Assembly: GCA_964017235.1 (NCBI GenBank)
Contig: OZ024929.1
Coordinates: 28,455,464-28,519,463 of the forward strand
Reading direction: 5' to 3'
DNA from: Sabellastarte sp. h YS-2021
Taxonomy: Eukaryota > Annelida > Polychaeta > Sabellida > Sabellidae
Length of the DNA stretch: 64,000 bases
Of this stretch, positions 1-64,000 are shown in pieces. Made by a program: the position numbers and the translations under genes. Numbering within the stretch: the stretch's first letter is position 1; every line of letters begins with the position of its first letter. Below the pieces are notes generated by a model. It had not been told where the DNA came from and did not search any database. It was given only the letters and a program-made list of their open reading frames with translations.

Positions 1-639
1 AAGCACTAGAACCAGAGTTAGTGATATTTTCACGGAATGGAAGTAATTCTCAAGTACAATCATCATTGGATAAACTTAAAAAAACTGATGAAGAGTTATT
101 TCAGTTGTAGCATATCACCATCAGTTTAGGTGATGAAGTTCTTTTTCATGAAGAAAAAGTATTCAGCGGGGCAAATGTGTGTTCTTCGTAGAATTTAAAC
201 CCTTTCAAAGAAAGAAGAGGAGCACATATTAATTTCTAAACTTCAGTATTTCAGGTGTTTAGATCACACAATTATGTCTTCAATTTTTTTATTGTTTGGT
301 CAGTACAGTAATTGTTGACTCACAAAAGGATTGTAAATAGAGTTGTTATTGCACCCAATGTAGCAGTTAATGTATAGCAACATATATGTCAGACTGTTTT
401 ACATAAAACATATTGCCAGATTCTGACATCTGCATGTAAGTAATAATGGACCAGAGAAATTATATAATAGTTATAAAATAATGAACAAAATATTCGCAAT
501 AGGATATATTTCTTGGCAAATTGTTTCTTGGGATTTATGTTAAAAATATATGAACAGAGAGTCTCTATCCTGTTTGTTGTTGTATGCTAAATATTAGCAG
601 TTGTTCTTTTAGATTAAGCCTGTTATTATGGTGCTAATA
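1..639. other. AT-rich non-coding stretch
   Basis: No open frame of useful length, no splice-consistent exon chain and no repeat pattern that I can name is visible here. It is treated as intergenic or intronic DNA. Confidence 0.5.
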
Positions 640-1117
640 CCCCTTTCACACTACAGGCGGTATCTCGTGCGGTTATAGACGTTGGACAAAACGCTCCTGT
701 TCTTCAACTACTGTCCGAGATTCATACAGCACTTTGTGATACAGTGTCGATGGGTCCATTACTTTGCACGTTCTATGGAATGTTTATAATTTCTCCCTCT
801 GAATTCAGTAACGTGGGCTTGCGCAGATGATTTTGGGAAGGTGTGGTCCACAGTGTAAATAAGGTTGTGATTCAGTCGTCTTGTAATATGGTGACATGAG
901 GTGAGTTAAGGTATTGGACGTTTCGCCACTGTGTCACAAGGTCACATGCAGATCTCAGAGTAGTTGAAGGACGGGGGTGTTTCACTAAATGCCTATAACT
1001 GCGAATTACACCGCCTGTTGTGTGAACAACTCGGACAAAATGGGGCAACCTCAGAGGCGGTTCGGCCGCCGAGTAAAACTTCTAACCCGGGACATACTGC
1101 CTGTAATGTGAAAGGGG
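640..1117. mobile_element. MITE with CCCCTTTCACA terminal inverted repeats
   Basis: The left end reads CCCCTTTCACACTACAGGCG and the right end, reverse-complemented, reads CCCCTTTCACATTACAGGCA, so roughly 20 terminal bases are inverted copies with two differences. The body is 478 bp and has no coding capacity, as expected of a non-autonomous DNA transposon. I cannot see an unambiguous target duplication, so the superfamily is left open. Confidence 0.7.
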
Positions 1118-1799
1118 CATGATTTGTATTTGTTGAAATATCACTTAGACATATATTTGGTTACAGCCAGATATTTGAAATGGATTTTAATATAGTATCA
1201 TTCAAAAACAGTCATCTCATATATGGGTCAGGGTCTTCAGGAGATATGTGACTGGTCATGAAATAATAGACTACCCTTTGCCTTCCTTCATATGACATAG
1301 CATTAAGGGGAAGTTGTATCAAACAAATGTCTTATGAGTATAATATTTCTAAGGATACATGTATATTGCTTTTAATATCATCAAGCTACTGCTCTAAAGA
1401 TGCTTTCAGATGTGAAACTGAAAAGCTTTCAAATATATATGTGGTGTGTGGGTATATCTGGGCAATGGCAAAAAGCTTATTGTTTTGGTGACCCCCATCG
1501 AGACTCTTTTTAGCCATGTTTTAGAATAATTTTGATTATGGTTGTAAAGACACACAATGGAGGTGGCCATTTCCATTTGCAAGGAACTTGAGAAATATAT
1601 AGTGTTGATTAGTGAGTTCATGGCCCTTGTGTGCCGTTGCATCTGACATGGACCAGACAGGGAAAAAAATCCCATTGGTTTGGGATATCAAAACAAATAG
1701 GAAATCATGGGCTAGAAATTTGTCTATGAGGTCAGATATTTTTGGGCCCCTGGAATTAGTCTTATTCAAATTTTTTTATTCAAAAGTATAAACTGGAAT
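1118..1799. other. Non-coding stretch, nothing recognised
   Basis: Two short minus-strand open frames near 1406-1769 overlap in different frames and show no domain or codon pattern. I see no repeat or RNA gene here. Confidence 0.45.
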
Positions 1800-2905
1800 A
1801 ATTAAGCGTCCCTGAAAGGGCGCTTATTTGTTTTCGCCTCAGTTTCCTCGCCGCTGCCGCCCCCACCGCATTATGGTCTCCCTTGAATATCTCCCTCATT
1901 ATTAGAAGGTTTCAAACCATATTTGGCAGTTATATACCTTAGGCGTGGGAAAATTTTCAGCATGCTTAAATTTGACCTTTGACCTTTATGAAGGTCACAT
2001 GATCAAAAACTATTTTTTGAAGTACACAAAGCTGATTAGATTTTGGGAGCAATCCCTTGAAAAATGTCTCATTTATCATTGATTTTCTGACACCTTCCGA
2101 TCTGAAAGCCTTAAATTTAGGCCAACCCCCCTATTATCTTCTTAAGTATTGCATTTAGAGCTATAAAATGTACTGGGAGGTAATAGGAAACCATATGTGG
2201 AGAGTCTAAATAGCCGGTCAGTTTTACCCCACGGCCCCCCCCCTTATGGGTCAAACTGGGGTCATAAAATAGCTTATTTTGAGTTTTTGCCTTATATCTC
2301 CTTTATTGTTGCTTTTATAGCTTCAGAACGTATTAAGAGGTATTGGGAAAGCATATATGGAGAGTCTAAATAGCCGGTCAGTTTTACCCCCTGGCCCCCC
2401 CTTATGGGTCAAACTGGGGTCATAAAATAGCTGATTTTGAGTTTTTGCCTTATATCTCCTTTATTGTTGCTTTTATAGCTTCAGAATGTATTAAGAGGTA
2501 TTGAGAAAGAATATGTGGAGAGTCTAAATAGCCGGTCAGTTTTACTCCCCGACCCCCCCCTTATGGGGCAAACTGGGGTCATAAATAGCTGCTTTGGAGT
2601 TTTTCCCTTATATCTCCTTTATCGTTGCTTTTATAGCTTCAGAATGTATTAAGAGGTATTGGGAAGCATATGTGGAGAATCTAAATAGCCGGTCAGTTTT
2701 ATCCCCCAACCCCCCTTTATGGGTCAAACTGGGGTCATAAAATAGTTGCTTTGAAGTTTTGCCTTATATCTCCTTTATTGTTGCTTTTATAGCTTCAGAA
2801 TGTATTAAGAGGTATTGGGAAAGCATACGGTGCAGCTTTGTGTATTCTTAGCTTTACAGCATGCTTATTAAAACCACAAAGCATTTTAAACTTTAAGGGA
2901 CGCTT
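1800..2905. mobile_element. Hairpin-ended element with a 157-bp tandem array (AAGCGTCCCT ends)
   Basis: The left end at about 1804 carries AAGCGTCCCT, a three-base loop and AGGGCGCTT, a near-perfect hairpin. The right end at about 2895-2905 carries AAGGGACGCTT, the inverted copy of the left end. Between them, from about 2185 to 2830, is a tandem array of four to five units of about 157 bp, each containing GAGAGTCTAAATAGCCGGTC and a C-rich run followed by TTATGGGTCAAACTGGGG. No protein is encoded. The plan (terminal hairpin, tandem core) recalls Helentron-derived or pearl-like non-autonomous elements of molluscs; that placement is inference. Confidence 0.65.
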
Positions 2906-4683
2906 CGCTTTTGTTAGCAAAAACATTCCTCTAGTTTACTATTAAAATGGTATAAATATCTTTATTTGTAGTTTAAATAGAATAGAATAGGAAAAAACCA
3001 CATAAACAATTTCTTTTTCTGAATCTCAGCTAGATGGTGAATTTACCCTATAGGCAGGGGTTAAAGTCGTCCCCTGTGCCATCTGGGCAGCGGCAGCGAT
3101 GATCGACATAAAGTTTGTGGTTGTTCCTGAGCCTCAACCCATGCATGGATTTTCACCAAATTCTCAGGACATGTTTACCCCAAGAAGTTCTAGAGCTCAT
3201 AAAGTTTTGGGGGGTATCTGGGAACAACCATTGCCATGGCAAAACCTTTAAAATTTGTGGGTCTTAAAATTTATGGGTGTTCCATACCCTAAACCCATGC
3301 ATGGATTTTCATCAAATTTTCAGGATATGTATACCTCAAGAACATTTAGAACTGATTAGGTTTTAGGGGGTATTTGGCAACAGCTGTTGCAATGCATCAC
3401 TTTTAACACTTTTTGTTTTTAAACTAATTAATTTAAAAGGGTATACTATTAAACTCAAGTGTATTTTATTTTTAAATGCCATCTATGCTAGAGCAACTGT
3501 TGCTTCATAATAGACCTCCATCTAGATAGACCGATACCTTCCTGTCATTAAAAGAAATCCTCACCTCATGAATGAATAAAATATGAATGTTTTCCCCCTT
3601 TCTTCAACTATATGAAAGTTCTTACACCTGACATTATCTCATGGGTTCTGTATACTTCTTACAACTGAAGTTGTTTCTCAGATATTCCCAAATCTAAATG
3701 TTGCTGCCCATGTACCTGTTGGCTAGGGATCTTGCCTGCTGAGGCTGGCTGCATTTTACAAATATTTTAAGGATTACTTTACCCACCAATAGAAAATATA
3801 TATCACTAGTAATGTATCATCAGAATGCTTCTGGTTTTATGATATTGAAAAAATCCCTCCAAATATTAGAGGAAATAATGTCATATTATTTGCTTCTTAC
3901 TAATTTAATTGTATCAGCTGTCTCAGCAAATATTCCAAATATTTCCATTTCAATAGAAGTGACAGAAGCAACAGCACTTTTTTCCGCAAAAAGATCTAAA
4001 TTATATTTTTATTATGCTACTATAAACTTCCCTAGATTGTGGTGGGCATGAGGGGACTGAGATAGTCTGCAGCACCACATCTTTCTTTCTTGTAGAAATA
4101 GTGAGCCAGAAAATATACTATATGTAGTACCAGTGCCAAAAGATATTGTTATAGCTTTGAATCATTTTTTGCCAAAATATTGCGTAAAATTTACAGATGA
4201 TATAACTTTGATAGATTTAATGTGAAATGCTTCCATTTTAAGAAAATGTCATTGTTGGAAATGTCTTTTCTTTTGCACAAATACTTCAAATGAATTTGAT
4301 TTAATAGTATATTTTTTCATATCACTCACTTGTAAATAAACATGATGTGTTCAGTTAGTTTGGCAATTTAAGTTTACTTATACAGCTGTAAATTCTGGCA
4401 AACGACATTATAAATCTCTTTGTTTTAATCATTGTACAATAAAAAATTATGCTTTCATTGACATGTTTGTTTTTAGGTTAGTAATACTATGTAATATTTA
4501 TACAGAACTACACCGGATTTGTTTTGCATTAAAGTTTGTCTTTAAGTGAACTAATAATAGGACATTAAATAATGTATTTTATATGAGTAGAAATTAGTGT
4601 TTTTAATTTCTTGAAAAAAAAAATAATATGAGTAACTCATTGTATATTGTGGCTTATATAATTTCACTTTGAGTAATATATAG
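2906..4683. other. Non-coding stretch
   Basis: No gene is supported. The only structure is the two-unit direct repeat listed separately near 3137-3420. A 79-codon open frame at 3812 has no recognisable features. Confidence 0.45.
3137..3420. repeat. Two-unit direct repeat, about 156 bp per unit
   Basis: ACCCATGCATGGATTTTCA occurs at about 3137 and again at about 3293, each followed by similar text (CAAATTxTCAGGAxATGT, then CCxCAAGAA). Unit spacing is about 156 bp. It is preceded by a GC-rich stretch, GGCAGCGGCAGCG, resembling the microsatellite step seen beside the hairpin-ended elements. Confidence 0.55.
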
Positions 4684-5745
4684 TTAAGCGTCCCGCTAGG
4701 TACACTTGTTTGTATATGGGAGAAGCGACTCCACCGGCAAGCGACTCAGCCAGATCCGCATTTTCTTTTCACAATAGCTTTGCAGTCATAAGGCAGATTC
4801 TTTTCATATTTGGCAGGTGTATGCAGTACCCCTGGGAAATTTTTCTGAATATGCTGCAATGATATATTCACCAATCAGAGAGGTCACATGACCAAAAATG
4901 CGTTTTTGGAAGGGCATCCTTGTCTGGATGATAACTTATGAAACATTTTATCTATCCACCTGAAATTTAGCAAATACCTTACTCATGTAAAGATCCGGGC
5001 GCCATTAAATTTTAGCAGGGGTAGGTTAAGAAATAGCTGAGTTATTGATGATTAATTAAGGATAACAATTTTCTTAATGAGTAAGACACAAAACTGCTTG
5101 TATCTCCTTAACCGTATGAGATAGAGCGATTTCGTCAAAATTTTCGACCCACAGGGTATCTAAACTAACTACTCCAATTTTCCAAAAAAAATTTCCCCTC
5201 CTCAAAAATGGCGGTCATATTCAATTTTCGAAGTTTTAACAAAAAAATGCAAAACACAAAATTGGAAATATAGGCTCATAAGGTACACATGTAGAACAAT
5301 TCTAAGTGATATACGAGTACTTTTTGAAACCATTTTCTTCATAAAGTAAAAATTTACTAGTGGGATTTCGGCAAAATGTTTGACCCACAGGGTATCTGTG
5401 AAGACTACCCTTTCCAAGTTTCAACAAATATTTCAAGCGCCAAAATTGGCATCCATTTGCAAAACACAAAAATGCTTGTATCTCGAAAACCGTGCTAGAG
5501 AGAGCAATTTCAACGAAATTTTTGACCCTCTGCTGAGTAGCTTACCCAGTTTTCAAAAAAACTTTGTTCTGCCAAAAATGGCGGCCATTTTGAATTTTTA
5601 TTTTTTCAAGTTACATTTCATGAGTGATGAGCAAATCATTGTCACTCTTTTTGGTGGTTATTTTAATAAATATTCATGGATTTGTACAGAAAATTGTACA
5701 GTAACCGCTCACATTAGACTTTTTGTACCAAAGAAACTTTCTTAG
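4684..5745. repeat. Decayed relative of the AAGCGTCCC hairpin family with diverged tandem units
   Basis: The left edge AAGCGTCCCGC matches the left edge of the 1800-2905 element, and both share CATATTTGGCAG about 130 bp in. From about 5080 to 5600 there are diverged repeats around the phrases CTTGTATCTC..AACCGT and TTTGACCCACAGGGTA. The same phrases occur at 10,470-10,525, just left of DIRS element A. Short open frames here (5202-5417, 5380-5745) fall inside the repeat and are not genes. The right boundary is uncertain. Confidence 0.45.
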
Positions 5746-6284
5746 TCCATGCTTTACTTGCAGCTGGTAATTATTGGCCAATTTTGTGCCAGATTTCAGT
5801 CAGTGGGCATGCATTCTTTCAGCAGATTTCATTGGATGGGTGTCCATAACCAGGTGAGGAAGTACTTCCAAGTATATGTGGTTTGTTGAAAATTGGAGAT
5901 CTGAGGTTGGATCCAACAAACTATGTGAAAGAAAGTTACTATAGATTACAGGTACTGATTTATCAGCCAATATCAGCCATTTTCTCTTTTTTTTTTTTTT
6001 TGTTGAAAGGAAGATTCAAAGACAAATTAGAAAGTTGTACTGAACATAAACATTTTTAGACAGAAAGGAAAAAATAATGATAGCACATACTGGCAAAATA
6101 TTAAATGCATGTGATCAATATCTGCCATAAATCTGGAGTTCTCATGCTGTCTCTTAAAATGAAGTAAATTTCAACAGGTTGATTCTAATGTGGTAAACTG
6201 GCTGTCCTTAAATATTAATCGGTCTTGAAAATATTCAAAATATTCTTTGTCACTTTTTCCGTGTATGATATGCAACATAGGGTG

Positions 6285-6794
6285 TGGACATGAACTGTAA
6301 TCTTGCAGAACGTTATAAGTACTGTGTTATTGTTGGAAATAATGGCTTTCCATTTTAGGTGTAACTTTGTAATCATTTCATGTACCCGATTATTGTCTGG
6401 AGAAAAGCGTTATTGTATAAGAATAGCACAGAGTAAGTAAATTGTTCCATATTCTGGACATGAACTGTAATCTTGCAGAACGTTGTAAGTACTGTGTTAT
6501 TGTTGGAAATAATGGCTTTCCATTTTAGGTGTAACTTTGTAATCATTTCATGTACCCGATTATTGTCTGGAGAAAAGCGTTATTGTATAAGAATAGCACA
6601 GAGTAAGTAAATTGTTCCATATTCTGGACATGAACTGTAATCTTGCAGAACATTATAAGTACTGTGTTATTGTTGGAAATAATGGCTTTCCATTTTAGGT
6701 GTAACTTTGTAATCATTTCATGTACCTGATTATTGTCTGGAGAAAAGCGTTATTGTATTAGAATAGCACAGAGTAAGTAAATTGTTCCATATTC
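6285..6794. repeat. Tandem triplication, 170-bp unit
   Basis: Three adjacent copies begin at 6285, 6455 and 6625 (TGGACATGAACTGTAATC). The spacing is exactly 170 bp and I can see only a handful of substitutions between copies, so the triplication is recent. Each ends with AAATTGTTCCATATTC. No open frame runs through it. The 170-bp period is close to nucleosome repeat length, as in many satellite monomers. Confidence 0.9.
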
Positions 6795-7175
6795 TAATCA
6801 CTAGGGTATATTAATTTTGACACCTTGATATTGATGTAGCAGCAATGATTGTGACATATTCACTTTATAACATATCCCTTGTCTCTGCTTATCCTGTATA
6901 TTTATATACAAGAGTGAAGACTCACCAATGTTAAAATAGGACTACATGTATGTAGCAATTTCATTAGATCATTTATGCTGCAATATCTACTTTAGTCATC
7001 AGAAATAATTTAAGACATTTCACTATTCACTAAAAACAGGTATGAAATGTAGACATTATTGTTATGGTATAGAGATTCAATATTTTTAAGAAACAACTTG
7101 ACTTCCTTCTGTGGTTTTTTTTTCTGTTGTATTTGGCTTTGAATAGTAAAACAGGAAAACTTCCCGAATGACATA

Positions 7176-7330
7176 TAATCTAATCTAATCTAATGTGGAC
7201 TTTTATAGCGCTTAATCTCCATGACTGATAGACTCTAAGGCGCATCTAAACATAAAGCAAGGCAGTTATCGTTAATAAGGGACATAGCCAGGTCGTACCA
7301 AGGAGACACAGATGTGACGGGACACATACA
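7176..7330 (-). mobile_element. 3'-end relic of a CR1/L2-like LINE
   Basis: TAATC pentamers are followed by GGACTTTTATAGCGCTTAAT and, further on, GACTCTAAGGCGCA. The same phrases occur at the 3' end of the much longer LINE copy at 54,655-56,730, in the same orientation relative to the simple-repeat tail. This is therefore a severely 5'-truncated copy of the same or a sister family, inserted on the minus strand. Only the 3' untranslated part remains. Confidence 0.75.
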
Positions 7331-7929
7331 GAAAAAATTTATCATGAATGAAGATAACAATATTATACGAGTGCTTAGCACAAGTTTTATGTTGTTAATC
7401 CTCATGAGTGATGTATTTTTTTACTGTATATATCTGATGAGGGATGTTTTACTTTTATTATCCACCATTTTGTACGAATTATGGGTTAAATAAGGTGAAT
7501 ATGTTATGAGAGAACATGAAAAAGGCTGTCAAAAAGCATGGGCAGCAGTGAATATAAAAACTTCAATCTATAACTTGTGATATCTCCGTCATTTCTGCAT
7601 GGAGTTTTATGCAACAAACATAAGCAGAAGCGCTATAGGAAGACCTTTCTAATGATATACATATTTGTAAATTACATACTTTCTCAAATATTGTTGAAAA
7701 AATGAAAGTTATTCACACTCATTATCCATAGTACCGGGGTGCCGATGTATACAAAAAAAATACATCCCGGTCTGTATTTCCCAGTATTTAGGGCAAATGC
7801 GTCACATGATGGATAATAAATATGTTTATGTTTAATGTAAATTGTACAAGTATCCCTGTAACTGTGATGACATGTTATTATAAATGCCTCCATTTTCATG
7901 TCGTTTTGCTTTTATTTCTTTGTTTTTAT
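7331..7929. other. Non-coding stretch
   Basis: AT-rich sequence with no recognised gene or repeat. Open frames on both strands (7684-7899, 7822-8034) overlap each other and the repeat to the right and are judged chance frames. Confidence 0.4.
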
Positions 7930-8800
7930 TACCCCACAGCCCTTAAGGGCTGTCGGGGTATTGTTTTCACCCATGGTGTCCGGATGGGCGGGTGGCGAGA
8001 AAAGTTTGTCCAGGCTGTATCTCAGAAACCGTAAGGTGTAGGAAGTTGATACTTGGTAGAAACATTGGTTAGGATGTGTAGGTGTGCAACGTCATGGTCT
8101 GACCTTGATTTGACCTTGCCGTAGTGACCTTGAGTTTGAAAATCTTGTCCGGGCTATATCTCGGAAACTGTAAAGTGTAGGAAGTTGATACTTGGTAGGG
8201 ACATTGGTTAGGGGGTGTAGGTGTGCAACGTCATGGTCTGACCTTGATTTGACCTATGACCTTGCCGTAGTGACCTTGACCTATAAAATCTTGTCCGGGC
8301 TATATATCGGAAACCGTAAGGTGCAGGAAGTTGATATTTGGTAGGGACATTGGTTAGGGGGTGTAGGTGTGCAGCGTCATGGTCTGACCTTGATTTGGCC
8401 TTTGACCTTGTCATAGTGACCTTGACCTTTAAAATCTTGTTGCACCGTTGGGTCTGTCTTTTGATGCAGATTAAGCATTGTTAAAGTCATATTAGAATTT
8501 ATTAAGAATTTTACTTTTATAACTTCCCATTGTAACAGATGGAATTTCATCAAAGTGAGCAGAGATTTTGCTCCAACACCACACATAGGCATTCATTGAA
8601 TGTATTACCACTTCTGTATGCATGGTAATATTCAAAATATCTAAACCATAATTCGGCCATGCAGATGTAGATAAAGAGTGTTGTAATGTTTACTGATTAA
8701 TGCTGTCATCTTGTTATTGAATTATTTTCTCTATTTAAACGTTGTTTGGACCTTTATATAACTGACAGTGCTCTGAAAGTATCCTGAACTTTGTACTGAT
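7930..8800 (+). mobile_element. Hairpin-ended repeat, CCCCACAGCCCTT family, 140-bp units (copy 1)
   Basis: Positions 7930-7960 form a near-perfect palindrome: left arm TACCCCACAGCCCTT, right arm AAGGGCTGTCGGGGTA, with one bulged base. Downstream lie units of about 140 bp, each with CTGGGCTATATCTCGGAAAC-like text, GGAAGTTGATACTTGGTAGG and TGTGCAACGTCATGGTCTGA, then runs of TGACCTTGA and TTGACCT. The right part, CTTTATATAACTGACAGTGC near 8755-8780, recurs in copy 2 at about 22,912-22,935. The right edge is not sharply defined. No protein is encoded. Confidence 0.65.
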
Positions 8801-9900
8801 ACAGTACTTCTATATCTCATGGTGTTAAAAATATTTTCCTAGGCTGTGGGGTACGGGCATCTCTGATGCTATTTTTTCTTCCCCTATCAGGCAAACTTTC
8901 CTAGCCATATATATTTTGTGCAAATCTGATGAAGCTAGATGCAATATTATAATTTGTTGGAACATCTTAATGATTTTCAAACAGTCAACTATGGTGGCCA
9001 TTTTCTTTTCAAAATGAGGCCAAAATTTTTTACAAACATGCTTTCATAGCCAAAACATTCTCTGTAAATTTGATGAAAATATCTTTAGAACTGAATGATA
9101 TGTAAATATGTATGTAAAAATGTGACATACACACCGAAGGCATTATCCCCTGGAATTTGACCAGTGGGATATAAAACATTGCAATCCAAAGGAAAAATGA
9201 CGTTAAAAATCAGCACTAAATTCTAAACGTCAGTCCATTTTTAAATGGTTTCTGCTTTTCTAAATCCTTCTCTTCATTCCAGTGGACAAAGTGTGTTTTT
9301 TAAAGTTTTCAAACCTGTGTTTTTATTTTTTAAAAGCATTTTCTAATGGAATTTTTATCATTACACAGATAAACATTCATAGTAGCAGCTGTTGTCATTA
9401 CACCAATCTTGATGCCTTGATAAGTTCCAGCAAAAGTATGTTATACCCATGTTCCATTGGCTATCTTTAGTGGTGACTGGTTACTGAAGCCACTGTTGCC
9501 AGTTGCTGATTTCATGCGTGACACTATTTGTCAGTTAATTTATAGCAAGAAAATTAATGTCCACAAATGACCATAGAGAAATATGTTCCATGTACTCTTC
9601 AGGATTGCGCAACCCTAGACTTATTACTGATCTTGTGTGTGACTGGACATATTGGTTGAAAGCCTGGTCATACAGCCCTGGTGACAATCTGTACAGGACA
9701 CACAATGGTTGCTTGCAAATTTCAAGATTCGTAGAGAATGGGGCATGATCACCACCAAAATATACTATGAAAGGGTATAGTCACCATTTTCGTGTTTAAT
9801 TGTTACATGCAACAACATTTAAGAACAAAGGTAAATCTGTGGCAATTCTTGAATGACTGATGAGAATTCAGCTGCTGCTACAGATCCATATGTTGATATT
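8801..9900. other. Non-coding stretch with faint repeat similarity
   Basis: No gene is seen. The phrase around 8990-9020 (GTGGCCATTTTCTTTTC followed by AAAATGAGGCCAAAA) resembles 49,520-49,550 inside element E, so part of this stretch may be an old hairpin-family core. Open frames at 9282-9470 and 9557-9748 have no recognisable features. Confidence 0.4.
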
Positions 9901-10555
9901 ATCTCCCGCCCGGCTCGCCGGCGGGAGATTATAATTTGCACCATGTGTGTGTGTGTACGTGCGTGCGTGAGTGTGTCACGCAGTTTTCTCTGAAACTACT
10001 ACAGTTACACATTTTTGGTAAATTACTTATCCTAATGAATTTTTACGCTCTTCAATATTTTGGGGGTTTGGTGAACTTTGGCCTACTTTTGAGTGAGTAA
10101 TAGCACTTTTACCTAATATAATTATATGACTTATAACTCTGAAACTCTTGCATTTAGAGTATTTTGTTCCAATATGTTGTTCAGCTACTTTCGCCACAGC
10201 TACAACATGGTCAGTAGTTTGGAAGTGTATCTCCATAGCTAAGTGAGTAATAGCTACTTTGTCAATTTTTAATGATAACCATAACGAGTAAATGGCTTAT
10301 ATCTTCAAAAGTATTGCAGCTACACAATTTCTCTCAAATATATTGTTCATCTACTTTTTTGTGAACTGTAACATACGGTATTTAAGTTTCACAACTGTTG
10401 TTCAATGTACAAGTGAGTAATGGCTACTGTATTGCTACTTTTAGTGAAAATGTGAAAAATCACAAATATCTTGCAAACCGTAAGAGATGGAGTGATTTTG
10501 AGCGAATTTTTGACCCACAGGGTAGTACAAGATCATATGCTAAGGGGAAAATTTC
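9901..10555 (+). mobile_element. Hairpin-ended repeat, CTCCCGCC family, with inverted copy of the 155-bp minisatellite
   Basis: Positions 9901-9929 fold as ATCTCCCGCC[C]GGC / GCCGGCGGGAGAT. This is followed at once by a GTGTGTGT/GTGCGTGCG microsatellite. The body from about 10,080 to 10,420 is the reverse-complement relative of the 155-bp units in element E (58,906-59,740): both contain, in opposite orientation, the phrases GCATTTAGAG(T/C)ATTTTGTT and TAGCTAAGTGAGTAATAGCT. The last 100 bp carry CCGTAAGAGATGGAGTGA and TTTGACCCACAGGGTA, shared with 5.1 kb. DIRS element A abuts the right side. Confidence 0.6.
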
Positions 10556-10861
10556 ATTTTATTGCGTTAATACATCCTATCCAATGGACAATTGCTTTAC
10601 CAGTCGGCGCGACCGGTCCCGCCAAATGACAGAAAAAGTCATCCTGTATAAACTACCGGCAGGACCGGTCACGGAGTGTACATTCACCGGGCGTCGCCTC
10701 GTGCATACTCCCTGTCTAGACAGGATGACGTCATTGCGTCTTTTTCGTTTGGCGCGTGGAGTGTACAGACATGTTTTTGTAAAGTGAAGATATTTGAAGA
10801 CAACTCACAAACTTTTATATATTTTTCATTTCCATCTTAATATTTGGTGTTCAAGATCATT

Positions 10862-11388
10862 ATGGCGTCCCCTGGTCAAAGAAGAGGGACTTGTGGCCAC
10901 GCAATGGCACTTTTTGAGTCTCATTCAAAGTGCGCGAGATGCCATGATAAAGGTTTAGGGCAAGACCCATGTGTTGAGAAGAAACCTTGCGAAATCTGTG
11001 ACAAGTTCACCCTGGAGCAGAAATCTCAGCTGGCCACCCCCACATACAGGGCGAGGAAAGAACACCAGAAGAAGATTAGCTCCCTCTCCCCACTCTTGTA
11101 GATCCGTCTACAGTCACTGTCTTGGGGCAGGTCGAGAGTGGGAAAGGTGATCCCAGTGATAGAGGCGAAAGTACACCTAAGAAGAAAAAGACCTCTCACA
11201 AATCACCCAAGAAGACTGCCAAGTCCAGCAAAGCTCCAGAATACCAGTCTGACCAGACTGACCTGAAGAATCTTGATAAAAAGTGGTCCGATAGATTTGC
11301 TTGTTTAGAGGCCCTTTTCCTGTCAAAGACTTTCCAGCTCCTGGTGGAACCAGTTCAGAGCTCCAGTGTGGTGGTCTCAGACAAGCCC
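10862..11388 (+). pseudogene. DIRS A, gag-like region, left part
   Basis: This encodes the cysteine-rich start of a DIRS gag-like protein (pattern of paired cysteines with CARCHDKG and PCEICDKF), followed by a lysine-rich stretch. It is the left part of the gag region of element A, ended by the insertion of element B. It is a fossil fragment and not a host gene. Confidence 0.7.
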
Positions 11389-11609
11389 TTTTTTTATTGC
11401 ATAAAAACGTACTTACATAATCCCAACAAATGCTTACGTGACCTACCGTTCGGTCAAGGACACAGACAATGTGTCTCACCATTTTTTATTACTGAAAGTA
11501 CACACGTAAACCCCAGGGGGCACCTGCTGGAGGTTATATCTCCACTGTAAGTTGCCATTCTAATTTTGACCGCCGTGAAGTGCACACACGTTCTTTTCAG
11601 CGACTCAAG

Positions 11610-13154
11610 ATGTCCGAAAAACAAAGGAAATGTTCAGTTTGCTTGGGTGATATGCTTTCATGGGATAATCACCAAGCCTGTTTGAAATGCAGAAACGACA
11701 AGAAGGGGAAAGACATGTGTGTTGTGAGTAAGGAATCTGATTGCTCTATTTGTGCTGGGGCCTTAAAAATTCCTCACAGGAAAAAAGCTTCCAAGTCCAA
11801 AAGTTCTGAGAAGTTTGATGACTCTCTCTTGGATGAACCAACACCTTCAAAATCTTCACAGCCTTCTACTTCCAAACCTGATTCCTCGCTTCAAGACATG
11901 ATTAAAGCTATGAATAATCAGTTGGCTTCCTTGGCTTCCCAGTTTGAAGAGTTCAAACGTAGTGACAAACCTTCAGCCTCTAAGAACAGTCTTCCTCTCT
12001 CTCAGGAGCAGGGTATGAGTGCCCCTGTCTCCCAGACGAGAACTCAGCCATCAGAAGGAGAGCTATCTGATGAAGAGTCCTCTTTGCCTGCCAGCAAGCG
12101 ACACAGATCTAAGTCTCCTCAAGGGGATGCAGACTCTCATTCACAGGAGTTAGATCCCTCCTATGTAGAGATGCTCAATGCCATCAGAGGTCTACCGGAC
12201 CTGGAGGTACCACAAGTAGAGTGCCTTGTGGCCCCTTCAGCCTTTTCCAAGAAGCCCTCCAAGCAGGTGGTGAGAAAACAAAATTTGGCTTTACCTCCTG
12301 TCCAAGATATTCAGTCCATGTGGGACTACAGGTATAGGAAGGCCTCTGGAACCACAGTCAAAGACAAGTCCAGCTCTGAATCATTGTCTCAAGGACAGTT
12401 TTTGGCCTTTGAGAGGCCTGACATGATCTATTACACTACCTCTCCACAAAATACGCCTTTGAAAGCTCCTAAGTTACCTGACTCCTACTTCAACATAGCT
12501 AGAGTGAAATCTTTGTCAAATTCCATGTCTGTACCTTCCAAACAACATATTGTTAAAGAGACAATTTCCAGGGAAAATGTTCAAATCTTGGGCCATGTAG
12601 TTTGGTTTAAAATGGCTATAGAGGAGCTCAACAACAGAATCCAGGAGTTAGCTACTGAAATTAGAGGGTCTGAAGATCTGGATACGGTCAAGGAATCAGC
12701 AGACCTCATGATAAAATATTCACAGCTACAGGCTTCAGTTACCTCCTCCTTGGAGATAGCTCTGGATACGGTCCTGAAACAAAACATGACTCTGGCATGC
12801 AATATGCTCCTTGCAAGGAGAGACAGCTTATTGAAGGACTGCAGCTCAAAATTAGGTCCTAAGGACTTGGCAAACTTGCGTACAGACCATTTTGACCAGC
12901 AGGAGGCTTTCAACTCTGATATTTTATCCCAGGTTGAGGACAACATGATCAAAAGATTATCTATAATGAAAGACTCTGACTCCAAGTCATACAGAAATTC
13001 TGTGAAGAACTTCGATTTTGGGAGGTCTTCACATCCAAAGCCCTCTCAGGAAGGTAACACGTCGTTTCGTGACAAACGAACGCAGCCAAACACCTCTTAC
13101 AACCACTTCTCTGCGCGCGCATCGCGAGGAGACAGAGGCGGAAAGAGGAAGTGA
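11610..13154 (+). CDS. DIRS B, gag-like ORF
   Basis: An open frame of about 514 codons from the ATG at 11,610. It starts with a cysteine-rich zinc-knuckle-like N-terminus (CSVCLGDM, CLKCRND, CSICAG), continues through a Ser/Pro/Lys-rich linker and a helical middle, and ends in a basic Arg/Gly-rich tail. This matches the general shape of DIRS gag proteins, which are thought to bind the element's RNA. It belongs to element B and is a retroelement gene. It appears open throughout. Confidence 0.75.
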   Translation: MSEKQRKCSVCLGDMLSWDNHQACLKCRNDKKGKDMCVVSKESDCSICAGALKIPHRKKASKSKSSEKFDDSLLDEPTPSKSSQPSTSKPDSSLQDMIKAMNNQLASLASQFEEFKRSDKPSASKNSLPLSQEQGMSAPVSQTRTQPSEGELSDEESSLPASKRHRSKSPQGDADSHSQELDPSYVEMLNAIRGLPDLEVPQVECLVAPSAFSKKPSKQVVRKQNLALPPVQDIQSMWDYRYRKASGTTVKDKSSSESLSQGQFLAFERPDMIYYTTSPQNTPLKAPKLPDSYFNIARVKSLSNSMSVPSKQHIVKETISRENVQILGHVVWFKMAIEELNNRIQELATEIRGSEDLDTVKESADLMIKYSQLQASVTSSLEIALDTVLKQNMTLACNMLLARRDSLLKDCSSKLGPKDLANLRTDHFDQQEAFNSDILSQVEDNMIKRLSIMKDSDSKSYRNSVKNFDFGRSSHPKPSQEGNTSFRDKRTQPNTSYNHFSARASRGDRGGKRK

Positions 13155-13179
13155 CTTTCCAGGGACAAGATTGCAGGAT

Positions 13180-14930
13180 TTTTGGCAGGTATGGGCAAAA
13201 AATCAAGCACATCCCAGAGTAGTAAGTTTACTACAACATGGTTATTGCCTAGACTTCAAAATTCTACCCAAATTGTCGAAAATTCCGCTCATTTTGAGCA
13301 AATATCACAACAAAAACAAAGATGGCGCTCTCCACGAAGCAGTTCAGGCCATGCTTGCAAAAAAGGCGATAACTCATGTCAGGAAACTCTCTACTCTGGG
13401 ATATTACAGCAGACTATTTCTGGTACCCAAACCCATGAAAGGGTAGAGACCAGTGATTTAAGTATGTTAAACAACCATTTACATGTACCGACATTCAAAA
13501 TGGAAACAGCCGAATCTATCAGGAAGTCGATTCGAAAGGGGGAGTGGGTCAACTTGATAGACCTCACAGATGCTTATTTTCATGTTCCAATTCACCCACA
13601 ATATCTGAGATTTCAAACAAAAAAGGCACTCCCTTTTGGTGTCGTAACAGCTCCCCTAGAGTTTACTCGCATTGTGAAAGAGGTAAAACTCATAGCTCAA
13701 GCCAGGAACCTCAGAATTCATCAATATCTGGACGACTGGCTTCTTCCGTCACCAACAAAGGATCAATGTCTCAAAGATTCGGAAAATTTAGTGAAATTGG
13801 TCCAAGAACTAGGCTGGCTCATCAATTTCCAAAAATCGGAATTGGTTCCCACACAAAGTCTAGATTTTCTGGGCTATCACTTCGATCTTCAGAGGGGTCT
13901 GGTCTTTCCAACCCAAAAGAAACTCGATCGGTTAAAAGTTCAGACTGTTTCCATCAGAAAGTCATTAGTCTTGACTCCAAGAAAGCTCATGTCACTCATA
14001 GTGACATTAGCTTCCTTAGAAAAAACAGTACCTCTGGGAAGGTTACACATGAGACCTTTTCAGTGGTACCTAAGGGCACACTGGAAGTTTCCCCAGTCAC
14101 TGGACAAAAGGATCCCAGTAACAGGGAATTTTCTGAATCATCTCAAATGTTGGGAGGATCTACAGAATCTTATGGCAGGTGCTCCTATCCATCCTCATGT
14201 TCACAACACATTGGTGTTCACAGATGCCTCCCAAAAAGGCTGGGGAGCTCACTTGAACGAAATAGTTCTCAGTGGCCTCTGGTCAAACAAGGAGGCTCAG
14301 CTTCACATCAACGTATTGGAGCTAAAAGCTGTTCTCCTGGCCCTAAAGGGGTTTCAGGAGCACTTGCAAGGTCAAAGCGTGCTCATCTGTTCAGACAACA
14401 GTACAGTAGTATCTTATCTGAACAAAGAAGGAGGCACCCATTCCATAGAAATGTGTGCTCTTATCTGGAGAATTCTGGCATTCACAAATTCCAGAAGGAT
14501 CCAGATAAGAGCAAGACATGTACCTGGATCCCTAAATGTGATAGCAGACTCCCTATCAAGAAGGGACAAGGTCATACAAACAGAGTGGTCCCTTCACCAA
14601 CTGATATTCAACCAAATTTGCAAAGTTTGGCACACACCAATGGTAGACCTGTTTGCAACTCATCTAAATTACAAACTTCCAATTTATGTATCTCCTGTCC
14701 CAGACAAAAAGGCTTGGAAAATAGATGCATTGAATATCTGTTGGGAAGGCCTAGACGGCTATGTCTTCTGCCCAGTAGCCATCCTGCCACAAGTAATTCA
14801 AAAAATAATAACATACCCATGCAGGATGATAGTACTGGCCCCAGGGTGGCCAGGGATGCCATGGTTTTGGGATCTGGTGGATCTCTCGACCAGGGTACCC
14901 CTACAGCTCCCTCATTGGAAGTACTGAAAC
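13180..14930 (+). pseudogene. DIRS B, reverse transcriptase / RNase H / methyltransferase-like part
   Basis: Recognisable parts in order: reverse transcriptase palm with the YLDDWL active-site box, RNase H with an FTDAS start and a SDNST core, and the DIRS-specific methyltransferase-like segment (VDLFATH ... APGWPGMPW). The order and box sequences are typical of DIRS polymerase. The part is broken, with a small number of breaks. The recombinase follows. Confidence 0.8.
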
Positions 14931-14982
14931 AGCCACACTCCAACAGGTTCCACAACAACGTGGAGTACCTGAATCTACATGT

Positions 14983-16038
14983 GTGGCTTCTGGATTCCAG
15001 GAATCCAATTCTGGAAGATTCTCATCTGAGGTGGCAGAAAGAATTAAGGCACCTCAGAGGGAATCCTCAAGAAAAGTCTACCAATCAAGGTGGACCATTT
15101 ATGGGCAATGGTGCTCACAGAATAATGTGGACATCACCTCAACAACTGTTCCCCAGGTAGCAGAATTCTTAAACTACCTGTTCACAGTCAAAAACCTCAA
15201 ACCAGCTACAATTACTGGTTATAGAACAGCAATAGCTGATGCTTTGGGTTCTCAGGGTGAACTCATCTCAAAAAGTCTAGAACTGAATAGACTTATTGCC
15301 AGCTTCACCAGGGATAGACCTAAACCAAATAGGCCCATACCTACATGGGACCTCTCCTTGGTCCTCTTAGGTTTGACAAAACCTCCTTTTGAGCCTTTAT
15401 CTGAGGCTCCTTTGAAGTGGCTAACTTACAAGACAGTTTTCCTGCTGGCTTTAGCCCCAGGTAAAAGAAGGAGTGAGATACATGCTTGGACTCACTCTTC
15501 TGTCTCTTCAAGGAGAAATTGGTCAGAGGTCACTGTTTCTCCTTCTCCAGCATTCCTGGCCAAAAACCAGTTGGCTTTGGATCGCCCTGATTCCATTAAA
15601 CCAGTAGTTTTACCAGCTCTTACTACCATGTTGGACAGTTCACTGGTGGAGGACAAGTCACTTTGTCCAGTTAGGGCCCTCAAAGTCTACTTAGACATGA
15701 CCAAATCAATGAGAAAGGGCAAGGCCCTTCTCTTTGTATCACTTAGGGAAGGTTATTCCAAGGATATAACAAGAATAACCATTTCCCAGTGGATCAAACA
15801 CACCATTCACACTTGCTATCAGTCTTCAGATATGACTGATCAACAGGTCACTCAGGTCAGAGCTCATGATGTTAGAGCATTCAAGGGAGGTATCTCTCTA
15901 GAGCAGGTCTTGAGCTCATGTTATTGGAGATCCCACAATACCTTCACAAATTTTTATTTGAAAGATATTTGCTGGGAAAATGATGATATTTTTAAGTTAG
16001 GTCCCATTGTTTCTCCACAGCATATAGTGAACAATTGA
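14983..16038 (+). CDS. DIRS B, tyrosine recombinase
   Basis: About 351 codons related to the phage-integrase/Cre superfamily used by DIRS elements in place of a DDE integrase. Visible landmarks are the KRRSEIHAW arginine box, the AHDVRAF box (H-x-x-R type) and a C-terminal HNTFTNFYLKD box holding the likely nucleophile tyrosine. DIRS recombinases are thought to insert a circular copy without duplicating target bases, and no duplication is seen flanking B. Fossil or near-whole retroelement part. Confidence 0.78.
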   Translation: MASGFQESNSGRFSSEVAERIKAPQRESSRKVYQSRWTIYGQWCSQNNVDITSTTVPQVAEFLNYLFTVKNLKPATITGYRTAIADALGSQGELISKSLELNRLIASFTRDRPKPNRPIPTWDLSLVLLGLTKPPFEPLSEAPLKWLTYKTVFLLALAPGKRRSEIHAWTHSSVSSRRNWSEVTVSPSPAFLAKNQLALDRPDSIKPVVLPALTTMLDSSLVEDKSLCPVRALKVYLDMTKSMRKGKALLFVSLREGYSKDITRITISQWIKHTIHTCYQSSDMTDQQVTQVRAHDVRAFKGGISLEQVLSSCYWRSHNTFTNFYLKDICWENDDIFKLGPIVSPQHIVNN

Positions 16039-16499
16039 GACTTAATAATTTAATCAGTCTTTATTTTTTCAGGATGTATGGAATTGGACTGGAATGTAGT
16101 AGGACTTTGATTTTTGAACACGACTATGGATAAGATTTCATGTTATGGCTGCTTGCCTTGAGGGACAGCTGCACTCTGACTGTTGGAGTTCTATTCAACT
16201 GGGCACAGCTGACCTTTGACCCCTGCACATCTGTACAGATAGGGTGACGGGATTCATAGATATCATACTATGTATAGTACAGCATGCTGCTTTCATAAGT
16301 GGGTGAGTACTTTGCAGTTACTTTATTACAACTACTTTTTTCACTTTATCAGTACTTGTAATAACAACAATATAATAATTACAGTTTAACTATATGTACT
16401 ATATTATAGTTGTTTGTAGTATAACATATTGTGCCTATGCATTTTTTTTTTGTATCTGTATAACCTCAAGAACTCTCCTATAGCACTTGACAGTCCTCA

Positions 16500-16883
16500 G
16501 AAGTCTACCCACCATGGACCTCAGGGCTGCATTCAAGCATTTGTTGGGATTATGTAAGTACGTTTTTATGCAATAAAATTGATTAATTTTATTGTAATTG
16601 GAATTTTTATAAATAAAAATACTTACATAATCCCAACAAGGAGAGTCCCACCCTCCTCCCCTCTACCATCTTCTGAGGGTTAGGGTCAAAATTTTAAGAA
16701 TGGCAACTTACAGTGGAGATATAACCTCCAGCAGGTGCCCCCTGGGGTTTACGCGTGTGATCTTTCAGTAATAAAAAATGGCGAGACACATTGTCTGTGT
16801 CCTTGACCGAACGGTAGGTCACGTAAGCATTTGTTGGGATTATGTATTTTTATTTATAAAAATTCCAATTACAATAAAATTAA
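16500..16883. repeat. DIRS B, internal complementary region and right inverted terminal repeat
   Basis: At 16,540-16,640 the text GGGATTATGTAAGTACGTTT ... AAATACTTACATAATCCC is complementary to the two outer ends of B joined together. From about 16,685 to 16,883 the sequence is the inverted copy of 11,389-11,580. Such an arrangement is established for DIRS-1, where the internal region templates completion of the circular DNA. Confidence 0.8.
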
Positions 16884-18200
16884 CCAAATTCCACCAGAAC
16901 AGCAGTCTTCCAGCCAGATCTCTGCCGGTACTTCCGGGAAGAAGAAAGCCATCCTGCCTGTTGAGGCTCCCGGTTCACTTCCTGCCACCCGGCCTGTTGA
17001 GGCTCCTGGTGCTACTGGAGAGTTTCAACCTACCAGCCAAGGTGTGAGGCCCTCTGCTGCTGTCAGTGCCAGTGGTCGACCCGAGGTTCAGCCCCCAGGT
17101 CCCACTGCTCAGCTTGCCTTTGCTGCCAACCGGACCACCTCCCTTACTGGTGTACCTGCTTCTCAAGACGAACTGGTCTCTGATGAAGATCAGCTGAGTG
17201 ATCACCCTTCTCCCAGTTTGGATGAAGAAGGCGCACTCTCTGACATACAGTCCACAGGTCCAGATCAAGAAGAATTGTTCGATGTGGACCAGGAGTTGAG
17301 TGCAGAGCAGACCTACAGGGAGACTCTCCGTGGTGTTAGGTCATTTATGGGTTGGAATCAGATTTCAGAGTTTGACTCGTCTTCCTCTGCTCAAGATGAC
17401 AACCCCTTTGCCGGTACCAAATCTCAGCCACCAGGAAAAGTGTCCGTTAAAGTTCCGGTGGATGACTGGCTCTGCCGTAAGTTTGGGAAGTTGAACATTA
17501 CTGTACAGGAAGGCTACCCCTCCCGGGCATCAGAGACAGCTGGATTAGCCAAGTATCAGTTCATTAAACCCCCAAGGACACTCAAGTGGTATGACATGTT
17601 TGCGGATAAGAAAGACTTCTCCAGGTTGCTGGTTTTTCTCGTTGCTTGACTAAAGTGCAGGATTCTATGGCTAGCCAGCTAAAGATTGTACAAGGTGACA
17701 AGAGCAAGGGTAAATCTACCAGTAAAGTTCACCAAGCTCTTGAAGAACTGGACTTCTTGGTCACTTTCAACTGGAGCATCACACAGGCAATGGCCATGCA
17801 AGATCTGTCGGAGGGGGTTTTTATTAATGATGCTAACTTTACACTGACACACGGGGACAGTTATCTGGACTACATCAAGGCTGCCATCAAACAGGACACC
17901 CTGAACGCTCTCAGGACTGCCCCCCTGCATATGAGTGCCTTATTTCCAGATCATCTAATATCCAAGGCAGAAGAGATAATAAGACACCATGACGATAAGG
18001 GTACACCCAGTTCATCTTCTAAGGGTCCACAACGCTTTCACCCTTACAGCCAGTCTGGCAGACAGCAACAAGCGGATCAGGACAGGAAATCCGGTCTTCC
18101 CGCCTGGAAACAACTGGGTAGAGGGCGTGGTCAGAGATCCCACCGGGGCAAAGCTGCTTCTTTCTCCCAGCAACCTGCCAAGACACAGAAGCAGTATAAA
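16884..18200 (+). pseudogene. DIRS A, gag-like region, right part
   Basis: After the right end of B, the gag-like region of A resumes with a Pro/Ser-rich linker, an acidic stretch (VSDEDQLSD), the conserved EQTYRETLRGVRS segment also found in element C, and a basic Arg/Gly-rich end near 18,130. This continuity is what shows that B landed inside A. Broken fossil. Confidence 0.7.
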
Positions 18201-18439
18201 TGACAATTATTGTGAACTCTGTACCTGTAACCGGGAAGGACTGTCATTGTGTGAACTTAAGTTTAAAGACAAGAACTCTTTCACCTGTACATTGTCATGT
18301 TGCAAATCATGTTCCTTTTGCAGGAGGGTTGCCGCAAAAGAAAGGTGTAAATCCTGATCATCAAAGAGTAATAAAGTCTGTGAAAGGTTTTTCCTGTTTA
18401 AATCTCTGGAGTTCTGTACAAAATGTCACAAATATCCCA

Positions 18440-20260
18440 CCTGTTGTACCAAATCTACCTGTAGGGGCCAGATTACACCAGTTTTTGGAAAAATGGGCAG
18501 CCCTGGGCGTTAGCCCCAAACTACTAGCAGTCATCAGAGAAGGTTACATACTTCCCTTCCGGTTCCGGCCCAATCTGACAAGAAAGCCCACAATAACAAG
18601 CTGCTATGTAAATCCTCACAGGAACAGCAACCTGTTGGAGGCATTACATCAGCTGTTAGACAAAAATGCTGTAGAATTGGTTCAAAATCCACAGTCCCTG
18701 GGCTTTTACAACCGGTTATTCCTGGTACCCAAACCCAACAACCGGTGGCGACCTATCTTAGACCTGAACATACTGAACAATTATTTGAAAACACAGTCGT
18801 TCAAAATGGAGACCCCAGAGACTATAAAGACCTCCCTCCAGGCAGGGGAGTGGGTGACCTCCATAGATTTCAAAGACGCATACTTCCATATACCAATAAA
18901 CAGCCAGTCCAGGAAGTACATGCGTTTTCATATCCAGGACAAGATTTATCAATTCAAAGCACTGCCCTTTGGTCTGTCCACAGCCCACATGGAGTTTACA
19001 GTGGTGGCCAAAGAGGTCAAATTTCTGGCAATGAAAAAGGGTAGAAGAATCCACCAGTACCTAGACGACTGGTTGGTCAGAGCCAGATCCCACCAAACTT
19101 GTCTGCAACACACAAACCTTGGTAGCTCTCTGTCGAGAACTGGGCTGGCTAGTGAACGAGGAAAAATCAGAGCTGGAACCCAAAACAGGTCTTCAACTTT
19201 GTAGGTTACCAGTTCGATCTGAAAAACGACAGGGTCCGACCAACCCCAGAACGTTGGCAGACCCTACAGACAAAAATATGGGAAATTATGTCAAGTCCAG
19301 TGTGTCCGGTCCAGCATTTAATGTCCTTGATCGGATTTCTGACTGCCACAGAAAAGCAGGTACATCTGGGTCGGTTACATATGAGGCCCATACAGCGGCA
19401 TCTCAAAAACAATTGGAGAGTACCAGAGACGCTGGAAAAAAACATCCCCATTCCCAAGTCACTCCACCCACATCTAAGATGGTGGCTGGAGGAAAGCAAT
19501 GTTCTCACAGGTCAACCATTACACCCACTAAAACATGCACTGCAGATCTTTACAGATGCATCAAGAGGGGTGGGGCACTCATTTAACAAGCACATGGCAA
19601 GGGGAAGCTGGTCTCTTCCAGAAAGCAAACTGCACATGAACTATCTAGAGTTAAAAGCAGTTCTTCTGGCTTTAAAAGAATTTCAGGCCCTCTGTACCAA
19701 CAACACAGTCCTCATAGCTACAGACAACACTACAGTGGTTGCTTACATAAACAAGGAAGGGGGAATGAAGTCGGGCCCTCTTTGTGCCTTACTATGGAGA
19801 ATTCTGACATGGTGTACCAGGAAACAGGTTACTCTCAAAGCTCGACACATCCCCGGCCATCTGAACATGATAGCCAACAAACTATCCAGACTGGGCCACA
19901 CCATTCAAACCGAATGGTCCCTCGGTCCAGACGTCTTCCAAGCAATAATGCCACCGGTGGCACCAACCCACTGTGGACCTGTTTGCCACCAGGTTCAACA
20001 ACAAGCTTCCACAGTTTGTCTCACCCGTCCCAGACCCCCAGACATGGGCAGTGGATGCTCTCAGCCTGTCATTGGAAGGACTGGGTCCGTATGCCTTCCC
20101 ACCAGCAGCCATCTTGGGCAAAGTGGTGGAGAAGTTACAGGACTACCCTTGCAGCAGAATCATACTGATTGCACCGGGATGGCCCAACATGCCCTGGTTC
20201 TGGGATCTAGTGGAAATGTCCAGCCAGATTCCCCTGTGTCTGCCCAACATACCCAATCTA
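18440..20260 (+). pseudogene. DIRS A, reverse transcriptase / RNase H / methyltransferase-like part
   Basis: The RT landmarks are RPILDLNILN, TSIDFKDAYFHIP and YLDDWLV. RNase H follows (IFTDASRG, ATDNTTVVAYIN, RHIPGHLN), then the methyltransferase-like end (VDLFATRFNNKLP, APGWPNMPWFWD). The part is broken several times. Closely similar text recurs in elements C and D, so the three are one subfamily. Confidence 0.78.
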
Positions 20261-20289
20261 GTGTCTCCTACACAGGAACCTGTCAAATC

Positions 20290-21200
20290 TGGATCTACAT
20301 GCCTGGCTCCTAGAGCCACAGCAATCAAGGAGCAGGGCTTCTCTGAGGCAGTGGCAGCACGAATTGAGGCTCCTCAAAGAGGATCAACCAGATCTATCTA
20401 TGAGGCAAAGTGGACCTTTTTTACAAAGTGGTGCCTCAGTAATCAGGTGGACTTCAGGGCACCACCTCTAAAAGCCATAGCTGACTTCCTCCTGTACTTG
20501 TTCCAAGACAGGAAGTTACAAATAGGCACTATTGATGGCTACAGATCAGCCATTGCTGAGACAGATTAGGCAACGTTCCCATAAATGTCAGCAATGATGA
20601 GAATCTCACTCGTCTCCTGGATAGTTTCCATAGAGACAGGTCCAAGGGCAGGAGGGGCATTCCCTCTTGGAACCTCTCCCTGGTGTTACACCAGCTGACC
20701 AAGGCCCCTGTGAACCCCTTAAAGAGGCCTCCTTGAAGCATTTGACCTTCAAGACTGTTTTCCTATTGGCCCTGGGTTCAGGTAAACGCAGGAGTGAGAT
20801 TCATGCTTGGTTATACAAGAACATCAGACCCCAAGTTGACTGGTCCAAGGTATCCTTATACCCCTCGCCGAGCTTTCTGTCCAAGAATCAGTTGGCTAAG
20901 CAAGGACCAGTTAGTGTGGCCTCGGTTGTGATTCCAGCCCTGGCTCCCACACTGGATAAGTCACTCAAGGGTGACAGGTCATTATGTCCAGTTAGAGCCC
21001 TGCGTTACTACTTGGACAGGACCTCAGGCAGAATAAAGAGTTGGTCTTTGTCTCCTTCAAGAAAGGTTTCGACAAAGACATCTCTCCTGCCACCGCCTCC
21101 TCATGGATCAAACAGACTGTGATCCTATGTTATGAGCTCTCTGACCAGCAGGCCCTCACTTTACATCAGGTTAAAGCCCATGATGTAAGAGCCTTTGCTG
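20290..21200 (+). pseudogene. DIRS A, tyrosine recombinase part
   Basis: The recombinase landmarks are the KRRSEIHAW box and the VKAHDVRAFAAS box. The part runs into the G-rich 3' region at about 21,288. It is broken and is followed by the right terminal region of element A. Confidence 0.7.
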
Positions 21201-21284
21201 CCTCTAACTGTGCAATGCTCCCTTTGGGAGGTTTATTTCTTGGGACTGAACTCATACCCCTTTTCCCTAACCTCAGAGCAGGTA

Positions 21285-21773
21285 TGGAAAAAGGGGGGGG
21301 GCAGTGTCTGTATACTTCCGGTTATCCAGATGCTGGCATCAGACCTTGACCTTATGGGGTTTTCAATATAGCCCAGGTCTAAAAATTATTGTTTTTGTTT
21401 ATGAGTTCACTTAAGTCCCTAATAGCTTACCCGCCTTCCAAGCGGTAGTTATTCAGCAATTGTCCATTGGATAGGATCTATTAACGCAATAAAATTGCAA
21501 ATTTAATAAGTAAATTAAATTTTTATAAGTTAATACCCTATCCAATGGACAGCCAAGGCCCTCCCAACTGACCTTGGTATCAGCTTACTAGGGGTCTAAT
21601 AGGTTTAGACAATGAAAAAAATGCGATGACGTCATCCTGTATGCACGAGGCGACACCTGGCGAATGTACACTCTGTGACCGGTCCTGCGGGACCGGTCAC
21701 GCCGACCGGTAAAGCAATTGTCCATTGGATAGGGTATTAACTTATGAAAATTTAATTTACCTATTAAATTTGC
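21285..21773. repeat. DIRS A, 3' region: G tract, internal complementary region, right inverted terminal repeat
   Basis: A run of nine G begins near 21,292. From about 21,455 to 21,550, CAATTGTCCATTGGATAGGA ... CCTATCCAATGGACA forms the internal complementary region. From about 21,640 to 21,773 the sequence is the inverted copy of 10,556-10,740 (shared GACGTCATCCTGTAT, GGCGAATGTACACTC-type text). Confidence 0.78.
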
Positions 21774-21845
21774 CAATTTTCTTATAACTTGAGTTTTGAC
21801 CTGAAACTTTTGTCTCAGACTGTAGTCAAAATTTTGGCAAATTTT

Positions 21846-22945
21846 TATCCTGTCGGGGTATTGTTTTCACCCATAATGTCTGGATGGGTTCATACTTGGG
21901 AGGGACATTTCTTGGGGGTTGTAGATGTGTAACGTGATGGTGTGACCTTGATTGGACCTTGCCATAGTGACCTTGACCTATAAAATCTTATCTGGGCTAT
22001 ATCTCGGAAACTGTATGGTCTAGGAAGTTGATACTTGGTTGGGACATTGGTTAGGGGTTGTAGCTATGCATTGTCATGGTGTGACCTTGATGTGTGCCTT
22101 TGACCTTGTCATATTCACCTTGACCTATAAAATCTTATCCAGGCTATGTCTCAGAAATAGTAAAGTGTAGGAAGTTGTTACTTGGGAGGACATTTGTTTG
22201 GGGTTGTAGGTGTGCAACATCATTGTGTGACCTTGATTTGAACTTTAACCTTGCCATATTCACCTTGACCTATAAAATCTTATCCAGGCTATGTCTCAGA
22301 AATAGTAAAGTGTAGGAATTTGTTACTTGGGAGGACATTTGTTTGGGGTTGTAGGTGTGCAACATCATTGTGTGACCTTGATTTGAACTTTGACCTTGCC
22401 ATATTCACCTTGACCTATAAAATCTTATCCAGGCTATGTCTCAGAAATAGTAAAGTGTAGGAAGTTGTTACTTGGGAGGACATTTGTTGGGGGTTGTAGG
22501 TGTGCAACATCATTGTGTGACCTTGATTTGAACTTTGACCTTGCCATAGTGACCTTGACCTATAAAATCTTATCCGGGCTATATCTTGGAAACTGTAAGG
22601 TGTAGCAAATTGATACTTGGTTGGGACATTGGTTAGGGGTTGTAGCGATGCAACATCATGGTGTGACCTTGATGTGACCATTGACCTTGCTGTAGTGTCC
22701 TTGACCTATAAAATCATTTTTGGGCTACATCTCAGAAATAGTAAGGTGTATGACTTTGTTACTTGCTAGGTACAATGGTTGAGGGTTGTAGGTATGCATG
22801 GAGTGACCTTGATTTGACCTCGCCATAGTGACTTTGACCTTTAAAACCTTATCCAGGCTATATACATTTTCTTTCTACTAGAGGTTATTCTCTACTTAAA
22901 CATTATTCGGACCTTTACATAACTGACACTGCTCTGAAAGCCAAC
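21846..22945 (+). repeat. CCCCACAGCCC-family repeat, copy 2, with 140-bp units
   Basis: CTGTCGGGGTATTGTTTTCA matches the right hairpin arm and flank of copy 1 at 7950; the left arm is missing. Six or so units follow with GGAAGTTG(A/T)TACTTGG, TGTGCAACATCATTGTGTGA and CACCTTGACCTATAAAATCT. The right end shares CTTTACATAACTGACACTGC with copy 1. No gene is present. Confidence 0.65.
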
Positions 22946-23074
22946 AAATTTTAAGAACTTTAGTGAATTCTATTTGATGATGTTGTTGAATAAAAAACTA
23001 AAGACACTTTTACAAAGGTTAATCCTGTAATTTTGAACCTTCATCAGTTAGTCAAAGTTACAATTTCACATCTT

Positions 23075-23175
23075 ATTCAATGGCCAGGGTCATATTTGGA
23101 CAGGCCCTCAGCATTGCCACTTGTGATAGTCGAACCCACAAAGAGGTAATAGCTTGTGAAGCAAATTTGCCAACC
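23075..23175 (-). mobile_element. Relic of a tRNA-headed SINE
   Basis: The text CCAGGGTCATATTTGGACAG, CTCAGCATTGCCACTTGTGA and TCGAACCCAC, with ACTGAGGGTGTCC at its right, matches the SINE at 28,668-28,826 in the same orientation with many substitutions. The promoter B-box complement (TCGAACCCAC) is still visible. An old copy, minus strand. Confidence 0.6.
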
Positions 23176-24733
23176 ACAATGCCACTGAGGGTGTCCCTAT
23201 ATTCTGTTAGTGCATTTGATTATAATTATTTGGTTTGCAACATGGGTACCATGAAAATGTCAGCCAACTTGGGCTATAACTTTTTTGAATAGTTTAAAAC
23301 TTAGTTAAGCCAAACTTAAGCTCAGACAAAAGTCGCAGAATAGACTTGGTTCAGCCATCATAATTGGGTGTTATCCTACCCCTGGTTTTGTGACATTCAT
23401 TATTAAAGTTGGGCTGGCAAGCACAGTTAGATTAATCTCATGCAGAGTAGAAAACCAGGAACATGTTTCATGAGAAGAAGAAAGAAATTAGTACATTTTA
23501 TTGTGTTAATACATCCTATCCAATGGACAATTGCTAATCTGGTTGGTGCAGACTGGCCCGCCAAACGACAGAAAAAGCAGCTGGGCCGGCCTAGTAGTAC
23601 CGTGCACTTGCCAGGTGGCTCACCGTACTTCCTTCCTGTCTAGACAGCGTGAAGTCATGGCATCTTTTTTGTTTGGCGCGTGTACTGTGCAGATGGATTT
23701 TTGGTAGCTGTGAATTTTTGAGGATATTTGTTGGAATATTGCTTGTTTGACTTTTTGATTAGTAAATGGATAATTGTCAGTGTATTGAAGAATATGGCTT
23801 AACCTTGACAGAAGCGTGGAGGATGTGGCCACCTTATGGCTGGGTTTGATTCCCATCTTTTTATGCCAGAGGCAGAGACAAGGGCAAAGGGAAGGACCTA
23901 TGCGTGGAGAATCCGCAGTGCACTGACTGTAAGTTCTGCTATATACTCACTGCTGAGCAACGTTCCCAGCTTTCAGCCCCTTCCTATAAGATTAAGAAGG
24001 AAAAGCGTGAGGCAAGGAAAGATACTTTGGCCACCCCCAGTAAAGACAACGTGGACTCACTCAGTCGCTCCCTTGTGGACCCGGCATCTGTGTCGGTAAT
24101 AGGGGCAGTGGATGGCCAAGGGACACTGCAGTCTCCTTGTTTTAGTAAGCCAGCTGAAAAGAAACAAAAGAAGGTGGAAAAAGAGAAAGCGTCAACTTAT
24201 AAAACCAAGCCATCTACAGACAAGCCGTAGAAGACTTCAGACAATCCGGCAATAATTTCCACTGATTTCAAGATTGCTGAACTGAACCAGAAATGGTCTG
24301 ACCGCTTCAACAGATTAGAAGCATTACTAATGGCAAGGACACTGAACAGGGAGCCTACCTTCCAGACTGTTAAAATTGTACCTAGTCATTCTCCACAACC
24401 CTTTTATCAAGCCGGCCGACCGACCTACTCAGTTGACACCAAGCAGCTTGGACTCCAAGCTCTACAGATTTGCATGGAACCAACACCTCTGCTGCAAAGC
24501 ATCATTATACCAGCAAATCCCACACTGACAGGCCTCGCTCCAACTGAGCAAGGACTTCAGATATCTCCAGCACCGAACCCCCTGTTTTACACAGGCAGGC
24601 TACCAGCCAGGAATCAACCAAACAGACCAGGAAAGACAGTATCTCAGTATGGAGTCTGATGTCGAAAGTGAACAGTCGGACCGACCTCCAGTTGATATCT
24701 ATATGTTGAGGAAGGTGAGTCATCAGATCAGGA

Positions 24734-25457
24734 CCTGGGGCCGGTTTCATGAAAGGACTTAAGTCTGGTCTCAGGCTCAAATCTGAGACTTTGGGCTCAA
24801 ATGTTGTAAATATTTTGCTGAGTCTGTGGACTCAGACTCAAAGCATTTCACAAACAGGCTCAACTTAAGATTTGGCTCAGTCATGGGCTCAATTTTGAGC
24901 CCACCAAGGAGGTGTCTCAAATTTTGAGTCCAAAGTTTGTCATCCAAATACTTGTGTATAAAGCAATATAATTTGCATGAAAATGAATTTGTTGAATCTT
25001 GAAATATTATATTTTTATTTTGCTTACTAATTACATCTACATATTCAATATTCATAATAAAAAAAGTCAATTGAATTGACATGCTTTTTTGATCGTTGTC
25101 AAGTGAATAGTTACAAGAGGGGACTCAAAGCTTGACTCGGTCTCAGTTGAGTCTCAAACAATTGGCTTGTTACCAATAATATTATATCAATTTTTTTTTA
25201 TGTGTTATCAGCGTTAATACAATTTAAATTGATATTGACCATGAAATAAATGCACTTGCATAAAAAACAAACCAAGGAAGTGTCTTAAATGAAATTTAAA
25301 AGTTGAGACTATGACTTGAGACCAGTCTCAGCTGATCCACCTTTTGTGAAATCCATTTGAGCTAAAAACTCAGCCGAGACAAAAGTCTCAGATTTGAGAC
25401 CCAGACTCAGCCCAAAACTGGTCTCAAACTGAGACTTTTTATGAAACCGGCCCCAGG
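24734..25457. mobile_element. MITE with perfect 17-bp CCTGGGGCCGGTTTCAT ends
   Basis: The left end CCTGGGGCCGGTTTCAT and the right end are exact inverted copies over 17 bp. The 724-bp body has no coding capacity and is filled with short palindromic pieces around GAGTC, GGGCTCAAAT and TGAGACT. It interrupts the gag-like part of DIRS element C, whose similarity to element A resumes right after it. AGGA occurs on both sides and might be a target duplication, but it overlaps the terminal bases, so I leave this open. Confidence 0.8.
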
Positions 25458-28400
25458 ATGTTACTGTTGCAGACCCCGACCAATCCCTCTGTGAAGAACA
25501 GACATACAGAGAGACTATGAGGGGGATTCGTTCCCACATGGTGTTGTCACACATCCCGGACACTTCTGCTGCTATCTCTGACGACAACCCGTTTGCTGGT
25601 GCGAAGGCACAAGCTCCTGGTAAAGTCTCTGTTCAGATGCCTACCGATGATTGGTGTGCAGGAAGTTAAAGAAGCTGAATCTCACCTTGATTGGAGGATA
25701 TCATTCTGAGGCCAGTGGCCTGCTTAAAGATCAGTTTCTCTGACCAGCGAAGTCCCAAACCAAGTGGTACAGGCTGTTTTCCAACCAGAAGGGTGACTCC
25801 ACTGCTGTGTCATCAGGATTGCCAGACAAGCCAGATTCGCCTCCACCTCACTGACCTTGCGCCACATCTCTCAAGAGAACTTGCCAACATGGAAGAACTT
25901 GAGTTCGTGTAATCAGGGCAAGAGAAGCAAGGGAAAGGCCTCTCGCTCTTCTTCCCAACCACTGTCTGAGCAGAAGTCTTGGGGCTGCTGGGCTGCTGGC
26001 CTGGGAGAAAACAGACAGTAAATTGTGTTGCATCTTCAGAGGCTCCCAGAAGGACATTAGACATTCAGACACCACAGTCTCAAGTTGTAAATCATGCACT
26101 TTCTGCAATAGGACATTCACAAAAGAAAGATATAGGTCCCGTCAATTTAAATTGTTTTCAGTAGAAAGAATTAAAGTATGTGAAAGATGTCTCTTGTGCC
26201 GTTCAATTGTCTTTTGTCCAACCTGTAGCAAATGTCCAAGCTGTTGCATTAGATCTACCTGTAGGGTCAAGACTGCAAAGTTTTTGGAAAACTTGGGAAA
26301 CTCTGGGGCTGGTCCGAAAGTTCTAAACATACTGAAACAAGGCTACATCCTCCTCTTTCGGGTCCGGCCAAACTTGACAAGGTCACAGACTGTCATAAGC
26401 TGCTATGTCAATCCTCACAGGAACCTCTAGCTACTCGAGGCATTGCATCAGCTTATGGCCAAAAATGCAGTAGAATTAGTCCACAATCAAAAATCTCTGG
26501 GGTTTTCAACAGACTTTTCTTGGCTCCAAAGCCAAACAAGCGTTGGAGACCCATACTGGACCTGAGCAACTAAATCTTTTACTCAAGGCGAAAAAATTCA
26601 AAATTGAGACACCGGAAACCATCAGAACATCCCTCCAACAAGGGGAGTGGGTTACCTCACTAGATATCAAGGACGCCTACTTCCACATACCGATACAGGA
26701 AAAATCCAGGAAATGTCCGAGATTTCACATCCAGGGTCGGACATACCAGTTCAAGGCACTGCTATTTGGACTCTCCACAGCACTCATGGAGTTCACTGTA
26801 GTAGCAAAGGAGGTGAAAATGATGGCCATGCAAAAGGGTATGAGGATCCACCCAATACCTAGATGACTAGTTAGTGAGAGCCAGATCCCACCAAGTTTGT
26901 CTCCAGCATACTCAGGAACTAGTAGGGATTTGTCAGAAATAAGGTTGGATGGTGAACTTCGAGAAATCAGAGCTACAACCAAAACAAGTCAAACCAGTTC
27001 GACCTCAAATGTGGCAGGGTCTGGCCAACACGGGACCTGTGGCAGAACCTTCAACAAAAGATACCGGATCTTCTATCTCAACCAGCTTGTCTGGTCTGTC
27101 AGTTCAAGTCCTTAATAGGTTTGCTAACAGCCACAGAGAAGCAAGTTCACCTAGGCCGTCCAGACATGAGACCCATACAGTGGCATCTCAAAAACAACTA
27201 GAGAGTACCAGAGTCCCTGGTAAACCCTTACCAAGGTCGCTCCACCCATATCTAAAATAGTGGCTGAAAGAAAGCAATGTGCTTCATGGTCAACCATTAC
27301 ACCCAATAAAACATGCTCTTCAGATCTTTACAGATGCATCAAAAGAAAAGTGGGGCAATCACTTAAACGAGCATACTGCAAGAGGAACCTGGTCACTGCA
27401 TGCCAGAAAGCAAGCTGCATATAAACTACCTGGAACTGAAGGTGCTATTTTTGGCCCTAAAAGAGTTCCAAGACTTCTGCTCAGACAAGATAGTTCTTGT
27501 TGCAACCGACAACACCACAGTGGGGTCATACATAAACAAGGAAGGAGGCATGAGGTCAGGCTCGCTGTGTGCTCTACTGTGGAGAATCTTGACCTGGTGT
27601 ACCAGGAAACAAGTAACTCTCAAAGTCGGACACATTCCAGGCCGGCTGAATGTAGTAGCAGACAAGTTATCCAGGCTAGGCAAGACCATCGAAACAGAAT
27701 GGTCTCTCTTTCCGGAGGTCTTCCAATCAATATGCAGCAGGTGGCACCAACCTCAAGTAGACTTATTTGCCACGAGGTTCAACAAGTTACCTCTGTGTCA
27801 CCAGTACCAGATCCCCTGGCATGGGCAGTGGACCCACTCAGTCTGCCATGGGATGATCTGGATGCATATGCCTTCCCACCAGCCGCCATCTGGTCAAAGT
27901 GGTGGAGAAGTTGCAGGACCACCCATGCAGAAGGATCATTCTGATTGCTCCAGGGTGGCCCAACATGCCTTGGTTTTGGGATCTAGTGGTCATTTCCAGC
28001 CAGATCCCGCTAAGTCTGCCCAATCTTCTCAACCTGCTAACACAGCCCTTCAACCAGATCCCTCACAGAACTCTGACCAAACTAAATCTCCATGCATGGC
28101 ACCTAGAGCCTCATCAATCAAGGAGCAGGGTTTCTCTGAGGCAGTTGCAGCAAGAATTGAGGCTTCTCAAAGAGGATCAACTAGATCAGTCTATGAGGCA
28201 AAGTGGACCATTTTTACAAAGTGATGCCTCAGAAATCAGGTGGACTTCAAGGCACCCCCTGTAAAGTCAGTAGCCGACTTCCTACTGTACCTGTTCTAGG
28301 ACAGGAAGTTACAGCCAAGTACCATTGGTGGCTATAGATCAGCCATTGCTGGCAAACTAGGGAATTCACCCATTAATGTCAGCAAAGATGAGAATCTCAC

Positions 28401-28652
28401 TTATCACCTGTATAGTTTCCACAGAGACAGACCTAAAGGTAGGAGGGGCATCAAGCAGACTGGTCTACTTTATCCTTGTACCCCTCACCCAGCTTTCTTT
28501 TCAAGAACCAGCTGGCCAAAGAGGGTCCAGATAGTGTGGCCCCAGTGGTTATAGCAGCCCTGGCCCCTACTCTGGATAAGTCACTCAAGTCTGATATGGG
28601 TCCCTGTGCCCAGTCAGAGCACTACGCTACTATTTGGACAGGACCTCATACC

Positions 28653-28841
28653 TCAGGCAGAACAAGGCCAAAGTCAAAGTCAAAGTTGGGGTTTAACGTC
28701 CCGTTCAACAGCCAGGGTCATATTGGGACAGGTCCTCAGCATTGCCACTTGTGGGACTCGAACCCACATAGGTGACAGCCTATGATTAGATGCCAAACTT
28801 GCTAACCACTAGGCCACCGAGGACCTTCAGGCAGAACAAGG
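28653..28841 (-). mobile_element. tRNA-headed SINE with perfect 15-bp target duplication
   Basis: The 159-bp body at 28,668-28,826 is flanked by TCAGGCAGAACAAGG at 28,653-28,667 and 28,827-28,841. Read on the minus strand it starts TCCTCGGTGGCCTAGTGGTT (A-box region) and has GGGTTCGAGTCCCAC (B-box), a tRNA-like RNA polymerase III promoter. It then contains ACGGGACGTTAAACC and ends in TTTGACTTTGAC repeats. The GGACGTTAAAC segment is a conserved SINE domain I associate with molluscs and other invertebrates. The perfect duplication indicates a recent insertion into an already old DIRS copy. Confidence 0.92.
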
Positions 28842-29119
28842 AGTTGGTCTTTGTCTCGTTCAAGAAAGAGTTTGACAAGGACATCTTACCTGCCACTATC
28901 TGACCAAGAGGCCCTCACTGTTCATGACCATGATTTGAGGACATTTGCTGCTTCCAATGCCTTCCAATCAGGAATCTCCTTGGAACAAATTTTGTCAGCC
29001 TACCATTGGAAATCACACAACACCTTCACTCAGTTCTATCTAAAGGATGTGGCTTTGGCTGATTCAGAGCTCTACCACTTGGGACCAGTAGTGGCTGCTC
29101 AGCAGATCCACCAGTAGCC

Positions 29120-29845
29120 CATGTTATTGAGGAGACTTGTACATATGTATATAATTGTACATATATATATATATATATATAAATCATAAAAAGGACCAAA
29201 AAAGTGACATGCTTCCTTTGAGAGGTTTATTTCTTTATGGGACTGAACTCATCCCTCTCTTCCCCTTCCTCAGAGGAGGTCTGCTAAAACGGGGGGGGGG
29301 GGCAGTGTCGGCATATCTACGGGTAACCGGATGTTGGCAACCGACCTTGGCCTTATTGGGGGTTTCTGACTCTGGATCAACCCAGGCTTGGGAAAAATTT
29401 GTTAGTTTTGTTAATTTGTTTATGAGTTCTCTTTAGTCCCTAGTAACTTACCTGCCAACCAAGTGGTAGTTATTCGGCAATTGTCCATTAGATAGGATTG
29501 ATAGGATGCAATAAAATTGCAAATTCAATAAGTAAATTAAATTTTTATCAGTTAATACCCTATTCAATGGACACACAAGACCCTCCCAACCAACCCCGCT
29601 ATCAGCTTGCTAGGGGTCTAATAGGTTTAGACAATGAAAAAGATGTCATGACATCATGCTGTCTAGACAGGAAGGAAGTACGATGCGCCACCTGGTGAGT
29701 GCACAGTACTAGGCTGGCCCGGCTGATAGAAACACAGGATGGCTTTTTTTGTTATTTGGTGGGCCGATCTGCGCCGACCGGATTAGCAATTATCCATTGG
29801 TTAGGTTATTAACTTATAAAATTTTAATTAAATTATTAAATATGC
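29120..29845. repeat. DIRS C, 3' region: (TA)n, G tract, internal complementary region, right inverted repeat
   Basis: A short TA run at about 29,160-29,180 is followed by CTTCCTTTGAGAGGTTTATT, a G run of 12 or more near 29,291, and the complementary block CAATTGTCCATTAGATAGGA ... CCTATTCAATGGACAC. The right inverted repeat contains CTGTCTAGACAGGAAGGAAG, matching the left end of C in reverse. Confidence 0.7.
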
Positions 29846-30268
29846 AAAATTCTGTGCAAGGTTCCTTATACCTCACCTGGTACAGTAGCATATAATTTGT
29901 ATAGAGTGAGAGGTACCAGTTAGACACAAGTCCGATGGAGAAAATTTACCCCCTATGTGGGGGGATCATTTCCAACATCTCAGATCCTATCAGGACAGGC
30001 CCTGGTTCCATGTTCAGAATGAGGTCTTGTGTGTGAAATTTGAGATTTGGGGTCAGTTGAGACAAATTTAAATTATGTCTTTATTAACATAAATGGTCTT
30101 TGCTGAAATCAAGCTAGGATCAGTTTTGACTCTTTCTTAAAAAGAAAGTTTTTGTATTATATAATTCACAACATAATCATATAGCATCAATTTACATAAA
30201 TAAAATTCTGTCAACTGTTTTTTTTTTTCATTTGTATGCTGCTTGATCTATTTCTCTGTTGCTATGCA
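29846..30268. other. Non-coding stretch
   Basis: AT-rich sequence without a recognised gene. No repeat with clear ends is visible. Confidence 0.4.
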
Positions 30269-31111
30269 AGGGCCATATTCACGTGAAGGATCAAGCTCAA
30301 GTTGAGCCAAAAAATCAGCTGAATTTGAGATAAAAGATGGATTATGATTAACTTTATATTCATAAAGAATTCGAGCTGATTTCTGGCTAATCTGTTAGAT
30401 TAAGCTTAATCCAGCAAGGCAGGTGGTTTGAATTTTGAAAAAGTGCATGCCCATCAGTATTACTGCTCAGCTTTATGAATACTGATTTTTGAACCAATTC
30501 CGAGTAGATCAATTTTTATCAAAAGTTAGGATAATTTTCCACTAAACTTCATCCATCTTTGAGAATATGGCCCAAGTCAGACAGCTGCTACAAGTCTCAA
30601 AGTGCTTTTGAAATCCCCAAATTTTGGCAATTTATTGTGACAAAGTTATGGTGAAGTTTTCCTTCATGTTATAAATTATTTCCAGTTAACTTAGTTAAAA
30701 ACCATATAAACAAATAAATCAAAAACAGGTATCTTAGATTAAATAAAATAAGGCTGGAGACTTTTAATTACCAGACTATGTAAGACAAAATTGTACCAGT
30801 ATTATTAGGTTTGAAATTACACGAGAAAGTTTTTCTTTTGTTAAAAGTGTCCATTATATTTCACTATTGGCCACTTTGTGATTTTGACCATAAATAGAAG
30901 TCTTTTAGCACATTTCCAAAGAAACCCTTTTACACTTATTTCAACTAAAATGATCACAAAAACTAAAAAAAAAATACACTGCCAAAAGTTGAGCCAAAAA
31001 TTAGTTCAACTTCTTTGTGAATACTAACTTGATCCGGATCCATTTTTCAGCTCAAGTTAAGCCAAAAATCAGCTCAAGTTGAGCTTGATCCCTTTTGTGA
31101 ATACGGCCCAG
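30269..31111. mobile_element. Palindrome-rich MITE with GGGCC(A/G)TATTCAC ends
   Basis: The left end GGGCCATATTCACGTGAAGG and the right end, reverse-complemented GGGCCGTATTCACAAAAGGG, continue into a shared GATCAAGCTCAA, giving about 30-40 bp of imperfect inverted repeat. TCAAGTTGAGC-type palindromes recur just inside both ends. A further end-like motif (GAATATGGCCC) at about 30,560-30,571 suggests two overlapping or nested copies. No coding capacity. The ends resemble those of the 24,734 MITE (GGGCCGGTTTCAT). Confidence 0.65.
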
Positions 31112-31983
31112 GTGCTGTAAAACCTATATATTTAACATGCAATCACAGGGAATCGAGAGCCAAATGATTAAATGTCAAACTTGTTGACCATTTTGGCCAC
31201 TTCTGTCTTCATTTGATGAAATATTCTTAAGTGACCTCACAGTACCATTGTGTAATTTAATGAACCTAATCAATCAGAAAAAGAAGACATCGGAAATGTA
31301 AAAAAAGACCCTCACGACTGAGTAAAACATGGAACAATTAATGTCCTATTAATTACCCTGACCACATACATTGAATGCTTAAATATAAAATTACTGTTTC
31401 CCGTTCAGTGTGCTGAGTTCAGATGGTGTACATAAGGATGGGCATTCAAAACTGTAAAATTTTTAATATTTTATTTTATCTTTAAGTTCAGTTTATTCAG
31501 AATAACTTATAAATGTTACATGGAGTATGTTTACATATTTAAAGTAGGTACAACGTGTGAAGAAATAATGTTTGTCTGAAACCTTATATTACTAATTCTT
31601 ATTCCTTGTTGACAAATTGCATCTTGTGTCGCAAGTGCTCTGTGACCTTTTCAAAAAAATAAACGTGGTTATGAAAGTAGGTGTGCTGGGAAAAGAAGCC
31701 ACACCTCCGTGTGTGTGTGTCATGTGATGTAAACACTCTTCTGACAGAATATATTCACGTGTAAACAAGTAGGTCAACATGCTTTGATCATGTGAAATCT
31801 TTGGTTTGATTGGCTAGAGATATGAATCAGCTGTAATTTCATTGGACAAAAGATACTACACCCACAAATTTCCCGGTAAGGTCAAGGTTTGTTATGACAC
31901 ACACCCAAATGCGTGGTCCATTGTGGTACATTTTGAGTCAAAAACAGAACCAACTTTTTAAGTAAAAGGAGATAAATCGTGAA
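31112..31983. promoter_or_regulatory. Upstream region of the KLF10/11 gene
   Basis: No coding exon is recognised between the MITE and the KLF start codon, so the promoter and 5' UTR should lie here. Elements that can be pointed to by eye are CACGTG at about 31,755, TCATGTGATG near 31,722 and AAGGTCAAGG near 31,880. No TATA box or start site can be assigned with confidence. The faint tRNA-like text near 31,150-31,195 may be a SINE scrap. Confidence 0.35.
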
Positions 31984-34995
<3,012 letters not shown>

Positions 34996-35822
34996 ACAGA
35001 TTTTGCATTTAAATAAAGTCTTGTTTATTGTTCCTTTTACTGCAAGTTTTATATATGGCATTGGTCATATCCTAGTCGTTTTCTCAGTTTCATTAAATCC
35101 ATTGTAGCAGTTGGTTGAAGCAAATTTTCAAAGACATTACATAAACAAATGTTTGGTACAGAGTAAAAATTAATGGTTAAATATATGTTGAATATCTGTT
35201 CATTTACACTTGGTCAACCAACAAAGCTGTCATTAAGGCAAGTATTACATATTTACACAAAAACTTGGAAATGTTTGAGCTTTTCTTATGTAAATAGACT
35301 CTAAACGGTATTATTCAGTTATCACGCTGTCAATAGTATTAATTTCTATGTTGAGATTGTGTATATAAAATATCCAAGGTACATTACAGTTAGAAATATT
35401 CTGAATGTCCCTTTCAGAAATCTTTATTTTTTGATATCCAAGTTAGGATCAGATATTTAAAAAAATACCTGAAACCTGATGTCGAAAGAATATTTTTGTT
35501 GTTGTTGATTAAATAAATGTGTAACCAGTTGTCAAGTAAGGCCATAGAAGTTATTATGGGCCATGGGGTAAAGCTTTACAGTCTTTACTGGTCAAAGTAT
35601 ATTGGAACTGAAGAAATCTCCTTTAGGAGCCTACAATTTCTACCTTACAAATGATTCTGTCATTTCTGGGTTCAAAAGAACACTGAATTTGTATACGTTT
35701 TGGTGTACATTTATACATGTATTTATATTTTGTGTAGTATCAAATACGTCAAGTTTCTTTCAAAAATTTATATGATACTATTTAAATATATTTATACTTT
35801 CTCTTATAAAAGATTCAATAAA
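34996..35822 (+). other. KLF10/11 3' UTR with AATAAA signals
   Basis: AATAAA occurs at about 35,012-35,017 and again at about 35,817-35,822, allowing a short and a long 3' UTR. ATTTA-type and T-rich stretches between them would fit an unstable immediate-early transcript, though that is inference. No repeat is visible in this stretch. Confidence 0.5.
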
Positions 35823-35941
35823 ACTGTATACTGTGAAAATACTTTTAATTTTCGTTTACCAATTTTGGAAAAAGTTTGGATTGTAATTTGTTATTTTTCA
35901 TAAATACTACAGTGCATAGCTTATCACATTGACACTTTGTT

Positions 35942-36330
35942 ATATCCACAGACAAAAGTTGGGGATATACTGGATTCAGGTCCATTGTGCTGCAGCTGTA
36001 TGTTTTGACTTAGCATGTTAAAAAAAAAACAGAAAGAAAGAAAACTTTCATGGACTTCATTCAAACTTGGGTCACACATGTGCTTTGGGCAGGAGAGGAA
36101 CCCTATTTTAAGGTGACCTTAATTCACATCAAATCAAGTTTTGACCACCTTAAGGTCAGAAATAGACCTTTGGCCTGTTAAAGTCCTCTACCTCATAAAC
36201 TGTGGCTCACCCAGCTGAAATTGTTCCCGAGAACAAATGAGACTTTAGGATGAAGTTAAACTGTGTGCGAGGCCCATAAAGACCCCACCTTAAGGCTACC
36301 TGGTGGATACTATGGATTATACATATGTAC
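35942..36330 (+). repeat. Fragment of the ATATCCCCAGAC hairpin family
   Basis: ATATCCACAGACAAAAGTTG and GGATTCAGGTCC match the left end of the element at 41,394, and TATTTTAAGGTGACCTTAA plus CACCTTAAGGTCAGAAAT match its next 250 bp. The terminal hairpin is degraded and the tandem core is absent. The right boundary is approximate. Confidence 0.65.
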
Positions 36331-37058
36331 ACCACCGCTGCAGTGTGTAGAGATTTCACTCTTGCCCCTCTACAGCCTAAGGTATTCTAGGTAGAGTTGT
36401 CAAATTTGCAGGATATGTTCATCAGTTAGTGGTTTTACGATTCGACAGAAAATCGATTCAACGTCTATTTAAAACTTTCGATGTAGAAAATCAATTCTCC
36501 TCTTAAGAATCGATTATGAATCGAAAATAACATTTAAAAGCCACCTAATTTTCCCTTATTGTACAGATATTCAACATTTTATTTTCGTAATATTTGTTTA
36601 CATTATCTGCCATGTTTCTTTCAGTGGTACTTCCTGTTGGTTACAACTAAAACCCGAAATATATGTACGTTTTTAGAAGATCTTTTAATACAAATAAACT
36701 AAGTTCAACCTAAGTTAAATTCAACTTCCAGTCTTCCACTGCTTCATACACAACATGCATCTCATTGTAAATGGAGAATAACGACTTTGGTCATAAATCA
36801 AGTGCAGAGAGCAGTCCTCACTGTAACACTTCAGCAATCTGCCATGAATATTTTTGACAAATTTTGTTGATTAATAAAAATTAAATGCTCACTACATTAT
36901 CATACTTAGAATTGTACAGTATTTAACAAACTATAATTATATGAAATGAATTGATGATACAAATCTGCTTAAAAAGGGGAAGTACATGGAATATTTTTTT
37001 CAAGATGAGAGGAATTTAACAGAATAATTGGAAAACACGTTACAGTAACATATACACA
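36331..37058. other. Non-coding stretch
   Basis: AT-rich sequence. Around 36,430-36,530 several ATCGAT/AATCGATT-containing words recur (GATTCGACAGAAAATCGATT, AATCGATTATGAATCGA), but I cannot define a repeat unit. No gene is seen. Confidence 0.4.
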
Positions 37059-37143
37059 AAAAGGTTCTTCCCGCTGCCCACCCACCCATCCGGACACCAT
37101 GGGTGAAAACAATATCCCGACAGCCCTTAAGGGCTGTGGGGTA
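37059..37143 (-). repeat. Terminus of the CCCCACAGCCC hairpin family, reversed
   Basis: CCATCCGGACACCATGGGTG, AAAACAATATCCCGACAGCC and CTTAAGGGCTGTGGGGTA are the reverse complement of the left end of copy 1 (7930-8000). The hairpin is intact at about 37,113-37,143. The tandem core is not present next to it. Confidence 0.75.
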
Positions 37144-37555
37144 AAAATTAGCCCAAAAAACCCACTTTGACTTTAAAGAAGCTTTGACATTTTGTGGGAA
37201 GTATATTGACCTTTGGATCCACCTTTTGAATTTTTGACCCCTGAGAAACATTTGAGCTTTCCCAAAGATTTTGATGACTTGGAACTTTTAAATATCATGC
37301 AAATTTGTGAGAAAATAATTTTATTTAATAATTTAGAAAAAAAAATTTCCCTCAAAGGTTTATAAATTTGGACTTTTAATGGGGGGACATTTTTACATGA
37401 TTACTTGGGTTGAAGTTTTTCAACAGGGGACTTGTGATTTGGTTTGAATTAGTTTTGAAAGTTGTTGGAAATCGATTAGATGTTTGTAAATTTGAGTGTC
37501 ACTAACTTTAATAAAAGTTCTTGGAATAATTGGTTAGTCCTGAAAAGGACTGATG
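37144..37555. other. Non-coding stretch
   Basis: No gene or bounded repeat is recognised. Minus-strand open frames at 37,000-37,355 run through the repeat terminus and are chance frames. Confidence 0.4.
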
Positions 37556-38900
37556 TCCCACTTGATGGAAGTAGTCTTTCAGTAGTTCTCAATGTTTGGC
37601 CTCGCTCAAAGGATTCCTGTAGTTCTCTTTAGGCACATACACCGCCTGTTCATTTTGTAGGGCCACTACATCATTTGCTGGGGTTGGTGCCCTGTCTGCC
37701 CTGCCCTGGTGTTTCCTCGGCATGTTTTGCAACACCAAACATGCAAAAACAATGTCTCTGAAAACCCTTGGCCTTCGCTCCATGCAGGGTTTCCACATAC
37801 TTTTGATAACTGGATTCAACGTCTTTTCAAGATTTTCAAGGTCAACAACAACAATTCTCAGCAAAATATTTTAAGGCACGGCCTCCTTCACCTCCTCTTC
37901 TAGCCATCCGTTCCTCCTACAAAATTCTTTATTGTCACATGATTTTAACATGTTATAAACTCGGTACAACAATGCTAGTTAACACATCTTCGATCATACT
38001 TGCTTTGCCGAGTCTGCCATAGCCATAAAACTAGATGGTGCAGATGCAGAAGTTGGACAATAACAAATGCAAGGACTTTTCAAGGATTTTATTCAATTTT
38101 GGCCAAATTCAAGGACTTTCAAGGCCTTGAAAATGAAGCAGTTTTTTTTCAAGGATTCTCCAGGATGTGGGAACCCTGCCATGGTGCCCAGTAGAACCTT
38201 GAACCGGCTCACTAATATTCCAAAGGCATTTTCCACCACCCTCCTGTAGTTGACTATTCTTTCTTCCCTTGTGAGTTGTCTTCTGCTGAAGGGTTTCAGA
38301 TTCCATGGTATCAAGGCAAAGGCGTCATCACATAGAAAGAAATCATGCAAATCTGGCCCTCCCTCTCCCAGTGGTTCAGGTGGCGGAAGCCCCAAGCTGT
38401 CATCCTTGATCTCCCTCAAATCGCTTCTGTTGAAATTCTGTGCATCTGATGAAGAACTACTTGACCCACAATCTATCCATCTATCCACAGGAATCTGTAT
38501 TCTGCATTGACCAGGGCTAGCATCACCAGAGAAAAAAACCCTTGTAGTTGTTATAGTCACTGCCTGATTTCTTTGGTTTCTTAAGGTGCCAAGAGTGTGG
38601 TGGACATTCCATCTGGTTCTGAACCTCTCCTCTACCCTTTTCCACTTATCAGGGATAGTAGGGCAGCGCAAATATTCATCCTGGAATTCAGCAAGGATGG
38701 CTTGGCAGACGTGGGGGACGAATTTACAGATGGTGGTGTGGCCGCCCAGCCAGTGATACCACAAGGAGGTGTATGTCTCTCCTGTTGCCAGGTGTCTTAG
38801 CGTGATTGTCAGTTTCAATCCAATTTGTAAGGGCTTCCTGAAATTTGTGATTGACTTCTTGTTGCGGTGGTGTATTCGTTCTTTGATGAGGTAAAAAAAA
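37556..38900 (-). pseudogene. PIF/Harbinger-type transposase (HARBI1-like), dead copy split by a MITE
   Basis: On the minus strand, KLTITLRHLATGETYTSLWY starts the recognisable part at about 38,817. DAQNFNRSDLREIKDDSLGL and PPPEP follow, then DDAFALIPWNLKPF (second catalytic Asp region) and LTREERIVNYRRVVENAFGI (third acidic region). A 394-bp MITE comes next, and after it RPRVFRDIVFACLVLQNM and a C-terminus ending near LLKDYFHQVG. The first catalytic segment, normally D-G-K/T-H-V, is missing between GTL and the following text, the reading frame shifts there, and a stop lies after EAKH near 37,590. The family cuts and pastes PIF/Harbinger elements; HARBI1 is its domesticated form. This copy cannot make an active enzyme. 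Confidence 0.85.
37785..38178. mobile_element. 394-bp MITE (hAT5-like) inside the Harbinger transposase
   Basis: The ends CAGGGTTTCCACAT and ATGTGGGAACCCTG are inverted copies with one difference. CCATG lies directly on both sides (37,780-37,784 and 38,179-38,183). Removing the insert and one CCATG restores the conserved transposase text, so a 5-bp target duplication is well supported. CAGGG ends with 5-bp duplications fit the hAT5 group; the more common hAT type makes 8 bp. CAAGGACTTTCAAGGCCTTG near the right end is a subterminal palindrome. Confidence 0.85.
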
Positions 38901-39685
38901 GGCAGGTGGTATCCTGGGATGTCTGTGTATTAAGTCAACCAGGAGGTTGCCAGCTGTAGAATCATTTTTCTGGTCTTTGAAGTATCCAGGGCATAATCCA
39001 GGGGTTTAGTGGCTTTCTTCTTCTCCTGGGGACTGACTGTGGCTGTGCTGCTGGCTGTAGGGTAGGTGCTGGTCCCGAGTTCAGATCTGTCCTTTTATGT
39101 CGGCAAATCATGATGAAAATCAAAATGTTAAACTCAGAAAAAAAAAAAAAAAAATAGAAGTACTCTAAGCTTATGTAGAAAGTCTCTGATGCGTAGCTGG
39201 CATCTTTTGAAGTGACAAATGTTTTTCGACAGCCAGAGGGGGTTTATATAGTTTTGGTTCGATCCCAATTCTGGATCTCGACTCCAGGAATCAGTTCAGT
39301 CGTGATGAGTCGGGAAGATGCTCAAGTCCTGTTGGTTTGTCATTACGTCTTGTCTTTTAGGGCTTGTCACTGTAGTTTCCCATCTTTTCATGGAAAGAAT
39401 CATCCTGACCCCAAGTCAAGTTGGCATCTTGATCCAGACAAGCCGGGGTGTACTACGTCCTGTTGGGGAGATGTAACCAACCCAACATTTTCACACACTT
39501 TTTATGGAGTCTGGTCCTCAATCCCCAGCTTTTACAAGTGACCCTAGAGTTTTAGAGTCAGTTATAGGGTCAGTTCCACAGGAACACACCCATATAGATG
39601 ACTAAAATATGCCATACATTTAGATGGATTCATCTGAAGAATTATTATAACTTCTTTATTTCTTCATCATATCTTGGCACTTTAT
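38901..39685. other. Non-coding stretch with poly-A tract
   Basis: A run of about 17 A is at 39,139-39,155. The minus strand upstream of the Harbinger transposase (38,820-39,010) keeps open reading in places and may be its degraded N-terminus, but I cannot align it. The 109-codon plus-strand frame at 39,212 shows no features. Confidence 0.4.
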
Positions 39686-39811
39686 TTTTATTGCGTTAAT
39701 ACATCCTATCCAATGGACAATTTGCCAAACCGGTCGGCGCAGACCGGCCCGCCAAACGCCAGAAAAAGACGTCCTGTGTTTCCACCGGCTGGCCGGTCCG
39801 TAGTACTAGTA

Positions 39812-40207
39812 CACTCCCCAGATGGCGTGTCGTACTTCCTTCCTGTCTAGATAACATGTACTGTGCAGACGTGTTTTCAACATCTCCAGATATTTTAAGG
39901 AAAAGTGTGCATTATGACGGATTTTCTACCTTATTTGCAAATAATTTATTGTAGAAGTGTTACCTACATATCAAGCACGGATATACATAAAGAAATCTGC
40001 TGGAAACGCACTCCCCAGATGGCGTGTCGTACTTCCTTCCTGTCTAGATAACATGTACTGTGCAGACGTGTTTTCAACATCTCCAGATATTTTAAGGAAA
40101 AGTGTGCATTATGACGGATTTTCTACCTTATTTGCAAATAATTTATTGTAGAAGTGTTACCTACATATCAAGCACGGATATACATAAAGAAATCTGCTGG
40201 AAACGCT
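39812..40207. repeat. 197-bp tandem duplication in the left end of DIRS D
   Basis: CACTCCCCAGATGGCGTGTC begins at 39,812 and again at 40,009. The 197-bp units, ending TCTGCTGGAAACG, look identical by eye. Because the rest of D is old and diverged, this duplication must be recent, or else be an assembly duplication. Confidence 0.9.
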
Positions 40208-40499
40208 CCCTAGCTGACTCAATTTAGTGTTGATGATAGGGCAGTAGGACGAGAAATATGAATTATGAAGGCAGCCATTTTGCCAGTTTCCTCCCATTCA
40301 ACCTTGTGTTGTTAGGGGCAGATCGACAATATTAAGGAAATAATGGATATACTACTTATAGGTTTTTTTATCTGTGTCTTTTGTTGAATGTACCTTCGGT
40401 AACCTTCCAGTTTTTATCACCATAGAAACATATTTTCTAGTACTACAAATAAAATCACGGACAACTTCAATCTACGTTGTTTTGATCACTGTTTTAAGG

Positions 40500-41393
40500 A
40501 ATCCCCTTAGAAGAGGTGCATTCTTCAGAGCGCACTGGTACCGACTTCTCTGCTGTAAAGCATCAGTCACACCAGCCTAGCTCGAGTATTTGGTGTTTTT
40601 CATCAGAACTTCATATCTACGACATAGAAGGAATTTCATTTTCAATCACTCTCAGTCCCACCCTTGTGGACCCGGCCCTTGTGTTGGTAATAAGGGCAGT
40701 GGATGGCCAGGACACTGGTTTGAGTGCACAGCCGGCTGAGAAGAACCGACTTCAGACCGCCACCGACCAGGACTTTCATCTTCAGAGTGCACTGGTTCAG
40801 GCTTCTCTGCTTTTAAGCATCAGCCGACCGACCAGCTCAAAAGAACGCGACCTCTGACGTCATATTCTACACGAAGCTGGTCACGTGATTCACCGACCAG
40901 GTCACGAAGCTGATCATGTGATTCACCGAACAAGAAGGTCGGAAGTGCGCTCTTTGTGCTCACGTCTACTGTGATTCCAGTTTTAGTTCCTGAAATTCAC
41001 CTCCAGAGCGCACTGGTACAGACTTCTCTGCTACAAGCATCAGTCGACCAGCCAGCTCACGTTTAACCGGCAATTCTTTCTATACATTGCTACTGGGTTC
41101 TTCACAACTTAAGTCTACTGTGATACCAGTCCCTCTCTCATGGACCTGGCCTTTGTTGTCAGTAGTGGGGTTTGTGGATGAGCAGATTACTGCGCATTTG
41201 CCTGTTTAAGTGTCACACAAAGAACGCGACCACTGATGTCGTCTTCAATCAGCCAATCGCATGTCCTTCTGACCAGCAAGCTGGTCACGTGACACGCCGA
41301 CCAACAATTGCTTCTAAAAATAGCTCACAAGGGCTTTCCCAGCAACTGTCAAATCTTCAAATAAGACGTGGGTTTAAAAGAAATACTTTAATT
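40500..41393 (+). pseudogene. DIRS D, gag-derived mosaic
   Basis: CCCTTGTGGACCCGGC, GGGCAGTGGATGGCCA and GCCGGCTGAGAAGAA match the gag-like part of element C (24,068-24,165). Around them, a phrase like GAGCGCACTGGTACCGACTT followed by CTCTGCT and AAGCATCAGTC occurs three times (about 40,527, 40,786 and 41,005). It looks like a shuffled, duplicated gag remnant with no intact coding. Confidence 0.5.
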
Positions 41394-41436
41394 ATATCCC
41401 CAGACGAAAGTCGGGGATATATTGGATTCAGGTCCG

Positions 41437-41438
41437 TC

Positions 41439-41489
<51 letters not shown>
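41437..41489. repeat. (CCG)n microsatellite
   Basis: About 17 uninterrupted CCG triplets next to the terminal hairpin. It produces a spurious poly-proline open frame on the plus strand. Confidence 0.95.
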
Positions 41490-41490
<1 letters not shown>

Positions 41491-41979
41491 AGAAATTTCC
41501 TTGTGGACGCGATAACTCAAAAACAAATTAATATTTTTTTTTCAAACTTGGTACACATGTTAAGGGTGCCCAAAGGAAGATCCCTATTTTAAGGTGACCT
41601 TAAACTCCCAGTAAAAAAGAACTTATGGCCACCTTAAGGTCAGAAATTGGACTTTTGGCCACTTAGAGCCCTGTAGGTCACAAACTATGATGCTCAGCTG
41701 GCTGAAATTTTACCTGACAACACATTAATATGTTCTTAGTACATGTGCCGAAAATCACGACTTTAAGTTGAGGAGAAAATTGTGTTTGAGGCCCATAAAT
41801 ACCCCCACTTGGGGATTTTTTGCTATACTTTTCACATATTTTGCCCTATAATTTGGAAGTGGTAATTCTGATGAGTCTCAAACTGCGCTAGGTATAACTT
41901 TGATATGTAATCCTTGTCTGTAGAAAATTTTAGGGCTGTAGGTTTACCCAAAGGGGTCGACTTAAGGTCTCAAAAGTGC

Positions 41980-43410
41980 CCACAGAGACCCAATTTATGC
42001 ACTTTTTGCCACTTTCAAGCACTGTAGCTTTCAAACTATGTCTCTCATCTAAGTTAAATATCATCTGGGAATATATCTGTGTGTTTTCTTATATGTGCCC
42101 CAACATTTAGGCCTTTAATAGACAGTTAACCTGTGTATCAGGACCATAAACACCCACCCGAGTGACCCTTATAAGACATTTTTCACATCTTTTTCCCTGT
42201 AACTTGGAAATGGTAAGTCTGAGAAGTTTCAAACTGTATTAGATATATATTCTGTGTGTAATCTTAGTATGTAACAGATTTTAAGTCTGAAGCTTTAATT
42301 TTGAAGGTCAAATTGAGGTCTCTAAAAGGCTCCCAAAGACCCAATATTTGGACTTTTTGCTACTTTTAAGCCCTGTGACTGTCAAACTATGTGACTGATA
42401 GAGCTCAAATCCTATCTGGGAAGATATTAGTATGTTATTTATATATGTGCCAAAAATTAAGGCTTTAAGAAGACATTTAACCTGTGTATGAGGACCATAA
42501 ATCCCCACCCGAGTGACCATTTTTAGACATTTTTCACATATTTTGCCCTGTAACTTGGAAATGGTAAGTCTAAGAAGTTTCAAACTGTATTAGATGCATA
42601 TTCTATGTGTAATCTTAGTATGTGACAAATTTTAAGTCTGAGGCTTTAATTTGAAGGCCACATTTAGGTCTCTAGAAGGCCCCATAAAGACCCAGTATTT
42701 GGACTTTTTGCCAATTTTAAGGCCTGTGACTGTTAAACTATGTGACTGATAGAGCTGAAATCTCATCTGGGAATACATTATTATGTTCTTTTTACATGTG
42801 CCAAAAATCAAGGCTTCAAGTAGACATTTAACCTGTGTATGAGGACCTTAAACACCCACCTGAGTGACCCTTTTAAGACATTTTTCACATATTTTGCTCT
42901 GTAACTTGGAAATGGTAAGTCTGAGAAGTTTCAAACTTTATTAGATACATATTCTATGTGTAATCTTAGTATGTAACAAATTTTAAGTCTGAAGCTTTAA
43001 TTTGAAAGCCACATCGAGATCTCTAAAAGGCCCACAGAGACCCAATATTTGGACTTTTTAACCACCTTTAAGCCCTGTGACTGTTAAACTATGTGATTGA
43101 TGGAGCTGAAATCCCATCTGGGAATGCATTATTATGTCCTTTTTACATATGCCGAAAATCAAGGTTTTTAGTAGACATTTAACCTGTGTATGAGGGCCAT
43201 AGACACTCGCCCAAGTGCCTTTTTGGACATTTTTTCCGTATTTTGCCCTGTTATTTGGAAATGCTTAGTGTGACAAGTCTTAAACTGTATTATATATAAT
43301 TTTTGTTTGTTATGTATGTCCCCCAAAAAGTTTCAGATCTGTTGTTTAATTGCTAAGGTCTCTTTAACAATTGTAAAATGCCCACAGAAACCCAATTTAT
43401 GGACATTATG
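41980..43410. repeat. Tandem array of about 351-bp units
   Basis: The anchor phrase GACCCAATATTTGGACTTTT and its variants occurs at about 41,987, 42,337, 42,689, 43,039 and 43,391, so spacing is 350-352 bp. Each unit also has CCTGTGACTGTCAAACTATG, ACCTGTGTATGAGGACCATA and CTTGGAAATGGTAAGTCTGA. Units differ by roughly 5-15 percent by eye, with the outer ones more diverged, as expected for an ageing array. Confidence 0.85.
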
Positions 43411-44213
43411 CCACTTTAAAGCCCAGTAACTGTCAAACTATGTGGGTTATAGAGCTGAAATCTTTGAATTTTTAAAAGGAAATGCCTGTCTATTTAAATT
43501 TTGAATATTAATAATGTTATGGCTATCTTAGTCTTTTAAGAACTTATTTTTGTGTGTTATACCTCTGCTTGCTGAGTTTTTAACTTTTTAAAATGAAACT
43601 GGTTAAACATATTCAAGTAGACAAAATGGACACTTTAAGTGAGCTTTAAGTCCCAATATTAATGAAATTATATCCTTATGTAGTAAAAGTAGGGGATTTT
43701 TAACCCTCAACTAGCCCAGTTTTATTCAACTTGCCTCAGTTAATTTTGACACAGCTCCTACAGTTATGAACTCATTTCAGTTGATAATCACATACTTAAA
43801 ATTCTCAATTCTTTTTGTATTTGAGTACCCCTTTTATATAGATTGTTTGTTTACCATTTATGCATCCCCCACCCGGATTCCCCCCACCCACCTCTGGGAC
43901 CTCCAGCTATATTGAGTGACACTAAATAAACAAAGGTATTTAATGATATCAGATGAGAAACAAAGAACTCAATGGGGTTGCAGATCTTGTGTAATAGTGA
44001 GAGAGGTGTGGAGAAGGGGAGAGGGGTGGGGGTGGGAGGTGGTGGGCTTCATTACATATAACACAAAGGGGAGTCAGAACTGAGATTGTGTCACATATTT
44101 AGGTTGCATATATATGGACCACATATATAGGTATAGAGGAAATGAATAACTGAAAACAATTTGCAAATTCTAAAAATAATATAATAAAATAATAATATAA
44201 ATAATTTTTTTTT

Positions 44214-44450
44214 AAATAATATTTTATTTGTGAACAAATATAGAAACAGATATGCGCTTTTGGGATTATGAATTTTAGAATGGACATTGAATCATCAATC
44301 ATTTAAATACTTTGAAGGAAGATTGAAAAGTATGATGAGTTGAGTTAAAAATAATATTTTATTTGTCAACAAATATAGAAACAGATATGCTCTTTTGGGA
44401 TTATTATTTTAGAATGGACATTCAATCATCAATCATTTAAATACTTTGAA
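44214..44450. repeat. Direct duplication, about 100 bp, 136 bp apart
   Basis: ATATTTTATTTGTGAACAAA...GGACATTGAATCATCAATCA at about 44,217-44,313 is repeated at about 44,353-44,450 with few changes. It lies in the right part of the hairpin-ended element, outside its 351-bp array. Confidence 0.75.
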
Positions 44451-44739
44451 AATAGGTTTAGAGTTATCATTGCAGGAAGATTGAAAATATAATTTGAGTT
44501 ATGTATTCGGCGTCTGGGGATACACCATCTTCCTTGGAAGATATAAACAGAGTAGATTGATGTGCTGAAGTTCATATAATAATGGGTAATTATGTTTTAA
44601 AAAATTCCCGATCAAAACCTGTGGCGTGAGTGATGACCTGTCTGGGGATATGTTGGCGCCGAGTTGGCCCAATCTAGTTAATAAAGGAAACGCTCAGTAA
44701 GCTGAATTTCAACACAAGATAGTTGTTAACTTGCGTTAG

Positions 44740-45490
44740 CAACTGGTTACAGAGTGTACCGACCGGGTACTGGGTATACACAGCCTTGTACAGTTGTTTC
44801 AACAACTGGTTACAGAGTGTGCCGACCAGGTACTGGCTACACAGCCTTTGTACAGTTTACCCGCCCCCCCAACTGGTTACAGAGTCATCTGACCCAGTCT
44901 ATTCAACCCTGTGTTGATTGTGGGGCAGGTAAACAGCTAGTATCTACAAGATATGGCTTCAACCGACTGGTTACAGAGTCTACCGACCGGCCACACAGCC
45001 TGCACTGAACAGCTTGCTTCACATTAACCGGTTACAGAGCCTGCCTATTACCAACCAGCCCCAAGAATCACCAACCCAAAGGTCTTCTACCAGCTGGCCA
45101 CTCCTCATCAGCAGCCTATTCACCGGCCTAAGACTGATGACAGGCCTAATAATGTATAGTCCCTGACAGGAAGTTTTTTCCTACACAGAAACTACTTCAA
45201 CTGGTTACAGAGCTCACCAACCGGTTACCGGCTATACAGTCTTCACTGAGCAGTTTTGCTTCACACCAGCTGGTTACAGAGTCTACCGACCTGCTATCAG
45301 GTGCAATTACTGTCTTGCCCCCTGCTTCAATACCGGTGTCAGAGGACCGACCAGCAGACCCACCTGGGGATCACCTAGTTAGTAGACCATAACCAAATTC
45401 AGTGGTCAGCCTAGCCTACCAGCTTTACTGGTTACAGAGTATCACAGGCTTCAGAGAATTGCTGTGGCCAAAATTGCTGGTTACAGAGAA
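44740..45490. repeat. Irregular cluster of GGTTACAGAG repeats
   Basis: The word GGTTACAGAG occurs nine times, usually as (A/G)(C)TGGTTACAGAGT followed by (C/G)TACCGACC. Spacing varies from about 50 to 170 bp. The cluster lies in DIRS D just before its polymerase part, where the gag-like part would be expected. Short plus-strand frames here are by-products of the repeat. Confidence 0.8.
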
Positions 45491-45779
45491 AACAAATGGG
45501 TCTTGTACAGCAAGAGAAAAGGTGGTCCATACTCAAACAAGTTTTCATTGTGTCTGGTCAGGGGTCAGCCATCATACAAATGACAATGTGTACATGCCCC
45601 ACCTTACAGGCTTCTGGCCCGGGGCCAAGAGTCGGTAAAATGTGAAAAGTTGTTTCAGCCCCACCGGACTGGACCACAGCAAGAACAGATGGACTGTTAA
45701 CTGTTCATTGTCACCAGGCCATACCAGTGTCCAGAGAGACAGTAAATGTTTCTTTCAGCCTACTTAATGTCCCAAATAT

Positions 45780-47470
45780 TGCACTTGAGTTTACCTGAAG
45801 GGGTCAGACTATATCACCTTTTGGAACTTAGGAAACCTTGGGAGCTGGACCCTAGGTAGTGCAATTTTGAAGGAGGGCTACACCCTCCCTTTCAAGTTCA
45901 GACCAGGCGTACAAGGAACCAGAACATCATAAGCTGCTTTGTCAATCCCCACAGGAACCTCTACTGGTCGCAGACATTGCATCAGCTTATGGACAAAAAT
46001 TTAAAAAAAAAAAAAAAATGGAGACACCGGAAACCATCAGAACCTCCCTCCAACAAGGGGAGTGGGTTACCTCTATAGTTTTCAAGGATGCCTACTTCCA
46101 TATACCAGGACAGGAACAGTCCACGAAATATCTGAGATTTCATGTCCAGGGCCGGACATACCAATTCAAAGCTCTGCTTTTCGGTCTGTCCGCAGCACCC
46201 TTGAAGTTCACTGTAATAACAAGGAGGCAAAACTGATGGCCATACACAAAGGTATAAGAATCCACCAGTACCTAGTCGACTGGTTGGTTAGAGATGCATC
46301 CCACCAGGTTTGTCTCCAGCATACACTAGATTTGGTGAAAATATGCCAAGTATTAGGTTGGCTGGTGAATTTAAAAATTGGAACTGGAACCAAAAGCAGG
46401 TCTTCGACCTTGTAGGTTACCAGTTCGACCTCATGGCCGGTCGGGTCTGACCTATACCGGACCGTTGGCAGAATCTTCAGGACAAAATACTAGAAATACT
46501 GTCACTACCAGTTTGTCCAGTCCAGCAGTTCATGTCTGATAGGTTTACTAACAGCCACAGGAAAGCAAGTTCACCTAGGCCGACTTCATAGGAGACCCAT
46601 ACAGTGGCATCTCAAAAACAACTGGAGGGTACCAGAGTCACTAGAAAAGGTGATTCCAATACCCACATTTACAATGGTGGTTGCAAGAGGACAATGTCCT
46701 TACAGGCCAACCATTACACCAAAATAAAACATGATCTGCAAATTTTTTACAGATACATCAAAAGCAGGGTGGGGCGCTCACTTAAACGAATGCACTGCAA
46801 GAGGCACCTGGTCCCTTCCGGAAAGCAAGTTGCATATCAAGTACCTAGAACTCAAGGCAGTCTTTCTAGCCTTACAAGAGTTCCAAGACCTCTGCATACA
46901 CAAGATAGTACTTGTAGAGACAGACAACACCACAGTGGTGTCTTACATAAACAGGGAAGGAGGCATGAGGTCGGGCCCACTTTGTGCTTTACTATGGAGA
47001 ATCTTGACCTGGTGCACCAGAAATCAAGTAACTCTAAAAGCCCGACACATTCCAGGCCGGCTGAGTGTGGTCGCAGACAAACTATCCAGACTAGACCAGA
47101 CCACCCAAACAGAGTGGTCTCTCCTTCAGGAGGTCTTCCAAGCAATATGCAACAGGTGGCACCGGCCTCAAATAGACCTATTTGCCACGAGGTTCAACAA
47201 CAAGTTGCCTTTGTTTGTGTCACCGGTACCGGATCCCCTGGCCACAGCAGTGGATGCGCTCAGTCTGTCATGGTAGGATCAGGAAGCATGCACCTTCCCA
47301 CTATCGGCCATATTGGGCAAAGCGGTGATGTTGCAGGACTCCCCATGCAAGAGAATCATTCTGATTGCTCCGGGGTGGCCCAACATACCTTGGTTTTGGG
47401 ATCCAGTGGCCATGCCCAGCCAAATCCCACTGAGCCTGCCCAATCTGCCCAACCTGTTGACACAACCATT
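45780..47470 (+). pseudogene. DIRS D, polymerase part (RT / RNase H / methyltransferase-like)
   Basis: RT, RNase H and methyltransferase-like landmarks shared with A and C are present in order (for example IRIHQYL, TDNTTVVSYIN, IDLFATRFNNKLP and APGWPNIPWFWD). Badly broken fossil, many breaks. Confidence 0.75.
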
Positions 47471-47499
47471 CAATCAGATCCCTCACAGAAATCTGACAA

Positions 47500-48590
47500 A
47501 CATTAATCTCGATGCACGGCTCCTGGAGCCTCAGCATTCGAGGAGCAGGGCTTCGCTGAGGCAGTGGCAGCAAGAATTGAGGCTTCTCAAAGGGGATCAA
47601 CCAGATCAGTCTATGAGGCAAAGTGGACCATTGTTACAAGTGGTGCGTCACTAATCAGGTGGACCTCAGGGTACCCCTGTAAAGTCAGTTGCTGACTTCC
47701 TTATGTACCTTATGAGGACAGGAAGCTACAGCCCAGCACCATGGATGGTTACAGTTCAGCCATTGCTGATAAACTGGGAAATTCACCCTTCAACATCAGC
47801 AAGGACAAAATCTCGCTTGTCTCCTGGATAGTTTCCACAGAGACAGACCCAAAGGCAGGAGGGGCATACCCTCCTGGAACCTCTCACTGGTCTTGCACCA
47901 GCTGAATAAGGCTCCGTTTGAACCAATCAAGGAGGCCTCCTTGAAGCATTTGACCTTCAAGATGGTATTCCTCTTGGTCCTTGGGTCGGGCAAGCACAGA
48001 AGTGAGATTCATGCTTGGCAAAACCAAAAATATTAGACACCAATCCGATTGGTCAACGGTGTCCCCGTATCCATTACCCAGCTTTCTATCCAAGAATCAG
48101 CTGGCCAAGAGGGTCCAGACAGTGTGGCCCCAGTGGTTATAACAGCCCTGGCCCCCATCTCTGGATAGATCCCTCAAGTCTGGCTGGTCCCTTTTTTTCC
48201 AGTTAGAGCATTGCGCTACTATTTGGACAGGACCTCAGACCTCAAGTAGAATAAGGAGGTGGTTTTTGTCTCCTTTAAGAAAGGTTTCGACAAAGACATC
48301 CGCCTCTATCTCCTCTTAGATCAAGCAGACTGTGATCCTATGTTATGAGCTCTCTGACCAGGAGGCCCACTCTTTACATCAGGTTAAAACCCATGATGTC
48401 AGGGCCTTTGCTGCTCCTAAGGTCTTCCAGTCGGGAGTCTCCTTAGATCCAATCTTGTCAGCCTGCCACTGAAGTCACATAATACCCTCACACAGTTCTA
48501 TCTGAAGGGTGTGGCTTGGGCTGACTCGAAGCTTTACCAATTGGGCTCGGTATGGGCTGCTCAGCAGATCCACAGGTGGCCCTTAGATTG
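47500..48590 (+). pseudogene. DIRS D, tyrosine recombinase part
   Basis: The nucleotide text follows the recombinase parts of A and C almost to the end (GGTTTCGACAAAGACATC, CATGATGTCAGGGCCTTTGC, CAGCAGATCCACAGG). Badly broken. The 3' region of D continues only after element E, at 60,143. Confidence 0.65.
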
Positions 48591-48924
48591 AGGAGATTTG
48601 TATATATGTACATAGTATAAACAGTTTCTACATGTACATAGTAAACAAGAGGAGAGTGCCCGTGAACGGGCACTGTGTCAGCTGACTGAGTGTTTTTGAT
48701 TTGTGAAGGTGATTAGAGGACAGAATAATTATCAGGAAAAGGGCTGTACAGAAATACAGTAAATGGTAACTGAACAGCAAGTTCGAAAGAAATTCCGAAG
48801 CTGACAGAAGAAAAGGATAAAAAAGTTGTGCCCTGTAAATGGTATTATGAAGGAAAATAACAAGGTAATTGTTTAAGTGTAAAAAATAGGTTAAAACATA
48901 TTTAAAGAAATACTACAAATGCAA

Positions 48925-49500
48925 TATCCTCGTTCGACCTTGAAGAAGGGGTCCAAGGTCAAATCTAACCACACAAATACATTCCCAGCCCATGAATTCC
49001 TATGGTTTACCATTCCAAACCTCTAGGACCAATTATAAATGAGTTATAAGCACTTTTAAGCTTGGCTGTCCTCATTTGACCTTGAAGGAGGGGTCCAAAG
49101 GTCAAATCTGACCATACCAAAAGATTCCGAGCCAATGATTTCCTATGGGATGGTTTACCATCCCAAATCTCTGTCACCAATAATAAGCGAGTTGTAGGCA
49201 CTTTCAATTTTCGCTATCCTCATTTGACCTTGGAGGGTTCCAAGGTCAAATCGGACCATATCAACAGATTCACAGCCCATGATTTCCTGTCTGTTTACCA
49301 TCCCAAACCTCTGGGACCAATAATAAGCGAGTTATAAGCACTTTTAAGTTTGGCTATCCTTGTTTGACCTTGAAGGAGGGGTCATTGAAGGTCAAATCTG
49401 ACCACACCAAAAGATTCCCACCCCATGATTTCCTACAGGTTGGTTTATCATCCCAAACCTCTAGGATCAATAATAAGGGAGATATAAGCACTTTTCATGA
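48925..49500. repeat. 146-bp minisatellite (type T1) in element E
   Basis: Four units anchored on TTTGACCTTGAAG(A/G)AGGGG followed by CAAGGTCAAATCTGACCA, with ACCAATAATAAGCGAGTTAT near the unit end. The same unit forms the array at 62,119-63,300. Confidence 0.85.
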
Positions 49501-49639
49501 CTGACAAAAAACACCTGTGGCGGCCATCTTGTTTCTCAAAATGAGGCCAAAAATATTCCCAGACAACATTTTATGGTTATTAATATATACTGCAAACTTA
49601 AGAAAGCTAGCTATAATATTTTTTTTCATCAGAGCAGTA

Positions 49640-50437
49640 ATGGTGAAATCTCTCTCTACACACTGCGGCTATCCAGTGGATACAATGATTTACTCAACAG
49701 TGAGAACCTGAAAGTAGCTATTGCTCAGCTATGCCATGACATAGAGGTCTGCAATTTCACTATGTTATAGCTGACCAAAAATTCTGTGAATAACATATTT
49801 AACAAATTACTCTAAATGTAATAGTTTTCAAGTTACAACTGATTTACTCAACAGTGAGAACCTCAAAGGAACTATTACTCAGCTATGCAATGAGCTACAT
49901 GTCTGAAATTTTACTATGTTATAGCTAACCCAAAAGTAGGTGAACAACATATTTAAGCAAACTACTGTAAATGCAATAGTTTTCAAGCTACAACTGATTT
50001 ACTCAATAGTGAGAACCTGAAAATAGCTATTGCTCCGCTATGCCATGAGCTATAGGTCTGTAATTTCACTATGTTATAGCTGACCCAAAAGTAGGTGAAC
50101 AATATATTTTAACAAAATACTCCAAATGCAATATTTTTCAAGTTATAGCTGATTTACTCAACAGTCAGTACCTGAGAATAGCTATTGCTCAGTTGTGCCA
50201 TGAGCTATAGGTCTATAATTTCACTATGTTATAGCTGACCCAAAAGTAGCTGAATAACATATTTGCACAAATTTCTGTAAATGCAATAGTTTTCCAATTA
50301 TAACTGATTTACTCAACAGTGAGAACTTCAAAGTAGCTATTACTCAGCTATGAAATGAGCCACAGGTCTGAAACTTCACTATGTTATAGCTGACCCCAAA
50401 ATAGGTGAATAACATATTGAAACAAAATACTCTAAAT
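49640..50437. repeat. 155-bp minisatellite (type T2), left part
   Basis: Five units anchored on GATTTACTCAACAGTGAGAA, with CTATGTTATAGCTGACCCAA and AATGCAATAGTTTTCAAG. Spacing is about 150-158 bp. The array stops at CTCTAAAT (50,437), where DIRS element F begins, and resumes with GCAATAG at 58,906. Confidence 0.88.
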
Positions 50438-50800
50438 TTGGAAATTTTAATTACTTAAATGTAGCTTTTATAAGCTACAAGCTTACCATGTGGGACTTAA
50501 TGCTGATCTCGGGTTGCCACACCCGGGGCCAACGTCTTAGAAAAAAAGATCGTTCTTGTTAGCCACCGGATATACTGGTAGTTGTCGTCACGTGATAACT
50601 TCTGACCAATCGTCCTACTTTCTCGTTGAAATTTTTTAAACCTACCCCTCAGCTGTAAACAGCGGGGAGGCAGGGTGGGACTCTTCTAAGTCCCACATGG
50701 TAAGCTTGTAGCTTATAAAAGCTACATTTAAGTAATTAAAATTTCCAATTTTATTACGCTACAATAGCTTACCATGTGGGACTTAATGCTGAATTCAACC
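50438..50800. repeat. DIRS F, 3' inverted terminal repeat and internal complementary region
   Basis: The outer end TTAAATGTAGCTTTTATAAG is found complemented at about 50,705-50,740. That block runs straight into TTTTATTACGCTACAATAGC, the complement of the opposite end of the element at 58,885-58,905. The internal region thus contains the junction of both ends, the DIRS-1 arrangement. Confidence 0.88.
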
Positions 50801-51212
50801 GCCTGGTGGCGGGATTACAGCTGAGACTGGAAGATATGTCATTTTTTCTAAGATTTTGAATTAATATGAATAGAATAGTGCCAGAAATACCAGTCTGAGT
50901 CCCATTTACAGTGCCCCGATCACGAAGGCCGGGCCTGTAACGAGCCAAAAACCTAAGAAATTGAGAGACAGTGCTAAAACTGTCTAGATGTTTTATTGTA
51001 GGACGGAAGTGTAGCAGTGCTCACTCCGAGGTCTGAGGGTCCAAAAGGGCCCTTCACGTGTGACTGACCAACCCAGTGGTTGGGCATCTCATAAAATTTT
51101 TTACAACTTGAAAATGAGATTAATGACAACTAAATAAGTCCTTAATAGAAATTACTTGATAATTAGAGGATAAAATGACCTTACCCGTAACATCTTGAAG
51201 GTAAAGGAATAC

Positions 51213-52400
51213 CTAGATCCTGGGAAAGACTCCTGAAGACTTGGTTGTAGCGGATGTGCCCCCCCCCCCCCCCCCCCCCCTTTTTTCTTTCCGAGGACAA
51301 CTGGTCTGAGGGGAAGGATCTAGGACTTGTTGAGCAGCCACTACGGGTCCCAGGTACAAATTGTTGTCGGTGTCCGACCAAGTAAGGTCTTTTAGGTAAA
51401 AATTTGTAAATGTGTTGTGAGCTTTCCAGTGACAGGCTTGCATGATTTGGTCCACCGATACCCCACCGTAAAAGGCCTTAGAGGCCGCGAAGGCCCGGAT
51501 GTCATGCGCTTTGACTTGGACCAAGTCCAAGGCTTGTTGATCTGCTTGTTTGTAACAAAGTAAAATGGTTTGTTTCAACCATGAAGCGAGTGTAGCGGGT
51601 CTGATGTCTGAGGTATGTCCTTTCTTAAAGGAGATGAAAAGGAGAGAACGAGACCCTCTCAGGTCTTTAGTTTGGTCCAAATAGAACCTCAGGGCCCGCA
51701 CGGGACACAGGGTCCTGTCTTCTTTAAACTGTCTATCTACAATGGTAGTCAGAGCAGGAATAGTCACTGGTGACACACTTTGAGAACCTTCTCTTGCTAG
51801 TTGGTTTTTGGCTATGAAATCAGAAGAAGGGAACAAGGCGACCTTTTCCCATTGGCCTAAATTAGCTACTTTGTTAGCGACCCAGGCATGGATTTCGCTG
51901 CGGCGCTTGCCGGAGGCCAAGGCTAGCAAGAAAGCAGTTTTTAAAGTGAGATGTTTGAGGTCTGTGTCTTTCATGGGCTCAAAAGGTGCTTTGGTGAGCT
52001 CGTTAAGGACAACAGAAAGGTTCCACTTGGGTAAGTTTCTGGAACTTTTAGGACGATCCCTGTGAAAACTGGAGAGTAACCTATGAAGGTCTGCATTGTG
52101 TGCAATATGTTGGGCCGTTGGGCCCAAAGTGTCAACGATTGCAGTCCTGTAACCATCAATGGTCGAGGGGCGCCTGTTAAGGTCTTGGTACAGGTACATG
52201 AAGAAATCTGAGATTTGTTTCACAGATGGAGTGGAGAAATCCACCGAATTTTCTCTGCACCATTTTTCAAATAGGGCCCACTTTGACTTGTAGATGGTCC
52301 TTGTTGATGACCGCTGAGGGGCAGCAATTCTCTCTGCCACCTCCACAGAGAAGCCTTGTTCTTGGAGTTGTCCGCTCCTAGACACCAGGCGTGGAGGTTC
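51213..52400 (-). CDS. DIRS F, tyrosine recombinase
   Basis: About 395 codons of recombinase. Landmarks are ERIAAPQRSSTRTIYKSKWA, the KRRSEIHAW arginine box, the VKAHDIRAFAAS box and HNTFTNFYLKDL with the likely catalytic tyrosine. Near the C-terminus a poly-glycine run is encoded by the 22-base C tract on the plus strand (51,259-51,280). The gene overlaps the end of the polymerase part in another frame, as is common in DIRS elements. Looks open. Confidence 0.8.
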   Translation of the reverse strand, partial: EPPRLVSRSGQLQEQGFSVEVAERIAAPQRSSTRTIYKSKWALFEKWCRENSVDFSTPSVKQISDFFMYLYQDLNRRPSTIDGYRTAIVDTLGPTAQHIAHNADLHRLLSSFHRDRPKSSRNLPKWNLSVVLNELTKAPFEPMKDTDLKHLTLKTAFLLALASGKRRSEIHAWVANKVANLGQWEKVALFPSSDFIAKNQLAREGSQSVSPVTIPALTTIVDRQFKEDRTLCPVRALRFYLDQTKDLRGSRSLLFISFKKGHTSDIRPATLASWLKQTILLCYKQADQQALDLVQVKAHDIRAFAASKAFYGGVSVDQIMQACHWKAHNTFTNFYLKDLTWSDTDNNLYLGPVVAAQQVLDPSPQTSCPRKEKRGGGGGGGTSATTKSSGVFPRI

Positions 52401-54526
52401 AGGTGCTGGGGGTTGTTGTGGAACACCAGCTTGTGGGACTGCTTGAGTAGGGTTGTTGACACTGGGAGTTGCAGTGGGATCTCTGTTGAGAGCTGCACTA
52501 TGTCCCAAAACCAGGGCATCCCTGGCCAGCCTGGGGCTATTACGATGATCAGGCACTGGCATTGCCTGATCTTTTGGATCACCTTGTGAAGGAGAGCCGT
52601 AGGAGGGTACGCATATGCTGTGAGGTTGGTCCAGTTTATGTTCAGAGCATCTATGTCCCAGGCCCTTGGGTCTGGGATAGGAGACACGTATAGAGGGAGT
52701 TTGTGGTTCAGGTGAGTGGCAAATAAGTCTACATGAGGTGTGAACCACTTCTGGCAGATCTGTTTGAAGACCTGTGGGTGCAGAGACCATTCGGTTGACT
52801 GCACTTGGTTGGACCTGGATAGCAGGTCGGCCATCACATTCAGGCACCCTGGAATGTGCCTGGCTTTCAATGTTATGTGATAGTGATGGCACCAGGTCAT
52901 GATCTTCCACAGGAGAGCACACATCTCTGCCGAGTGTGTTCCCCCTTGTTTGTTGATGTAGGCTACCACTGTTGAGTTGTCCGTCGCAACCAACACTGTT
53001 TGATTCTGGCACTGGTCCTTGAAGTCTCGAAGGGCCAGGGAGACCGCCTTCAATTCTAGGACATTTATGTGAAGCCTTTTTTCCCGATCTGACCACAGAC
53101 CCTTGGTAAAATTTTGGTCTAAGTGAGCGCCCCAACCTTCGTTTGAGGCGTCGGTAAAGAGTTGGATACTGTGGTCTTTGGGATGAAGGTCTGCACCTGT
53201 CATCACATTGGAGGGATTTTGCCACCAATCTAGGTGGGCTGCAATGGCTTCTGTCCAGGGAAGGAGGTTGTCCAGCGACTGAGGATATCTCCAGTGCTCC
53301 TTGAGGTGAAACTGAAAGGGCCTCATGTGAAGGCGTCCCTCCGGGACCATTTTCTCCGTTGAGGCTAGCAACCCAATTAGAGACATCAAACATCTTGCAG
53401 TCAAAACACGTTTTGACTTGAGTTGTAGGATCAAATCCTGAAGCTTGAGCCATCTCTCTTGAGTGGGTTTTACAAGGGCTGAATCTAGGTGGTATTCGTA
53501 GCCCACGAACGAGAACACCTGTGTAGGTTTCAGTTCTGATTTTTCCTGATTTATTATCCACCCCAAGGACTGAGTCAGTTCTACTACTGCCTGAGTGTTC
53601 ACTTGGGCTTCCTCCTGAGACTGGGACCTGATCAGCCAGTCGTCCAGGTATTGGTGAATTCTGAGTCCTCTTGAGAGGGCCATTAGCTTCACCTCCTTTA
53701 CAATCATGGTAAAGACCTGGGGGGCTGTGGCTAGTCCGAACGGGAGGGAGGTGAACTGGAACACCTGAGCCTTGTAGCAAAACCTTAGGTATTTCCTTGA
53801 GCTTGGGTGGATGGGGATATGCAGGTAGGCGTCTGACAGGTCTATCGACGCTACCCACTCCCCTGGAATCAGGGAGGTCCTGATGGACTCTGGAGTTTCC
53901 ATTTTGAACTTTTCTACGTGTAGAAAAGTGTTGAGCCTGCTTAAGTCTATGACTGGCCTCCACCTTTGGTGAGGCTTGGGTACTAGGAACAGGCGACTGT
54001 AAAACCCGAGAGATTTTACATTGTCTACCCTTTCGATAGCATTCTTTGACAGGAGGGACTGGATACAAGTAGCCAAGGCTTGGTCTTTTTGTTGGGCCTT
54101 GTACTCTGACAGAATCAGAGGAAATCTGATCAAGTTTGGCTTTGAACGGAATGGCAGAACGTAGCCATTGGTGATAATGTTTAACACGTTTTGAGAACAT
54201 TTGTTTGTGAGCCAGTCTCTCCTGAAAGAACGGAGGCGACCTCCTACTGGTGGACTGAGTGAGGCTTTGGAGGAGTCATTGGGGAGGGGGATTTCCACGC
54301 CCCCTTCCTCTATTGTGGGGTCGAAAACGACCCCTGAAGCCTCTGAAGTTGGATTTTCCTCTTCCCGAAGGAAAGGACTGGTTACTGCTTTGAGAGCTAT
54401 TGCCCCCATAGGGGCGTTTCCTGTAGGAGCCTCTTTTCTTGTGGGGACCACGAAAGGGCTTATTCTGGTAGGGTGTAAAACCCTGAGAATCTTTTGAGGT
54501 GCCTTTTTTGAGAAGGAAGTCCTCAC
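52220..54526 (-). CDS. DIRS F, reverse transcriptase / RNase H / methyltransferase-like
   Basis: About 768 codons. RT landmarks are RWRPVIDLSRLN, ASIDLSDAYLHIPIHP, LPFGLATAPQVFT and YLDDWLI. RNase H follows (LFTDASNEGWGAHLD, ATDNSTVVAYINK, RHIPGCLNVMADLLSR), then the methyltransferase-like segment (VDLFATHLNHKLP, APGWPGMPWFWD). The full DIRS domain order is present and the frame looks open. Retroelement polymerase, not a host gene. Confidence 0.85.
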   Translation of the reverse strand: MRTSFSKKAPQKILRVLHPTRISPFVVPTRKEAPTGNAPMGAIALKAVTSPFLREEENPTSEASGVVFDPTIEEGGVEIPLPNDSSKASLSPPVGGRLRSFRRDWLTNKCSQNVLNIITNGYVLPFRSKPNLIRFPLILSEYKAQQKDQALATCIQSLLSKNAIERVDNVKSLGFYSRLFLVPKPHQRWRPVIDLSRLNTFLHVEKFKMETPESIRTSLIPGEWVASIDLSDAYLHIPIHPSSRKYLRFCYKAQVFQFTSLPFGLATAPQVFTMIVKEVKLMALSRGLRIHQYLDDWLIRSQSQEEAQVNTQAVVELTQSLGWIINQEKSELKPTQVFSFVGYEYHLDSALVKPTQERWLKLQDLILQLKSKRVLTARCLMSLIGLLASTEKMVPEGRLHMRPFQFHLKEHWRYPQSLDNLLPWTEAIAAHLDWWQNPSNVMTGADLHPKDHSIQLFTDASNEGWGAHLDQNFTKGLWSDREKRLHINVLELKAVSLALRDFKDQCQNQTVLVATDNSTVVAYINKQGGTHSAEMCALLWKIMTWCHHYHITLKARHIPGCLNVMADLLSRSNQVQSTEWSLHPQVFKQICQKWFTPHVDLFATHLNHKLPLYVSPIPDPRAWDIDALNINWTNLTAYAYPPTALLHKVIQKIRQCQCLIIVIAPGWPGMPWFWDIVQLSTEIPLQLPVSTTLLKQSHKLVFHNNPQHLNLHAWCLGADNSKNKASLWRWQRELLPLSGHQQGPSTSQSGPYLKNGAEKIRWISPLHL

Positions 54527-54654
54527 CTTCCTTCACTAATTGAGACTCGAACAAGGAAGGGCCCCAAAAGGACGAGTTCCTGAGTTCTTGACGTCTCGTT
54601 TCTCCTAATTGTGGATGTAATAGAGTCATTTCGGCTTCGCGCCTGAGCAATTCT
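54276..54654 (-). pseudogene. DIRS F, gag-like part, C-terminal piece
   Basis: Continues the gag-like part after the LINE insertion. It begins around LLRREAEMTLLHPQLGETRR and ends in a basic Arg/Gly-rich tail (GRGKSNFRGFRGRF), as in the gag of element B. Confidence 0.75.
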
Positions 54655-56730
54655 AATTCTAATTGGACTTTTATAGCGCTTAATCTCCCCAAACAAGAGG
54701 ACTCTAAGGCGCAACAAAACAAAAAGCAGTCAACAAAATTCTGTGTCCAGGGACATAACAGGGGTCGAACACCACGGAGAACGCCAGGAGGATGATTCAG
54801 GCTAGGGTGGATATGCTTTGGTGTACAGGTAGGTTTTAAGCTGTTTTCTGAAGGAGGCCAGGGATGGAGAGGCACGAATCACATCAGGGAGAGTATTCCA
54901 CACAGTAGGAGCATCAAACGCAAAACTATTACCAAACTGTTTGACAGATTTATGAACAGAGGGGCAGAACTTTGGAATAACTAGGAAATTACCACCACTT
55001 TCACTGCGCCTGGTACTATAAGAACTGCTGTAGGAAGAAAGATGTGGTGAAAAATACCTGGGAAAACCTGTGTGAAGATACTTATAAACAAGTGTGACTG
55101 TCTTGAACACAATGCGCTGTTCAACAGGAAGCCAATGCAGTTTCTTTAGCACAGGAGTTATGCTGGTGTATCGACTGGTGTTTGATACAATTCTAGCTGC
55201 ACTATTTTGGATGCACTGTAATTTGCGTAGATTGAACTTGGACAGGCTCCTGAAAAGTGAGTTGCAGTAATCCAACCGACTACTAACAAGAGCGTTGGCT
55301 ACAAGCACAGAAACATCATGAGTAAGAAACCGCCTGACATGTCTGAAGTCACGGAGTTTAACAAAACAACTTTTGCAGACATTCTGAACATGCTTGGACA
55401 AAGAGAAATCTGAATCAAGCCACACACCCAGATTTTTTACTGAATCTGCAGGGCAGAGTGAGTTGCCCAGGATATCAATTGGAAAACATGCTTTCAACTT
55501 ATCCCTTTGTCTCTTCGAACCAAAGATGATAAACTCAGTCTTATCAGGATTCAGTTTGAGCTTACTAGTTGTCATCCACTCTTTAACATCATTTAGGCAC
55601 TTATTTAGCTTTTCAAAGGCAGCAGATGCATTCTTCTGGAATAAATGTACATAAAGTTGGCTATCATCTGCATAGAAATGAAACTTTATTCCATTATGTT
55701 TACTGATAATGGAACTGAGGGGGGTGGTGTACAATGAGAACAACAAAGGACCCAGGACAGAACCTTGGGGAACACCAAATAGGAGTTTACAAACATCTGA
55801 CAAAGTAGAACCAATTTTTACTGATTGGTAACGGTCCATTAGGTAGGATGTGAACCATTTCAGAACGGAGCCACTGACCCCAAACCAGTTTTGGAGGCAA
55901 CCCAGAAGAGTAGAGTGATCAATGGTGTCGAAGGCAGCAGACAAGTCAAGCAATACCAAGGCAGTGGATTCACCTCTTGACAATGATAAGTGAACCTCAT
56001 TTTTTATGTAGAGAAGAGCAGTCTCAGTTGAATGGCCCGCCTTATATGCCGACTGGTACGGGTTGTCTAAGTTATTGGTATTAATATGTTCTAACAGCTG
56101 CTTAGCAACCACACGTTCTACCAATTTAGATATAAAACTGAGACCTGATACAGGGCGATAATTCTTAAGGTCATTTGAGGGAAGATTTGGCTTTTTAATA
56201 AGTGGAGTGACCACAGCAGATTTGAAGGCATCAGGAACGCATCCCTCCATGAGTGAGCAGTTGACCAGCTTTGTAAGGGATGGTAGCAATATATCAATGC
56301 ATTCCTTAATCAGGAATGTCGGCAGAGGGTCCAACAGGCATGATTTTGTTGGTGATGCTTTAATTATTTTATCAACAGCATCTTCAGAAACTTGCCTAAA
56401 GACAGTAATTTGGGGAGGATCTGAAGGAGGGTTAACATCATATTCAGTGCCAGAAGAAGCAAAATTATCTCTAATCTTCTTGATTTTGTTGGTGAAGAAG
56501 GAGGCAAACTGGTCAGCCAATGACTTTTCGGACTCATGAGATGGAAGTGTGGCATCAGAAACCCTGTTCAGGGTCTTATGGAGCTCACGCCAAAGTTTTC
56601 GAGAGTCATGACTATTGTCGGAGATCAGTTTGCTATAATAGTCTGATTTATCATTATTTACAAGTGCATTGCACCGAGCAATCTGGCGACGAAGCCTACT
56701 CCTGTTAAGTGTACTTTTAGGAAGCCGGTA
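54655..56730 (-). mobile_element. CR1/L2-like LINE, 5'-truncated, inside the gag-like part of DIRS F
   Basis: Minus-strand reverse transcriptase, open from the 5' truncation near 56,730 to the stop at about 54,802, roughly 640 codons. Motifs in order: LPSNDLKNYRPVSGLSFISK, AYKAGHSTETALLY, LLDLSAAFDTIDH (catalytic Asp), GVPQGSVLGPLLFSLY, YADDSQLY (catalytic Asp pair), SRLDYCNSLF, and a C-terminal AFDAPTVWNTLPD region, all typical of CR1/L2-type LINEs. The apurinic endonuclease domain is absent because of 5' truncation. The 3' UTR contains GCGCTATAAAAGTCC and ends in an AATTAG-type simple repeat. No clear target duplication is visible. The intact remaining frame indicates a recent insertion. 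Confidence 0.88.
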
Positions 56731-58514
56731 TTAGCCATAGAGTATAATTCCCTCTGCAAAATATGGGCTAGAGATTTGCTGAGACAAGTGAGGGCCCTGT
56801 GTTGAACAAGTACTGTCTTGTTCCAAAAATCTAAGTAGTCAGCTACTTCCTCATATCCGCGCTTTGCCGCTTTCTCAGGATTGGCACCTTTCTGAATCTG
56901 AGACTTTATCTTCTTGACCGTAGACTTGATGCTATGTTGGCATTTTTCCAATGAAGCATTGCAAGAAGAGGAGGTTTTGGCAAATGCAGCGGTGAAGTTG
57001 AGGGTAGAAATATTTTGTCTAGCCTGGAGTTCTAGCTCCTTGAGAACTGGCAGGGGAACTCTGGCTACTGGGGGCCCAGAAGGTCTAGGAGTAATACAGA
57101 TCTTAGCAAAGTCCGTATTCAACTCCTGAATTTTGTCCTGAAAAGTTGGTTGTCCCACCTTGTACCACTTTGAAGTTGAGGGAGGAGGCCTGACATATTT
57201 TCCCTCAGATAAGTTGGCAGCCTTAAAGTCATGTTGGAATTTATCAAAGGCGTCCTTGATAACTGAGCTAAGTGGAAGAATAGAGGAGGGACCTCTAGGT
57301 CTGAGCTCTTGACGGCCTTTTTCATCATCCAGACCCAACACTGAGGTGGACGACCTGGGCATAGATTCCCTGGGGTCAGGGAGAGACAAAATACGCCTGA
57401 AGGTGTCCACTTCTTCAGAGTATTGTGAGGGCATGTCAGACAAAGCTACTTCCCTATAATAAGGGGGGTCTGGATCATGTTGTGGTAGGTCTTGATCAGA
57501 AGCTACTCCTGAGGGCTGAGCCCTAGAGGGCTTAGAAGACCTGTGTCTGGTTTCAGGGGAGTGCTCCTCCTCTGAGGTAAATGACACGTATCTAGATCTT
57601 GATTTATGTTTGCTCTTGTCAGAGTGTTTTTTGGATCTAGAAGAAGGGATCCGAGGTTCATCGGAATCCTCATTTAGTTGGTCCGAGGCAGAGCTCGGGT
57701 CAACTGGCTGCCTATGGCTTTGCTTTTTGTGAGAGTACGAGACCTCTTCGGGGTGACCTTCAGAGGGGGCAACGTACTGATCCGAGGAAGGTTGAGCAGA
57801 TACTAAACACGGAGGAAGTGCTGGACCGAAGTCCACATCCATATCCTCGCTTGGGATGTTAGTACCAGATCTCGGAGGGGGCAAATCCAGAGGGGCAGCA
57901 GTACTACTGGACAAGCCAGGTTTTGAAGCAGGCAGAGAAGACTCTACCTCGACTTTCTGTTTTGCAGCCAACTCCTCTCGGAGTGACTGAAAAGCTTCCA
58001 ACATGGATGCCTGGAAGGTACCCATTTGCTGCTGTAAATGTATATTTAAGGAATCACCGAGTGATTTCTCTAGGTTTTTCTGGATTTTATTTTGCAAAGC
58101 CGTACCAGGGGTGGGTGGAATAGTTTTAGCTGGCGTTTTCAAGGACAGGGAACTGAAGGCAAGAGGTTGTGGACGGGGGGGTGAAGTAAAAAGGCTATCA
58201 GCAGCACACTCGAGGTCTGCATTGGACCCAGTGAAGGAGTCCCCGTCGCCTTCACCCAAAAGATCTAGTTCATCTTTGGAACTAGTTGTCGCTTTCTGCT
58301 TTTTCAAATACCGTTTCCGGTTTTGGATTTTCTGTAGTTGCTCATCTGTGAAAGACGTGCAAATTTCACAAGGGGTTTCAAAGGTGACACAGGGGTCATC
58401 TCCCTTGCCAGCCTCCCTACAGGTAGGGCAGAAATTATGTGTATCAAAGCTAAAGCAGAAATGGCGGCATTTCTGCGCTCTCGGTTTGTCTTTATTTGCT
58501 TGATGAGACGACAT
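56731..58514 (-). pseudogene. DIRS F, gag-like part, N-terminal piece
   Basis: Starts at the ATG at 58,514. It has a Cys/His-rich N-terminus (CRHFCFSFDTHNFCPTC, CEICTSF), a long Ser/Pro/Glu-rich middle, and a helical part up to LYSMANT at the LINE junction. The Cys pattern matches the gag starts of A and B. Fossil part interrupted by the LINE. Confidence 0.8.
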
Positions 58515-58734
58515 TTTATACGCAATAAAAGACGTACAATGTACTTGCCTGAACCGAGGAAAACTCAAAACACGCGACTGAAGACAAAATACTTATCCTG
58601 TGAAAATTAAAATTTTACAGAATGATCTATGATATATATTACAAGAAATATGCAAATATTAGCCTCCAACAATAAGTAAAGTCTGAGAAATAAATGAAAA
58701 TGTCTGTATATTTACAAACTGCTACCAGTCAATC

Positions 58735-58905
58735 GTGGCCAACGAGAAAGTAGGACGATTGGTCAGAAGTTATCACGTGACGACAACTACCAGTATATCC
58801 GGTGGCTAACAAGAACGATCTTTTTTTCTAAGAGGTTGGCCCCGGGTGTGGCAACCCGAGATCAGCATTAAGTCCCACATGGTAAGCTATTGTAGCGTAA
58901 TAAAA
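58735..58905. repeat. DIRS F, 5' inverted terminal repeat
   Basis: The inverted copy of about 50,480-50,630, including CGAGAAAGTAGGACGATTGG, TATCACGTGACGACAACTAC and CATTAAGTCCCACATGGTAA. By eye the two arms differ at only a few positions, supporting a young insertion. Confidence 0.9.
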
Positions 58906-59740
58906 GCAATAGTTTTCAAGTTATAAGTGATTTACTCAACAGTGATAACCTAAAAGTAGCTATTACTCAGCTATGCCATGAGCTACAGGTCTGAAATTTT
59001 ATTATGTTATAGCTGGCCCAAAAGTAGCTGAATAACATATTTATACGAAATTCTCTAAATGCAATAGTTTTTAAGTTACAAGTGATTTTACTCATGATGG
59101 AAGTTACTGAAAAGCCCAAAAGTAGCTATTACTCACTTAGCTATTGAGACAGACACCCAACTTACTCACCATATTGTAGCTATGAAAAAAGTAGCTGAAT
59201 AACATATTTTAACAAAATGCTCTAAATGCAACACTTTTCAAGTTATAAGTGATTTACTCAACAGTGATAACCTAAAAGTAGCTATTACTCAGCTATGCCA
59301 TGAGCTACAGGTCTGAAATTTTACTATGTTATAGCTGACCCAAAAGTAGCTGAATAACATATTTATACGAAATTCTCTAAATGCAATAGTTTTCAAGTTA
59401 TAAGCGATTTACTCAACAGTGATAACCTAAAAGTAGCTATTACTCAGCTATGCCATGAGCTACAGGTCTGAAATTTCACTATGTTATAGCTGGCCCAAAA
59501 GTAGCTGAATAACATATTTATACGAAATTCTCTAAATGCAATAGTTTTTAAGTTACAAGTGATTTTACACATAATGGAAGTTACTGAAAAGCCCAAAAGT
59601 AGCTATTACTCACTTAGCTATTGAGACAGACACCCAACTTACTCACCATATTGTAGCTATGAAAAAAGTAGCTGAACAACATATTTTCACAGAATGCTGT
59701 AAATGCAACACTTTTGAAGTTATAAATGATTTAGTGCATG
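58906..59740. repeat. 155-bp minisatellite (type T2), right part, with a longer variant unit
   Basis: Continuation of the array at 49,640-50,437. Two kinds of unit alternate: the standard one, and one with ATGGAAGTTACTGAAAAGCC and CTCACTTAGCTATTGAGACA. The variant occurs at about 59,095 and 59,570, so this stretch repeats as a higher-order block of about 475 bp. Confidence 0.82.
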
Positions 59741-60142
59741 ATTTCATGAATTTTAATGCATTAAAAATTATTAAAAAAATTTATTAAAAAAAAAGTAAGA
59801 CAGATCCAGGTCTCATACTCACACAAGAGAATCTACCTCTGGCCTAGTACATATATGCAAGATATGAGAGAAATCCCTGCAATAGTCACTGAGAAAATTG
59901 TGATAAAAAGTTGAAATTTTCACACTTTTGGTGGGGGTACCCCCCTTGTAATGTCTCTAGCAAACAGACGAACAGACAGATTTGCATGCCTTGAACACTT
60001 TTTCATCCTCGATAGATAAGGTATCTTTTAAAAAAAACAGCATGTCTCTAGGCCTTGTAGTTTTGGAGAAGAAGTTGTTCACGCGGACGCCCACGCCGCA
60101 GAGCGATGACATAATGTCAGCTGACTGACAAGTCAGCTGACA

Positions 60143-60760
60143 TAAAAATGTGATGTGCTTCCTTTGGGAGCTTTATTGGCATTCTGGGACTGAACTCATC
60201 CCTCTCTTCCCCCTACCTCAGAGCAGGTCTGTTAAAAAGGGGAGGGGGGGTGACGTCAGTATAGACCTCGGTAACCGGCTGCTGGCAACCGACCATGACC
60301 TTACAGGGTTTCCTGACCTTAAGGTTAACCCAAGCCTGGGCCTATTGGTCTCCTGACAAAGTCAGCCTGGACCGTAGGTTAAAATTTGCTATTGTGAATT
60401 CACATATGTCCCTAGTAACTTACACGCCGACCAAGTGGTAGTTATTCAGCAAATTGTCCATTGGATAGGATGTATTAACGCAATAAAATTGCAAATTTAA
60501 TAAGTAAATTAAATTTTTATAAGTTAATACCCTATCCAATGGACACACAAGACCCTCCCACCAACCCCGCTATCAGTTTACTAGGGGTCTAACAGGTTTA
60601 GACAACGAAAAAGATGCTATGATGTCATGTTGTCTAAGCAGGAAGGAAGTACGACACGCCATCTGGGGAGTGCACTAGTACTACGCCGACCGGTTTAGCA
60701 AATTGTCCATTGGATAGGGTATTAACTTATAAAAATTTAATTTACTTATTAAATTTGCAA
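60143..60760. repeat. DIRS D, 3' region: G tract, internal complementary region, right inverted repeat
   Basis: TGTGATGTGCTTCCTTTGGG and the GGGACTGAACTCATC text match the 3' regions of A and C. A G tract follows near 60,240. AAATTGTCCATTGGATAGGA ... CCTATCCAATGGACAC at about 60,451-60,545 is the internal complementary region, and 60,640-60,760 is the right inverted repeat partner of 39,686. Confidence 0.78.
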
Positions 60761-60832
60761 TTTGTGTTTTATTCCAATTTTATGACTTTAAAGAGCCCAT
60801 AACTCCATTAATATTGACAGTTTAAGGTTACC

Positions 60833-62118
60833 ATAAAGTTGAAAATTTTAATTACTAAAATGCAGCTTTTATAAGCTACAAGCTTACCACCTGGAACTAA
60901 ATGCTGTCTCAGATCACTGCATGAAGTCACCTCAAACTCAAGAAAAACCAGCTTTATACTGGCATGATGCTTTCATGTCAAGGTGACCTAGATAGTGTCA
61001 TAAAAACTTCCTTCTTTAATTTGAAAAATTTTCCCCCTACCCCCTCAGCTGTAATGCAGCGGGGAAGCAGGGTGGGACTCTCTTTTTGGGTTCACATGGT
61101 AAGCTTGTAGCTTATAAAAGCTACATTTAAGTACATGTAATTAAAATTTTCAATTTGATTGTGCTACAATAGCTTACCACATGGAACGTAATGCTGCATC
61201 CAACTGCTAGTCGGAGGGATTACAGCTGAGACTGGAAGTATTATGCGAATTTTTTTTTTGATTTAAATAAAGTGTATGTTAAAATTACCAGTCTGAGTCC
61301 CATTTACAGTGCACAAGTTAAAACTAGGTACTGTAAGAAGCCAAAAAACTCTAGTCTCAAATAAAAGACAGTACAAATACTGTCTGACTATCCGTACTTA
61401 TGAAGGAAGAAAGTGAAGCCTCTGCTCACTTTTTTCTGCTCACTATCTATGAATACAAGCCCAAGGCTTGAAAAATATAAATTTCCAATGAAATGAAAAA
61501 TTGAGAATTAACAATGAGATTATGAGGGTCACCTTGAGAGACAAATAATACATTATACACATTATAAACTTTTTAAGAGGAAAAGTAAAGAGACCTTACC
61601 AGATATCCTGAGAAGGTAGACATATACCCGACGACCCTGGGAAATTGAGTCTGGAAGACTTGGTTGCAGCGGATGTGCGCCCCCCTTTCTTTCCTTCCAA
61701 GGATGACTAGTCTAGGGGGAAGGGTATAAGACTTGTTGAGCTGTGAACCCATACACATATTGTTGTCATTGTCCAAGTCAGGTCTTTAAGGTAAAAATTT
61801 GTGAAAGTATTGTGCACCTCCAGTGACAAGCTTGCATGATTTAATCCACCGAAATCCTACTGTAAAAGGCCTTAGATGTTGTAAAGGCTCTAATACCAGG
61901 AGCTTTAACTTGGATTAAGTCCAAGGATTGTTGACCTGCTTGTTTGTAGCATAGAAGGATAGTTTGTTTTAACCACAAAGAGAGATTAGCAGGTCTGTCC
62001 TTTCTTGAAGGAGATAAGTAGGGATCGAGAACCTCTAAAGTCTTTGGTACTTGTGTCGGACACAGGGTCCTGTCTCCTTTGAACTGTCTATCTACAATGG
62101 TAGTCAAAGGAGTCTTTA
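60833..62118 (-). mobile_element. DIRS remnant H, F-like subfamily, 3' part only
   Basis: TTTTAATTACTAAAATGCAG and CTTTTATAAGCTACAAGCTT match the outer end of F, and 61,100-61,200 repeats its internal complementary region. From about 61,620 to 62,118 lies the end of a tyrosine recombinase part (SLWLKQTILLCYKQAGQQSL). The rest is missing. Broken, many breaks, clearly older than F. Confidence 0.78.
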
Positions 62119-63300
62119 TCCCCTTGAACGGGGGCCCCCCGAGGTCAAATTTGACCACATCAGAAGATTTCTAGCCCATGACTTTCTATAAGTAGGTTTA
62201 ACAATGCAAAACTATAGGACCAAGAATAAGCAAGATATGAGCACTTTAAACTTTAGTTATCCTCGTTTGACCTTGAAGGAAGGGCCCAAGGTCAAATCTG
62301 ACCACATCAGAAGATTCCCAGCCCATGATTTCCTACAGATTGGTTTCACATGACAAACCTCTAGGACTAATAATAAATGAGATATGAACACTAATAAATT
62401 TGGCTATCTTTGTTTGACCTTGAAGAGGGGGCCCAATGTAAAATCTAACATCAGAAGATTCCTAGTCCATGATTTCCTATAGGTTGGTTTCACATTGCAA
62501 ACCTCTAGGACCAATAATAAGCAAGTTAAAAGCACTTTATTATTTATAATAAAAATAAATAAATTTATCTTTTAAATTTGGCTATCCTCATTTGACTTTG
62601 AAGGAGGGGGCCAAGGTCAAATCTTACCACATCAGAAGATTCCTAGCCCTTGATTTCTTATACGTTGGTTCACATTGCAAACCTTTGGGACTAAAATAAG
62701 CAAGCTATAAGCACTTTTAAATTTGGCTATCCTCATTTAACCTTGAAGAAGGGACCAAAGGTCAAATATGACCACATCAGAAGATTCCTAGCCCATAATT
62801 TCCTATGGGTTGACTTCACATTGCAAACCTCTAGGACCAATAATATGCTAGTTATAAGCACTTTTAATTTTAGCTATCCTCGTTTGACCTTGAAGGAGGG
62901 GCCCAAGGTCAAATCTGACCATAGCAAAAGATTCCTAGCCCATGATTTCTTATAGGTTGGTTTCACATTGCAAACCTCTAGGACCAATAATAAGCAAGTT
63001 ATAAGTACTTTTAAGTTTGGCTGTCCTTGTTTGACCTTGAAGGAGGGTGCCAAGGTTGCAAACCTCCAGGACCAATAATAAGCGAGTTATTAGCACTTTT
63101 AAATTTGGCTATCCTCATTTGATCTTGAAGGATGGGCTCAAGGTCAAATCTGACCACATCAAAAGATTCGCACCCCATGATTTCCTATAGGTTGGTTTCA
63201 CATTGCGAACCTCTTAAGACCAACAATAAGCAAGTTATTAGCACTTTTAAGTTTGCCTATCCTCGTTTGACCTTGAAGAAGGGCCCAAGGTCAAATAAAA
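62119..63300. repeat. 146-bp minisatellite (type T1), second array
   Basis: About eight units of the T1 type (TTTGACCTTGAAGGAGGGGC, CAAGGTCAAATCTGACCACA, CCCATGATTTCCTATAGGTT, AGGACCAATAATAAGCAAGT), one of them shortened. No hairpin end is visible nearby. Plus-strand frames at 62,743 and 63,132 are repeat artefacts. Confidence 0.85.
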
Positions 63301-64000
63301 ATGCCTGTTATAGCGTTCACCAGGGGAAGAAATTTATTTTAGTTTATAACAAAATCAGTACATAAAGTTTTTTGATTTTACACAGTTGCAGAGTCTGTAT
63401 CTGTTTTCATTGTCATTTTATTCAAATCTTACTCTGATACATCACTGTCTGCTCATATTACCTCTGTGAAGATGCCAGAATTGTAAAAAGTGACTCAGGT
63501 ATTATCGCTCACCAGACATTTCCTGCGGATTTCACACACTGTTTTGTTTTCCTCATATAGTGTAGTAATTAAACCAAACAATATTCAATAAACCAAAACC
63601 ACACCTCGTCATTCCACTACCAAATTTTCTGACATATTTAATCCTCAGTACTAATCTTGTACCAATCTTTCACTGTTCTGAACCTACTCATCTATGGTTT
63701 GCTGTATAGACATATACAGGTTAGTACATAGGAGAGGTAGGTTAATCTTATTCTGTTATATTTATTTTGGTTATTCTTTTGGACATGCATTGCAATTTCT
63801 GATTCTGTCTCTATTTTCTGGTTGCTTGGGCAACCAATACCACCACTGACAACCATTTCACATTACCAATTACTGTTGCCTCAAGTTTGCATTTTTCCTT
63901 CCCTGCCTTTTCCACCACACAATTTGAATCTGGCATTCATCCATGGACATATCAGTAGGGTAATACACTCCTACAAACATATCTGGCCATCACATTTTCA
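63301..64000. other. Non-coding stretch, nothing recognised
   Basis: No open frame, repeat unit or RNA gene can be supported in the last 700 bp. Confidence 0.45.

Follow-up and report, generated by a model that had tools for sequence, protein, structure and literature searches.

DIRS1-like retrotransposons are described, in the available part of PMC3266345, as having inverted ends, complementary regions that meet at the junction of a circular copy, and a reverse transcriptase with RNase H. The integration step of these elements is little known; the same source proposes that the circle integrates at an identical 3-bp genomic sequence without target duplication. HINE elements have subterminal inverted repeats, a 3′ palindrome and central satellite-like repeats, and insert at T-rich sites (A-rich on the other strand) with no clear target duplication, as far as the accessible sections of PMC7492417 and PMC4067079 describe them. 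PMC6387122 makes no mention, in those words, of target sites, recognition, nesting or preferential insertion, and the parts of PMC10294476 and PMC8905726 that could be consulted hold nothing on DIRS target sites. No association of a tyrosine-recombinase retrotransposon with a satellite monomer was found in the openly licensed literature, which does not imply its absence from print.

The locus compared here with these systems lies on a 189-Mb contig of the 1.786-Gb genome of Sabellastarte sp., in a stretch of 64,000 nucleotides that was analysed as a whole (the window). Four mobile elements are nested in it: a 5′-truncated LINE in a DIRS1-like element (F), F in a HINE-like element (E), and E in an outer DIRS1-like element (D). 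This four-level nest, proposed in a first-pass annotation made from the letters alone, is real, and its inner junctions are confirmed by uninterrupted host copies elsewhere in the genome; the genome search for such hosts, suggested there as a check, found empty sites for E, for the LINE and for a fifth element, G. All parts of the nest are members of known element kinds. The types first assigned hold for D and F (DIRS) and for the LINE, and E, originally a 'hairpin element', is renamed. Every layer is a high-copy repeat, the usual source of misassembly, and the nest is known here from assembly sequence; even so, wrongly joined repeats and a nest absent from the animal are extremely improbable, since every junction falls precisely on element ends that are found again, independently, in other copies, the host element resumes at the same base on both sides of each insertion, and the window is free of N.

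The outer element D was delimited by its inverted ends, internal complementary region and homology. It runs from 39686 (TTTTATTGCG...) to 60760 (...TTTGCAA) on the plus strand, so that the matching inverted ends lie 21 kb apart, as had been claimed. D-derived sequence remains on the plus strand at about 39686-41391, 44678-48642 and 60144-60760, with G and E between these pieces. The internal complementary region, corresponding to the circle junction and found by self-complementarity, spans 60449-60545 (plus strand) and is complementary to the left end at 40/40 and to the right end at 60/60 bases. The reading frames of D are broken, and one fragment retains RNase H similarity (RVT_3, 1.7e-9). 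With their inverted ends, internal complementary regions and reverse transcriptase/RNase H, both D and F resemble the DIRS1-like retrotransposons as portrayed in the available part of PMC3266345; the two are 67% identical in DNA across 449 bases.

Whether the two ends belong to one D needs separate consideration. The perfect match of the complementary region to both ends was rejected as proof, because these terminal stretches are near-invariant among copies and define the family without proving that both ends come from one element. A comparison of the copies best matched by each end, also raised in the first-pass annotation, gave lists that mostly differ, with one copy (C6:84.40-84.41 Mb) common to both; it was rejected as a one-element test, there being too many near-equal copies, and hardly discriminates because each end has more than 3,000 first-look candidates. 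For the right part of D, the other 39 of the best 40 matches are 93-96% identical over nearly all 417 bases, and the left part is about 80-87% identical to seven fetched copies, with many indels. Because its left part is more diverged and richer in indels than its right part, D may be mosaic, composed of more than one subfamily; the copy in the window also carries a 197-bp tandem duplication. No paralogous empty site for D was present among 40 scored matches to its 300-base left flank, the other 39 of which end at query base 249 or before, and the outermost level of the nest consequently rests on structure. The differing lists, the more diverged left part, the missing empty site and a target that misfits the motif described below would all suit two different D copies that end at 39686 and 60760 as chance neighbours. 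This is quite unlikely, however, for across G and E the pieces of D keep precisely the collinear arrangement of uninterrupted copies, and D minus its inserts measures about 6.3 kb, close to the length of a D-type copy at 23496-29850 (about 6.3 kb). One continuous D is the preferred reading.

That copy is one of two further D-type copies in the window; the other, at about 10557-21783 and about 11 kb long, apparently contains a further DIRS-type insertion. At a different locus (L018), an F-type left end is directly joined to the right end of D. To the left of D, an open frame at 38093-38929 on the minus strand has a DDE_Tnp_4 match just under the curated cut-off.

G occupies about 41392-44677 of D on the plus strand, as judged from empty sites, ends and its 351-bp repeats. 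The left halves of D read through without G in 6/7 loci (L002, L004-L008), and L003 gave no alignment there. A fifth insertion had been placed at 41.39-44.65 kb; the insertion itself stands, and its right end moves from 44650 to about 44677. The 3′ end of G reads TCTAG/T (a slash marks an element boundary or join), an inner complementary repeat lies at 41394 and 44640, and the ends look Helitron/Helentron-like. Nesting dates G relative to D only, and not to E, F or the LINE.

E, with F inside it, extends from 48641 to 60145 on the plus strand, according to empty sites and recurring ends that are uncertain by 2-3 bases. Before E, the sequence of D reads ...TACATAGT(A), and after E it continues with AAAAATGTG from about 60144. 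E had been said to interrupt the 3′ region of D with D resuming at 60,143, and this holds to within about a base: E is absent from 29/29 other fetched D loci (L010-L038), of which 28 are continuous; in the remaining one (L021) a deletion extends as far as the site. A tandem repeat scan located a T1 array with a unit of about 140 bp at 48925-49495, and T2 arrays with a unit of 155 bp lie to the left (49681-50437) and right (58906-59733) of F, all on the plus strand. The right end of E matches its copies at 99% and the left end at 99-100% identity (the other 39 of the best 40). When 20 ends per side were sampled from 40 matches each, every left end began with GTAAACAAG (20/20, with L084 on the other strand) and every right end read CTGACATAA (20/20). 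A host GT was already present before E in the three readable cases, namely D here, E itself (L079) and a G-type repeat (L078), from which the target may be read as GT followed by A-rich sequence.

Subterminal inverted repeats and a 3′ palindrome are both present in E, the palindromic GTCAGCTGAC occurring at 48677, 60116 and 60132. E appears better called HINE-like than a 'hairpin element'. In its subterminal repeats, 3′ palindrome and satellite-like core, it is like Cg_HINE of the oyster (PMC7492417) and DINE-1/HINE (PMC4067079), and it shares with them T-rich sites (A-rich on the other strand); unlike them, so far as the available sections of these papers go, it has a T1 array as well as a T2 array, and its left end is GTAAAC in 20/20 sampled copies. 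At the insertion site, a target-site change of 0-2 bp is possible, masked by an A run. A 2-bp AA duplication could lie within this run, and E might accordingly be read as moving by cut and paste, with inverted repeats and a duplication of 2 bp, instead of as a rolling-circle HINE. That reading is unlikely: E has a single subterminal palindrome on the left and two on the right, as in the HINE pattern, which the satellite core and the A/T-rich target also match. Elsewhere (G000:C11:14285298-14300641), five left ends of the HINE-like E follow one another at intervals of about 3,762 bp, which would fit a head-to-tail arrangement of E copies.

F lies at 50438-58905 on the minus strand, as defined by its ends, self-complementarity and copies. 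It interrupts one 155-bp T2 unit of E, with ...CTCTAAAT ending at 50437 on one side and GCAATAG starting at 58906 on the other, and with nothing lost and nothing duplicated; the junction is as first described. Its inverted ends and an internal complementary region at the circle junction (50687-50792), together with an open frame with Pfam matches to reverse transcriptase and RNase H (52220-54532; RVT_1 1.2e-19, RT_RNaseH 7e-6), are those of a DIRS1-like element, both features being on the minus strand. Target-site duplication is absent, both in the window, by comparison with T2 units, and in 25 two-ended copies, as in the DIRS1-like retrotransposons covered by the accessible part of PMC3266345. 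A frame region at 51213-52379 (minus strand) has a weak tyrosine-recombinase similarity below thresholds (Phage_integrase E 0.013; Cre/Tre E 0.28), and its fold prediction from the single sequence was unusable (pLDDT 37.5). Methyltransferase matches also fell below the cut-off (Dam E 0.3, PCIF1 E 0.0088). The first frame (56722-58592, minus strand), split by the LINE, is gag-like by position only and has no Pfam match. Over a 501-bp stretch of F, the other 39 of the best 40 matches are 99-100% identical, four of them tied with the top score of the window, and the right end matches at least 39 other places at 203/203 bases. By these figures F is young.

The LINE, recognised by its reverse transcriptase match and by empty sites, is 5′-truncated and occupies about 54649-56721 on the minus strand. 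It splits the gag-like part of F, as had been proposed, and is missing from 29/29 other F loci (L039-L068 apart from L042, which is the window); the uninterrupted sequence is exact in 27 of these and shows small variants in two (L059, L067). The LINE and its flanks share TT at most. Its reverse transcriptase is of the non-LTR type and matches LINE-1 ORF2 and R2 chains; with its 5′-truncation and a short tandem tail, (AATTAG)n of varying length in 20/20 sampled copies, it resembles non-LTR retrotransposons of the LINE-1/R2 type. It may belong to an L2/CR1-like clade. For its 3′ part, the other 39 of the best 40 matches are 100% identical. At two other loci (L196, L206), LINE 3′ ends adjoin sequences like T2 and like the left end of E. 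In the window itself, a second F-family fragment, comprising the right end and complementary region, lies at 60829-62112, about 70 bp past the right end of D, and is followed by T1-type repeats at 62122-63296.

The nesting upholds the relative order D, E, F and then the LINE that was read from it originally, and the identities to the closest copies rise in the same order: 93-96% for the right part of D, about 99-100% for E, 99-100% for F and 100% for the LINE in DNA searches. These figures refer to the best 40 matches per search, the window included, out of thousands of candidates; with the closest copies picked from so many, they reflect the youth of the families and not the dates of insertion, and F and the LINE are inseparable by identity. 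Five transposition events probably built the region. D integrated first, and the rolling-circle E, bearing its T1 and T2 satellite arrays, then entered the 3′ region of D. The recent F next joined a T2 unit of E, and the LINE landed in the first frame of F; G inserted in D as a separate event. This whole explanation, in which the landing of F in E was a preferred target and not a random hit, has a probability of roughly 0.85.

The preference can be examined in the targets of other copies. The set for F consists of the right flanks of 39 other copies and the stretches expected at the left end, with both ends available in 25. To the left of the join, A stands at -10, -9 and -8 in 18/25, 19/25 and 19/25, and to the right, T stands at +2, +3, +4 and +12 in 38/39, 39/39, 28/39 and 26/39; among targets without T2-like flanks, T is still found at +12 in 22/35. 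Control positions in the same flanks have A in 5-11/25 on the left and T in 7-16/35 on the right, the highest being +20 and +22 (16/35). The first base of the right flank is variable: among the first 100 on the list of 403, it is A in 52, T in 30, G in 16 and C in 2. Partial symmetry exists about the join, -9/+12 and -1/+4 being mirrored, and +11 and +13 are not raised. In the right flanks of D (25/30 loci matched, window included), T at +2, +3 and +12 reaches 92, 92 and 68%. The F target thus described (A from -10 to -8, then NTT where the ends join, and T at +12) resembles the circle junction of F itself.

A matrix was built from F flanks, 21 on the left and 31 on the right, after T2 flanks and the DIRS-derived targets L109, L117 and L157 had been removed; the outcome is the same whether these three targets are kept or removed. 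It scores the circle junction of F at 11.1 and that of D at 9.9, and the fractions of 34,892 background positions that are as good are 1.4e-4 and 3.4e-4, respectively. When E was scanned, the top 14 of 5,960 positions all fell in T2, nine at site A (TATTGC/ATTTA; three in the register of the window and six shifted by one base) and five at site B (TAATAGCTAC/TTTT). The F target in the window scores only a moderate 4.6, with 0.6% of the background as good, and the D target in the window misfits the motif (-10.5, with 41% as good). F is also found inside the complementary region of D (L109 and, judged from the right flank alone, L157) and next to the left end of D (L117). The sequence TTTTG(T/A)GTTTTTG(C/T)C, which lies in another repeat, is a common target of one D and three F copies (L014, L111, L124, L154).

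Genome-wide, the right end of F occurs at 403 places (control 6; counted with a 16-base pattern and one further restricted base), and at 35 places, window included, T2 site A comes straight after it (control 0). Site A itself occurs 117,867 times (control 0), which, with units of 155 bp, would amount to 1% of the genome or more, a lower bound because the matches are exact. It might be argued from this abundance that F is in T2 merely because T2 is common, with no preference for sites. This is very unlikely, since about 403 uniform insertions would give about 0.013 site A matches, a rough expectation because the patterns behind the counts differ slightly, and 35 right ends are observed, all at a single position of the unit and on one strand; among the first 100 listed of the 403 right flanks, nine are site A and one is site B. 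For the wider F group, 5,830 left ends were counted; the first 100 on the list include 48 internal junctions, which were dropped, and the remaining 52 include two at site A and five at site B-like sequences. For 20 of the 35 site A places the other end was sought, and it was found for 15: 11 have exact site A, three have T2 with a base change and one is an internal junction. One left flank is common to four places (L208, L215, L217, L224), and some of the 35 may be duplicates and not independent insertions.

A preferred step from E to F is the reading favoured here. We infer that the recombinase chooses sites resembling the circle junction: the weakly recognised tyrosine recombinase of F would join the circular copy to sites that mimic the end-to-end junction of the circle. 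Since the T2 unit carries such a junction-like site, HINE-borne satellites would serve as landing pads. Counting against this reading are the misfit of the D target in the window and its missing empty site, the moderate fit of the F target there, the partial symmetry, the T-rich control positions, the weak recombinase similarity and the possible duplicates among the 35 places. F differs from the DIRS1 model in PMC3266345, as given in the available part of that paper, in that the first base to the right of the join varies where the model has identical 3 bp, and in having a wider target motif with a satellite unit as a hot spot. Set against the identical trinucleotide that this source asks for, what is new is the target rule together with the satellite landing pad. 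In its most specific form, in which a DIRS1-like recombinase picks mimics of the circle junction of about 22 bases, like attP/attB sites, that are carried by a satellite unit spread by HINE elements, we lean only slightly towards the proposal.

Nested elements are common in repeat-rich genomes, and the nest is a clean worked example and not a surprise. If the targeting proposal is true, HINE activity laid more than 100,000 landing pads that were used by a recent DIRS burst, and the occurrence of this motif in D as well points to an older rule common to both elements. The proposal links the spread of satellites by rolling-circle elements to the landing sites of retrotransposons, and hundreds of near-identical young DIRS copies, together with many unoccupied targets, make DIRS integration measurable from sequence.
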